Program-made: the position numbers and the translations under genes
The notes under the pieces: generated by a model
What the model saw: only the letters and a program-made list of their open reading frames with translations
Database searches by the model: none
Told to the model about the DNA's origin: nothing
In this document: in pieces, positions 1 through 64,000 of the stretch
Layout: the number at the start of each line of letters is the position of its first letter
Numbering within the stretch: position 1 is the first letter of the stretch
Source: Antedon bifida
Lineage: Eukaryota > Echinodermata > Crinoidea > Comatulida > Antedonidae
Assembly (NCBI GenBank): GCA_963402885.1
Contig: OY727101.1
Coordinates: forward strand, 15,662,417-15,726,416
Direction: 5' to 3'
Length of the DNA: 64,000 bases

Positions 1-516
1 CAAGAAATGAAAGCAACATACATTTACCAAAAAAAGAAAAAGGTTTTTTTTCTTCTTGGTTGAATAAATATTACAAAAACAAACAAATTGTATACAGTAC
101 TATATCCTCTCTTTCCTGTTGGTTTTATTGGTTGGTTGGTCTGAATGTAGTGTTGGCCACTGGTTGGCCTTAGTGTTTAGGAAGATATGACAGTCAATGA
201 AACAGGCCGCTACTAGTATCTAAGTATGCACACCCCACCGCCCCTCTCCTAATTTAGGGGCTAGGTCAATTATGGTAAATTTTTGGTGAATTATTGATAA
301 TAATGATTTGATAAACAATATTTAGATTAGAAATTAATACCAGTAAATTGTTGTTGGTTTATGTGTGCTTCTAATATAGTATTGTTAGTTTAATATTACA
401 CTTATTATTATGAGTAATATAAATATTTGGATTATTACAGCCAAACTGCATTTTCACTTTCAAAATGATAGCTTTTATTGCTAGACATGCTTGTTACAGT
501 ATACACATCCTGTTAA
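1..516. other. Non-coding left edge
   Basis: I see no gene here. The stretch is AT-rich with short homopolymers. If the possible minus-strand exon just to the right is real, this would be its 3' UTR or downstream flank. Confidence 0.4.
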
Positions 517-750
517 CTAAAATATACATTCAGCAGTAGGCTTATTCGGTACATACTGTATATAGTTCAAAGCTGGTTTATGTTGGTCAAAAATGGAATG
601 TTCTTCCTGCGTTTCATCTTGAAAATATGATTTTTTTTCTTTATACCGTGCGGCCTCTTCAGTATACAAGTCTTTCTGTTGCTGATGTACCCCTGGATCG
701 CTTGTTGTCAAAAAAGTAAAAGTCAAGTCTTTATTTATCTCAAATTTCAA
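517..750 (-). CDS. Possible terminal exon of an unrecognised minus-strand gene
   Basis: The minus-strand reading frame ends in a charged, low-bias peptide with segments such as DPGVHQQQKDLYTEEAARYK and the C-terminus NKPTAECIF, followed by a stop. Composition looks more like real protein than the other short frames nearby. A pyrimidine-rich acceptor ending near position 701 could start the exon at about 700, so the first residues of the open frame may be intronic. A second coding-like piece lies at about 914-975 (-), reading EAKKNAWYFQHLTNLYG and followed by a GTAAAT donor. Its phase (1) does not join directly to the acceptor at 701, so at least one more exon would be needed. I do not recognise the family. 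A small ciliary or microtubule-associated protein would fit the composition, but this is only a guess. Confidence 0.3.
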   Translation of the reverse strand: MKFEINKDLTFTFLTTSDPGVHQQQKDLYTEEAARYKEKKSYFQDETQEEHSIFDQHKPALNYIQYVPNKPTAECIF

Positions 751-3700
751 GAATGGGACAAAGTAATATAATTATAATTACGGTATTATATTAATAAATA
801 AATAGAAAAAGAGAAAAGAAGAAAACCCCATAGCTGAATCCCTCGACATGCATTCATTTTAGTACACTTTCTTGTATGTACAATTAATTAATATAATTAT
901 TGATTTACCATACAAATTGGTCAAGTGTTGAAAATACCACGCGTTCTTCTTAGCCTCGTAATATTGATTATAATCAATTGACGTAGACAGACACACATGA
1001 CATCCAAAAATAGATACAATCTATGTTTTAATTAAACACATGTCGATTTATCAAAAGAAGAGCAAATTGGTTTAGTTGATTGGTTTGAGCAATGTAAAGG
1101 TGAAATATCAATGGGGAAGTTGTAACAGAGATTAGAATCTTTGGGAGGATGTAGGGTCTTCAGCCCTGACCTTGCTCTTTTCTAGGCTACTCATTTTCAA
1201 ATGTGTTAAATAAAGGAAAACATTCACACAAGTGGTTAGTGGATGGTGTTATATATTGACTATCAACTTCTGTAGGATGTAGAAGTGTTGAACCAGGTGA
1301 AGAGTAGACCAGGTTGAACAAATACTAGTAAATTGGATACTATTTCATTTCCATTGATAATTTTAATGTTTACAAACAAAATGTGTTAAATAGTAAGTCC
1401 GGTATCCCACTTCGCAGAATGCAATCTTCAAATAAAAGAAATTAAAAGGAAAAGAAAAAAATAATTGATCAAATAGTATTATAGTAAGCACAGGACAAGC
1501 ACCACCAGTACGTTTTCGCTAGTGTTGCATAGCCAAAGGCTACAAAATAACGCTGTATTGCTGCAAAAACGCAATACAACACTTTGTTTCCTACTCCAAA
1601 TTGTCTATGGCTAATCACCAATTTTAATGAAAATGTTGGCCAAGTACATCAGTGAAGTAAGTACCACACAATAATTGACATTTTACACTTGTTGCGAGTT
1701 GCAACACTTGTGGGCATAAAGATTTTTTATTTCATTATTTATTCGGTCTATTTCAGTATATACATACATACATATAATGATATATATATATATATATAAT
1801 TGGGGAGACCAGGGTCAACCTCAGTGAACTATAATCACTGTAGCTGAGCCGGATGACCCAACCCCAAAGTCAGTTTACACATAAAAGACACAAAATACAG
1901 TTAAGCGAATCAAAATTAATGTGAACTTTTCTAATGAAGGCTGATGGGCTTTCTAGGACTGCAGCATCTGTCAATGGTCTGGGAAGCTGGTCCCAGACAC
2001 AGGGTATTCAAGAGCCACTCTTGATTTGCCACAGTGGGCATAAAGATATTTTCTATTCATTAATTAATTCGAGAATTCTTTTATTATATTCTATTACTGG
2101 GTTCAATTGAAAGTTGTAAGTTCAATTATCTAACATGATGGTACCAGTGTACTGTATTCCATGAATCAAATTAACTTCCTTACTGAAAATGTCAGTGTGT
2201 TAACGGATTGATTAGTTTTAAAGGTACCTAGTACCTTACAGAACATTCTAATTTGTAATTCAATTCGTTAGCGACGTCACAGAGTGACACTAACCGGGTA
2301 AGGGTTTTATAAAAACATGGAAAATGTGGTTGATATCAACATAATTTTATCTTAAAGAAGTTTTCATTTAGATTTTTTATTTTCACGCCTATATTCAGCT
2401 TTTAAAAGGTGTAGTTTAATTTACAATTCTGTTGATTAACTATATGTTTAGGCTAAACATTATTGTCACTTTGTGAAAACACAAAATCTGTTTCACAAGT
2501 CACTGATGATCGAATTGGTGCATTTATATCATTGAACAAACGCTATTCCTTTTTGTATTCAATGGATATGCCATCCCTCTGAAATGAACTTTTTTTAAAG
2601 TTGAAATGAATACAGGTTTTTAAATTAATTATTTTTGTTCATCCATCCGTTATAGTTGTAATTGCAATTAGTTCTTATCTTGTTGTTTTTGATTACCTGC
2701 CTCAGGTTGGATTTCATCAAGTAATTTAGTATTCATTGATTTCATCCTTATACAGATACACAAATTAGAGTAATTGAGTTTATCTAGACTATTGGGTTTA
2801 TCTAAACTAATTGTTGAAGATACTGAAGGAGGCTCTCAGTGCTGGAGATCCAGGATTTGAAATTGGAGAAAGAGGTTAAAGGGGGCCTAAAAAGTGAGAT
2901 GAAGTTTTGAACTACAACCTAATGTCCAATCTTTTGCATTGTATTTAAAAACAATTCGGGTAGGGTATGTGTATGTTGGACAAACTGGGTTGTATGTCCA
3001 ACCCACTGAAACCCGACTTTGGTCTTTTGCTTGATATGCAGATGCACACAACAACTGGGATTTATGTTTTTTTAATTCAATTGTACTGTTTACATTTAAA
3101 GCACTAATTATTTTAGACACGCACAAGTGATTAACAGTAAACTGTCACATTCTAAAAAGCTGAAACTAGGATTAAATTTACCAATGTGAGTCTGTTTGCT
3201 TTATTTATTAATTGTAATAATAATATATGGACACGTTTCCCAAATAAAAATTGATTATTGTATAAAGCTCCTCTTGAAAAAATCAAGGTCCAAAACATAT
3301 TTGGCATAATATATTCAGTATTGTTCTTGAGTCCTTACTATGGTTATCACATATTTACTTGAAAAACGAACATATGTACCATTGGCAGATTTCCAAAAGT
3401 AACAGTAACACCCGTTAAATTATTGATTTATTCAAAAACATTTTCATTTAGAATATTTTACGAATGTGACGCAAATACGTTTTATTTTGAATTGTAAATT
3501 ATTGATTATTGAAAGCTGGTAGAGATATTTCTGTACAGAGCTCTTTAATGGCTAGATAATTTCAACGCTTTGACATCACTGTTACCATGGTAATACTAGT
3601 AACCAGGGGCATTTACATTATAGATAAGTTAGAATGATCGATATTACTGATGTATATTGGAATTGCTAATTAGTTTCTTCAGCTCGAGAAATTATAGTAT

Positions 3701-4870
3701 CCTATTTTGTATTTTAAATTAATATTAATATTACACTTTTTACATTATTGTATTATTATTAAGGGATCATGTCAACATTATTCTACTGCAGTTACTGCAG
3801 TAACTTGTTTCAAAGTGGAAGTTAATGAAGCAATCACTGCAATAAAATGATTACCCAAAAAGCTTGCTATACAAACTGATTTTAAAGAGTAAACAAAATG
3901 TAGGTACTGCGGTATAATATTTTTGACATGGACCCTAAAAACCGACTGCTATTATGGTGCAAATGCGATTTAGTGTTTATGTCAAAATTGACACTTTGTG
4001 CCAGACAACCTGAACAAAAGTTGAATCCGGGACATTCACACGAAATGTGGGAATTAACCTTTGGAAGCCAGGCTGTATTTGGGGCCATGCAAGGTTTTAG
4101 AAACTTGGCTCCCCTTGGACCATGCAAGGATAGCATCTTCATTACAGCCCTTAGTATGGGGTCTAGAACAGGTTATTTAGGTTGCCGAACAAATACATAA
4201 ATCCTGTTACAGGTACTTCTAACTACAGTATTGACACTGGTTGCCAAATAACAAATACTAGCAAATAAATTTATGATCATGATTTGAAATTTCTTGCCAA
4301 AATTTATAGGCACAGTCGGGATGTACAGTTAGCAAAACATTACTTAGTGCCAACAAATAAGGTTTTTTTAAGATCTTTAAAGTACTAAGGCTTTTTTTGT
4401 GATAAATTTTCACAAAAAAAGCTTGTCCAATGTGATTTACTGTAATTCAAGCCTTATTCATATTGGAATCTCCGACATAGAAAATCTCAATACTCATGAA
4501 TACCAAATAAGTTGCTAAGGGATAGTGTTACGCAAGTTATACATTTTTACTTCATTGTATTCTGAGGCATATGATATCTAATACGAACCGAGATGCGTAT
4601 TTACATAGAAAATAAAGTCTGGTCTGTATATGCATGTGTGCCTATATCAAATGGAATGAATAAATTGGCTATTTACACTTCAGTCATGACCTAAAGGCAC
4701 TTATTTCTACTGTACATTTTTATGAAATAAAATAAGGGCCTCTTTCACATTGCCTCGAAAAACTCCAGAGTTTGCAGTGCTCAACATACAAAACACTGGT
4801 GTTGATGCTCCGGTTTTGTGTAACTCCAGAATGTTGCTAGGTGATGATAGAGAGGTATAAGAAGTATAAG
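751..4870. other. Long non-coding stretch
   Basis: Apart from the possible exon at about 914-975 (-), I see no supported gene. It contains a short TA microsatellite (about 1778-1798) and scattered repeat debris. A block near 4030-4070 resembles one near 6540-6585 (both carry a GACATT...AAATGTGG core followed by a similar tail), which suggests an old dispersed repeat. The short open frames at 2887-3126 and 3882-4200 have no coding character. Confidence 0.45.
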
Positions 4871-5092
4871 AGTGAATTCATTTTGAAAAATTATTTAAAT
4901 CTTTTTTATCTACTGGAAGACCAACATTGACATACCAACAAATAGGAAGACAATCAAAAGGTACCTAGATGTCTACTATTGTAGTAGTGAATTCATTTTG
5001 AGAAATTGTTTAAATCTTTTTTATCTACTGGAATACCAACATTGACATCCAACAAATAGGAATACAATCAAAGGTACCTAGATGTCTACTAT
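4871..5092. repeat. Two-copy tandem duplication, about 110 bp per unit
   Basis: The segment 4871-4985 recurs as 4986-5092 with a few substitutions and small indels. Both copies start AGTGAATTCATTTTGA and end near GTACCTAGATGTCTACTAT. It is a simple local duplication in non-coding DNA. Confidence 0.85.
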
Positions 5093-5843
5093 ATTGTCAT
5101 GCTAGTATTTCAATGTACATACTTATTAAACTTCCTACACAATAGCAATAATTTCAAGTGTCATAAATACTATTGTTAAACTTTTATTGTTCAAAGTCTG
5201 CTGTTGATTGGTTAATAGTGGTGGTGTGATACTGACATGAGGCCTCTGGGGAGATTTAACTTTAGTACCAACTTTTTCGCTGGTTAAGTGTTGTAAGCAA
5301 AAATTACCTATAAAAGTATTATGTTTTAACTTCTAGATTATGTAAAGTTAGTTTTTTTTTTTTTTGGTTTATTTTTTTGCACTTAGAAGAACTTATTTAA
5401 AGTGCATATCTTTTTATTGTTTTTTTTTTTTTTTATTTCTCCATATTTATTGTTTGTTTTATCTGGAAGTTCAAACCTAAAGCCATCATGGCTTATTGAA
5501 TCTCCACACACAATGAAATTATTAAATATTTATTATTATTTATAAGTACAAATGTATATATAGTGTAATATGTTGTGTGAAATAAAACTGAAACTGAAAG
5601 CCCAGCAGTAGTCCAACCCCATTTGACAGCAAAATTATGATCTAGGCCTATTTTTGACATCTCTTGACACCATTTAAGAAATAATCAATAGCACCAAAAA
5701 AATATAATTTCCTGAAACTGAACTTCCTTTAGAAGTAACTATTGAGGACCACAACCTCTCCTGAAACCAGAATTTTCTAGGGTCTCAAAACTTGACTTTA
5801 AAAAAAAGCAAGCACAAAGTTTGTATAAATTAAACATTGAATC

Positions 5844-6220
5844 CAGGCCCGTAGCCAGAATGCATCAGAGTGGGGTTTTCTTTACACCAATTATTTTGGG
5901 AGAGCAGCGAGCAACTGTAGGCTGGGGGCCAGGGGGCCCCGGTCGGAGCAATTTCGGTTGTTTTAATCAGCTTACAGAGACACTTTTACCTACTAAAATC
6001 TGAGTTATGCAGAGAAATTTTATAGTACACTACAGTATTATGGAAGTTAGTAGTCAATAGAAGTAAAATTACCAAAAAATCTGCTATAATTGATAATTAA
6101 TTGCACGATTTTGCAAGTGGGGCCTTTGTTTTTCAAGAGGGGGTTCGCTGGTAAAAGGGGGGTTCGCGCAAAAGGGGGGGTTCGCCCGAACCCCAAAAAA
6201 AAACCCTGGCTACGGGCCTG
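5844..6220. mobile_element. Fold-back non-autonomous element with CAGGCCCGTAGCCAG termini
   Basis: The left end CAGGCCCGTAGCCAG is the inverse complement of the right end CTGGCTACGGGCCTG. Both ends are flanked by the same five bases, GAATC (5839-5843 and 6221-6225), a plausible target-site duplication. The inside is G-rich near the right end, with several GGGGTTCGC stretches, and has no coding capacity. The open frame at 5821-6003 is part of this repeat, not a gene. Confidence 0.75.
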
Positions 6221-7699
6221 GAATCACTGTTCATTAATCAAAATCAGAGGGGCAGCAGAGTAATAACACAATAAAATGTTAATTTGTATGGTTTCAGGAA
6301 CGGTCAGTATAAATTGACCATTGTCATAACACAGGTGTAATTAACTAATGTTGTATTGTGAGTGAATGAAGCCTTTTTAATTAAAACAAGTACAAGGTCT
6401 CCGGCCCTTTGCAACAGTGACTTAGTCCCACGTGTTGGACATTTTGAGTGTGTCGGATATTTTGAGTAAACTTGGTTTTTGACTCCAGACAAACCCTTTT
6501 TAATTGCAAGATCCCCATATTATTCCATGTTTCGCATCCGAGACATTTACATAAAATGTGGGGATTAACTTTTGGCAGGCCTGAATTATTATTGTATGTG
6601 GGCCTTATTGTTGTAGGTCTATTGACAGTGGATGAAGCCTTTTCATTTAATAGGAAGTCCTGTACAAGATGAAACCATCATTTTTGGTTGTGTTTCTCAT
6701 AATTTCCACCTAAAACAGTACTAACAGTGATTTATTTAGTCCCACCAGTGGGTTGGTCATTTTGGAGAATTAGACCCTCTTTTTTATGCTCCCTCCCCTC
6801 TGACATTACACAAACCACTTTTAAATGTCAGTAATATATTGCACAGGTTTGTGTTGACTGGTTGGAGTATACATACATTGCCATTTTACCTTTACAAAAC
6901 TACATGATATTGAGTACAGCAAAACTACTGCTATGTATAATGCTAAAAGTGTGGCACTTGCACACAAGCTAGACCCCATGCTACTCTGATGACATCATTT
7001 GTTGAAGTCTGGTCATTCTTTCATTTATGCTTCCCCCCTCTCCAATTAGTTAAAAATATGCTGTCTTATCTCCAGCTGGTTTGAAATCTTTTGAACTTTA
7101 CTCCATAAAGTTATAATTAACAATTATAAGTTATATGGTTGATTGATGTCATATGGTTCACAGTATACCCATGATTTGTACATGTGATATTTAAGTGCAC
7201 GCTACTGTACTAAACACAATCAACTTTATATATTTACTATCTCTATTTGAAGTTTGACCGTTATTGTGTGATTGTCACTGTCCTTGAAAACCGAGAAGAA
7301 TAGATATATGTAAACAAGTTTTATTTTAATATATTTAATTTATAACTTGCAAATTTTGAAAATGGTATATGTTAATTACAGTGGAATCCCTCCTTTAGGA
7401 CACACCTATTCAGGGGACAACCTTTTTCTAAGGACAAAATTACAACTCCACTCCCAAAGACTTGTAATAAGACTTTGTTTATGTAGAGCATCTTATGTAT
7501 ATGTATGTCAGCAATTGCTGGATGGATCACCCTCAATAAATATGGTTAAAAAAAATAAATAATAATAATAATAAATACATATCTAATAATTTTAATGAAT
7601 CTTTAATAAGGAATTCATATTAATATTTTTTTTTACAGGAAAAAACTTGGACTTCCTGTTCCGGGAATTGCCAAGGCTACCTACCAAGAAAATATATCC

Positions 7700-8078
7700 G
7701 GCAATTACACGATTACTGTATGTTTGGTGGCAGAGGTGATATTGTTGAATAGCACATTTAAAGTGTAAATTATTCAGTTAATACAAAATATATTTAAAAT
7801 ATGTTAGACATTGGATTGATGAGACCTGCTTGTAATAAACTTTTCATTCAATCATGCAGTTATACCTCCATGATTCAATTAAGATACAACTGCTGCCTTC
7901 GAACCGGCAATTACATGATTATGTTTGGTGGTGGAGGTGATATTGTAAAATAACACACTAATATTGAAAATATATTAGACATTGGATTGATGAGACCTGC
8001 TTGTAATAAACTTTTCATTCAACCATGTAGTTATACCGTACCTCCATGATTGAATTAAGATGCAACTGCCTTCGAACC
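7700..8078. repeat. Two-copy tandem duplication, about 190 bp per unit
   Basis: Copy one (7700-7905) and copy two (7906-8078) share GGCAATTAC at the start, a middle block TTAGACATTGGATTGATGAG and the ending CTTCGAACC. They differ by small indels. There is no coding evidence across the repeat. Confidence 0.85.
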
Positions 8079-8139
8079 AGAAAAAGTATATCTTCTGAGA
8101 GAACTATAAATTATACAATAAACTTGTATCACTACAGTA

Positions 8140-8260
8140 AGGAAAGTAAAGTATTTTATGGTGGCCTGCTTATCTGTCATAGGGTCTTGGGTTCAAATCC
8201 TGTCATTGTAAATGGATTTTTGTTATGGCCAATGTTGTCTCTCCTACCTTGCAAAATGTT
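8140..8260 (+). repeat. tRNA-like SINE relic (weak)
   Basis: A box-B-like GGGTTCAAATCC is preceded by a possible degenerate box-A region at the normal tRNA spacing. It is not a foldable tRNA and is best read as the head of an old tRNA-derived SINE. Confidence 0.3.
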
Positions 8261-8550
8261 TTTTATTTGTACAAAATCTAAGTATTCTGCCAAATGTAAA
8301 TTTGACGCTGTATGTTATAGATTTTAAATTAATTTACTCTACAAGTTTATGAGTCTATTAAAAATGAAAGGCCCCGGCCCTGAGAATACATTGGTCATTA
8401 TAATTACATAGTGCGTTGATAGATAATGCCTTTTTCAAATGCATGTCGTCTGCAGCTGTAACCACGCCAACTATTACTAGCTTGCACAGAGTATCCATTT
8501 ATTGGATGTGTTGAATTTCATTACAATTTATGTAGTAGACCTATATACTG

Positions 8551-8680
8551 TATATATATATAAACACAGCATGCACAGAACATTAATTCTAAACCGCCCG
8601 GTGATATAATGAAATTTAATTATTTAATTTTAAACGATAAAGATGAGGAAATCTGTGAGAAAGAATATGTATATACAGTA
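8551..8680. repeat. Dispersed repeat, second copy near 30100
   Basis: This shares TTCTAAACCGCCCGGTGATATA, an AACGATAA.GATGAGGAA block and the TA-rich leader with a copy at about 30091-30205. It is interspersed-repeat sequence with no coding content. Confidence 0.7.
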
Positions 8681-8699
8681 TATATAAATTAAATATCAA

Positions 8700-10239
8700 G
8701 AAAGAAGTAGGTGAAATCAGTGATGATGACCAGAAACAAGAACTTTGTCTGTTTTATTTTTGTATATATAAATGATATGGATTAGAGACCAAATGTGTTT
8801 GATTGGATTTTTATCAGAAAATATAATAATTAATTGTGTGTGTTTTAAATAATAAATTGAAACTAAACATGAGATAGCAGTATTGTTTCCTTGTGTGATT
8901 TATGAAACCAGATTAGATAGAATAAATATTTGATTTTGGTTTATTATCTTAAATTGATAGTCATGCTATGATATCATGCTAATCATATTAAATGTGTACC
9001 AAGCAAGAGTGATGTGACACTTTGTAATTGTTTTTTTATCTGTTTTTGAGCAAACATAATTTCTAAATGGAAGTAATTTTCCACTGTTGAATGAATGAAA
9101 TATATTAGGATTAAATATTTTGACACATTCAAGATTCAATTTGTCAAATAAATTTACAGGAAATTTATTTTCCTGATCTATAGCAAAAAAATGAAAAACA
9201 ATTATAGTAATAAAAAACTTCAACACTTTATAAAAGCATTACAATTTCCCTGATGACATAACACTCCAGCATTCCGACTAACCCCCAACCACCACAAAAA
9301 AAAAAAAAATGTGTAGTCCTCCAAAAATTCCAGCTAAGAACTATTATGTTCTTTATTTAATTGCCTCCTGCTCCACCCTTATCTTATCCAGAGCTTTTTT
9401 TAAAAAAAAAGGCTGAACCGATTTGCAAACTATTGTAATAAAATAGAGTGTAGGCCTAGGAGGAGGAGCGACGTTTTCAAACATGGGAGAAAATTTCAAA
9501 GTCTATCCAAGGCATGGCAATACAACACCAGGATTCTGAGCTCCGGAGATCAAAGGTTTTAACTGTGGCTTCGACATGGTTAGTTCCACGCCCCCTATAC
9601 ACCGCGTGCCGCAAAGAATACAGTACTGTTGTCGCAGCCAGACATAAGATCAAGGGACAATCTTGGTTAGGCGAGCTCAGTGTACTATTGCCTTGGTCTA
9701 TCTTATTTCCTCTTGAACGATTTTGGATTAAATGTGAGTTAATCTGAAACCGAACTATTTGAATCATATTTATATTTTTATTTAGCATTGTCATAGTCGC
9801 GGTTGTCAGATATAGGCCGATGATTTATGATAAAAACGTGTGCGATTAATAATACTGTATTTTACTTTTGAGTAGTTACCGGTGTAACGATGGAAATTTC
9901 CACTCTTTCAATTTCTGCATGCTAAATATCATGCTTGAATAATTATTCCGCCCATTTGCCATGCTTGAGTGACTACCACTCGGATATCCAATCACATCCT
10001 TGATCCCATCTCTATTTTAACCAATAAAGTTCATGAATTTCAATGAATGAATTTTTACAACTCGTCCGTGGAATCTTTTTGGGAATTTGCGCCACATTTT
10101 GTGAACAGTCATTACAGTACTGACACGAGAGTGAGTAGGTGAACAACTCGATACTGCCTAAAGTATATTCATATTCACTCTTCTAATACGGATATTATAT
10201 TGAATATATTAAATTTATATATTATAATACTGTTACATT
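8700..10239. other. Non-coding region upstream of the kinase gene
   Basis: No gene is supported. Overlapping open frames on both strands at 9477-9794 look like shadows of a degraded repeat. About 200 bases before the kinase start there are two CCAAT-like boxes (near 9989 and 10020) that could belong to its promoter, but I see no clear TATA element. Confidence 0.35.
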
Positions 10240-11094
10240 ATGACTGGAGGGAACGCTAAATCGACAATTAAACCAAAACATACGCCTGTAAATGTTGAAG
10301 ATGTTTTGTTGAATCAAGGCTTTGAAGTTGGCAAAACCATCGGCGAGGGTGCATATTCCAAGGTCAAGGATGGCTGGTCTAATTTACACAATAAGCAGAT
10401 AGCGATAAAGATAATCAGCCTAAAAGATGCACCCGGTAGGTACCAGGAAAAGTATCTTCCAAGAGAACTTGATATCATCCGAAGGGTGAAACATAAAAGA
10501 GTGGTTGAAGTGCTGTCGGTTATTGAATGTGAGGCGCATGTTTACATTGTGATGGAGAAAGCAGTGCACGGTGATTTGCTTGGACGCATTGAACTTTTTG
10601 GCACTGAGACGGAAAAGGGCGCAAGGCGGTTTTTCAAGGAAATTATCGAGGTGTTAGAATACTTCCACGAAGAGGGGATAGCTCACAGAGACTTAAAATG
10701 TGAAAATATACTTCTAGACCAGAATAACCATGTGAAATTGTCAGACTTTACTTTTGCTAGAGATTTTGTATCTGGCGATAAGTGCAGTACTTTCTGCGGG
10801 ACATTAGAATACATTGCTCCTGAGGTGCTACGAGAAGATGAGTACGACCCAAAGATTGCAGATATCTGGAGTCTGGGTGTGATTTTGTACTTATTGTTGG
10901 TTGGTAAAGGTCCGTTCAATACCGAGAGTATACCAAAGTTATTAAAAGAACAAACCGAAGAAGTAACATTTCCAGAAACGTGCAATTTGTCCAAAGAAGT
11001 GAAAGACTTGATAAAATCAATGTTGACAGTGGATGTTGAAAAGCGGGCAACTCTTACAGACATTCTCAATTCTGATTGGATGAACCATTTATGA
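10240..11094 (+). CDS. TSSK-like serine/threonine kinase, intronless
   Basis: This 284-residue single-exon gene is essentially only a kinase domain. The glycine loop is at 35-40 (GEGAYS), the ATP-anchoring lysine is K57 in IAIK, the catalytic loop is HRDLKCEN (D151, N156), the APE motif is at 193-195 and DIWSLGVILYLLL follows. The small size, lack of introns and CAMK-like sequence match the testis-specific serine kinase (TSSK) family, whose members act in spermatids in animals. The magnesium-binding DFG motif reads D169-F170-T171, so the glycine is replaced by threonine. The metal-binding aspartate, lysine and catalytic aspartate are all kept, so activity is still plausible. The start ATG is the first in frame and leaves a normal 26-residue N-terminal extension. 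I am sure of the kinase fold, and fairly sure of the TSSK assignment. Confidence 0.85.
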   Translation: MTGGNAKSTIKPKHTPVNVEDVLLNQGFEVGKTIGEGAYSKVKDGWSNLHNKQIAIKIISLKDAPGRYQEKYLPRELDIIRRVKHKRVVEVLSVIECEAHVYIVMEKAVHGDLLGRIELFGTETEKGARRFFKEIIEVLEYFHEEGIAHRDLKCENILLDQNNHVKLSDFTFARDFVSGDKCSTFCGTLEYIAPEVLREDEYDPKIADIWSLGVILYLLLVGKGPFNTESIPKLLKEQTEEVTFPETCNLSKEVKDLIKSMLTVDVEKRATLTDILNSDWMNHL

Positions 11095-12722
11095 TGATTA
11101 TTATATATTATATAACAAAAATCCTTGCCAGTATCATACAGACAGACTCTAGGGCCTATACTAAGCCTAGTTAGGATATAGAAGCCCACTCCTTAAAAGT
11201 GAAATTGTTTTAAAAAGGGGGAGGGGGGTGGATGTTGGGGAAGCCTTGATATTGTAGGAAACAAACGCAGACAATTTTGGTACTATTTGGCCTATCTACA
11301 GTAAATAATACACAACATGGATGGATGCATGGAAATTGTTAATTTAAGGGTAGGCTTATCTGTGGGTTTATTTAGATCAGTATGGATAAATAATAATATT
11401 CACATTTTAAATGATTATATTTATTAATAGTTAAATTTTATTTATGCACAAACTCACCTGGTATAATTTGTGCAATACTGCCAGGGTTACTTTTAAATAA
11501 CCTTTTGAATCAATCATAATCATATTTTTATTAACAATTGTTTAAAAAAACTTTATCCAACAATCACAAGAGAGGCGATTTAAAGGCCTACTACAACTAG
11601 GCGAAATATTGATAACAAAACACAATCAGTTTAACTAAATATTTATTTTTCTATTTTGAGACTTTGAACATATGGGAGTTGATGCTAAATTCCCATTGCT
11701 GTTATTACATACTGTACTGTATTATTTTAAACATTAAAACCTTAATTTACCATCAAATATAACTTACAGTTGAAGTATATGATATTAATTATAATATCTA
11801 TAGAAGATGCAATTGTAAATTTTAAAACGTAAACATCTATGCATTTTATTTTATGTTTAAACAAATCATAACTTATATTTTTTAAAAACTACTTAAATTA
11901 TATAGAGAAAAGTTATAACACTCGCAACACAATGGTTATATTAACCATGGGTGTTTGGTTGTATTATTTACTAATACGTAAATATTGTGAAGTTTTATTA
12001 TTTTTTATCCTTGAAGAAGGATGAATAAAGTTTGAAACTCAAAATTGTGCACGTATTATGCATTGTTTTAAATATTACTGTATTGACTTTTTAAAAGTTG
12101 GTGAGAAATTGTATGAAGAGAAACAATTGTTAACGATCCGGATGTATGCTGTTTTAATTTTTTAGAGATTGCTGGTTAAAGATTTTTTACTGACACATAA
12201 TTCGAGCCACCGATATATAGAGGGTGGTAGGCATCAATTAAATAATGTCACGAAGAAAAGTTTAGCATAGCGCCCTCTTTTATGCAGCAGACGACAAAAT
12301 TGGGGATAAACGATAGAGGGTGGTAGACAAGAATCAATCAACGTCACGGGAGAAGTTTCATCAGATGTTTTATGAATGTAATGTCATTCATTAATGAGTG
12401 AATTTGCATTTCTGCTCTTTTTAAACGTACATGATAGCTGTTTTTTAATTATAATGTGTGCTACCACTGGTGCAAAAATGGAAGTCAATATATTTATTAT
12501 TATGATCGTCAATATTTCTATCATAGCGCCCTCTTATTTTGTATTGCTTGAAAAACAAACAAGAAGCAGACGACAAAATGGGGTGGACACCATGTCCCGT
12601 TGCTGTGCGATCTTGTCAAACGTTTTTATCTTGTTTTAAGGCTTTTTACTGAAATATAGACAACAAAAATAATATATAACTAATCTGAATATATTATTAC
12701 TTATGACTGATCAACTCTGGTT
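11095..12722. other. Intergenic region between the kinase and PIGH
   Basis: No gene is supported. A polyadenylation-type AATAAA lies near 12024. At 12199-12360 and 12520-12590 there are partial repeats carrying ATAGCGCCCTCTT and GCAGACGACAAAAT. A related ATAGAGGGCGC plus CAGACGA piece is just upstream of NPHP1 (about 18774-18830). The repeated block sits upstream of two genes and could be promoter-associated repeat material. Confidence 0.4.
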
Positions 12723-14632
12723 ATGTCTAATAATATCCTTAATGCACACGGGAAAAAAATAAATGTGCTCCCGAAAATCTCATTTCACCGAGGTAAACAA
12801 CAGTTTGATAGGCATACAGTTACGCCTCAACGAAGAAGTGGCGACGGATGCCTTTGGTCAGGAGTATGTGAGCCTGTGAAATTCGTGGACCTTAGTCAGT
12901 CTATTTTCAATCCATGTCTGATCATTTCGCTTTTAATATGTGTTTTGTGTGCAGCATATTTGTTATCTGATTTATTTTTATTAAAAAAGGTAGGCCTACT
13001 TATTACTATTACTAAAAGCTATCATACACAAGAAAATATTATTCATTATTAATGATTATCACATTGGATTGGGGTGTAGTTGTAGGCCAGGAATAGGCAA
13101 GCTTATTCCATGGCCAGTCTAATAGCTTATTCATAAATCATAGTCCGCATATATGCGCAAACTCAATTCTTACATATATTATTAAGTCACTACCATGGTG
13201 TTTTAAGAACAATATTGTCTCATAACAATACTAAACAAAGTAATGCAAAAGTATTTGTGGATTGTAATTTGATTAAAGATGTGATAAGTTTTATACAGCA
13301 TTGTGTTATATTCATCATCATGAACAACGTACCATACCATGGAGAAATTAACTTAATAAAAAGTAATTCTTTTATAATTATACATTGTGGTGTGTTATTG
13401 AAATGTATGAGATAATTCAATTCTATTTATTTCATTACAGAGTTTTGTAATTTTCCACTATCTACCAGCAGTTATACTCACCATATCCTCATTATACATT
13501 GTATATGTGTTGTGTTTTAAGGTTAAAAATGGTAAGTATTTTGCAAATGAGAAAAAAAATTGACGCTTTGACGGCAAAACAACTCCTAAACATTAAATTT
13601 CTTCATTCCTGTTTTCAGAAACTATTATTTTAATACCATCTTTTGGAATTCAGTTAGAGAGGTGCTATGCATTTGGTAAAATTTCAACTCAATTCATTCC
13701 GTATGATACTGTTAAAGATGTTGTAATTAATGAAGCCATATCTATGGTAAGACCATAATATTATTAATTCAATGAAAAAAAAACCAGTTGAAAAAAAAAT
13801 ATAACTTGGATTCCAAAAAAAAAAATCTTAATTCATAACTGTGGCAGATCCAATATTTTTAAATAGGGGGAGGGGCCGGGCATAAAAAGTGTAACATTTT
13901 AATGCTGAACTTAACCCAATGTCCTATCTTTTGCATCGTAAATTTTGAAATTTAGAAGGACCTGGGCTGATTAGAATTGTCATGGGAAGGTTTTAAACTA
14001 CATTTGAAACCTGCCATTTGGGCAGGTTAGGTATCTTCCGATTATTCATTAATTTCCATTTTCTTTTATAGTACAAAGTCATCTACTACTTAGTTATACT
14101 TGTTAAGTGCTCACCTGTGGAAGACATATCTGTTATACCACTTTTTACTGTAAGTATAATATGAATATCTGGAATCTGAGTAATAATATATGGTATTTAT
14201 AAGGCGCTCTTCCAAAAAATTGACATACCTCAAATACATAAACAGTGGCGTAACGCACAGTTCCTTGGTTTAGCACTCCTAAGGAGCCCTCTAATACTGG
14301 GTAGTTGCATTGGACTGCTCATGCTTTGGGGCCCCTTAAGCTCCGGGCCCCTGGGTTTAGCCAGTGTGAGCGCTCATAGATGTACATAAAAAGATAAATA
14401 TGGCTAAAATAAACCCCAATAAAGCGTTCTCTGATTTATCATGATCAATTTGAGAGTTAACAACCTGTGTACTAAGACAACACTGTGTCGTTCCTTATTA
14501 TGACAACTCTTTCTCATTTTCTGTGTGGTTTTTATCTTGCAGAATTGCTGGCCTAGGCTAGACACCTTATGTGAAATTTACAATATATGTCAGGAAGCGT
14601 TACTAACCCATCAACAAGAAAATACGGATTGA
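12723..14632 (+). CDS. PIGH: PIG-H, GPI-GlcNAc transferase subunit
   Basis: PIG-H is a subunit of the ER-membrane complex that transfers GlcNAc to phosphatidylinositol, the first step of GPI-anchor synthesis. I assemble five exons: 12723-12989, 13441-13531, 13619-13746, 14072-14149 and 14543-14632. All junctions are GT-AG and the phases agree (0, 1, 0, 0), giving 217 residues against about 188 in human. Two hydrophobic segments form the membrane hairpin (about residues 62-85 in exon 1 and 92-117 in exon 2). The conserved PIG-H domain follows, with SFGIQLE, KDVVINEAI, KVIYYLVILVK and the C-terminal PRLDTLCEIYNICQEALL. These match my memory of the human protein closely. The start choice is the first ATG. 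The N-terminus is less conserved and could be shorter. Confidence 0.9.
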
Positions 14633-15618
14633 AGCTGTTTTTATATTTTACTAAATACTTACTACATCTATTTTTATAATTTGTTCATGCGGTGAACTGT
14701 ACATATTTTTTTAATTTTACAATTATTTTATATCATTTATTTTTTTAATGTATAGTTTCAATTTTTGTATAAAGACAGTCTTTGAAATTTCAGTTATTTT
14801 TAGGTGATTTAAATCCATAAGTTTTTATCGCAGATAGCGATATCAACATGTCATTCCCCATTGATACGTTGTTACCCCAATTCCTTCCCACCATGCATTG
14901 CACAACGATTTCTCGCAAAATCAAGCCATCTGCAATAAACCTTATGGCCTTCAGACCACTAGCTTTGAAAAGAAAACAATAAACAATATGCCTCCATAGA
15001 TAAATTAATACTGTATAAATTGTATTAAATAAAAAAAAAACCACACAAACAATAGTACAATAGAATTGTCAGGTTTTATTTTCATTTATATTTGCTTTAA
15101 TAATACTTCAAAATGGAATATTAACGATATTATTAGAATACAGTTTTTAGAAAATAAACATCTGGCAAATTTTATTGCTTTTGGTTCAGTCAAGGACTAT
15201 TGTAGCAAGTAAAATAATTATACAAAAATATAAATACTGTGATATTCACATATTCTAAAATCCAGTAGAAATAAATAGATTACCTAGTGATATGCAAAAA
15301 CAAAATCTAAAACTGTTGACATACAGTAGTGTAAAATATTACATTAGAACCAATGAACCCCTTTCACAGGACACCCCTATTAAGTGGCAGTATATCGATA
15401 GTATGTTTTCATGCTGTGATCAAGAACACTGGATACCAACTCATTCACTCTCACATTGGATTAGTGTATCTCCACCTATGACATTACATGTACAGTACCA
15501 CATGTGCTGCCTGTATTATTTGTAATAGGCTTATAACTTATGATACAGGCATCATATGTGATCATACCAAATAATGTTAAAATGTATTCTCTTGATACAG
15601 CAAATATTGCCATTATTT
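14633..15618. other. Convergent intergenic region, PIGH to SLC25 carrier
   Basis: The two genes end tail to tail here. The stretch is AT-rich and should hold both 3' UTRs. The short open frames at 14790-15044 and 15292-15525 show no coding character. Confidence 0.5.
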
Positions 15619-17646
15619 TTATAATGTATCTGTATTTAAACGCTGTTTAATGTGTTTATAAACAACAAAGATGACACCATTAACAGGTATGCCCCTAAAC
15701 ATAGTCACTGAAACCCCTTTAAATAAAATACCCCAGCCTTCATTCTTGGTACATTGCATAAAACAATCGACATAGTTAGAATAAAGCTTTGTAGAACCCA
15801 CGCCGTCTGCTTGCCAGCGAGACTTAATCACGTCCAAAGGGTAGATAACGAACCAAGATAACGTACCAGCGAGGCCCCCTGCCACAAACAAACCTGCTGT
15901 CGATGCTTTATTCCCCTTCGAATACGAAGCTATTTTATTCGATAAGTAGTGATCAAAGCTAAAAAAAACACCGGTAGACGGAACATCCCGGACGATGTTG
16001 ATTCCCAATCCACGATAACAGCCTCGTAATCCTTCTTTTTTAAAAATCGTATATATTGCTTCTATCGAGTTATTGTAGTGTTTCTGTGCTTTTGCTACAT
16101 GTTTTGTTCCAATGCCTTGCATCTGCAGCCTAATTTTTGTTAAGTCTAACGGACACATAAATGACGTACCTAAGAGTCCTACTCCAGCTCCAGCAATATA
16201 GTGATTTATAGTACTAGCGCCACCAAGATATGCCAAAAAGGTTTCTTCAACACCAAAGTAAAAAGAGTTTTGTATAAGAGATGCGACGACAGGTGAAAGA
16301 AGACCTTTATATAACCCTGTTACCTATATGAATAAATAAAAATTAAATTTACAGAACCAATTCTCATTTAACATTTTTATTTCAACAATATTTTACGAGG
16401 GATGGTCCATTCAGTCGAAGCTGATCATTAGGGACCCTCACAAAAATAAAATATGACAAGACATAAACATGCAACAATTAAGATAAATATAATTTAATAT
16501 AAAGATAAACAAAACAAAATAATGAACAAAATAATTAGAATCAAAATGGAAATTAAAAAAAAGAATTTGAATTTAATCATGTTGATCATGGTTCCATTGA
16601 ACAAGCCAGTCATTTTATGCGAAAACCTAAAATGATCAAATATCATCAAATGGCAAAAAAGTAATGAAAAAATGCACTTACAGACTCCTGTTTTAAAATA
16701 CGCAGAAAACATTCAAAACCACTTTTGTACCGTGTTACTGTTCCCTGATTCTGTAAGCGAACTAAACACAGAAATAACACTAAATTTGAATATTCTGAAG
16801 TATATCTTGAAAATTTATATTTTGATGGTGAGACTAATTTAAATGATTTTTAAGAGTCTTGAAAATGATGGAACAGGAAAATCTCTTTCTTTGAGACATC
16901 CCCTATTTAGAGGTCGTTCCTATTAAAGTGACAGTTTTCTGTGAAATGAACAGGGAAAATTTAGGGGGCATCCCTAGCGTTTTATGTCCCAAAGGTATCC
17001 CCTTTAATAGGGGTTCTACTGTATAAAATGGTGGCACAGAGTGTAGACCTACTTACTTTTAATCGTGTCCAGTGGATGACCAACAATTGTTCCAGCAACA
17101 CCTAGCATCATTTAAAAAAAGGAGATTAGTATTTCAATGTTATTACAGTATACAGATAGAAAGAGTACAGTTTGTATCTAATTGTGAATGAAAATCATAC
17201 TTATTTTATTTAGTGTTTTACCGCTGGGAAAATTGAAAAAAAATGATTGTTAGTTTTTTTTTAAATTTTGAAACCACATTACCTCTTTTGTTATTATACT
17301 GTAGCTATTTTCATTACTTTTTTGGAAATAAAAATGATCGTATTCAATAAAAAAAATGTAAGAATCATTCAAAATTCTTTCAAAAATTACATTATTACAG
17401 CAGCCAATCATTGCGATTTGTGTAATGAATGAAATTTGAGACGATCATTCTCATGATTGGTACATCACAGTTAGCGAATAGTTATATCAAAGCACATAAA
17501 AAAAGAAATAAAAATCTTGGGCCTGCATGGAAAAAAGCAATCTTTCTTTTTTTATTGGTTGGCCTCAAACAGAATTGTGAAAAGTCAAAAGATATTTCTT
17601 ACCAGCAGTGCCACCAGCAATGAACTCCGGCAGATTAAATGCCATC
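15619..17646 (-). CDS. Mitochondrial carrier, SLC25A45/47/48 type
   Basis: I assemble four exons on the minus strand: 17646-17604, 17101-17057, 16761-16682 and 16323-15619. GT-AG junctions and phases (1, 1, 0) agree and give 290 residues, the normal length for the family. Three carrier repeats are present, with signature motifs HPLDTIK, CPLDLTK and YPLDVIK. FKGVSVTMFRGIPVNG and RWQADG near the end are what I remember from the SLC25A45/47/48 branch. These proteins exchange small solutes across the inner mitochondrial membrane, and the substrate cannot be read from the sequence. The N-terminus MAFNLPEFIAGGTAGG fits a carrier start. Only the long last exon is visible as an open frame, so a single-exon reading would lose the first repeat. 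Confidence 0.88.
16860..17030. repeat. Mariner-type MITE fragment in a carrier intron
   Basis: The segment contains ACATCCCCTATTTAGAGG and ends TAATAGGGGTTCTACTGTA. This is the inverse of the CAGTAGAACCCCTAT end seen at about 30918. It is probably a degraded short inverted-repeat element. Confidence 0.5.
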
Positions 17647-18853
17647 TAAGAGATGGAAAGAATATCTGTGAAACTATTATTTTCTCACTAATTTATTTTT
17701 GATAACTTACCAGAGCAACTAATATTAATAAAACATGAGACTTTCAGGACCCCTAGTAGGGGTATCCTCTTCAGGGCCTGAAGAAGGTTTAAAATGCTAT
17801 AGTGTTGAAGCATAACTATTGACCAATCAGAACAACGTTAATCAGAGGACAGGCAGCACGTGTTGCACTACTGCTGGCTGCTTTAAACCACGTGTCATAA
17901 TATAATAGCACTAACCGATCATCGCGACGTTTTTGTTTGTTTACCTTTATTCAAAACGTCATAACTAGGTTGTATGATGTATCTGCGTATTGTCAAACTA
18001 TCCAATATAATAGGTCGAGATTATAGAATGGGGCCATCCGAAAACCGGGCTTTGAGATAGGCCTAGGCCTAGACTGAACGAGACGGGAGAGGCGAATCAT
18101 TTTTAGTAGGCTACCAACCGCGTACACACACCTTACTACTAAATAATAGGCGTAGCTAAAAAAAACATACCGTTGGCCGGCATATATCAGTTGGTTCTAG
18201 ATATCTAAAATCAGAACCTCCCTGATAAAACATACTACCAACAGCAGAAGTTACTACTTACAGTTAATTTTCGCATTTAAAGCATTGTAGTGTTTTTTAG
18301 GTAGCACTGACACTGTAATGGCCTAGCATACCATTACTGTTGGTGGTGAGCTAAAAACTGCCGTCGCGATCAAGTTCAGTGATGCATAGCAGCAGCATGC
18401 AATCAATCAAGCATGAAGAAACAAAGAACTAAAAAATAGGTTCTTTCTTTGATTGTTAATAATTTTTTTTTTTTGTCTTTTGGATATAATTTGTATTTAA
18501 ATTTATTGACTTTCGTTCATATTTAAAATAAAACCTTGAGATAAAAGTATAATTCCCAGGTTATGACCAGGAGGATATGAAATACAGTAGAAGAATTAAA
18601 TAATATAATTAATGCTATGTAAAAAAGTAATTTGCATTTTATGTGTTTAACTATAGTAACTGTATTTGGCAATTAAAACAAACGTAAAGTAATAATTTTA
18701 TAAATTAAAATCGATCGAGTACAACTGTTTTTTTTGTATTAATAAAAAGACAGAAAGTAAAATATATGCATATAGAGGGCGCTTACTTTGTAACTCAGGA
18801 CGCTTCTTTAAAAAAAACAGCAGCAGACGATCAAATGTTTTCTCCACCACAAA
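17647..18853. promoter_or_regulatory. Divergent promoter region, SLC25 carrier and NPHP1
   Basis: The two start codons lie head to head about 1.2 kb apart. The region contains CpG-bearing stretches (about 17920-18180), TAGGCCTA-type palindromes near 18058 and a GGGCGC repeat block near 18774. No TATA box stands out. A shared bidirectional promoter is possible but unproven. Confidence 0.4.
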
Positions 18854-20232
18854 ATGTCTAAAAAAAGCCCACTACAACAAGTGCAACGTGAAGGAGATGT
18901 ACTAAAGAAAGATGTTAGCATAAATCTCTATTTAATATTAAAATAACTATTAGGAAAAGATTATTTTTTTAACTGGATAGCTAGTAGCCTAGTAATTAGG
19001 CCTACTAGGCTAGGGCTAGGTAGGCCCTACCCTCCCTGCCTCTCTGGCCCTACCTACTACTACACACTAGCCTAGGCCTAGCCTATATATACTACTTTAC
19101 TACAAAGCTAGGCTAGGCCTAGTATAGTAGTAGGCCTGCTGGCCCTACCTAGCCTGCCTACTACCTTACTTAGAGAGAGGGTATACTAAGACTATAGGCC
19201 TATTGCCTAGCTAGGCTAGCTAGCTGGCTAGACCCAACTTGTTTGATGAATCTGACTGCAGAAATGACAGCAGAAAAACCCGGACCGATTTTTGCAGTGT
19301 CGACTGCTTTTGGCCACAAAGTTAGAACCAAAACTGGTCCGGCCCGGACTGTTTTTGGTCCCGGACCATATTTGTAGTTACAGGCCTATTACACTCAGTA
19401 GCCTAGTGCTAGGTCTATAAATAATTTTAAAACTGTACAATTAGGCCTATAATATTACTGTACAACTAATTATATTTTAGGTTGATAAGTTGGTGAAGGA
19501 ATGTCAACAATTTATAGACGATACAACAGAATCTAACAGTAAAGACAAGAAACTAAAAACTTTAATTAAAAAGTATGTATTCATTTACAATTTTAAATAC
19601 AATCATTTCATAATAATTTATAATATAAATTGACAGTCAAAGAGAAACTTTAAACTGCTGCTTATATGCTTGGAAAAAAATAATTATGGCGAAAAAAAGT
19701 AAATGCTGTACAATCTGATTCCAACTGAAAATCAAAACAGGCAGGATATTTAATCCGAGGGGTCTAGGGTATAAAATTGTAAAATAAAGTGTAAAATAAC
19801 CTAATGTCCTATTGTTTGCTTTGTAATTTAAAAGGGTACCTAAAATCCTTCCTATCTTTTGCATTGTCATTTTTTTTAATGGCTACATATAATATTTGTT
19901 TCTTATTTCATAGATGCCAAGATTATGAAAAGAAGATCAACAGTTTATTAAAGAAAGCACAAAAACTTGATAGAGTAAATGAACCATCTTCAACAAGCAA
20001 ATTTGAGGAAAATAAACAGCAGGAAATCAAGCGATTAGAAACATTCAAGGTACAGATTAAAATATAGCGCCCTCTATGGTTTGTCCACGCTTTCAGGTGC
20101 AACATCTTCATTTTTCTGTGACTGATTAATTTGAATTTTGTTGGAAATTTAAAAATTTTTAATCTTTTAGGTACAGCTTGAAAGAATTTCGTCAAAACTT
20201 GAGCCAGATGAAATAGAGGAAGAATATCTAAG
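18854..20232 (+). CDS. NPHP1: NPHP1 exons 1-4, N-terminal coiled coil
   Basis: The start is fixed by alignment from memory with the human N-terminus: [20 protein letters not shown] here corresponds to a PLQ...LKQQVDSLL stretch. The coding part of exon 1 is only 60 bases and too short to show as an open frame. The four exons encode about 116 mostly helical residues with heptad-like leucines, the self-association region of the protein. The first intron (18914-19480) is full of TAGGCCTA palindromes. Confidence 0.85.
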
Positions 20233-23200
20233 GTTAGAGGTCACAGGTCACTCTCCTTTGCATGTTGATCCACTCTATATCTGCTGCCTGTCAAAAATGT
20301 AGTTTATAATATCATTTGAAGGGAGGCTGCAAATTGGTCAGAGGCAATAATTTTAGAGGTTAATTGCAGGCTTATAAAGAGGGAACATTGGGGAACCAAT
20401 AAAATGATAATTTCCACAGGGTGCCCTCTCAATTCTTTCCTTGTATGTAGTCTCTTATGTATTGACTGTTCATATAAAGCAAAAGTTTTCTTTACTTTGT
20501 ATAAACGTGTACAGAGAAATGAGTCAGGAATTAGAGGAAGATTTTTCAGTGAAGAAAAATGAGGAAGAGGATGAACGAGTTGAATCAGAACTATCAGAAG
20601 ATGAGGAGGATGAAAGTGATGTAGAGGAAGAACCAGAAGATGATGATGCGGAAGATGATGTAACCCCAGAAACAAACTCTAAAGGCGAGGTAGATCTAAA
20701 AGAAGACACTAGAACATCTTCAAGTAAATCTGGCGATGGAAAACTAAGCCGTTTTTCTATCTTCAGAAGATCATCAAAAAAGAAAGAGGTGTCAATGGTA
20801 GTAGAAGAAGAGGTTGAGACAGGAAAAAAGAAAGAAGCTAAAGATCTTGATAAAAAGAAGAAGGATGAAAATACAAAGAAGAAAAAAACAGAAAAAGAGA
20901 ACAAAGAACCACAGATAAAGACTAAAAAAGAGAAGCAAAGTAAGAAAGACCAAGCAACCGAAAAATCTACCAAAAAAGATAAAAAATCTGGAAACAAACC
21001 AGAGATAAAAGTGCACCATGCGTCTGAAGATGGGGAAGTAGAAGAATCTGAGGAAGCACCAAAAGTGGACACCAAAAAAGGATGGCGTTTGTTTGGCAAG
21101 CAAGACAGGTGATATAATGGATGTTTCTGCTTGGTTTATGGTTTATTAACATTGCAAACGTTTCGTTGGTGTTTGGTATTTAATGCTGCTTTTTCGTTTT
21201 TTTAACTCAATGTTGCATTTTTGCTGCAATTATTTTTTATTTTGAAATACAATCAGATGCAAAAATGGTATTTATCATATAATATAAAAAATGTGATAAT
21301 CTATTTCATATTTGTAAAAAAAAATTGTGACTTCATCTAATAAGAATTATAGCTAATATCTTTGTGTATTATGGTATTAGTGGTTTTCTTAATTTATATT
21401 AAAAGTAAATTTTTATAAATTTATTATTTAAAGGTAAGTATGAAGTTTAGAATTCTGGGATTCTTTAGTACTGGCTTGTTTGTTTACATGCTATAGTGAC
21501 TGCATGGTTTCACTTTTGGTCTGTGTTTTGCGTTGTAATTGCACTTTTTTATAATTTCTATGAAAAAATAATCTCTATTCATTATCACATGATCCTTTCA
21601 GTTTTCTCAGAAATTGATCAAGACCCTGTGTATAGTTATATGAATATGTTTCATAGAAAGATATGGATAACTTATAATAAACTAAAATAATTTTTTTTTA
21701 AATTGTTATCGTATAATAGTTTATGTTATTTGTCCTTAAAATAATTTTCTCTTTATTAAAAAAAATGCTACTGTTGTCAATCAATAATAAAAAATATCGA
21801 TAAATGAAGTCTGAAACAAGGAACTCTCCTTTTTGTTTAGTTCCCAAATTCTTAGATTTCCAATAATTACATTTTAAAAATGTTCCTTATTTAGGAAAAT
21901 GAAACAGGAGAATGCACCAACCAACACAAAGGGAAATGGAAAAAAAGATGAGAAAAGCAGTAAAAGAAAAGGTGCAGATGTACAAATAAAAACATCAGAC
22001 ATCAAGAAAGGAAAGATTGAAGAAGAGGTGGACGAAGATTCCTATGATGAGGATGAAGAAGATGATGAAGAATATGAGGTAACATTATCTTTATTTTGGC
22101 CTAGAGTATAGGCTAACAAGCATGGTTGTACCCTGTCAGTTCAGTAGGTCTTTAATTTGATACAATAATGATACAACAGTATTATAGAGAAAAAAAAACG
22201 AAATTTTGAAAAATTTTTGTTAAATAAACAATTTATTAATGTGTTACAATGAATGTTTATGTTGTGTTATATGCTTTGTTGGGGGTCTGAGAGGAGCAGT
22301 TTGCTTCTAGCGTGGACCCTATATTACTGAATACTTTTTTAACTGAATTAATGATACTTGAGATACTAGATTTTATTTCCATATTTAAAATCTGTTTTCA
22401 GGATGAATATGAAGAAGAAGCGAGCGACGAAGAATTGACTGAAGAAGGGGAGGAGGAGGAGGAGGAGTACGAAGAAGAAAGGTTTGCACAAATAAACTTT
22501 TCAAAAAATGTTTTCTTAAAATTTAAAACCACCTCCTTTAAGAACTTCAGTGTTTGTTGTTTATCAGATTATTATATTTAAACTTTAACTGTGGTCCTTC
22601 TTGTTCTTCTTTCAATGTGGTTTGCATAAATAAGCTATCAAAATGTTCTCTTAAAATCTAAAATGATGCTGAAAATTTAAACCATCTCTTTCAAGGACTT
22701 TATTTCCTTATTTTCCCGAAAGTTTTTTTACCTTCTCCATTTCATCTTTACTATTGATCAGATTATGTGAGTGATCTCGGATGAAATTTTAAGGCCATTA
22801 GTCTTGCTTTAAAAATAAAAGAGTGCTTTTTATGTAATCCTGCAAGTTATTAGACAATAAGGCTATGTCTTTTCTTGTGTTTTTTGTCAATAAATGTTTG
22901 TTTTGTAGCGAGGAAGAAGATGAAGAGTTAGAAGAGGAAGATGTAGAAGAGGAATCAGAATTTGAGGAAGAATTAGGAGGAAAACCAGATGAAATCGAGG
23001 AGGATGACGATGAGACCACGTTTGAAAGGGAAGAAGTAAGCTTGTGCTATTAATCAGTATTCTGCTAGGATCCCTATGCATAGGTCATTTGTCCCAACAG
23101 ACAGGCCATATGACGTACATACATAATCTTCTGTTAGATAGGCTTGATTTAACACTCAAGACGTTTTTATTTCTCTCTTTCCTCTTCAGTTCAGTTTGGT

Positions 23201-26200
23201 TTTTATTTTCCACACACAAAAAAGTATGGTGGCGATTGAAATTGTAAGATCATGTGCTACAGAGAACACAGATATTATGCTCTGTCTACACTATCAAACT
23301 AGTTGGACAAAAAAGGTAGTGAAAAAAGGTAGTGATATCATCATATATGGGCCCATCACGTTTTTTCAACACTAGTTTGATAGAGTGTAGACAGAGTTTC
23401 AGACTTTACCTGATTAATTGTTTAAATAGTTATAAATAATTGCACTTTGCATCTTTTTCAGATGGACCTGTTTGAAGCAGTATGTGACTACAGAGTAGAA
23501 CAAGAGGGTGACTTAAGTTTCAAAGTTGGAGATGTCTTAACAATTATCAAAACTAGGTATAGTCACTGTTGTTCATTATAATAAAGTTTGTTTGATTATC
23601 TGCTACACACTGAGAAACATACCAGGATGACCTGAAAAGGTCAAAGAGCTGAATGGAGTCCTAATAACAAGCAAGCATCACCTGTAAAAGTAGAACATTT
23701 TAAAGGCTAAAATGTATTTTTCTTTGTTGTTTTATTGTCTTAATTGTGCCAAGCAAAATGAATTTCCATTTTAAAGTGGACCAATAACATTTCTTGAATC
23801 TAATGTTGCAGGGAGGATGGTTGGTGGACTGCAGAAGATGAAGAGGGTAACAGAGGACTTGTTCCAAGTACATACCTTAAGGTTGGAATTTACAAATTTT
23901 TCATTAATAGTGTTCAGATGATCATAGTCTTTGATTTATACAAATTAAAATATTCTTATTATAAAACTCCTTTCTATTTATAGCTCAAGAAAGATCCGGG
24001 AGATCATAGAGACATTCAGTCTCCAGAAGGTTAGTGATTGGTGACATAGAAATTGAGGTTAAACAAGGGATGGCTTACAATTAAGAGCTAGGTCGAAGTT
24101 TAAATCTTAAACACCATGAGCCTGCTAGTCAAAGCACCTAATAGCCCAAAGTCTTGATTTGAGGAGTACCTAAAACTTGTATTGCATCTGATTTAGAAAT
24201 TGGTATTTACTATTTTGAATAGACCAAGGTGCATTTAAATAATATTGAGTTCATTTTTTATGACTTGAATTACAAATTTGGATCTTATTTTATACTGCAT
24301 TGACATTCTAAGGATAATCTTATTAACTAGTATGTTGTGTATAAAAATGTAAAATATTTTCAGATGAGCAAGAGCCACAGCTATCCCGCAGGTAAATTGC
24401 AATTGCAAAACAGCGTTTTCTAGTTCTGGAGGCATATTTTATAAAGTATAGTTTGTATTTCAGTATTATTATTTAATTCGCAAAGTTGGTTCCATAAAAA
24501 TTGATTTGTACCAAATTGTTATAAATTAAACAATATAACATGTGCCTCTAAAACTAGAAACTAATTCTTATTCTCTAATAATATAATGATTTTGTTTTCA
24601 TTTTCTTCTTTCTTTCTTTGAATGGACCATAAACAGATGATCCTGGGTATTGTAGTTTTGTTTTTAAAATTTCATGAAATGAACAAAAACAGAATTTGCT
24701 GTCATCCCGCTCCTCTGCTTTGAATGTAGCTGCTTTTATATTTCAGTTGTAGTCTCATGGGCATGTTATGATTTTTTAAATTGTATAAAGAGAAAAATTC
24801 CACAAGATATCATGATAAGTTTGTCATTATGTCCGCATGATCAGCACATGTGTCATCCATGTTTTTACTGATTGTGATTTTGTATCATGCTTGTCAGATG
24901 GTTCTGTTTTAATCATAAAGAGTTCTTGAATAATGCCACCATTTTAAGTGCTCCATTTAATTTCTAAGCTTTTCTATTTCATAAGTATGCTTTGCAAGAA
25001 GAGCGAATGAACTAGTAGATAGTCCCTGCGATGCCATTTTATTACAGCATGCGTTTTTGTGACTTACAGAATGTTGTGTAGTTTACTTCTGTTACGCTCG
25101 GTTCTGACAAACATTTTTGTGTTGCTGAAAGTTTTTGGCAAATTTTATTCTGTGTATATCACTCTCTTCTAAGGCTCATTTATCAAAATCTGTTAAATGC
25201 ATTCAGTCCATATAACTGCAAGTATTAATTATTATTATTAAACAGTATTTAAATCTTTATTTTATAAATTTGATCACATTTTTGTTGACAGTGGGAAAGT
25301 GCTTTGGAGAGGTCTCAGAAAAGCTGTAAGAGAGGTAGGTAATATCTCCACATATCATATTCTATCACGAACCCCAACCCCCATCAGGGATCTGGTTTCT
25401 ATCATACCTCATCATTAATTGTTTGTATAGTTTCCAGTAATGATACTATATATTTTCTTTTTTTAAGACAAGTGCCACTGATGTCTTGTCAGCAATGGGT
25501 GCAATTCCGTCTGGTTTTCGTCCATCGACTACTGCAAAACTTCTTAAAGAAGGTAATTTAATTCAAATTTCTTATAATCTATCATTAATATCATTGTCAT
25601 AATATCACAGTGAAAGACCAAGCTTGCTGTATTTTTATCCTGTATGTGTTGATTAATATATAGAAATAATGAATATTTTTATTGATTTTGGCATATTTAG
25701 ACCAACATTAAGGAGGCAGATGTACCAAAAGAATTTTGACTTAAATGTCCGTAGTTATAGTCTACCTACCTTGTCTACCTTGTCATTTGCCATTTAGCAG
25801 GTCCATGACACTGACAGTCTTCTTTCTAACATACTTCTCTATTTAGTGCTTCTTCTTTTAGTTCCCATAGTCATTATTAACAGTATCATCATACTCATCA
25901 TCTTGTTTAATGTTGCAAATATTCCTAACTTAATCATTATCAGTCATCTTTTTCACCATTATAATTATCCTTAACATCACCATTGTCATTCCATTATTTT
26001 CCAGTGGCCGTATTTACCAGTCACACTTAAGTGGGATATTTCCCTTAAATATTAAGTATTTCACATAACTCAATAAATATTATATTATAAGTATTTCCCT
26101 TAAATTGTAGGAGATTTTCTTAATTTTAAGTGTTTTCCCTTAGCCTAAGTGTGAATGGTGAATACAGCTGCTTTTGAAGTCTTTATTATCACCATCAATA

Positions 26201-29200
26201 TCATTGTCATCATTACATCACCATTTGTTTTATCTGTCTTTGAATAAAACAACCATCATGTTAAATATTCATTTTGCACTTTTCTTTACAGATGAGTATA
26301 CTCTGCAATATTGTCTTACACCTAAACTCAGCAAGTCCAACCTATTCTTTAAAGATTTATTTTGGGACCCAGCAACAAATGAGGTGAGGCTCCTATATAT
26401 CATGTTGATTCACCAAGTTTTGCGAAATTTGTTGAATGAATAAGTTTGATTTATTTTTATACCATACCGTACACGAACAAAAACAGATAAAAAAGAAACA
26501 AAAACGCAATCATTTTGTATGGTACCAAGGATAGCCCTCTAAATGTGTGGAGTTGTGGCTTGGTGGTTATGATGCTTGGCTACCTCTCTAATACCCCTTT
26601 CACACCAAAACTCCGGAGTGATTGCCAGAGACACCCTGGGTTTATTATCATTCAAAATGTCGAGAAACTCCGGAGATACCCCTTTCACACCAACATAGCA
26701 ACACCAGGGTTTATAAAATAAAATCATTAGGATCATTTTAATTAATAATATTTTTAATTTAATAATTACTTTCAAAAGTCTCAGAAGTAATATAATGTTT
26801 TATTGATACTACTTATTTTTTAAACCCGCTATATATTTTGTACAAATATTGAAATTATTTTGAATAAAACTTAAGCAATGAGTGGTCGTGTGAGGATGAC
26901 CTTTTGACCTAAAGTTTGAGTTTGATGTTGGTACCTTTCACACCAAAACACCGGAGTGTCGCCGCAGTTCGCTCTCCGGAGAATGTTCTGCTGTTCAACC
27001 CCCGCAGTTGCTGGATGGATCACCCTCATTAAAATATGGCGTAAAAAAAAAAAAAATCCTGAGGGGTCCCCTCAGCATAAGAACAGAGAATTGGCACATT
27101 CATCTACCTCCAATTGCTGTTATCGTACAGTAGATGTACAGCATAATGAAACCCTCAAACAGGAATACCCTCAGCCTAGATGAAAGTTGTTGTCTGTGTT
27201 GATCATACCTGTGTGAAATTCTGCCCAGTAGGCTGCAAGTTGGATTTTTCTCCTACACAAATAAATGAATTAATCAGGGAGACATATTTTTTACCGCTCC
27301 CTGATTTAACATGAAGATGGCATTCGGAGTGTTATAACATACATAGTAACTTTAGATCATGCAATATTATATTACTTTAAAAAGTATTATTGCTATTTCA
27401 TTTGTTTTCTACCAACAGAGTTCTTTCCACTCTATTATTTAATTTTTCAATATTATTTTATATTTTACATATTGCTAGCCCAAATTTGCATAACAAGACT
27501 ACACATATTGTCTGGTACATGTCTTGTTGAGTAAGCCTAGATGTGGTCAGCCAATCAAACTTGATAGATGATATTAAGTTGGCTAGTTTGGTGTTTAGAT
27601 AAGCTAGTACAGTAATAATCTGATTTCTGATAAATGAAACAAGAATAGGGGAATCTTTTTTATTTAACCATCTAATAAAAATTTAGAAAGATGAGAAGCG
27701 GCCAATAGTTTGATAGTGTTTCAGTTTTAATTTCTGGTTACAAATGACTTTTGATGGAATGAATTGCGTGACTTGTATGACATGATTAAATAATAACTTT
27801 CACAATCTGACTTTCTCATTTGATTCTACTTTCAGATTCGGGCCAGGAATGTCAAAATGCAAAAAATTGTTGTTTTAACCATGATTAGAAACATTCCAAC
27901 AGTTGGTGTTGGTAAGTTTGAATTATCAATTAATCAAGAATAAGACAATTATGCAAACAATAAAAATCAAACAATAATAAGTTTGAAGAATTAAAAAAAC
28001 ATATGAAAAGTGCATCTTCATACTTTCCCAAAAAATAATTCTTAAATATTGTTATTCACATTTACTAAATTCATTAAGGCATTTTGTCAAAATGTTTAGC
28101 ACTGATACTAACTGAAATTAAAATTTTATGTTTTCATCCATTTCGTAAGGATATTTATTAAGATAATTTTTTTTTTCGATTTTTGTTTGTTTTATTAGTC
28201 TTCATTTTTCAAGTTTTTGGGGACAATACATCTTTAAAGATTAATTGTTTTTTTTAGGTTTAGAAGTTAAAAGCCGACATGTAAGGATATGTTTATTTGA
28301 TGGAGAAAAGGTTAGTTTTAGTAGTAGTAGTTTTTATTACAATAATCAAATTTTGAAAGATCCATATTTTGCTCCTTAGTACTCTACTGTGTATTGTTTT
28401 AAATGGGAAAAATTCGACCCTTTTTTTTTATAACATAACTTGTTACTATGACACTATAAGATTATCAAAATAATAGTCCATATTTTGCCCATTTAAAAAA
28501 AAAGGTGAGTCGGATTGGAGATGTGGATGGGTTGACCACTTGAGCCACTATTATTATAATATGTTTTTTTTTTTGCTTTAGGTTCTTAGTAATATCCATA
28601 CAATACAGGCAACTTGGACTGAGGTAGATGAAAAGTCTTGGAGGTTTTCACCTAAGGTAAAATCTACATTGAAATTTAATAGAAACTGATACAAACAATA
28701 AAAATGTTACATACTGTGGAACTAAGGCGTGGAAAAAGATTAAGTATGCTACACACTGCAACTAAGGCGTGGAAGAAGATTAAGTATTTTACATACTGTG
28801 CAACTAAGGCGTGGAAGAAGATTCCAAACATAATAATAAAGTACTTTCTGTACAAACTAGATAAACAACACTTTCTAAACTCAAATTGATTATTCTCTTT
28901 TGTCCAAGAATATTATGTTTGTTCATTTACCATTTATTAATTTTTTACAAATTTAATTTGTAATAAACAAATTGTTACTTTTCCAAGATAGGGTTTGTGA
29001 ATGTGTGTAAACAATGAAATATCTTGAAAATGGTTGTTGAAAATGCACTCATGTGCCCATTTTTACTCCATTATAACAATATATTAAATTTGATAACATA
29101 ATCATAGGTAATTGGTCAGATGTTTTGCCCTTCTCTGACGTAATTTGTACTTTATACAGTTAGTAGTACATTGAGAACACTTAATTCTCGGGTGAGACTC

Positions 29201-32200
29201 GAACCTACAAGCCTGGTGTCCCCTACCTCTAGACCAACGAGCTTGCGCTAGGGGATGGTAAATGTTTTCAAAGTACTTAGTATAAAGTACAAATTATGTC
29301 AGAGTAGGGCAAAACATCTGACCAATTACTCAACACCCTGATGCAAAGCTACTCCACAGTTGTTAAATTCAATTACAATCCTATAATCATAGGTAACTGG
29401 AGTTCTTCCAAGTATTCTTGATGGAGAATGCTTTATTAGAACAAATAAAACAGATGAGAATTTAGGTAAGACTAATACTGTATGTATTTTTATTATTTGT
29501 CTGCAACATGAATAACACTGACTTGTCTGTTTACACACAAGTCCTTACCATATATCAGGATCCTATATTATTTTAGGTTGACTTATCCTGCTTTCTTAAA
29601 TTGAATGGATATATTTTGTTGATGTACAAGAGTTCTGGTGTGTACATGTTATCTAGATTGGTCATGTGATCAAATTTCAACATTTTTTTCAGGTTTATTG
29701 ATTGAGGTGTGTTTATCCTATGTCAGAACGGTAAGTTTAATTTGTAATCTCAATCTTTCATTGTGTGGTCCAAATCTCTCCATATTATGCATATTTTGAA
29801 ATGAATAAAAGTAAAGTTGAATTAATGCACTTTATTGATTGTAGTAAGATATACCACAGTAGATAAATAACTAACTAGAGGGTACGCTGTTTCTGCCTTT
29901 CTTAAGTATAATTTTTCTATAGATATAATATGTTCAATTATTTTGACTGAATACAGAAAACAGGTGAAAAGGGCGAATTTAGTTGTGGATGGGTAAATCT
30001 ACCATTATTTGAACCAACCACTGGAGCTCCTATCCTGAACAAGTAAGTTACTTGTAATTATTGGTTTACAGTCGCCACTGTTGAGAGATCCTATATATAT
30101 ATAAACACCACAGGCACAGAACAATTATTCTAAACCGCCCGGTGATATACTGAAATGTACTAATTTATTTGAAACGATAAGATGAGGAACTATGTGAGAA
30201 TGAGAAAAAGAAGCCCAACCGAGATTCGAACCCGGAACTAATATGCAGATGTCCTAACCATTAGATCACTTAGGCTGTCATGTGTTGTTCAAATTCGATT
30301 GGACACTCTCTTTAACTCTTTAACACTCTCGGCGTGGTACGGCGGAACAGCACTACATATATATTTTTTATAGTTTCCTATGGATAAAAATTAATCAATG
30401 TATTGTTTATGATTACAGCGTGTATATGTTTGGGAAATTTCCATTTTCTTCTGTGTTTTTTTATCTGATTTGATTGGCTTATGTTATAATCATTAATGTA
30501 ATAGTTGTTTCCTTATGTTTACATGTACTAAACTATAGCTGTATGATAATAATGATAATACATAACTAGTTAACCAAACTACAAACTATATGTATGTATG
30601 TATGTATGAAGTTTTACATCTTTCTTTCATTTTCATTGCCTTTTATCTGATTATGTACTTGTTTCCTTTATTATTATTATTATTATTATGTTGTTATCAG
30701 TATAATAAATACTTTCATATACTTCCTAAAATCTTTCACTCAAATTTCTTTCCTATTTTGAACTCATTTTGAATCGGTATTACCCCCTTCCAACAATTTT
30801 TTTCTGACACATTAAAATTTCACAGATCATATTCAGTGTAAAAAGTTCATATTTTAGTATTGTTTTAAAATCCCTGGCAAAATAAACTGTACATTGTACT
30901 GTTATTTTGCATGATACAGTAGAACCCCTATTTAAGGAGTCATCTTCAGGATCCAATTAAGTATCTCCTTAATAGGGGTGTACCCTAAATAGGGGTGACC
31001 AAAGGAAGCAGTTCTATTACAGTATAAAATATACAGTCAATTCTCCCAATACCGGACACCTATGGGCTGGCCCAATATGTCTGTTTTTCCGGAAAGTCTG
31101 GTATTCAGAATGTGTTTTTAATCTTAAAAATTAATTTGAGACTGTTTGGACTTCAAGAAAAGTATGGTGTCGGAAGAGTTTCCGGTTTTCAGGGAGTCCG
31201 GTATTGGGAGAGTTGACTGTAGTAATATAAAAGTAATGATATAAAATTATTGTGTTCTAACAGAGCTTATGAATTAGATGTTAAAGGTGGGACACCTTAT
31301 GAACAAGATGTAGATGTTGATCCTTCAATAAGTCGAAAAGGTAATAATCATACGCTAATGCTCAGTTATCAAAAAATTTGTGTCCCAAAGCAGTACTCCT
31401 CATTGACATGTATTAATATTATTTTAATTTACGTACAGCTTCAACCAGTAAACTGCGTTCTATGTTGTCGGCTAACAAACAACCGCGATTATCGCTCAAG
31501 CTAGTAACACCAACTAAAGAACAGAAGACGTTCATGGAGTAAGTTAATCTTCTTTTTGTTTCTGTAGGGTAGTAAATTTAAAGTAACATTTTTCAGCAGG
31601 TTATTGAAAGATCATACAGAAGACGAACAATGGTTTTTAGTGTGGTAAGTCGTTTATAGCATAGTAAGTCATTCTTAGTCTGTTGTATCTTCTTACTGTC
31701 CTGTTTAACATTTCATAGAGGTAAAATAAGAACAGACAATTGTTTCTGCAAATGTTTGATAAATTTATTATTTATAATTCATATTGCATAGTACATGTAC
31801 CATACTAAATTTCTGCCTACACTATCAAACTAGTTTGACAAAAAAAAGTGTGAAGTTGCCCAAATATGGTAGCGATATTCTTAAATATGGTAGTGATGTG
31901 ACATCATCATGTCCATATATGGGCACATCATTTTTTTTGTCACATAATGATAAAGTTTGATAGTGTAGACAGAGCTTTAGGTCCCATATCTTTGATATTT
32001 AACAAATTTTAGTTTAAAGGTTTCTCAAGTTTTGTGTGACACTATTTATTAATGTAAAAACTCCTGGTACTATGACAGTACCCTCAGATTTGTAAGCAAG
32101 AATGTCAACCAATGAGCTACATGCTACTTTTTGTTATTACATCGCATCTTGATTTATTCAGGTATAAAGCAAAGATTGGATCATATAAAATTTAAACAAG

Positions 32201-35200
32201 AAACATCAAAAAACATAAATTACAAGTAACATCAGCATTTTGCATCATTTGTTATCTGAGTAAAATTTCCATCAAATATATAATATATATACACTTTTTT
32301 TAATTCTATACTATTTTGTTATGTCATGTCTCAAGTGCAAAAATGTACAATAATAATTTTGAAATGTTATAATATACCAAGTTATTTTCATTGTATTAAG
32401 TGCTATTTTCATAGCGCTTTGACATATACATATATATACATTACATTAAAAAAAAACAACAAAATAAAAAGTATGGAAAAACAACAATCCAGTTCCCTCA
32501 ACAACTGTTACCATGCCAGGCACTCAAACAAGGAGATTATTCTCAGAATTGAGTGTGGATGAGTGACAAATATTAATTGGTCCGTTTTTTGTTGTTGGGA
32601 AAACTGTATATCATTAATTAAAGAAATGATTAGGTTTTTTACAATATAGTTTATACATAGTTATATATACAACAGTTTTATTTAGTCATGTGGGTCTTTA
32701 ATATTAGTATAAGGAGTGTAAGCATAGCATGTAAGATTATTAATCTGTAATGTTTCAGTAGGAATTTCACAGTACAGGTGCGAGTCATTACCACTGATAC
32801 TTTCAAAGCCCAAATTTGATGAGCCTGGTGGTGACGCTTCTTTTGCAGTAGTTGGCAAAGGATATGATAGAATAGAGTTTGTAAAGATAGTGTCATTACC
32901 TTGTTGTCTGTTTTCCGTGTTACAGAATTTCGGAGTTGGTTTGTTGCGAAAAATCATACTTTCTTCCAATTTTTGCATGAGGTCTAATCTAGAAATCCCA
33001 GATGACAGATTTCCTGAAGGGAGTTCAGAAGGAAGAATCTTTGTTGACATCCTTGAGTCCAAAGTAGCCATTCCAGATTCCTTTGAAGGTATTCTTGAGG
33101 CATGAGCTCTAGAAGATCTTGCATCTATAGTATTTGAACCATTCAGAATTGGTTTCTTAGCCGTTGGTGGTTTTTGCTTTAACGTATGGAAATGGACACC
33201 CAATTCTTGAAACTTTAGTGGTTGGTTGTCAGTGGGAAGTACATTGTTATTAAAAGACACTTTCGTGTCATCATCCATCATTTCTTTCTGTTTCTCGCTT
33301 TTCATATCTTGAACAAAATCATCATTGATTTGGTTGTAGACATTTTCTTCATCACAGTTTACAGGTGTCTTTGACAATATTGTATCTGACTGTTGGATGT
33401 TTTGTATTTCATTATCAATTGAGGCCTCTTGGTTTTGGTATTCATCATCTCTGTCTTGAATGCATTCTGTTTTTTCAATGTCTAGCTTATTGGTGTTTTT
33501 CCCCTTACCATTATCAGCAGCAGCAAAATTGTCATTGATTTGGTTGTAGACATTTTCCTCATCACAGGTTGCAGATGACTTTGACAGTTTGAGATCTGAT
33601 TGATGGATATTTTGCATTTCATTATCAGTAAATGTTTGGTTTTCATATTCATCATCTGCATTTTGATTGCATTCTTGCTCATCTTGTGTTTTTTCAATGT
33701 CTAGTTTGATGGGATTTTTCAGCTCAACATTATCAGCACTTGGATCACATGAATCATTGGTTACATCTGTGGAGTTGTTTGATGATGTTCTAAATTTATA
33801 ACACAGAATTACAATAACTATTAGAAGCGGTAAGAGGATGCCTGCTACTGTAACTACTATGATTATTATTATGTAATTTTGTGTAGGTTTTTGTGGTTTG
33901 TCTTCAACTTTATCATCTTTTGGTTGAAGAATCTTGTATTTTTTAAATCCATGTACGTCATTAGAAGATGTCACATGACATGTCAACACACTGTTAATCA
34001 TTCCATCAGTGATGTTCAAGTTGAGTTGTGATGTGTTGTCCAGTAGATTGGTATTGTCTATTGTCCAGTTGTATCTGCATTCAGAACAGTTATGTCCAGT
34101 CTTGCATTCGAAAACTACTAACTGTCCGATTTTAAGATCATCATTAACAACAATTGTCACTATAATTTTGACTTCAATGGCCTCTAAATAACAACTTTCA
34201 TCTCTCTCATTACCATTTAGTTCCATTTGACAGCGAAATATTTTTTTGTAATCCTCCTCCTTGATCAACCGTGTGTTTTTACGAGTAATATGAGTACTAT
34301 TTCTGAAGTCTTCCCCATCCTCTGAAAAACCAATCCATTGTAGTGTAGGGTTTAGGTTCATGTGCTCAACTTGGCAAACAGCAGTCATATATTCACCAAC
34401 AGCGTAATTGTATCGATTGGAAAAACAATACTCTTTTGGAAGAACAGTTAAGTAAGCAATGTTTGATTCCTGGATTAATTCTGTTCCAGAATAAACTTTA
34501 CATTTGTACTTGCCTGAGTGTGATGAATTTACTTTTGAAAATTGCAACTTAAACACGAATTGTTGTCCTTGTTGTTCTTTTACTATACTGTCGTCATTCT
34601 TTATCCATTTAACGTTGTAATCAAGTTCTTTGTCAATGTGACATTTCAATGTGGCATCACCATCTTCAAAAACTGTCACATTTGATAAAGTAACAGTAGT
34701 TCCTGAGGCATTTCCCAACATAATTGTAGTTATGATGATAAGAGTAATTATAAGGAAAGACATCTTTATTGCTGCCATGAACCAGATCCACACAATAGTA
34801 TTTCACATTATTACAAAATGGAAAGAGTAATTATATGTGGATTGTGGATTATATGATAGAGGGTGCTATTGATTGACAATTGACATGATGATACTTGAAC
34901 GACATATGAAACCAGTTTTATTGCTACATTTATTTCCTTAATTACAAGATGCATATTTAGGTTCCAAACAAAAACCAACACATATAGTCAACGTGCCTTT
35001 TCCTTTCAAGCCCCTCTTATTTGGAACTCGTTACCATTTTCTGTTCGTAATTCACCAAATCTCCTCGCTCCCCACCCATAATTAATGGTTTCTAGTTCAA
35101 GGTGATGACTGACGACACATCGATTTACCTGACATAGTTCGGGCTTCATTCATTGATTTTGTCACTTTTATTTATTATGTAATATGCAATACTACTGCAT

Positions 35201-38200
35201 ACACAGACTTAGTAAATTGTCACTTTTTCTGTTAAACCTGTGCTGCAACTATATTCAATGGCGCAGATCTGTTTCGAAAAGGTGAGGTTGTGGTATAATT
35301 ATGCGCATGTTTTATTAGGGAAATTCCCGGGCTTCATCAGCGAAATATCCGAAGAGAATCTGCTGAAGTGTAGGCGTAGCTTGACTGTACATTTGTATTG
35401 GTATGGTCGCCTGTGTGGTATCTAAATTAGTTCTGCACCATGTATTAGTGTATGTTGGGGAGAGGAATGCATTCTTATTCATACATTAATAAAATAGTGA
35501 TACTCGTAAAGTTTTTTGGAGGATTAAAAATAGCTCCTTGCCAAGTAGACGGGGGTTTTCCATTTTCTTACGCACACAGTATCCCAGTATCATGTGCAAA
35601 GTTACGTGCAAAGATACGATACAATGAGAAAGTTTAGGAAAATTACACCTCTAGATGGCTGGAAATTGCACTCATCATAATCAACACTTCAGCAAATACA
35701 TATTCCGTAAAATATTGAGGGGACCATGCCTCCTAAAAAATAGCATTGAAACTACAGAAATGACATACGAAACCAAATTTTTGTTTTATGAACAATTTTA
35801 TTATATACAAAACAAGTGTTTGTATACGAAAAATACAACGCAACAAAAGTATTTAACATAAATTAACATAGCATAAAAGTAGTACATCTAATCATCAATT
35901 TCAAAATATATGTAATATTTGACTAGTTAATATACATAGTGTCAGAGATTGCTTCAGCTATAGACTTCTTCTCTTTTACATGTCCATAGGCATATGCATA
36001 TTCAGGGTTATCTTCTAATGTGGCTTGTGTTTTTTCAGTAGTTTCTTGTGCATCATTTGGTAGAGAGGTTTGGTAGACAGGGGATTCTTTTACTTGTAAG
36101 TGTATTACTGTTTGGGCTGGTTGGTTAAAATGTGCATATGCATATGAATATTCATGATCTTTATTCAAAATATCACCAGGATACTCTCTGTTGTGATGAC
36201 AACTGCAGTGACATAGACTCCTATCCCGGTGTGAAAGAGTTTGTAAAGAAATTTGTTCTGTACATGAAACATTTGGTACTAGATATTCTGATGGCATTAG
36301 CTCCACCACTTCATCTGTTTTGGTGAAATCATCTGGACTACATTGGGTTGACATGTCTTTATTTCTATACCCCTTTTTCTCTTTATTTCCTTTAGTTTTA
36401 GACTTTTTATAGATAATAATTGTTATAATGATAATGACTATTAAAGCACACGTACCAATGATGTATATATAGGCAACATCCACTTTAGCACCACCCTTTT
36501 CACCTATTTTTTGGTTTTTATTATCAGTAGTATCATCTTCTGGTTGAATCTTGTATTCTGAAAATCCATGTACATCATTAAAAGATGTCACATGACATTG
36601 CAATACATTGTCAATCATTTCATCAGTGATGTTCAAATTGAGTTGTGATGTGTTGACCAGTAGATTGGTATTATCTCTTGTCCAGTTGTATCTACATTCA
36701 GAACAATTATGTCCAGTCTTGCATTGGAAAACTACCAACTGTCCGATTTTAAGATCATCATTAACAACAATTGTCACTATAATTTTAACTTCAATGGCCT
36801 CTAAATAACAACTTTCATCTCTCTCATTACCATTTAGTTCCATTTGACAGCGAAATATTTTTTTGTAATCCTCCTCCTTGATCAACCGTGTGTTTTTACG
36901 AGTAATATGAGTACTATTTCTGAAGTCTTCCCCATCCTCTGAAAATCCTATCCATCGTAATGTAGGGTTTAGGTTCATGTGCTCAACTTGGCAAACAGCA
37001 GTCATATATTCACCAACAGTATAAGTGTATCGATTTGAAAAACAAGACTCTTTTGGAAGAACAGTTAAGTAAGCAATGTTGGATTCCTGGATTAATTCTG
37101 TTCCAGAATAAACTTTACATTTGTACCTGCCTGAGTGTGATGGATTTACTTTTGAAAATTGCAACTTAAACACGAATTGTTGTCCTTGTTGTTCTTTTAC
37201 TATACTGTTGTCATTCCTTATCCATTTAACGTTGTAATCAAGTTCTTCGTCAATGTGACATTTCAATGTGGCATCACCATCTTCAAAAACTGTCACATTT
37301 GATAAAGTAACAGTAGTTCCTGAGGCATTTCCCAACATATTTGTAGTTATGATGATAAGAGTAATTATAAGGAAAGACATCTTTATTGCTGCCATGAACC
37401 AGACCCACACAATAGTGTGTCACATTATTACAGAATGGAAAGAGTAGTAAAGTGGATTTATGCAATCATAATTGACATGATGATACTTAAACGACATATG
37501 AAACCAGTTTTAATTTTATTTCCTTAATCCTTATTTCCTGATACACAAAGCAATATTATACAAGAACGGTAATGGGAATGCCAACCAACAGCAGCCAACA
37601 AATCTCTTCAGCATAAAACAAAAACATATGGTCAACGTGCCTTTTACTTTCAACTGGAACTCGCTACCATTTTCTGTTCGTAATTCACCAAATCTACTTT
37701 CCTTTAAAGTCAACTTAAAATCACATCTTTTGTCAGATTTGTTATTTACCTTGCTTTATTCTCAAGTGCCTTTGCTAAATTTGTTAATTGATGCTATATA
37801 AATTTCTGTTATTATTATTTCAATAAATTGTTTTCAATCATTTTGTAAATGTCAATTTCCATTTGCTACTATTGGGATGTGATTCCTCGCTCCCCACCCA
37901 TTACACAGATTTAATGGTTTCTACAGTAGTTCAAGGCGAAGATTGATGACACATTAATTGACCTGACCTAGTGAGGGCGTCAGTCGGTTTTGTCACTTTT
38001 TTATTACATAATATGCAATACTACTGTATGCACAGACAAAAAGTAGATTATAAATGATAGAGAGTGCTATTACATAATACAATTTATTGTAACTTTTATT
38101 TTGATACGTATGCACTGCACACTACTGTTCATTCAACTGTAATAAGCATCTGGATCTGGTAGCTACTGTACAATCGTCAGCATATAGGCTGTCTCGCACA

Positions 38201-41200
38201 GGTCACGCTCCCATGTGTATAGCTGGTTGCAATCTCTTTTGGTATATAATGGTACACCTTAAAAGGTAGCATCATCATCTTCAAGAACTGATATGATGAT
38301 GATATTGTATCTGTAGTTTCCAAAGTTTTTCCAAATCTAATTGTAGTATGATAATAATGGTAATTATGATTAGGAAAGACATCTTTATAGCTGCCAGATT
38401 CACACAATAAAAGAATAAAGTAAAGTAGATTGATAGAGGGTGCTATTAACACAAGTAATTATATAAGATTAACTCCTTATTAGAACTTTTATTTTCATTT
38501 GTATGCTGTAACATTGAAACTACAGAAATGACATATGAAACTAGATTTTTGTTTTATGAACGTTTTTATTTATATACAAAACAAGTGTTTTTGAACAAAT
38601 ACAAAGCAACAAAGAGGAAAAATTAAATGGAATACTGTATTATAAATAACTAATTATGACTAATACAATAACTATTTCTGATCTATACCGCAGCATTGCT
38701 TCATCATGTTTGTGACCTAGCCCTTATTTTGTCCTCAAATCGTACAGTTAAAGTTAAACTGACACTAAGGCTTTAGAATGTTCTTGACAGTCAGTCCTCT
38801 ATATATTTAACATCAACATTAGGGCAGCTAATTATCAGAATTTGTTGTTGTACATTGCTTCAGACTTCTTCTCTTTTACATGTCCATAGGCATATGCATA
38901 TTCTGGGATATCTTCAAATGTGGTTTGTGCTTTTTCAGCAGTTTCTTGTGCATCTTTTATTGGTAGAGAGGTTTGGTAGACAGGTGATTCTCCCACCTCT
39001 AAATATATCGCAGTTTGGACTGGTTGGTTAAAATTTGCATATGCATATTCATGATCTTTATTCAACATGGCACTGTGGTGACAACGAATCATATTCTGGT
39101 TTGAAAGAGTTTGTAATGAGATTTGTTCTGTAGATGAAACATTTGGTACTAGATATTCTGATGACATTGAATCTTGTTTTACCACTTCATCTGTGGTGAA
39201 ATCATCTGGACTACATTGAGTTGACATGTCTTTACAACTTGTACACATTTTTTTCGCTTTGTTTCTTTTAATTTTAGACTTTCTATAGATAAATATTGTT
39301 ATAATGATAATGACTGGTGAAGCACATGCAACAATGATGCATAAATATATGGTATCCACTTTACCATGACTCCTTTCATATGGCTCATGTGTAACTGTAC
39401 ATATAGAAGTAGCTTCTTCACCTGTTTCATTGTTTTCCCTGTTATCAACTTGTATCACATATGAATCTGATCCATGTACGTCATTAGAAGATGTCACATG
39501 ACATGTCAGCTGACTGTCAATCATTTCATCAGTGATGTTCAAGTTGAGTTGTGATGTGTTGCCCAGTTGATTTGTATTGTTCATTGTCCAGTTGTATTTG
39601 CATTCTAGACAACTGTGTCCAGTCTTGCAGTTGAATGAGGATAACTTTCCAACTTTAGAATTGCCACATGTAACAATTGTCAATTTTATCTGAACATTTA
39701 TTAATATTTTGCAGTTCATCTTTTCTAGGTCTATAAAATTGGAATTAGTGACATTCAAAATACAAGCAAATTGCAGTTTATTTAACTTCTTTTCAACTAA
39801 AAAGTAATTTTCTAAACTCAAGTGACTTCATTTTTATGGAAGAAAGTTTGTTGTTAACATTCCATTGCAGTCTTTGAGAATCAAGGGACAATTCTTCAAT
39901 AATGTTTGATATACAGTAAAAAATCAGCACATCTCCAACCATGTAAAATTCTTTATTTGATTGACAAGTTGGTTTAGGAAAGGCAACCACATTAAGTACA
40001 GCAGGCTTAGAAGACTTTAGAATAATGTTTGAACTATTGATGGCATGGCAGCTGTACTCTCCAGAATCTATCAATGTGACTTCTGGTATACTGAGTTTAC
40101 ATAAGTCAATCTCCTCATCAAAATCAACTTGAATCTTACTTGTTCCAGGATGTAGCGTCTTGCTGTTAAGTTTCCAAAAACAAGTAAAATCTGGTTTCCA
40201 ATCTGAAAACACACAAAGGAATTCAGCTGTTCCATCTTCTAGAATATTCTTATCCTTTGGTTCATAAAGAAGATGAAGATCAAAGCCAAATGCAAAACTT
40301 GGCAATAAAATGATGGTTAAAATTGATTTCTGAAGCATATTGAACATTAAATTGATTGCTTACTACAAGCTATAAAAAAATTAATAAAATGATATATTGT
40401 TTCCTGGTGAAAAAATTGTCCATGCAGTCATATAAACAATATGTTAAGTTTCATTTTCAAATTTGTATTTGCCCGAGTGTGATGGATTCACTTTTGGAAA
40501 TTCCAATTTAAACTGTATTTGTTGTCCTTCTTGTACTTTGACTTAATTTTTTTATCCATTCAACCTTGTAATAACTCCTTTGTCATTAATAGTACATTTC
40601 AATGTTAATAATAATAATATGGATTTATATAGCGCACATACCACTCAAGAATGCTCAAGGCACTTTAAAAAAATGAAATTCAATATACAATATCTGGCTA
40701 AATAATACGCAATGTCTTTGGAAGGTCACCTTGTTGCATCAGATGGTCAGATGTTGCATCTTCAAGAACTGTAACATTTAATACTGTAGATATAAGTCAA
40801 ATACATTGTAGGCCTATGTACAGTTCATTAAAAGTAATTACAGTAATTATCTTACAAATTGTTTGTTAAAGAGATGAATTGAAGAGGGAATAAAGGAGTT
40901 GTTAAACCTATTTGTTTTTGTCAAAGGATGACGTAGTCTACCTGATCTTTTATTATGCAATCATAATTAACATGATGATACTGTATATAAACGACATATG
41001 AAACCAGTTTTATTGAAACATTTATTTCCTTCTAACAGAGTGTCATATTACAGAATGGAAAGAAAAGAATAAAGTAGATTATAAATGATAGAGGGTGGAC
41101 TATTTATATAATACCATTTATTGTAACTTTTATTTTGATACGTATGCACTGCGCACTGTTGTTCATTCAACTGTAATAAGCATCTCTCTAGGTATATAAT

Positions 41201-44200
41201 GGTACACCTTAAAAGGTAGCATCATCATCTTCAAGAACTGTCACAAAATAATGATATTGGATCTGGAGTTTCCAAAGTTTTTCCAAGTCTAATTGTAGTA
41301 TGATAATAATGGTAATTATAATTAGGAAAAACATCTTTATAGCTGCCAGATTCACAAAATAGTGTGTCACAAGCTATAATGATTTATATAATATTAACCC
41401 TTATTAGAACTTTTATTTTCATTTGTATGTTGTAACATTGAAACTACAGAAATGACATATGAAACTAGATTTTTGTTTTATGAAGGTTTTTATTTATATA
41501 CAAAAGTGTTTTTGAACAAATACAAAGCAAGAAAGAGGAAAAATTAAATGGGAAAATTATGAATGACTAATTATGACTAATAACTATTTGTGATCAGTAC
41601 TGCAGTTATATTCAGTGATGTAGCCACAAGAAATAAAGTGGTGCACTTTCCGCAAAAAAAGGGAACAATCTCTGTGCAAGCCACTGAGTTGTCAAAGGCA
41701 TCTTTAAAAAACCTTACCAACCGTACTGGTGGTTACGACCCTGATATTGCTTCAGCATATTTGTGACCTAGTCCTTATTTTGTCTTCAAATCGTACAGTT
41801 AAAGTTAAACTGACACTAAATGCGTTAGAATGTTCGTGAAAAAGTCAACACTAAAAATCATTCCTCTAAATATTTAACATCATCATCAACAATGGCACAG
41901 CTAATTATCAGAATTTGTTGTTATACATTGCTTCAGACTTCTTCTCTTTTACATGTCCATAGGCATATGCATATTCTGGGATATCTTCAAATGTGGTTTG
42001 TGTTTTTTCAGCAGTTTCTTGTGCATCTTTTATTGGTAGAGATGTTTGGTAGACAGGGGATTCTCCCACCTCTAAATATATTTCCGTTTGGGCTGGTTGG
42101 TTACAATTTGTATATGCATATTCATTATCTTTATTCAACATGGCACTGTGGTGACGAATCATATTCTGATGTGAAAGAGTTTGTAATGAGATTTGTTCTG
42201 TGGATGAAACATTTGGTACTAGATATTCTGATGACATTGAATCTTGTTTTACCACTTCATCTGTTGTGGTGAAATCATCTGGACTACACTGAGTTGACAT
42301 GTCTTTATTTCTATATCTTTTTTTCGCTTTATTTCGTTTAGTTTGAGACATTCTATAGATAATTATTGCTATAATGATAATGAGTATTAAAGCACATGCA
42401 CTGATGATGTATACATAGATTGTGGCAATAGAAGTAACTTCTTCATCTGTCTCACTGTTTGTCTGACTGCAGTTATTGTCATTAGTGTTATCAGGTTGTA
42501 TCACGTATGAATCGGATCCATGTACATCATTAGGAGATGTCACATGACATGTCAGTAGGCTGCAAATCATTTCATCAGTGATAGTCAAGTTGAGCTGTGA
42601 TGTGTTGCCCAGTTGATTGGTATTGTTCATTGTCCAGTTGTATTTGCATTCTGGACAACTGTGTCCAGTCTTGCAGTGGAATAAGGATAACTTTCTAACT
42701 TTAGAATTGCCACATGTAACAATTGTCACTTTTATCTGAACATTTATTAATACTTCGCAGTTTCCCTTTTCTAGGTCTTCAATGTGGTGATGTGTCCCCT
42801 GATTTGTCACATTTAAGATACATGCAAAATGCAATAGATTAAACATTTCTTTAACTAAAAACTCATTTTCTAAACTCAAGTGGGTTGCATTGTTGTTTCT
42901 TTTCATATTTATAAAAGAAATATTTTTGTTAACATTCCATTGCAGTCTATGAGAATCAGTTGAAAATCCTTCACTAATCTTTGAGGTACAGTACAAAATC
43001 AGCAAATCTCCAACCATGTAAAATGCTTTGTTTGATTGACAAGTTGGTCTAGGAAAGGCAACCACATTAAGTATAGCAGGCTTAGAAGACTTTAGAATGA
43101 TGTTTGAACTATTGATGGCATGACAGCTGTACTCTCCAGAATCTAATAATGTGACTTCTGGTATACTGAGTTTACATGAGTCAGTCTCAACATCAAAATC
43201 TACTTGAATCTTACTTTCAGTACGTAGCGTTGTGCTGTTATGTTTCCAAAAACAAGTCAAATCTGGTTTCCAATCTGAAAACACACAAAGGAATTCAGCT
43301 GTTCCTTCTTCTAGAATATTCTTATCTTTTGGTTCATAAAGAAGATGAAGATCAAAGCTAGTAGCTGAGCTCAGCAGTAAAAGGATAGTTGATGCGAATA
43401 AATTCATTATAGAATATAGTTTTAAAACAGTGTGCATGCAATATATCTTCTTGTATGTTAAACTAGGTATTTGAAACTACTGTATCTATTTTATTGATGA
43501 TTATGATATATGTACTGTAATAAGAACACAACTGACAACTGAAAATGTAGAAATGTCATTATAGAACACTCTAATACACTACTAGCTAATTGAAACTATT
43601 TTTTTTTATTTGGGGCCTTGGTATGTAATATACAATATTACGGTGACCTGTAGGATACATACGATAGTTTTAAAGAAGAAAATATGCAATCTTCTTTTCA
43701 ATTTTAATTCTGGGTTTGAATATTTAATAATTGATTAATTTACATTTTGATTTGATAATTCGGAAACCACATTGATAATGCCACTCTTTTTCTCTGATTA
43801 GCAGAGTAGAACATAATTTAGAACATTAATTTAAAGTACAACAAATAAATTCAAACCAAGCCCTCCTCATTCAAACTGGTGACATAGTATGTGTGTAATT
43901 AAAGGGAATATTTTTTTAATCTTTTGAAGTTTCATTAAAGATGTATTGTCCCTTGAAACACAAAAAATGAAAGTCAAAATATTCTAAATTTAAATTGGCC
44001 ATATCAAAGTAATATTAAAGTTATTCACTTTAGGTCGAAAATTCGAGCCAAAAACAACAAGTTTACATAATTAACAGGTAAATTAATATGATTACATTTC
44101 GTCTGAAAAATTGTCGCGAGCAAAAGTAAACAAAGATTTCAAACCACGAGTATGCATTATGCATGATGCTAATTAGGATTATTTACAACTCGTCACGGTT

Positions 44201-47200
44201 GAGAAGGTGTTTTCACACAGATCGCGAAGAAATTTTATGATTATGCATACAGATGATCCAAACAAGCGCGTTGCATTATGAGATATGTTTTGATCGAAAA
44301 CTTTGACTGGAAGTCACAGTTATTTTTTGAACAAAAAAATGTCTGTATTTCAGTTAAATGATTTTTTTTTCGACTAATTTTTCGTGAAAGTTAATAACTA
44401 TTTTGATACTTCAAAATGACCCACTTTTTTCGAAATCTTTTTTTTTTTATTTTTTTGGAATTAGTCAAAGGGACAATACATCTTTAACTGCAACTATACA
44501 CTAGTTCACTCAGTTTCTCCTTCACAGGAATCAGTAAACAATATTTCAAACATATTTCTTTGATGTATTTATTAGACTATTACTAGCTATTTACATTGAG
44601 CAATAAACATACTATTTAGAATCGTTTGATTACAGCGTGGACCAAATACAGTAGTAACTTGTAAACAGTGGTGTAACGGTTATAAGCGCTCACTGGCTAA
44701 ACCCAGGGGTATCGGAGCTTACAGGCCCCTGACCTAGGTCCAGAGTAAAAAACAGGCATTAGAATATGTTCAGCGTTAGCGGGCCACTTAAGGTCCTTAA
44801 ACCAGGGGCCTCATGCCTCTACTTTATGCCACTTCTTGTAAATTGTATAAATAATAATATAATAATAATATAATGATAATAGGTATGAGAAATATACCCA
44901 GACCATTCAGAACAAAACGCTATTTGCAAACAATATCAAGCAGCCTTGTTGCATAATGTTGCCTAAAATAATTTTAGTTATAATATATATATAAATAATT
45001 AATAATAATTTCATTTTTTTAGTTCTTTATTTATAGTATACAACACAAATTTTTGGGATTTTGAATGGTATCACAAGCAGTAAAATACAGCTATTATTTC
45101 TTTATAAATCAACTTTGATTGAACTTAAATGTTCTGCCCACCTAATTACTACCGGTATTTACATGTCATTGACGACTAAAACTCATTAAGCATGTATCCC
45201 AAATTAGTATTGCATACAGAATCACAGAGTATAATGTTTATGATGTTGTAAACTAATGAACTACATTATACAGTACAACTAGTGAATTGATTATGGACAT
45301 TCATTGCATAAAAATATGATACATCTTAAAGGATTTTTATAAGAGCATAGTTCAGTAGTAGACAATTTACCCTGATGAGCTTTGTTCTGGATTGTTGCTG
45401 TTCAGTGTGTAATAAAAGACATTTTTGGAACAGAATCATTTATGATGTCAGTGTTGTTGTCATTGCTAATTCCTTTATTACAGGAATTAATCTCTGAAGA
45501 ATCCAGTGTAAAATAAAACGCACCAGCCACATCTGTTGGTCTATCTATTGACCCTGTGACATCATTGTTTCTAGAGCTGGCATAATGTTGTTCTGTTGTA
45601 CCAGCATCCTCAAATGTCAACGACTTTCCAAAATCGTTATCGTGCATAAAGGATGATAAACTTCTAACAGGAAAGGCAGATGTAGGAGCAGCAGCAGATA
45701 CAAAGGATATGTCGTTTGTGGTGAAGGTTGATGGAGTAACTGAAGGGTTGTCTGGTATAACTGCATACATGGCACTACCAGAATAATCTCCTGCTACAAT
45801 ACTGTTGCTTCCATTAGTGGAAAGAGAAGGTATTTTAGTAACAGAATAAGTGATACAACATGGAAAATGTTTATATGATTGGTACATACAAACACTAATG
45901 AGTGACAATACAACAAAGGTTGTTGACACAGAGATGGCTACAACAAGATAAACTGAAGTATCTTTTTCATCTGTCTCATTGTTTTTACCACTGTTTGTCT
46001 GGCTGCAGTTATTGTCATTAGTGTTATCAGGTTGTATCACGTATGAATCGGATCCATGTACATCATTAGGAGATGTCACATGACATGTCAGTAGGCTGCA
46101 AATCATTTCATCAGTGATAGTCAAGTTGAGCTGTGATGTGTTGCCCAGTTGATTGGTATTGTTCATTGTCCAGTTGTATTTGCATTCTGGACAACTGTGT
46201 CCAGTCTTGCAGTGGAATAAGGATAACTTTCTAACTTTAGAATTGCCACATGTAACAATTGTCACTTTTATCTGAACATTTATTAATACTTCGCAGTTTC
46301 CCTTTTCTAGGTCTTCAAGGTGGTGATGTGTCCCCTGATTTGTCACATTTAAGATACATGCAAAATGCAATAGATTAAACATTTCTTTAACTAAAAACTC
46401 ATTTTCTAAACTCAAGTGGGTTGCATTGTTGTTTCTTTTCATATTTATAAAAGAAATATTTTTGTTAACATTCCATTGCAGTCTATGAGAATCAGTTGAA
46501 AATCCTTCACTAATCTTTGAGGTACAGTACAAAATCAGCAAATCTCCAACCATGTAAAATGCTTTGTTTGATTGACAAGTTGGTCTAGGAAAGGCAACCA
46601 CATTAAGTATAGCAGGCTTAGAAGACTTTAGAATGATGTTTGAACTATTGATGGCATGACAGCTGTACTCTCCAGAATCTAATAATGTGACTTCTGGTAT
46701 ACTGAGTTTACATGAGTCAGTCTCAACATCAAAATCTACTTGAATCTTACTTTCAGTACGTAGCGTTGTGCTGTTATGTTTCCAAAAACAAGTCAAATCT
46801 GGTTTCCAATCTGAAAACACACAAAGGAATTCAGCTGTTCCTTCTTCTAGAATATTCTTATCTTTTGGTTCATAAAGAAGATGGAGGTCAAAGCTAGTTG
46901 CAAAACTCAGCAATAAAACTATGGTTAAACTTAAAAGATTTTTTGATGCAGATTTCTGAAACATGTTGACCATTCAAGAAATCAATTTATAAATTCATTG
47001 CTTCCAAACTATAAAATTAATGTACTTTTTGAGTTTCATATGTATTATATAGCAAGATTGTTTCCTTGTCAAAGACGTTTCATCCAACGAAAGACTGAAA
47101 AAGTAATTGTACATTGTGAAATTGTCAGTTTTCGTTTCATTTTCATATTTGCTTTAATAGCAATAGCTTGGCCAATAAATCATTGCACTGCTTGACAGTG

Positions 47201-50200
47201 ATTGATAGGGAATGTGATGAGGGGAATACAATTTAGCAGAAAAATGATGTGCATGTGTAGGGCATGGATGAAATTAAACTTCTGGGTGTGTGAGTTGTTG
47301 TGGAATGGGGCTTTTAGGGTGGGGGCATTGTTTATTGGTGGAAGGCATAATTTTTTGTTGGTGTAAAATGCTAATGGTAAATAAAACTCCCTCATTAAAA
47401 TTACAACACAAATTAATATCAAGGTCTAAAAGATACAATACAATTTGTGGAATTGTGTTTATTCCAAACAATATTCCATGGGAGGCATTTATTCGAGGAT
47501 TCTTTTATTCAAAGTGGAGTGTAATAAAATACGGTATATGGCACTTATTCAAAAACAGGGGATTTAGGTGAAGGGTCAGTACTGACATCTCGCATTTCAA
47601 TCTTGCTTCTACTAGTTCGTAAACTATATTTCGAAATAATGACTCAAATAAACAATTACGTTGCAACTATTTAATTTTATTGAAACTATAATGGTATTAA
47701 AACACATACATATTTTTTATAACTTTATACATGTTCTTTATACATTTTACTCAAATAATACTAAAGTTTAATTTGGGTAAATGATTAAGTATTGACTTTA
47801 TACAGCTTCTCCTTCTTGATTTACACTTATTTCTGTTGTTTCTGTACCTGTCCTAGTAACCTTTTTTTTAGGTGTTAAGCCAGGAAGATAAAATTTTGCA
47901 GAATGCTTTAACTTAATTTTTACAATAAAAACTGCAACTATAGCAAGACAAACAATGCATCCTATTGTTACTGGTAATATTACAATCAGATTTGTATTTG
48001 TTGTTTCTTTGTTCACTGAAGTTTGTTCCAATTGTGTTGAAATCTTATTAATTGTTTTTTGATGATTTACATTTAGGATATATGTAGCATTTCCCGTAGC
48101 AAAATGTTTTGAAGCAATGCAAGTTATATGACAATCGTTCATTTCTTTTGTTATATTGTTGATTCTATTGTCAGAGATTTTGAAATTGTTTTTTACATCA
48201 TTATTGCAGTTTTCAAACATCCATTGGTACGAAACATCCTCAAAATGTTCATTTATATTGCATGTTATACTGTTGTATGTGAAATCTGGTGTAATATGCA
48301 CATGAAGTTGATTAGTGATGTTTAACGGTTTTGTAGTACACACACGTGGGACTTGTTCTCCATTCGCCGTCATCATGCATTTATAATCGTCACCGTGTTT
48401 CATCATAGTGGCTGGAAACTTTGCAGATAGTGTTGTGTATTCCTTATTTTTAAGCAGATTTGATTCTGCTCCTTCAGGAATATCGAGCCATTCCATTTTA
48501 AAGCCCCCTCTAGTTTCAGAAGTACATGATATTACCACATCTTCGCCATCAATGTACATATCACTAGATAGACTACAGTACGGATATTGTCTATCTGCTA
48601 CATCATGAACAGTTAATTTACCTGCTTTGGACTTGGCTATAATGTCTGTCCCATATAGTACAACACATTGATAATTTCCTTCATCTGACATTTTAACGTC
48701 TGAAATCTCCAGAATTACATTTCTCCTATCAACATCAAACCTCTCTTTATCATTGTAGTCTGGGGTGAAAAGATCTCCATCTTTCCACCAGTTGAATGTT
48801 ATTTGGTTTAGGTCTGCTAATTCTCCATGCAAGATGCAAATCAATTTAACATTACTGTGTTTATAAGCTTGAATATCTTCTGGATGGAATGCAATTGTAA
48901 CATCCACACAGAGACTTTTTGAAATCAAAATGCAAAAGTAGCAAACAGCCATTACAACCTGCTTTATTGAAGCCATGATCTTAATTGAAATTTGATTTCA
49001 AATTTTCCCACTCAATAACTCAACCACTTTTAAGTAGGGGAGTTTGCATTATAATTATTAAACAAAGCCATACAATTATATCAAGTTCTTTTTCCTGCAC
49101 AGTATTCTTTCTATCTTAAAAATGAAATTTGTTTTTTTACCAATGTTTATATTTATCATTTTATAATTAACTACATAACTATTGTATTAGGCGTGTGCAT
49201 TTAATAATGGTATCAACCAACGGTTTCTTTTCATGTGATAACATTGTTTGGTCCTGTGCCAGAACCAATACCATACTAATAGATTACAAAGCATTGATAC
49301 ACTTGAGCAAGTTCAAACTAGGTATTGCTATAGTTAAAATATACAAGGATATATATTATACAGTAGTTGCTAGAACTAATCTGATCTTTATTGTTAAGTT
49401 CAAACTAAAAGTATGCAAATCGGCTACTCTAGTATATTTTATGGGTTGGGGGGGCAGTGTAAAATAATGTTCTTTGTGGTTATACCATGGACCTATACAT
49501 TTGTAGGTCCATGGTTATACACAGAATATTGTGGTTATACACAGGATAGCGTGGATATCACACAGGGTGCTAAATTGGGTGCATAGTGCTATGAGTACAA
49601 ATGAATCTTTATTAATATCACATCTGTTTATAGTTGTTATTATATATTTATTAAAAATCTATAATATGAAAGATACTATTACTATATATAAGCAGTTTTC
49701 TTTAATATTATCTTATTATATTGTTTATTTGTTTGTTAATAGGTACTTGATTTTGTTGAGTTTTGATAGTTTATAGACTTAAGCTGTTTTGGTCACTATA
49801 TATATCTATGACTAAATATTGTGTGAAAATAAGGAAAGTATTGCTATAGTGAGTAATAATATAAGTTCGCTTTCGACAGTCCTTTTTTTCCTTTCACTTC
49901 CTTGTTCTTTGTAATTCTTGTTTTCATGTCGGAATTAAATACAGTATATCAAATCAAATATAGGAAGAACAAGGAAGAGTGAAATAACACTCTTCCCTGC
50001 TGGGAAAAATATAGGAGGAGAAAAATAAAGAGAAAGGCATCACTTCTTATGATTCATGCTGAAGTTTAAGTTCTTCATATGCTGAATCATTAAAAAGTTT
50101 ATCTATATTGTTCATGTCTACCATTTTCTTTTCTTCTGTCTTAGTTGCTTCTCCAAAATGATGTTCATCTTGTTTGCTCTTTTCGTTGCTATCATCTAAT

Positions 50201-53200
50201 CTATTTGATTTAACATCTTTTTTCTTTCTTCCATCATTTCTTTCCATGACATCATTCTCATTGTTTTCTATACTGTCATACTCTTTGCTGTTTCGTTCAT
50301 TAATATCATCATCTTTCTTATTATTTAAGATCCCCATGATTTCATCCTCCAATGTCATCTCAGAGTTCCTTTGTGGAATCAATGTTTCTTTCTCCTCACT
50401 CACTGGTAGATTACTTTTCGTCTTCTTGTCTATTACACTGTAGGTCGGGTCATCTGTAGTTTCCTCATACACACTCTCTAGTGACTGCCTTCCTAATGTG
50501 CTCTTTGACAATGCTGGCATGCTGCTTAAGCTCGGCAGCGGAGGAGGCAGCATCTCTGGCATTTGCGGCAGCGTGTTTATCGATGCAGAATCAAGAGCTT
50601 GCAAATTTATCGACACAGAATCAGAATTCTGTAGTGTATCACTGGTGAGATAACACCGGGGTATTGTTGTGTTCTGAAGAGTGTACGATCCAAAATTGGA
50701 ATTAGAAGGGGAAATTAGTAGATGGGACGAATAGTTACGATTATTAAACATCAGTCCTTGATGACTCATCATGTTTCTTTCATGTTCATTGTATTTTAAC
50801 TTGTAGAAAAATTTACAGCACATGAAAATAATCAATATTGCTAATAAAACTGCTATAATAATAACGACAATTGGTATAAAATCCATTGTTCGACTTTTCC
50901 TTTTTCAGATATAGTACAACTCTGTAATTAATATAAACAAATAAAAATGTAGTTAACATTATAAACGCTACATTCAATAAATATATATATTTGTTCTACC
51001 TTCTTCATTGTATATTGTATATAATCTATTATATTAATACTACTTTTCTAATTTCTTTTCTGTAAGAAAATGTAAATTCATTTATAATTGTTCATTGTTG
51101 TCCTAGTATAACAGTTAGGCCTACCATGTTAGTTTATATATTGTTTTTTTCATTTGTTTCTCCACACTTCAACAATTTAGTGGAGTAATATAAAACATAA
51201 ATAAATAATATAAATAATTTACCTTGTGATCAGATCTGTTGATTCCTTATATCCTAAAAGAATTTAGTTTTTCTATTCTGAAGGTCCATAGATTCAATTT
51301 GTAACGTTTGCACCATTCTTTTTCCTTCATGTTTTGTATTTCTATTTTAGATTTGCATACTTTGTACCTGATAATATTGACTAATATCGATTTTGTAACA
51401 TTTTCGGTATGATTAGTTTCTATCGGTTTGATAAAGATTTTTGTATTTCTTCCTTGTTTTGTATAATTAAGTTTCGTTTTAATCAAATCGATAGTACGAA
51501 CGAACTTGCGTTAGTTACCGCTAAATGTTAATATTCAAATGGAAAAAAATACAGAGACTAATACAAAAATAAATGCAATTAATTATTTATTTATTTTTAC
51601 ATATTTATGATACAGGAGGGACACTTCTTTTTTTTTTTCTAAAGTATATATATATATCTGTTCTTTTTTGTTCAATGTGTGGAAAATAAATAAATGAAAC
51701 AAACAAACACTGTGATGATGAGGACACTTTTTATTTTGGATCCAAAAATATTTAGTCTATCCTTAAAGTAATTTTTCCATTAATGTGTTACACTTTTTTT
51801 AAATTTTCAGTTGTTTGCAAGATACTATTGTTAGTTCTTCGTCATACTTACCATTTTTGTCATTCTATCGAAAATGTCTTGCTGATGCATTGTTGTGTGA
51901 CAGAATAAACATGCAAAACACAGGTACAGTACTTTATTGTGAGTTACCTTGTATACAGTATGTATAGGTCTAAGCACATATAGTCATATGGTTCTGTATC
52001 TTATAAAAGTAGTGCTTTATGAAATCAAAGTTTACACATTTTTTGTTCCTAGAATTATTAGTAATAAATCATTAGATAATAAATAAACAAAAATCAAAAC
52101 TGTTGTTCGCATCAGACTAAACCTAATTCCTCTATTATAAGTTTAAAACATCGCTCAAAAAACAGATTTGCAAGATCATCTGTCTGAAGTTAAGTGACGA
52201 TGGCATCGGTGGTGTCACAGTGGCAGTGACATTTTGTGATTGTAGTAAATTATTAATCATATTTAATATACATATATATGTAAATAAAAAATATTATCCA
52301 ATCACTATTATTATTCTTTTAGATCAGATACACAGCCCAATTTTAACAGCATTTCCAAAAGCGACTCACTATTCGGACATTATGGATGCTTTCAGGGTAT
52401 GTATTATCATCATCAACTTCCTTATCAATTCATCATTTTCATTATCATTTCCTTAATAATCAATTCATCATTTTCATTATCATCCTTATTATCATCAACT
52501 TCATTATCATCAACTTCATTATCATCAACTTCAATATCATCAACTTCAATATCATCAACTTCAATATCATCAACTTCATTATTAATTCATCATTATCATT
52601 AACTTCATTATTATCATTATAATTATCATCAGCATCATTATCATTAATTTCATTATCATCATTACGACCATTTTCATCATTATCAATTTCATTATCTTAA
52701 CATTATTATAATATCTCCTTTCCTCATTATCATCACTGTATTCAATGTGTCTAAAGAAATCTGTTTTGTTTGTTTTCAGAGTGCTTGGGCAGAAAAAAAG
52801 AGGTCCCTAAAGAGAATCGACAAGGTAAATTACATTTACATTACTTACATATACAGTATAAATTATTTGTAACTACTGTGGAGTGTCAGGGTGTTGAGCA
52901 ATTGGTCAGAGCATTGCTTACCAACAGAACGATCCACTTACAAACAAGAATGATGTTTCTTAATGGTCTAGTTAGGAGTAGACTCACCTATGGTTGCCAT
53001 GCTTGGAGGGCAACAGGAAGTGAAATGTCCAAACTTAGCACAACATACAAAACCTTCCTAAGAAGAATGCTAGTGAATGGCTTTCAAAGAGTCTGCCCAC
53101 CAAACCATGTAGACATATCCTCAGATGAAGAAACAGATGAAAACTATATAGACTGGCGTTACGTTATTGATAATGACGATCTCTACAAAATTACTGGCTG

Positions 53201-54696
53201 TCAACCGCTAGAAGAATATGTCTACAAGCAACAATTCAACTGGATCGGACATGTAATTAGAAAAGAAAATGAAGATCCTACAAAAATTCTTACTTTTCAC
53301 ACAACCCAAAGTAAACGAAGAGGTCGGAAGATACCATCAATACTTGATAGAGTTGTACAACAAAGTCAACTTACTAGATGCAACTTCATTAGAGCCTGCT
53401 TCAACAGAAATTTATAATTCCCAGCAATGTTTTAACTGTATATATGAACTGTTTATAAGTTGTTTTGAGACTCTGTAATTTGGTAGTATTCACTCTCATA
53501 CTGTAGGCCTACATTTAAAAGTAACACATCCAAATGCCAACTTTAAGTCAATGGCTACCAGATGTCTCTGTGAGACGGTTATTTGAACCAGTACCAGTAC
53601 CAGTATGAACGCCAGGCAAGTGATATGGAGGTTGTGGGTTTGAGTCCCACCCGAGAATTACTTGCAAATTTGTTCGCAAGTATTCTCAATGTACTTTGTA
53701 TAATGTACAAATTATGTCACAGTAGGCAAAAACATCTGAGCAGTATATTACTAATAATATTCAAGATAAAGATCTATTATAGTATTGTGGGGTTGGTACT
53801 AGATAGTGATTAAGTTCGCTTTTTAGGAATCCTGTCTCTGCCTGGTTTTGTGTGATGTTTTCTTGTTCTTTGTCCACGTTTTTTTATATTGTATTTTTAT
53901 GGAGACAAAATAAATGAAATGAAATGGTAATTGGAGATGATTCTTTTTTTTCTTAGAGGGATGCGGGGCAAATTAAAAGCCTGATGAGTGGCATCTTTAT
54001 GGACGTGGTATATCCATTATTACACTCAACTACTTTGCCACCTTATAAGTGGGCTGATATTGATACTGAAAATGTAAGTAGTCAGAATAGTATAAAGCTC
54101 TGTCTACACTATAAAACTAAAAAGTGTGATGTGCCTAAATATGGTAGTGATATGACATCATCATGTCCATATGGGCACATCACATTTTGTTGTCACATAA
54201 AGTTTGATAGTGTAGACAGAGCTTTAGACAATTATATATACTTGTGATTATTAACCAATGATATACCACTTTGGTTGGCTTTAGTTTTCCACATAGACCT
54301 ACTACCAAAATACATTTGGTCCTCTGATAGAGATGTAAGAAACATTTATAATATTCACAGCAACACCTTCCACTGTCCATGTACTCCTGCAGATTACAGT
54401 ACACCTTGAAACAGTCTTCTTGATTTTAATATAATATAATGTTGTGTTTGTATCCATTGTAGCCCAACAATCAACCTACTGTATTACAAAATAAAAATAA
54501 ATCATTTTGATAATTAATAATGTTTTCTTTTTACATTTTACAGGAAAGATGGAAAGCCATTGCTGAGTTTATGAAGGCAAACAGAGAAAGCAATGTACTG
54601 GCTAGTCATTTGCTCTCACCAGACACAATGCATAAGCCTTTTGATATGTCAGAACTTACATATGATCTTTGTTCGCTATACACACAAAAGAGGTGA
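18854..54696 (+). CDS. NPHP1: Nephrocystin-1, complete 29-exon gene
   Basis: NPHP1 is a ciliary transition-zone and cell-junction adaptor. Exons: 18854-18913, 19481-19572, 19914-20049, 20171-20232, 20515-21108, 21895-22078, 22402-22481, 22909-23035, 23462-23556, 23812-23881, 23984-24029, 24364-24391, 25292-25334, 25468-25552, 26292-26383, 27836-27911, 28258-28310, 28582-28656, 29393-29465, 29693-29730, 29957-30042, 31264-31340, 31439-31538, 31597-31644, 51811-51923, 52323-52396, 52780-52824, 53957-54073, 54544-54696. All join in phase to 973 residues (human about 732). Order: N-terminal coiled coil (about 5-117), a very long charged linker, SH3 domain (446-500), then the nephrocystin C-terminal region with [39 protein letters not shown] and [15 protein letters not shown]. 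The intron after exon 24 is 20.2 kb and hosts the receptor array on the other strand. Exon 24 could start three bases later. Confidence 0.93.
20515..23035 (+). CDS. NPHP1: NPHP1 exons 5-8, expanded charged linker
   Basis: Four exons encode about 328 residues of Glu/Asp and Lys-rich sequence between the coiled coil and the SH3 domain. The human protein has only a short acidic stretch here. Exon 5 alone (594 bases) contains an acidic half, a basic patch [15 protein letters not shown] and a lysine-rich half, then WRLFGKQ. Exons 6-8 are again acidic. The open frames on the opposite strand (20524-21099 and others) are codon shadows of this biased composition. This part is likely disordered. Confidence 0.85.
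23279..23398. mobile_element. MITE, CTCTGTCTACACTAT family, copy 1
   Basis: Inverted ends GCTCTGTCTACACTATCAAAC and its near-complement (TTTGATAGAGTGTAGACAGAG) bound a short element in NPHP1 intron 8. Related copies are at 31811-31978 and 54094-54225. The interior holds a GATATCATCATATATGGGCCC-like centre shared with the other copies. Confidence 0.8.
23462..23881 (+). CDS. NPHP1: NPHP1 exons 9-10, SH3 domain
   Basis: The two exons encode a complete SH3 fold: an ALYDY-type AVCDY, a [13 protein letters not shown]-loop region, the GWW tryptophan pair and GLVPSTYL at the end. In other animals this domain binds proline-rich partners. The binding-face aromatic and proline residues are all kept. 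Confidence 0.92.
28700..28822. repeat. Three tandem copies of a 40-42 bp unit
   Basis: The core AACTAAGGCGTGGAA(A/G)AAGAT occurs three times at a 40-42 base period, just downstream of NPHP1 exon 18. The open frame 28704-28889 comes from this minisatellite and is not a gene. Confidence 0.85.
29109..29328 (-). mobile_element. tRNA-headed element flanked by 48-bp inverted repeats
   Basis: The left arm starts TAATTGGTCAGATGTTTTGC and the right arm ends with its complement GCAAAACATCTGACCAATTA. The arms match over about 48 bp with few mismatches. Between them, on the minus strand, lies a tRNA-like body with box A (TTGGTCTAGAGGTAGG) and box B (GGTTCGAGTC). A single-armed relative is at about 53600-53745. 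It is probably a tRNA-derived SINE in palindromic arrangement. Confidence 0.7.
30091..30275 (-). mobile_element. tRNA-derived SINE-like repeat
   Basis: On the minus strand 30275-30213 resembles a tRNA: acceptor-like GCCTAAG, box A TGATCTAATGGTTAGGA and box B GGTTCGAATC. The 3' part shares its body with the repeat at 8551-8680. A functional tRNA is unlikely because the anticodon stem does not pair well. Confidence 0.6.
30918..31221. mobile_element. Two adjacent TA-flanked mariner-type MITEs
   Basis: The clearer element is 31034-31219: ends CAGTCAATTCTCCCAATACC and GGTATTGGGAGAGTTGACTG are inverted, flanked by TA on both sides. Just before it (about 30918-31023) lies a smaller one with CAGTAGAACCCCTATTTAAG and internal AATAGGGG repeats. 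Both are non-coding and sit in NPHP1 intron 21. Confidence 0.75.
31811..31978. mobile_element. MITE, CTCTGTCTACACTAT family, copy 2
   Basis: The ends CTACACTATCAAACTAG and GTTTGATAGTGTAGACAGAGC are inverted. The inside shares ATGGTAGTGAT and GACATCATCATGTCCATAT with copy 3. It lies at the start of the receptor-bearing NPHP1 intron. Confidence 0.8.
32682..34793 (-). CDS. Ig receptor 1: three Ig domains, long repeat-bearing tail
   Basis: This intronless 703-residue type I membrane protein has a signal peptide (about 1-31), three Ig domains (cysteine pairs C51-C98, C140-C188, C230-C272; W63; YKC before the second cysteine of domain 1), a transmembrane helix (about 308-333) and a 370-residue tail. 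The tail has a two-copy internal repeat starting KLDIEKT. Each copy carries a YxNQ site (YENQ, YQNQ: Grb2-SH2 type) and ENVYNQI. The C-terminus has YCEI and TPYTNI, which fits the TxYxx(V/I) ITSM consensus. The ectodomain is about 93% identical to that of the next gene, whose tail is unrelated. Function is inferred as an immune-type signalling receptor; the ligand is unknown. The true start could be M7 or M11. Confidence 0.85.
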   Translation of the reverse strand: MWIWFMAAIKMSFLIITLIIITTIMLGNASGTTVTLSNVTVFEDGDATLKCHIDKELDYNVKWIKNDDSIVKEQQGQQFVFKLQFSKVNSSHSGKYKCKVYSGTELIQESNIAYLTVLPKEYCFSNRYNYAVGEYMTAVCQVEHMNLNPTLQWIGFSEDGEDFRNSTHITRKNTRLIKEEDYKKIFRCQMELNGNERDESCYLEAIEVKIIVTIVVNDDLKIGQLVVFECKTGHNCSECRYNWTIDNTNLLDNTSQLNLNITDGMINSVLTCHVTSSNDVHGFKKYKILQPKDDKVEDKPQKPTQNYIIIIIVVTVAGILLPLLIVIVILCYKFRTSSNNSTDVTNDSCDPSADNVELKNPIKLDIEKTQDEQECNQNADDEYENQTFTDNEMQNIHQSDLKLSKSSATCDEENVYNQINDNFAAADNGKGKNTNKLDIEKTECIQDRDDEYQNQEASIDNEIQNIQQSDTILSKTPVNCDEENVYNQINDDFVQDMKSEKQKEMMDDDTKVSFNNNVLPTDNQPLKFQELGVHFHTLKQKPPTAKKPILNGSNTIDARSSRAHASRIPSKESGMATLDSRMSTKILPSELPSGNLSSGISRLDLMQKLEESMIFRNKPTPKFCNTENRQQGNDTIFTNSILSYPLPTTAKEASPPGSSNLGFESISGNDSHLYCEIPTETLQINNLTCYAYTPYTNIKDPHD
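34794..34940 (-). promoter_or_regulatory. Conserved 5' flank of Ig receptor 1
   Basis: The sequence directly upstream of the start is shared with that of receptor 2 (37411-37515), including TTATTACA(A/G)AATGGAAAGAGTA and GACATATGAAACCAGTTTTA. Further pieces recur at about 40965-41060 and near the relics. It is probably the proximal promoter and 5' UTR, duplicated together with the coding part. Confidence 0.5.
34941..35922. other. Spacer between Ig receptors 1 and 2
   Basis: I see no gene. From about 35745 the sequence resembles the 3' flanks of receptors 3 and 4 (GAAACTACAGAAATGACATA and TTTTTGTTTTATGAAC), so the 3' flank was duplicated together with the tail module. Confidence 0.5.
35923..37410 (-). 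CDS. Ig receptor 2: receptor-1 ectodomain, receptor-4-type tail
   Basis: This 495-residue intronless receptor has a signal peptide and three Ig domains nearly the same as receptor 1 through about residue 289. A different stalk follows, with a transmembrane helix (about 312-334) and a tail of the type found in receptors 3 and 4. Tail motifs: [20 protein letters not shown] (YxxP, Crk-SH2 type), [31 protein letters not shown] and a C-terminal MYIN. One tail tyrosine of receptors 3 and 4 (IYLEV) is histidine here (IHLQV). The gene therefore joins the 5' half of one lineage to the 3' half of another, with the switch at the domain-3/stalk border. Confidence 0.87.
   Translation of the reverse strand: MWVWFMAAIKMSFLIITLIIITTNMLGNASGTTVTLSNVTVFEDGDATLKCHIDEELDYNVKWIRNDNSIVKEQQGQQFVFKLQFSKVNPSHSGRYKCKVYSGTELIQESNIAYLTVLPKESCFSNRYTYTVGEYMTAVCQVEHMNLNPTLRWIGFSEDGEDFRNSTHITRKNTRLIKEEDYKKIFRCQMELNGNERDESCYLEAIEVKIIVTIVVNDDLKIGQLVVFQCKTGHNCSECRYNWTRDNTNLLVNTSQLNLNITDEMIDNVLQCHVTSFNDVHGFSEYKIQPEDDTTDNKNQKIGEKGGAKVDVAYIYIIGTCALIVIIIITIIIYKKSKTKGNKEKKGYRNKDMSTQCSPDDFTKTDEVVELMPSEYLVPNVSCTEQISLQTLSHRDRSLCHCSCHHNREYPGDILNKDHEYSYAYAHFNQPAQTVIHLQVKESPVYQTSLPNDAQETTEKTQATLEDNPEYAYAYGHVKEKKSIAEAISDTMYIN
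37411..37515 (-). promoter_or_regulatory. Conserved 5' flank of Ig receptor 2
   Basis: This matches the flank of receptor 1 with small indels. It ends near the shared GACATATGAAACCAGTTTTA block. It is a likely proximal promoter or 5' UTR. Confidence 0.5.
37516..38834. other. Spacer with duplicated flanks and an Ig 5' relic
   Basis: 38040-38150 matches about 41075-41185, and 38460-38640 matches about 41390-41555. Both receptor-3 and receptor-4 blocks therefore include this flanking DNA. The short open frames have no coding character, except the relic listed separately. Confidence 0.55.
38230..38450 (-). pseudogene. Relic of an Ig-receptor 5' end (receptor-1/2 type)
   Basis: On the minus strand there is recognisable signal-peptide sequence ([15 protein letters not shown], from GGAAAGACATCTTTAT...GCTGCCA on the plus strand) and the start of Ig domain 1, followed by decay. 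It aligns with receptor 2 upstream of about 37260 and has several indels. It is not translatable. Confidence 0.65.
38835..40347 (-). pseudogene. Ig receptor 3: frameshifted copy of the receptor-4 type
   Basis: The minus strand reads from a normal start and signal peptide (MFNMLQKS) through Ig domain 1 and most of domain 2 to a stop at 39793. The frame resumes from about 39821 through domain 3, a transmembrane helix and the full tyrosine tail ([33 protein letters not shown]). Compared with receptor 4, about 19 bases in domain 2 are replaced by 2, a net loss of 17, which breaks the frame. Everything else is well preserved, so the break is recent, or it is an assembly error, or the gene yields a soluble two-domain fragment of about 184 residues. 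Cysteine and tryptophan landmarks are kept on both sides. Confidence 0.8.
40455..40795 (-). pseudogene. Relic of Ig domain 1 (receptor-1/2 type), split by a repeat
   Basis: The plus-strand sequence from TTTGTATTTGCCCGAGTGTG to TACATTTCAATG, and again from GCATCTTCAAGAACTGTAAC, matches the Ig-1 coding part of receptors 1 and 2 with stops and indels. The two parts are separated by an inserted element. It is a dead 5' module. Confidence 0.7.
40606..40737. mobile_element. Short repeat inserted in the Ig relic
   Basis: This block has no match in the intact receptors and exactly interrupts the relic. It begins AATAATAATAATATGGATTT and contains ATATAGCGCACATACCACTC and GCTCAAGGCACTTTAAAA, a pattern I associate with SINE-like repeats in marine invertebrates. 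Confidence 0.55.
41190..41375 (-). pseudogene. Second relic of an Ig-receptor 5' end
   Basis: This is a near copy of the relic at 38230-38450 (shared AAAAGGTAGCATCATCATCT and TTTCCAAAGTTTTTCCAA). It includes the degraded signal-peptide region and a start-proximal GTGTGTCAC flank. Each lies between the 3' flank of one receptor and the next receptor's promoter remnants, so it was duplicated as part of the unit. Confidence 0.65.
41908..43437 (-). CDS. Ig receptor 4: three Ig domains, multi-tyrosine tail
   Basis: This intronless 509-residue receptor has a signal peptide (about 1-27) and Ig domains with C51-C105 and W64, C150-C206 and C255-C297. A transmembrane helix follows (about 338-361), then a 148-residue tail. 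Domain 3 keeps the CxxC-type [11 protein letters not shown] found in all array members except receptor 6. Tail tyrosines: Y405 (YLVP), Y440/Y442 (YTN), Y454 (IYLEV), Y463, Y489/491/493 (YAYAYGHV) and Y505 (YNN, Grb2-type). None meets the strict ITIM consensus, but YLEV and YGHV fit Yxx(I/L/V). The ectodomain is almost identical to receptor 5 while signal, membrane and tail differ. Likely a signalling immune-type receptor; ligand unknown. Confidence 0.87.
   Translation of the reverse strand: MHTVLKLYSIMNLFASTILLLLSSATSFDLHLLYEPKDKNILEEGTAEFLCVFSDWKPDLTCFWKHNSTTLRTESKIQVDFDVETDSCKLSIPEVTLLDSGEYSCHAINSSNIILKSSKPAILNVVAFPRPTCQSNKAFYMVGDLLILYCTSKISEGFSTDSHRLQWNVNKNISFINMKRNNNATHLSLENEFLVKEMFNLLHFACILNVTNQGTHHHIEDLEKGNCEVLINVQIKVTIVTCGNSKVRKLSLFHCKTGHSCPECKYNWTMNNTNQLGNTSQLNLTITDEMICSLLTCHVTSPNDVHGSDSYVIQPDNTNDNNCSQTNSETDEEVTSIATIYVYIISACALILIIIIAIIIYRMSQTKRNKAKKRYRNKDMSTQCSPDDFTTTDEVVKQDSMSSEYLVPNVSSTEQISLQTLSHQNMIRHHSAMLNKDNEYAYTNCNQPAQTEIYLEVGESPVYQTSLPIKDAQETAEKTQTTFEDIPEYAYAYGHVKEKKSEAMYNNKF
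43438..45401. other. Spacer between Ig receptors 4 and 5
   Basis: There is no gene. It holds a 545-bp TTAA-flanked element (listed) and a short tRNA- or repeat-like debris block near 44670-44830 whose CCCAGG and GGTCCTTAAACCAGGGGCC pieces recur at about 14310-14350 and 54720-54840. Confidence 0.5.
43939..44483. mobile_element. TTAA-flanked MITE with 16-bp inverted ends
   Basis: The ends AGATGTATTGTCCCTT and AAGGGACAATACATCT are perfect inverted repeats flanked by TTAA on both sides (43935-43938 and 44484-44487). A TTAA target is typical of piggyBac-like transposition, but the ends are not the usual piggyBac ends. A lone right end occurs near 28220-28240. The interior is non-coding. Confidence 0.75.
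45402..46973 (-). CDS. Ig receptor 5: receptor-4 ectodomain, different tail
   Basis: This intronless receptor has 523 residues. Its three Ig domains (residues 28-328) differ from receptor 4 by only one residue that I can see (L for I in the HHHxEDLE stretch). The signal peptide resembles receptor 3 (MVNMFQKS against MFNMLQKS). After residue 328 the stalk, transmembrane helix (about 341-364) and 159-residue tail are unrelated to receptor 4. The tail has spaced tyrosines ([26 protein letters not shown]) of which YAVI and YFTL fit Yxx(I/L), but none fits the strict ITIM. It is Ser/Thr/Pro-rich. Receptors 4 and 5 look like a paired-receptor set with a common ligand face and different outputs. Confidence 0.87.
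   Translation of the reverse strand: MVNMFQKSASKNLLSLTIVLLLSFATSFDLHLLYEPKDKNILEEGTAEFLCVFSDWKPDLTCFWKHNSTTLRTESKIQVDFDVETDSCKLSIPEVTLLDSGEYSCHAINSSNIILKSSKPAILNVVAFPRPTCQSNKAFYMVGDLLILYCTSKISEGFSTDSHRLQWNVNKNISFINMKRNNNATHLSLENEFLVKEMFNLLHFACILNVTNQGTHHHLEDLEKGNCEVLINVQIKVTIVTCGNSKVRKLSLFHCKTGHSCPECKYNWTMNNTNQLGNTSQLNLTITDEMICSLLTCHVTSPNDVHGSDSYVIQPDNTNDNNCSQTNSGKNNETDEKDTSVYLVVAISVSTTFVVLSLISVCMYQSYKHFPCCITYSVTKIPSLSTNGSNSIVAGDYSGSAMYAVIPDNPSVTPSTFTTNDISFVSAAAPTSAFPVRSLSSFMHDNDFGKSLTFEDAGTTEQHYASSRNNDVTGSIDRPTDVAGAFYFTLDSSEINSCNKGISNDNNTDIINDSVPKMSFITH
46974..47797. other. Spacer between Ig receptors 5 and 6
   Basis: Nothing recognisable is seen beyond AT-rich sequence. The open frames on both strands at 47180-47571 have no coding character. 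Confidence 0.5.
47798..48976 (-). CDS. Ig receptor 6: divergent, short tail without tyrosine motifs
   Basis: This intronless 392-residue protein has a signal peptide (about 1-23) and Ig domain 1 with CILHG...FNWW...GNYQCVV. Domain 2 follows (ISCTS...MEWLD...DYKCMM), then a third, more diverged domain (ITCNIN...YQWMF...HITCIA), a transmembrane helix (about 330-352) and a 40-residue tail. The tail is lysine-rich near the membrane and has a single tyrosine (FYLPG) with no SH2-type consensus. The transmembrane segment has no charged residue that would suggest pairing with an ITAM adaptor. The gene is only distantly related to receptors 1-5. It may be a co-receptor, ligand or decoy. Confidence 0.85.
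   Translation of the reverse strand: MASIKQVVMAVCYFCILISKSLCVDVTIAFHPEDIQAYKHSNVKLICILHGELADLNQITFNWWKDGDLFTPDYNDKERFDVDRRNVILEISDVKMSDEGNYQCVVLYGTDIIAKSKAGKLTVHDVADRQYPYCSLSSDMYIDGEDVVISCTSETRGGFKMEWLDIPEGAESNLLKNKEYTTLSAKFPATMMKHGDDYKCMMTANGEQVPRVCTTKPLNITNQLHVHITPDFTYNSITCNINEHFEDVSYQWMFENCNNDVKNNFKISDNRINNITKEMNDCHITCIASKHFATGNATYILNVNHQKTINKISTQLEQTSVNKETTNTNLIVILPVTIGCIVCLAIVAVFIVKIKLKHSAKFYLPGLTPKKKVTRTGTETTEISVNQEGEAV
48977..50046. other. Spacer between receptor 6 and the orphan tail gene
   Basis: No gene is seen. It holds a small perfect hairpin (49484-49515: ACCATGGACCTA, an 8-base loop, then the complement) next to repeated GTGGTTATACACA pieces. Confidence 0.5.
50047..50886 (-). 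CDS. Orphan transmembrane protein with ITIM-type tail
   Basis: This 279-residue reading frame starts almost at once with a transmembrane helix (about 5-27) and continues as a long cytoplasmic tail. There is no Ig domain. The tail has [17 protein letters not shown], a proline-rich [13 protein letters not shown] stretch and, near the C-terminus, SAYEEL (Y270), which meets the strict (S/I/V/L)xYxx(I/V/L) ITIM consensus. An in-frame stop lies upstream at about 50912, so this ATG is probably real unless an upstream exon splices in downstream of that stop. A possible acceptor (ATTACAG) at about 50929 suggests a spliced 5' UTR. It could be a type III membrane protein with a tiny outside part, or the 3' exon of a receptor whose ectodomain lies elsewhere. 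Confidence 0.65.
   Translation of the reverse strand: MDFIPIVVIIIAVLLAILIIFMCCKFFYKLKYNEHERNMMSHQGLMFNNRNYSSHLLISPSNSNFGSYTLQNTTIPRCYLTSDTLQNSDSVSINLQALDSASINTLPQMPEMLPPPLPSLSSMPALSKSTLGRQSLESVYEETTDDPTYSVIDKKTKSNLPVSEEKETLIPQRNSEMTLEDEIMGILNNKKDDDINERNSKEYDSIENNENDVMERNDGRKKKDVKSNRLDDSNEKSKQDEHHFGEATKTEEKKMVDMNNIDKLFNDSAYEELKLQHES
50887..51810. other. Right end of the receptor-bearing NPHP1 intron
   Basis: No gene is supported. A minus-strand open frame at 51247-51486 is AT-rich and unconvincing, though it could be 5' UTR of the orphan tail gene. The NPHP1 acceptor (AAATTTTCAG) ends at 51810. Confidence 0.45.
51811..54696 (+). CDS. NPHP1: NPHP1 exons 25-29, C-terminal end
   Basis: After the 20.2-kb intron the frame resumes in phase (TG at the end of exon 24 plus T). 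Exon 25 reads [19 protein letters not shown], exon 26 [19 protein letters not shown], exon 27 [15 protein letters not shown], exon 28 [20 protein letters not shown] and exon 29 [20 protein letters not shown], before the stop TGA. These match the C-terminus of vertebrate nephrocystin-1 as I remember it, which confirms that the gene is not cut off by the receptor array. Confidence 0.92.
52424..52735. repeat. ATC/AAC-rich minisatellite with a 15-bp unit
   Basis: In NPHP1 intron 26 a unit like TTCATTATCATCAAC repeats at a 15-base period (clearest at 52490-52585) and then decays into irregular TCATTA repeats. The open frames at 52220-52622 come from this repeat. Confidence 0.85.
52880..53417 (+). 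pseudogene. 3' fragment of a non-LTR retrotransposon reverse transcriptase ORF
   Basis: The translated stretch has the typical C-terminal LINE features: [10 protein letters not shown], a TFLRRM...GFQR segment, [19 protein letters not shown] and a KRRGRK basic cluster. Only the end of the polymerase ORF is present, with no endonuclease or catalytic core, so it is a 5'-truncated dead copy. It lies in NPHP1 intron 27. The open frame that includes it starts inside the preceding intron and reads through NPHP1 exon 27 out of frame, so its N-terminal part is not related. Confidence 0.75.
53600..53745 (+). repeat. tRNA-headed SINE-like repeat
   Basis: This has a box-B-like GGTTTGAGTCCCACCCGAG and a body ending GTACAAATTATGTCACAGTA, followed by AAAACATCTGA. 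It is the same family as the palindromic element at 29109-29328, here with only one arm. Confidence 0.6.
54094..54225. mobile_element. MITE, CTCTGTCTACACTAT family, copy 3
   Basis: The ends AAAGCTCTGTCTACACTAT and ATAGTGTAGACAGAGCTTT are perfect inverted repeats. The element begins only 21 bases after the NPHP1 exon 28 donor. It is the best-preserved of the three copies. Confidence 0.85.
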
Positions 54697-56341
54697 TCCT
54701 CAGTGGGGTGACACAGAGGCCTGAGGCCCCTGGTTCAGAAACCTTAAGTGGCCCTGCAACGCTGGAGACCTTAGATGTTTTCAGCCTTTTTCATTGTATT
54801 TTAAAGCCTGTGGGTTTAGCCAGTGAGCTCATAGCTGCTACGCCACTGGTGATCCTAACCTATGCAATAGGATGAGAAGAAAGTGTTGGACATGACATAC
54901 AGTACTTCAAGTGGTGTTGACATCTTGGTGGATAAGATGTTTGCCTACCAATCCCAGCATCCTCGGTTCAAATTATGTTTCGCACTGCGCAAAAGAACAT
55001 TCCCGTCCAAAGACAGTTTAAGTAAGACTTTGTCCTGTGGATGTATTCCACCTACGGGGACAGTGATAATCGCCTAGCTCTTAACTGTAAATCGAAATTA
55101 TGGCAAATACAATTGATAAGCATGTGAATATTTGTATAAAACATTTTGTGTCCCACTACCAGGCACTATAGTAGTCTGATTTTTCAGAAAATTATGATAT
55201 TCCAAATTTGTATTTATGAGACCATTTGGACGTAAAAAAAAAAGTGTGGTTTTGAAAGAGTAGGCCTGTTGGGAGAGTTCAATGTATTAGACCAAATATA
55301 TTATTTAACAAGTATAGTCATTTGATGAATTGGTTTATCAGAATAAACCAGAGGTCATTATATTTAATGTAATATACTTTATATCTGTGTTGCCAGTCGA
55401 GAAAAAGACAATAGATTCATCATCACAGCCATATTGTAATATATTGTTATAAGTTAGTCATTTCGAGAAAGGATCATCCAGTGGTGGTCACAGAGTGGTG
55501 TCACATGTATTATTAATTTGTTTCAGTTATTATAAATTGTTACAATAATGACAAGTGTACATGTTTTGACTTATTTTATTTATTGAACTTCTCAATAAGA
55601 TGTACATCCAAAGAAATAGACATAAAACACATTTAGTGAAGGATGGGACCAACAGGTGTTAAACACTAAAACAGTCCAGTCCCAATTGTACAGTGGCTGT
55701 GTGTGACAGTGGCTGTGTGCGTACACGGGGTAACCTCCTATTCACCTCGAAAAATTTACTAGGTTCTTTAAATTGCACATGAACTAGGTGTGTACACTGG
55801 ACCTACGGTTTATTATAGTTATTATCTAAGAAGACTTGTTCTATCACCAGAACTATGGGGCCTCAAACTTGTCTATGTCTTAACCGCTCGACTACTCACT
55901 CCCACTCTACACTTAATTTTGGGTAAATTGTTGTTTTATTGAAAGTTCTAGAATTTTTAAGTTTATGGAAAAGGATATACAATATAAATAATACATGTGG
56001 CACTCAATTTTCCTGTATTTTTTATTACCATACCAGAGAAGTACAATGCTTATTCAATATTTATATTGGTGGCGCTGTTTATTGAAAAAAAAAGAAATGT
56101 ATGATTTTTTTTTTCGTGTGACAACTCGTGTGTGCCGAAAAAACAGACGACACACACCGCGACACTCGCAGTACCACCGCCGGTAGTGCAGCATCCACTC
56201 CCTCATAATTTCTGAATTCATGTTAGGCCCAGCCTAGCTAGGCTAGGCCTTGTGTGTTTTCCCGAATGTTTTATCATCACAGCATTACATTTTCACATAC
56301 ATGATAACACCCAAGGCTCCTCTGTCTTGTGTAGAAAGAGA
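54697..56341. other. Intergenic region after NPHP1
   Basis: The NPHP1 3' UTR is expected first. A repeat block (about 54705-54860) shares sequence with about 44680-44830. A degraded tRNA-like head (TCTTGGTGGATAAGATG...CGGTTCAAATT) lies at about 54925-54980. A CpG-bearing stretch at about 56105-56200 is followed by TAGGCCTA palindromes and may be the promoter of the gene starting at 56342. Confidence 0.45.
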
Positions 56342-56680
56342 ATGGCACACATTCATGATTTTATCGCTGGTTGTTTTGGAGGTAAGTTTAAATTAATACC
56401 ATACTAGTACTACTAGGCCTAGGCCTATCTATAGCCTAGTACTAGGCCTAGCTAGTAGCCTATGCCTAGTTTAGTTGGTCTCTGTCTTTACTAAGTAATT
56501 AGGCTAGCCTAAAGCCTGGCTAGGAGATTTTAGGCCTAGCCTAGGCTAGTCCTATATTAATTAAATATCCGAATTAACTTGGCCTAGGCCTAGCCTATGT
56601 CGGATGTTTTAAATGTATTTTTTTTGTAATAAAATCAGGAATAAAATGCAGTCTAGGCCTAGGCCTATAGCATTTCTTGA
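56220..56680. repeat. TAGGCCTA palindrome cluster
   Basis: Dense GCCTAGGCCTAG and TAGGCCTA runs surround the putative exon at 56342. A similar dense cluster fills 18985-19225 in NPHP1 intron 1, and single copies are scattered over the whole window. Confidence 0.7.
56342..56381 (+). CDS. Probable first exon of a second SLC25 carrier
   Basis: The 40 bases read MAHIHDFIAGCFG plus the first base of a Gly codon, then GTAAGT. This is the same design as exon 1 of the carrier at 17646: a short N-terminal peptide ending in (F)IAGxxxG and a phase-1 donor. The sequence also resembles the known starts of SLC25A45/47-like carriers. No second exon with the HPLDT(I/V)K motif is visible before the repeat array, so the rest should lie beyond 64000 or the exon is a remnant. 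It is too short to be certain. Confidence 0.5.
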
Positions 56681-58837
56681 ATTAGCTAGAATTTTTTTTC
56701 ACACTTGCTTTATTTACAGAAGCTGTTTGTAGGCCTGGGCCATTATGAAATTATCGTAATTAACAGTCCCAAAATCTCTCTGTTTAATTGTCAGATGTAG
56801 CCTAAGCCTACATTACATTCCCAATTGAATTGGCCTACAGTATATATAATAATTTAGCTAAGGCGACTGGAATGTAGACATATTCCTGTATCATGATTGA
56901 AAATGTTCATCTGCTTTGTAGTAATAAGTTATTAGAAATGTTCTTTTTTCCAAACCAACAATTAGTATGTAAACTAACAGCGAAACTGTCAAGGTTAGTT
57001 TACATACTAATTGTTGGTTTGGAAAAAAGAACATTTCTAATAACATATTCCTGTATCTATTATTTTGATAAATAAATATTTTCTTTGATAACAATCATAG
57101 GACATCGGAGTATCAATATTATCAGGTAATTTCTATGTAATAATGCAGTACCTACAATATGGTAGATAATATTTCTTTGCTTTATATTTAACTGATATCA
57201 GACTAAAGACAAGTGTTAAAATAAGATAACAGACTGTGTGTGTGTGTATTGAATGTCAAAGATTTGCAATTACCCTGTATTATTATACAAAATATTTGAC
57301 CAGCTGATCCTATTCCAAATACTGTACAATGTTAGGTGAAGATGGTAAATATAAAAAAAAAATCACCAACACAGTAGGAGAAATGTTTCACAAGGTATAC
57401 ACAGTTTGATAGAGATGCCCTACCATGGAACAGAAAGGCTGAGTCTGGCTCACTCTGGCTGACTGAATTGAAACTAAAAATCTAATACCATAAAATACAT
57501 ATTTTTAAGATGTACTGTAACTAAGGTTTTCTAAAGCTACTGGTATTGAGTTTTAAAAGTATGCACTTGAATGTTTGAGTGTTTATATTAAAAAAGTACG
57601 GTATTTATAAAGTCCATAGTACATATAATACAGAAGTAGAGAATTAACTTAACAAACAGCACAGGGTAATGACATAGCTTCTTCAAGTTTTTCAATTTCA
57701 GTGACCTATATTTAGGCTGTGCAAATTATTTTAATTTTAAGCCTTTTTAAAAAAACATTTTCTCAGCTACATATTTAGTTGCTATGTTATTATTTTTTAA
57801 GGCTTAAATAGTTTAGTAGGCTAATGTGGTACTGTTTGCTTCTGTTCTACAACCAGTTTCTATTGTTTTAGAAAGTGTAGATAGATAAGTGTCTAGATAG
57901 AAATTTGTATCTTTACTTTGCATATACTTCAGGGCCGTACGCAGGATTTTATTTGTGTGGGTGCGGATTAATATATTGTGGACCATTTTCATAATATAAT
58001 GTATACACTACAGATTTATTTTAAGACCCTATAAAATGTGGACCTTTTGCAATTTGAGGTGCGTACGCACCCGTTGCAATCCCTACACACCCCCCCCCCC
58101 CCATAATATATGGCAAACTTAAGTATTTATTATGCTGAGGGAAATATATATTCCTGAGAGCAAATTATTTTATTTGTTTGTTTTATTAATTTTTGTTTGT
58201 TTTTTCCCCCGACAAATTTGGTCAATATTCTGCTTATCTTCCCGGAAATTCACATCTAGGTTTAATTTGTCTTTTTTTGAGATCGTTGACCGAAATGGAT
58301 TAAAGGAAACAAGATCGTATGATGAAAGATTCCTCAAGGCTGTAGCACATTCAGTATCACATACTAATAATAATATTATGTGGTAATGTGACTATAATAG
58401 AAGACCTTGTACACAGCTGTTAGTATTCATAATGATATGATTTAACAGGCCTACTGTAGCATACTGAAATTAATATAGTGGGGTTAAGCACAGTAGTGAC
58501 TGTAGTGTACAGTAGGGAGGTTTATTTTTATACATCCCTGGTTACTTACAGTAATGTAGAAAATCTGGCTTGTATCCCATTATACGTTGGTGTCCATTTT
58601 TTGTTACTATTCAGACTACCACCATTTTTTTAGAAACAACTTATAATAAAACTATACACTTACTATGTTGTTAAATTGTTATCGCAATATATTTGACTTG
58701 TGGGAAATTAATTCATTTATGGATAATTTATTAATCCATTTGTTTTACTATATATACCGACTACCAACATTTTTTAGAAACCATGTATAATAAAAACTAT
58801 ACACTTACTATGTTGTTAAATTTTTATTATTTTTATT
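56382..58837. other. Non-coding stretch, possibly an intron of the second carrier
   Basis: No exon is recognised. It contains a perfect 51-bp inverted repeat (listed), a fragment near 57933-58095 (GGGCCGTACGCAGGATT...GTGCGTACGCACCC) that looks like an old repeat end, and a poly-C run near 58088. Confidence 0.45.
56928..57044. repeat. Perfect 51-bp inverted repeat with a 15-base loop
   Basis: The left arm 56928-56978 and the right arm 56994-57044 are exact complements, with a 15-base spacer (AGCGAAACTGTCAAG). The arm starts GTTATTAGAAATGTTC. The structure is framed by a 15-bp direct repeat ACATATTCCTGTATC at 56878-56892 and 57043-57057, the second overlapping the right arm by two bases. The overlapping open frames on both strands (56891-57094) are products of the palindrome. 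Confidence 0.93.
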
Positions 58838-58979
58838 AGGTGATCATTTAGAATAAAATGATCACCTATTGTTATTGTATAAAATCTTTATTAGGTGATC
58901 ATTTAGAATAAAATGATCACCTATTGTTATTGTATAAAATCTTTATTAGGTGATCATTTAGAATGCTAAATGATCACCT
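58838..58979. repeat. Three tandem 55-bp hairpin repeats (5' ends of Helitron-like elements)
   Basis: Three hairpins AGGTGATCATTT...AAATGATCACCT lie at 58838, 58893 and 58948, each followed by ATTGTTATTGTAT(A/G)AAATCTTTA. The stem sequence reappears at the 3' end of the B element (ATGATCACCTAT at about 62053), so these look like stacked 5' ends of that element type. Confidence 0.7.
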
Positions 58980-59009
58980 ATTGTTATTGTATGAAATCTT
59001 TATTTTTTT

Positions 59010-60598
59010 TTGGTTTTCCGCAACGAAGTTGCAGGAAAACCTCTTGTGATTGTACGAAATCATCATCTTTTTTGTCATCTTCTTTCTTTCTGTATGATTT
59101 TTGTGTAACGCTTTTCTCTAAAACTTGCAAACATAACATTTTTTTAACTATGTTGACATTTTGACATTTATGTAACGTCGTCAAGCGAAGCTTTTCATGA
59201 TGCTTACAATTGCGCAACGTGACGTACGCGCGATTTAACGATTTTCTCGTATTTAACATAGCTCGACAACCAAATAACATTTCAAATTGAAACTTTGCAA
59301 AAGTTTAATTTATATTATGCGCTAACTTTCTGTGGAAAAAAAATTGCGTGTTTTACACAAAGTTACGCGCGCACGCGCATTTAAAATTTCAAAATGCGCA
59401 AAATTAATTTATAATCAACTTTCTACGCGTTTCATGTCGTTTTAAGCATGTCAAAAATTCCCACGCGTGCGCACATTTTTACGTGTGCGGTGCGCACGTA
59501 GCATTGAAAACATATTTTTTTCGCGTGATTTATGTTTTTACAGCCTTTTCTAGTAATTTTACCAAATTTTAAACAATTTCGACTTAAAGATACGTCATAC
59601 GAGCACGTCGAATTGGACAATTTGCGCGCGTTTTTTATGAAAAGGTTAAAAAATTCGTTTAAAATATGCCTTTTTTTAAACAGTCGTAATTTCTAAACTA
59701 GACGGTCAACTTTTTGTGGATGGCATATTCTGGAAGTAGATGAGTTGTAGATATCGTATCAGGTATTATTATGGCTAACCGGACATTGTGACGTCATCGT
59801 ATGGCCACGCGAATATAAAATTTAGGATTTTTGTATCTTTCGTCATAGCTTACCACATTGAATAGAGCGCATCTCCACTTATCCGTTTTCCATTTTCACC
59901 CCGATTTTGATATTGTCTAGGTCAATCAACTATCTTTCGCAGGAGTTAAAAATATTTTAATTTTTTTGACGTCATCATGCCTAAAAATGTAAATCACGTG
60001 TGGCATTAATTTCATCTTTAATGTAAATTTTAATCTGTTATAGCTCGTAAGAATAAAATGTGATAATCACGATTAAAACTTTTTCTGGAAGCTATTGGAT
60101 TGTAGATACGAAAATATGTAAAAATGTTGCCAATCGGATGTTGTGACGTCATCATATGGCCAGTTAAATAAAAAAGGTCGTATTTTCATCTTTTGCGTCA
60201 TAATTCATTACATTTAAAAGAGCGCGCATCAATATTTCACGTATTCAAATTTCTTCTACACGCTGATACGTTGTTGCTGAGATAATTTCCTTTCGGAAAT
60301 GCTACCTTCGCGTTTCATTTTAAAACCGTCAACATGTTAAAAATTGCAATAAATATCGGGTCCCGTAATTTCACCTATTCTACACTGTATGTGATATGGA
60401 TACAGATTATGCTGTGTATACTATATATGAATTTAAATAATAAAATTCAGCAATAACAACATATCATATTCTTCAGTTCAGGTCATAATGCCAACGTGAA
60501 CACTTCCTTTTGTCCTCAACCTATCCCCTTAATGTTAATGTTGCACCACTTGCGCGGCGGAAAACCAAACTCGTCAAAGTGACGAGTTACATGTCTAG
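59010..60598. mobile_element. Helitron-like non-autonomous element A, copy 1
   Basis: The left end TTGGTTTTCCGC is the inverse of GCGGAAAACCAA near the right end. A 5' hairpin occupies 59012-59041. At the 3' end the hairpin ACTCGTCA-AAG-TGACGAGT is followed by seven bases and CTAG, then T. A hairpin close to a CTRR end with a 3' T is the Helitron hallmark. There are no protein-coding frames. The inside contains four subrepeats with GACGTCATC-like cores at 59790, 59968, 60145 and 60325. Confidence 0.7.
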
Positions 60599-62093
60599 TC
60601 TTTTTATTGTTTCTGTACACTATTTTGTGTAACAATTATCTCAAAAAGTTTAATGTCAATGATTACCAAAATTTCAGAATATCTTTCAAATAATATAACT
60701 TAATCCTAATAAGCTTTCCAACATGATCACTCATCCGTGACGACATTTATACGCCATTTTGCGAAATCACATTATCAATCATATCTCCATAATTCATTAT
60801 CACATATTAATGAAATTCACTACACGTAAACTTCAGGTCAAGGGTAAAAATATTAGCAAATAAAAACGCACGCGCACGTAGGTTCATGCGCGTGATATCG
60901 CGCGTTAAAAATTTAAAACGCTCAAAATTAAGTTTTGATCAATTTAGAGCATGAATTAGGCCATTTGCGTGTTTCAAAAAATTACTGCGCAAAAATGCGT
61001 TTTTGCGCGCGCGATACTTAAAAAGCGTAAAAAATATGAATTTTTTTTACAAATCTCATTCTACTCACCATCCTTAGTACATTCACCAAATTTGAGTCAG
61101 TTCCGACTTAAAATAACGCTATACGAGCACGTTAAAAATGACAAAATGCGCATATTAATTTTACAAAAGTTCTGAAAATGGTGAAAAATAGGTCTTTTTT
61201 AAAATGAAAATAATTCTTCAGAATGCAAGATGACCCCCGATTTTTTTAACTTATTCTGGAAGCCATTGAGTTGTAGATATGAATTCATGTACACACTTTA
61301 CGTACAAAATGTTTTGACGTCATCAAATGGCCACTTGAATTTAAAAATTAGGATTTGTTATCTTTTTGTGTAGATTATCACATTCAACAGAGCACATCTT
61401 GGTTATGTGTGCTCGAATTTCGCACAACTTTCAGTATGTGCTTGCTTAATTAATTATCTTTATCATGAGTTGACACTATCTTCATTTTAATGACGTCATC
61501 ACGCGTAAAAACTTGAATAACGTAGGCCGTGTAATTTCACCTTCGCAGTAAATTTGAATATCTTACAGCTCTTCAGAATTGAAGGTTACCTTGATGATTA
61601 TAATTTATTATGAAAGCTGATGAAATGTAGATATTAATTCATATAAAAATTAAGCCTATCGGATGTTGTGACGTTAACATATGGCCAGTTGAATTGAAAA
61701 AGTAGTTTTTTCAAATTTTTCGTCAAAGTTATACACAATTCAAAGAGCGCGCACAGCGCTTCTACGTGCCAAATTTTTTTCAAAATCTTATATTTTTTTG
61801 CTCAATTAATTATCTTTCGAAATTGTCATCTTAAAGTTTAGTTTGATAACGTCATCATGCCAAAAAATTAGAACATGTGTGTCCCGTAATTTCACCTATG
61901 CTACACTGTATATAGTGTACATATTGTATATGGCATATAGGCACAACTCAGCACTATAAGCATATAATAGGATGGCATACATCAACATTTTCCGATCGTA
62001 TGTTAACGTACGTGCATGTTTAAAAAAATTAATTTCAGTAAAATGATAAAAATGATCACCTATAATTCGTCAAAGTGACGAATTAAATTCTAG
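60599..62093. mobile_element. Helitron-like non-autonomous element B, copy 1
   Basis: This is related to A throughout but more diverged. It begins TCTTTTTATTGTTTC and ends with the hairpin AATTCGTCA-AAG-TGACGAATT, five bases and CTAG. Subrepeat cores lie at 61316, 61492, 61680 and 61848. Its natural 5' end may be the AGGTGATCATTT hairpin at 58948, separated from it by insertion of element A. Confidence 0.65.
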
Positions 62094-63710
62094 TTGGTTT
62101 TCCGCAACGAAGTTGCAGGAAAACCTCTTGTGATTGTACGAAATCAACATCTTTTTCTTGATCTTCTTTCTTTCTGTATGATTTTTGTGGAACGCTTTTC
62201 TCTAAAACTTGCAAACATAACATTTTGTAACTTTCTCAACATATCGTCATGCACATGAAGATGTACTGCGAAGCTTTTCATGACGTTTACAATTGCGCAA
62301 CGTGACTTACGCGTGATTTAACGATTTCCTTCTATTTAACATAGGTCGAAAACCAAATAACATTTTATATTGAAACTTTCCAAAAGTTTAATTTATATCA
62401 TGCGCTAACTTTCTGTGGAAAAAAAATTGCGTGTTTTACACAAAGTTACGCGCGCACGCGCATTTAAAATTTCAAAATGCGCAAAATTAATTTATAATCA
62501 ATTTTCTACGCGTTTCATGTCGTTTTAAGCATGTCAAAAATTCCCACGCGTGCGCACATTTTTACGTGTGCGGTGCGCACGTAGCATTGAAAACGTATTT
62601 TTTTCGCGTGATTTATGTTTTTCCAGCCTTTTCTAGTAATTTTACCAAATTTTAAACAATTTCGACTTAAAGATACGTCATACGAGCACGTCGAATTGGA
62701 CAATTTGCGCGCGTTTTTTATGAAAAGGTTAAAAAATTCGTTTAAAATATGCATTTTTTTAAACAATCGTAATTTCTAAACTAGACGGTCAACTTTTTGT
62801 GGATGGCATATTCTGGAAGTAGATGAGTTGTAGATATCGTATCAGGTATTAATATGGCTAACCGGACATTGTGACGTCATCGTATGGCCACGCGAATATA
62901 AAATTTAGGATTTTTGTATCTTTCGTCATAGCTCACCAGATTGAATAGAGCGCATCTCCACTTATCCGTTTTCCATTTTCACCCAAATTTTGATATTGTC
63001 TAGGTCAATCAACTGTCTTTCGCATGAATTATAAATATTTTATTTTTTTTGACGTCATCATTCCTAAAAATTTAAATTACGTGTGGCATTAATTTCATCT
63101 TTAAAGTAAATTTTAATCTGTTATAGCTCGTAAGAATAAAATTTGATAATCACGATTAAAACGTTTTCTGGAAGCTATTGGATTTTAGATACGAAATCAT
63201 GTGAAAATTTTGCCAATCGGATGTTGTGACGTCATCATATGGCCAGTTAAATGAAAAAAGTCGTATTTTCATCTTTTGCGTCATAATTCATTGCATTTAA
63301 AAGAGCGCGCATCAATATTTCACGTATTCAAATTTCTTTTGCACGTTAATATGTTGTTGCTGAGATAATATCCTTCCGAAATTGCTATCTTTGTATTTCA
63401 TTTTGATGCCGTCGCCATGTTAAAAATTGCAATAAATAGCGGGTCCCGTAATTTCACCTATTCTACACTGTATGTGATATGGATACAGATTATACTGTGT
63501 ATACTATATATGAATCAAACTAATAGAATTCAGCAATAAAAACATATCATATTCTTCAGTTCAGGTCATAATGCCAACGTGGACACTTCCTTTTGTCCTC
63601 AACCTATCCCCTTAATGTTCGGTACGGTAAGGTACGTCGTTACACGTTCATGTTGCACCACTTGCGCGGCGGAAAACCAAACTCGTCAAAGTGACGAGTT
63701 ACATGTCTAG
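62094..63710. mobile_element. Helitron-like non-autonomous element A, copy 2
   Basis: This is very close to copy 1, with the same ends, hairpins and cores (62873, 63051, 63228, 63408). It follows directly on the CTAG of element B. A few substitutions and a short insertion near 63617-63650 separate it from copy 1. The open frame at 62515-62766 is also seen in copy 1 and is not a gene. Confidence 0.7.
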
Positions 63711-63729
63711 TTATTATTATTTTTTTTTT

Positions 63730-64000
63730 TCTTTTTATTGTTTCTGTACACTATTTTGTGTAACAATTATCTCAAAAAGTTTAATGTCAATGATTACAAA
63801 AATTTCAGAATATCTTTCAAATAATATAACTTAATCCTAATAAGCTTTCCAGCGTGATCACTCATCCGTGACGACATTTATACGCCATTTTGCGAAATCA
63901 CATTATCAATCATAGCTCCATAATTCATTATCACATATTTATGAAATTCACTACACGTAAACTTCAGACCAAGGGTAAAAATATTAGCAAATAAAAACGC
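63730..64000. mobile_element. Helitron-like element B, copy 2, cut by the window end
   Basis: From TCTTTTTATTGTTTC onward the sequence repeats the start of copy 1 at 60599 almost base for base. The A-B pair therefore repeats as a unit of about 3.1 kb that continues outside the window. Confidence 0.75.

Follow-up and report, generated by a model that had tools for sequence, protein, structure and literature searches.

The window analyzed here is a 64,000-nucleotide stretch of the Antedon bifida genome (GCA_963402885.1, contig OY727101.1, positions 15,662,417 to 15,726,416), which carries the receptors R1 to R6, all on the (-) strand. On the mitochondrial contig, COX1 reads AAA where other animals have Asn and ATA where Ile is found, in keeping with the echinoderm code. 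R4 (41908..43407) is a single ORF that encodes a signal peptide, an Ig head, a stalk, a transmembrane segment (TM) and a 149-aa type A tail. Its signal-peptide Met is at 43407, and the ORF also includes a further in-frame Met at 43437. R5 (45402..46973) is a single ORF of 523 aa, with a signal peptide, the Ig head of R4, a TM of its own and a 162-aa tail. R1 (32682..34778) and R2 (35923..37395) have their head and 5′ flank in common; R1 continues into an unrelated tail of 377 aa, in which four YxxI motifs occur, and R2 into the type A tail that is also found in R3 and R4. R3 (38835..40347, the upper end taken at the ORF's first Met) is an R4-like paralogue whose frame is broken by a 17-bp deletion. 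R6 (47798..48976) is a more distant single-ORF Ig receptor with a 43-aa tail, and its head is 21% identical to that of R5.

In a pairwise alignment, the head tracts of R4 (42453..43347) and R5 (45989..46883) differed at 2 of 895 bp. One difference, at 42466, is synonymous (AGT/AGC) and the other, at 42783, exchanges Ile and Leu, so that 1 of the 298 head residues is changed. The first-pass annotation had described near-identical ectodomains with one amino-acid change; this holds, with a tract of 895 rather than 893 bp. A comparison of synonymous change, which it had proposed as a check, yielded a dS of 0.0053 (1 of 188 synonymous sites) and a dN of 0.0014 within the tract (NG86, 894 bp), whereas the dS of the adjoining 60 bp on the 5′ side was nominally 1.9, from only 14 sites. 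The two copies are spaced 3536 bp apart on one contig, and no third copy at such identity was returned by the genome search. The best match of the R5 head by sequence among solved structures was a CEA chain (residues 33-125, E 7e-10), ahead of titin, a match that we take to show Ig domains, not descent.

One end of the tract is at the signal peptide and the other lies in the stalk. Directly 5′ of it, in the segment that encodes the signal peptide and three further residues (43348-43407), 19 of 60 bases differ (Fisher p 1.4e-22); the R4 and R5 signal peptides are still recognizable as paralogues. Beyond the genes, R4 and R5 are 45% (5′) and 46% (3′) identical, which is the background level of unrelated flanks. 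The earlier description of the parts beside the tract as unrelated or far more diverged is borne out, and no tail homology was detected (see below). Among R3, R4 and R5, R4 equals R5 at 108 of 110 polymorphic sites within the tract, but 3′ of it R3 equals R4 at 86 of 124. Among the 32 polymorphic sites 5′ of the tract, R3 and R5 agree at 12, R4 and R5 at 8 and R3 and R4 at 7, with all three different at 5, so that the R5 signal peptide groups only weakly with that of R3. The longest run of R4=R5 agreement spans 62 polymorphic sites, and the maximum across 10,000 shuffles was 21.

Homology between the R4 and R5 tails was undetected, since their local alignment score of 33 was reached by 62 of 200 shuffles. 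Genome-wide, the R4 tail was matched only by R2, R3 and R4 itself, and the R5 tail had itself as the only match at E <= 1. A motif scan detected no canonical ITIM or ITAM in either tail, and the 19-residue TM is free of charged residues in both R4 and R5. Core YxxI/L/V motifs are present in both (YLEV and YGHV in R4, YAVI and YFTL in R5), together with YxN in R4. The similar short motifs made the R4 tail a candidate homologue of the tails of the C7 receptor arrays; this was not supported, its profile score being 1.7 bits where shuffled tails scored as high as 7.8.

R1 and R2 repeat the R4/R5 design, with a common head on different membrane and tail types. Over their signal peptide and head, dS is 0.080 and dN is 0.035. 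Among 59 receptor-like ORFs, a head identity of at least 60% combined with a tail identity at least 16 points lower was found in 12 pairs: two in the window, one at C11 24.97 Mb and nine at C11 5.5 Mb. The last nine, formed by five genes (heads 61-72%, tails 20-49%), look older and were left out of the count of pairs given below.

At each of two C11 loci (24.96 and 22.78 Mb) two head-sharing pairs combine different membrane and tail types. Head DNA identity is 88.2% for LONG1/SHORT1 and 90.5% for SHORT2/LONG2 at 24.96 Mb, and 98.7% for La/Sa and 91.6% for Sc/Lb at 22.78 Mb; heads of different pair groups are less alike (76.4-78.8% and 83.5-84.5%). Sequence 3′ of the head clusters mostly by long or short type. 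At quartet sites in the head, the cross-type pairing was backed by 107 of 122 and 102 of 103 sites. In the stalk and TM, pairing by type was found at 48 of 51 sites at 24.96 Mb, but at 22.78 Mb it was ahead by only 28 vs. 23 sites (781 of 1000 resamplings).

In each C11 pair one partner has a long tail with YxxI/V motifs and the other a very short tail. LONG2 has seven YxxI/V motifs, of which three fit an ITIM, one of these near the membrane, and SHORT2 has an Arg within the TM followed by 17 residues; LONG1 and SHORT1 resemble them by reading rather than by scan. The 24.96 Mb pairs, with similar heads, a long tyrosine-motif tail and a short tail with a basic TM residue, thus come close to vertebrate paired receptors. 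At 22.78 Mb, Lb has three ITIM-fitting motifs 3′ of the head, the La tail is covered in part, and the short forms stop soon after the membrane and, by reading, have no charged residue inside the TM. Homology of the R1 tail to the LONG tails was considered and not supported, since its scores were reached by 24 and 107 of 200 shuffles. On C11, long frames (739 and 749) occurred in only two of the matches at 24.77-24.98 Mb, the others being short or broken, and no long gene was found near two short genes at 24.82 Mb in the stretch examined. The four receptors at 25.74 Mb all have long, related tails, with no head-sharing pair of mixed tails. Altogether, six head-sharing pairs lie at three loci (the window and two on C11), and both partners are open in all six. 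R1/R2 and the C11 pairs have the 5′ flank in common as well as the head. Only in R4/R5 are the 5′ flanks of the partners unrelated, so that co-expression of these two is not to be assumed.

R4 and R5 are thus intact, single-ORF, type-I receptors with the same Ig head on unrelated membrane segments and tails. These data suggest that R5 is the older paralogue of the two in origin and that ectopic gene conversion between neighbors 3.5 kb apart recently replaced its head with that of R4. The common head would bind one putative ligand and the different tails would give different signals, the pair working like vertebrate paired receptors. We consider this reading likely as a whole. Conversion is argued for by the identity, the sharp edges, the discordant histories of head and tail, and the five other pairs of this genome that have a head in common. 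Weighing against the reading are the absence of canonical motifs and charged TM residues from R4 and R5, their unrelated 5′ flanks, the weak grouping of the R5 signal peptide, the narrow margin in the stalk and TM at 22.78 Mb, the scarcity of long partners on C11 and the uniformly long tails at 25.74 Mb. Its direction was probably from R4 (donor) into R5 (acceptor): R3/R4 dS is similar in the head before the R3 deletion (0.119) and in the TM and tail (0.123), so that the R4 head seemingly moved with its own tail, the R5 head apparently being the one that was replaced.

A simple false duplication is ruled out, because both flanks are at background and no tail homology was detected. An assembly artefact, in which the reads of one gene built or polished the head of the other, would produce near-identity across 895 bp with abrupt edges. 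It is very improbable, however, given unrelated flanks, ORFs that are both intact across the joins, and more diverged forms of the same pattern at other loci; moreover, the 5-kb span is short compared with the long reads that we infer from an assembly of 315.6 Mb in 27 contigs. A one-time crossover might instead have fused the head of one gene to the tail of another to make R5 (or R4), with no repeated conversion. The 5′ flank shared along with the head in R1/R2 and the C11 pairs is what a crossover in the stalk should leave, but the R4/R5 tract has older, diverged sequence at both ends and signal peptides that are recognizable paralogues, and we regard such a chimera as unlikely.

Neutral concerted evolution, in which the head is simply the sole homologous stretch of R4 and R5 and no selection acts for a common ligand face, is a less likely reading. 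Tandem paralogues also convert neutrally, and an unrelated tail alone limits conversion to the head: with tail homology undetected, conversion must end near the stalk. R3 of the same array is broken, and for many of the short genes on C11 the matches listed include no long partner. Other arrays are homogeneous in the tail instead: in the four C7 arrays tails are alike and heads varied, tail identity exceeding head identity in 264 of 267 within-array pairs. Against this stand the six pairs at three loci with all partners open, and a long and a short tail per pair at two of them; neutral conversion alone would not maintain both tail types per head.

The preferred reading, conversion of the R5 head within a pair of receptors, could be extended to a large, independently evolved echinoderm system of single-ORF paired Ig receptors. 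Heads would be kept alike by conversion at several loci and carried on two or more outputs (long YxxI/V tails, short tails with a basic TM residue, and one-off tails such as that of R5), other arrays being reversed, with one output and many heads. We give this broader proposal an even chance. For paired receptors, a proposed role of the activating partner is to answer pathogens that take advantage of the inhibitory one (PMC5701461). If the broader proposal is true, an invertebrate deuterostome would have arrived convergently at the same genetic behavior on a different gene structure, and one could ask whether decoy pressure or neutral conversion is the driver, with the C7 arrays as an internal control within one genome.

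R4 and R5 have in common with paired receptors linkage with alike ectodomains, different TM and cytoplasmic parts, and an ectodomain homogenized by conversion or recombination; the opposition of an ITIM to an ITAM or charged TM is absent. The proposed likeness to vertebrate paired receptors stands for the recent, conversion-like homogenization of the ectodomain alone, the unrelated tails and the five further pairs, four of them long plus very short, but not for canonical inhibitory or activating motifs, charged TM residues or a common 5′ flank.

The first-pass annotation's statement that such an arrangement is undescribed among invertebrates goes too far for paired activating and inhibitory receptors in general, given the FF and FcoR genes of Botryllus; for converted heads on alternative tails, a literature search, with most subscription papers outside its reach, found no invertebrate case. 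Botryllus FF/FcoR is the nearest invertebrate system: clustered Ig receptors that occur as gene pairs, their tails carrying ITIM, hemITAM or, as here, YxxI/L/V motifs (PMC12065747). FF and FcoR, however, belong to separate gene families whose products have been suggested to associate as heterodimers, whereas here the partners have one head and are single ORFs; FcoR also has a sushi domain, for which a scan of five receptors of the window (R1, R2, R4, R5 and R6) gave no match. Hydractinia Alr genes are likewise clustered invertebrate Ig receptors, with ITIM/ITAM motifs reported on candidate genes, but, compared by description only, converted heads on alternative tails go unmentioned in the available text (PMC11999971, PMC12065747). 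The literature found on sea urchin IgTM deals with a skeleton-patterning gene and not with immune receptors.

In vertebrates, CEACAM1/CEACAM3 and relatives resemble the present system in that they keep inhibitory and activating heads similar by conversion and recombination and in species-specific expansion, but they have known ITIM and ITAM-like motifs (PMC2832619) and R4/R5 have neither. Siglec-11 and Siglec-16 of primates are linked Ig receptors that, like those here, differ in their signaling parts, while repeated gene conversion preserves the similarity of their extracellular regions (PMC5701461). Unlike R4/R5, they are vertebrate and multi-exon, and for them opposite outputs, expression in the same cells and similar binding of ligands are known. 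An upstream region is also common to them (PMC5701461), a feature that R1/R2 and the C11 pairs have and R4/R5 lack. Both systems include a non-functional copy that carries a small deletion (4 bp in SIGLEC16P, PMC5701461; 17 bp here in R3, a separate gene).

The receptor genes R4 (41908..43407, minus strand) and R5 (45402..46973, minus strand) carry a common extracellular immunoglobulin (Ig) head on different cytoplasmic tails. In a pairwise alignment, R4 42453-43347 and R5 45989-46883 differed at 2/895 bp, one difference being synonymous and the other Ile/Leu, in agreement with the near-identical ectodomains and single amino acid change of the first-pass annotation. Its description of both sides of this tract as unrelated or far more diverged was borne out: 19 of the 60 bp adjoining the 5′ edge differ, stalk similarity at the 3′ edge extends over a few residues, including an indel, and is then gone, and the flanks are 45% (5′) and 46% (3′) alike, the level of unrelated genes in the same comparison. 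Synonymous divergence (dS), the check it had proposed, was 0.005 in the tract vs. 0.119 between R4 and the frame-broken R3 in the head ahead of the R3 deletion, and 0.123 in their membrane segment (TM) and tail.

When R3, R4 and R5 were aligned, R4 and R5 agreed at 108/110 polymorphic sites inside the tract, and R3 and R4 at 86/124 sites past its 3′ edge. The longest run of R4-R5 agreement covered 62 of 266 sites (maximum of 21 among 10,000 shuffles). Because the 32 polymorphic sites 5′ of the tract are split (R3 with R5, 12; R4 with R5, 8; R3 with R4, 7; all different, 5), they lend weak support to an older affinity of the R5 signal peptide to R3. The R4/R5 identity is explained by the head having been copied recently from one gene to the other across a distance of 3.5 kb, and head conversion or recombination is, short of reads, close to certain. 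R4 is equally diverged from R3 in head and tail, an indication that the head of R4 is its own and that R5 was the recipient. At 42466, the synonymous difference, R3 agrees with R4, which fits R5 as the receiver. Genome searches, whose counts are lower bounds, returned the R5 tail once at E ≤ 1 and the R4 tail type only in R2, R3 and R4.

The genome assembly comprises 27 contigs (315.6 Mb), and the window is part of contig C14. The ORF map of the window shows a minus-strand cluster of six receptor genes from 32.6 to 49 kb, of which all but the broken R3 are single ORFs. Pfam detected Ig domains in 5/5 receptors scanned (R1, R2, R4, R5 and R6), and a hydropathy scan placed one membrane segment ahead of the tail. 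In COX1 of the mitochondrial contig, AAA falls where Asn is conserved and ATA where Ile is conserved, a codon usage pointing to an echinoderm. In the R1 tail, 33314-33468 is duplicated internally as 33524-33675, repeating the ENVYNQIND motif. The ORF beside the receptors at 50047-50886 (minus strand), with nothing above the Pfam cut-off, has about four residues, then a membrane segment, two adjacent cysteines and a long tail in which SAYEEL, PTYSVI and EYDSI occur; its make-up resembles that of a transmembrane signalling adaptor. A 220-aa ORF at 52755-53417 (plus strand), without a Pfam match, resembles the end of a retroelement protein. The window also holds a single-ORF protein kinase (10240-11094, plus strand), which we take to be of the testis-specific type, and a mitochondrial carrier gene (15619-16323, minus strand). 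A tandem repeat at 58999-64000 (unit ∼3.1 kb, stretches 89–97% alike, a further copy of one part 74% alike) reaches the window end, with no ORF of 120 aa and no Rfam match at gathering score.

The R4/R5 finding is real and recent, and it belongs to a wider behaviour of this genome. R1 and R2 have the head and 5′ flank in common (flank 79% over 248 aligned bases) on unrelated tails, that of R2 being of the R4 type. At 24.96 Mb on contig C11, four genes with long or short tails form two pairs by head DNA (LONG1/SHORT1, 88.2%; SHORT2/LONG2, 90.5%; the four other comparisons, 76.4–78.8%); past the head, SHORT1/SHORT2 are 95.1%, LONG1/LONG2 65.0% and mixed comparisons 51.0–56.9% alike. The five genes at C11 22.78 Mb fall into two groups, with heads of long La and short Sa 98.7% alike, short Sb 97% to both, Sc/Lb (short/long) 91.6%, and 83.5–84.5% between groups. 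Past the head, where the La tail was covered in part, identity is 80.8% between the long forms, 99.2% for Sa/Sb and 75–76% for Sc vs. Sa/Sb, mixed long/short comparisons being as high as 52–68%. Informative sites in the heads agree with the pairings across tail types (107/122 and 102/103 at the two loci); those in stalk and TM group by tail type at 24.96 Mb (48/51) and less clearly at 22.78 Mb (28 vs. 23 and 1).

Neutral concerted evolution, in which tandem paralogues convert wherever they are homologous, is a less probable account of the head sharing. In its favour, the end of similarity in the stalk, placed by alignment ends and membrane-segment positions ∼13 to 33 residues ahead of the membrane in all six pairs (a non-random sample, loci outside the window having been picked by match to a query head), is partly forced, because unrelated tails cannot convert. 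In four receptor arrays on C7 (40 genes), 264/267 within-array pairs are closer in tail than in head. One C7 stretch (24.694–24.734 Mb) holds 21 single-ORF Ig-type receptors, spaced ∼1.7 kb, whose tails are near-identical and whose heads vary; in a nine-gene array (18.535–18.555 Mb), 18538001/18541357 begin alike, as do 18539688/18543044, as duplication of a unit of two genes would produce. Four receptors at C11 25.74 Mb all have related long tails. A long partner for each short head is without general support, since among the SHORT2-head matches listed at C11 24.77–24.98 Mb two have long frames (LONG1 and LONG2), the others being short or broken, and two short genes at 24.82 Mb have no long gene within a 5.3 kb stretch.

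The paired-receptor signature proposed in the first-pass annotation holds for R4/R5 as a common head on unrelated tails. Their tails (149 and 162 residues) have neither ITIM nor ITAM by motif scan and their TMs no charge; the pair thus lies outside the long/short arrangement of vertebrate paired receptors and is not classed with ITIM/ITAM receptors, like which it may work. A scan of 364 LONG2 residues gave seven YxxI/V motifs; Lb has eight beyond its head, including one at the edge of the membrane. Three in each fit [SIVL]xYxx[ILV]. The LONG1 and La tails were assessed by reading alone. SHORT2 has an Arg inside the hydrophobic segment and 17 residues past the scanned TM; by reading, SHORT1 has the same Arg motif, and Sa, Sb and Sc have no charge inside the membrane segment. 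A functioning system of paired receptors is likely for the C11 locus at 24.96 Mb and possible for that at 22.78 Mb; for R4/R5 it is plausible.

The first-pass annotation knew of no such description in an invertebrate. Paired signalling receptors are already known there, since Botryllus FF/FcoR are tunicate paired receptors with ITIM/hemITAM motifs (PMC12065747). Converted heads on alternative tails were not found outside vertebrates in literature on invertebrate or echinoderm paired, converted or ITIM-bearing Ig receptors, covering titles and abstract beginnings, with subscription papers mostly outside scope. In vertebrates, Siglec-11/16 (PMC5701461) and CEACAM1 with its ITAM-bearing relatives (PMC2832619) are described as pairs whose heads are kept alike through conversion, and the long/short arrangement of the C11 genes is that known from vertebrate paired receptors.
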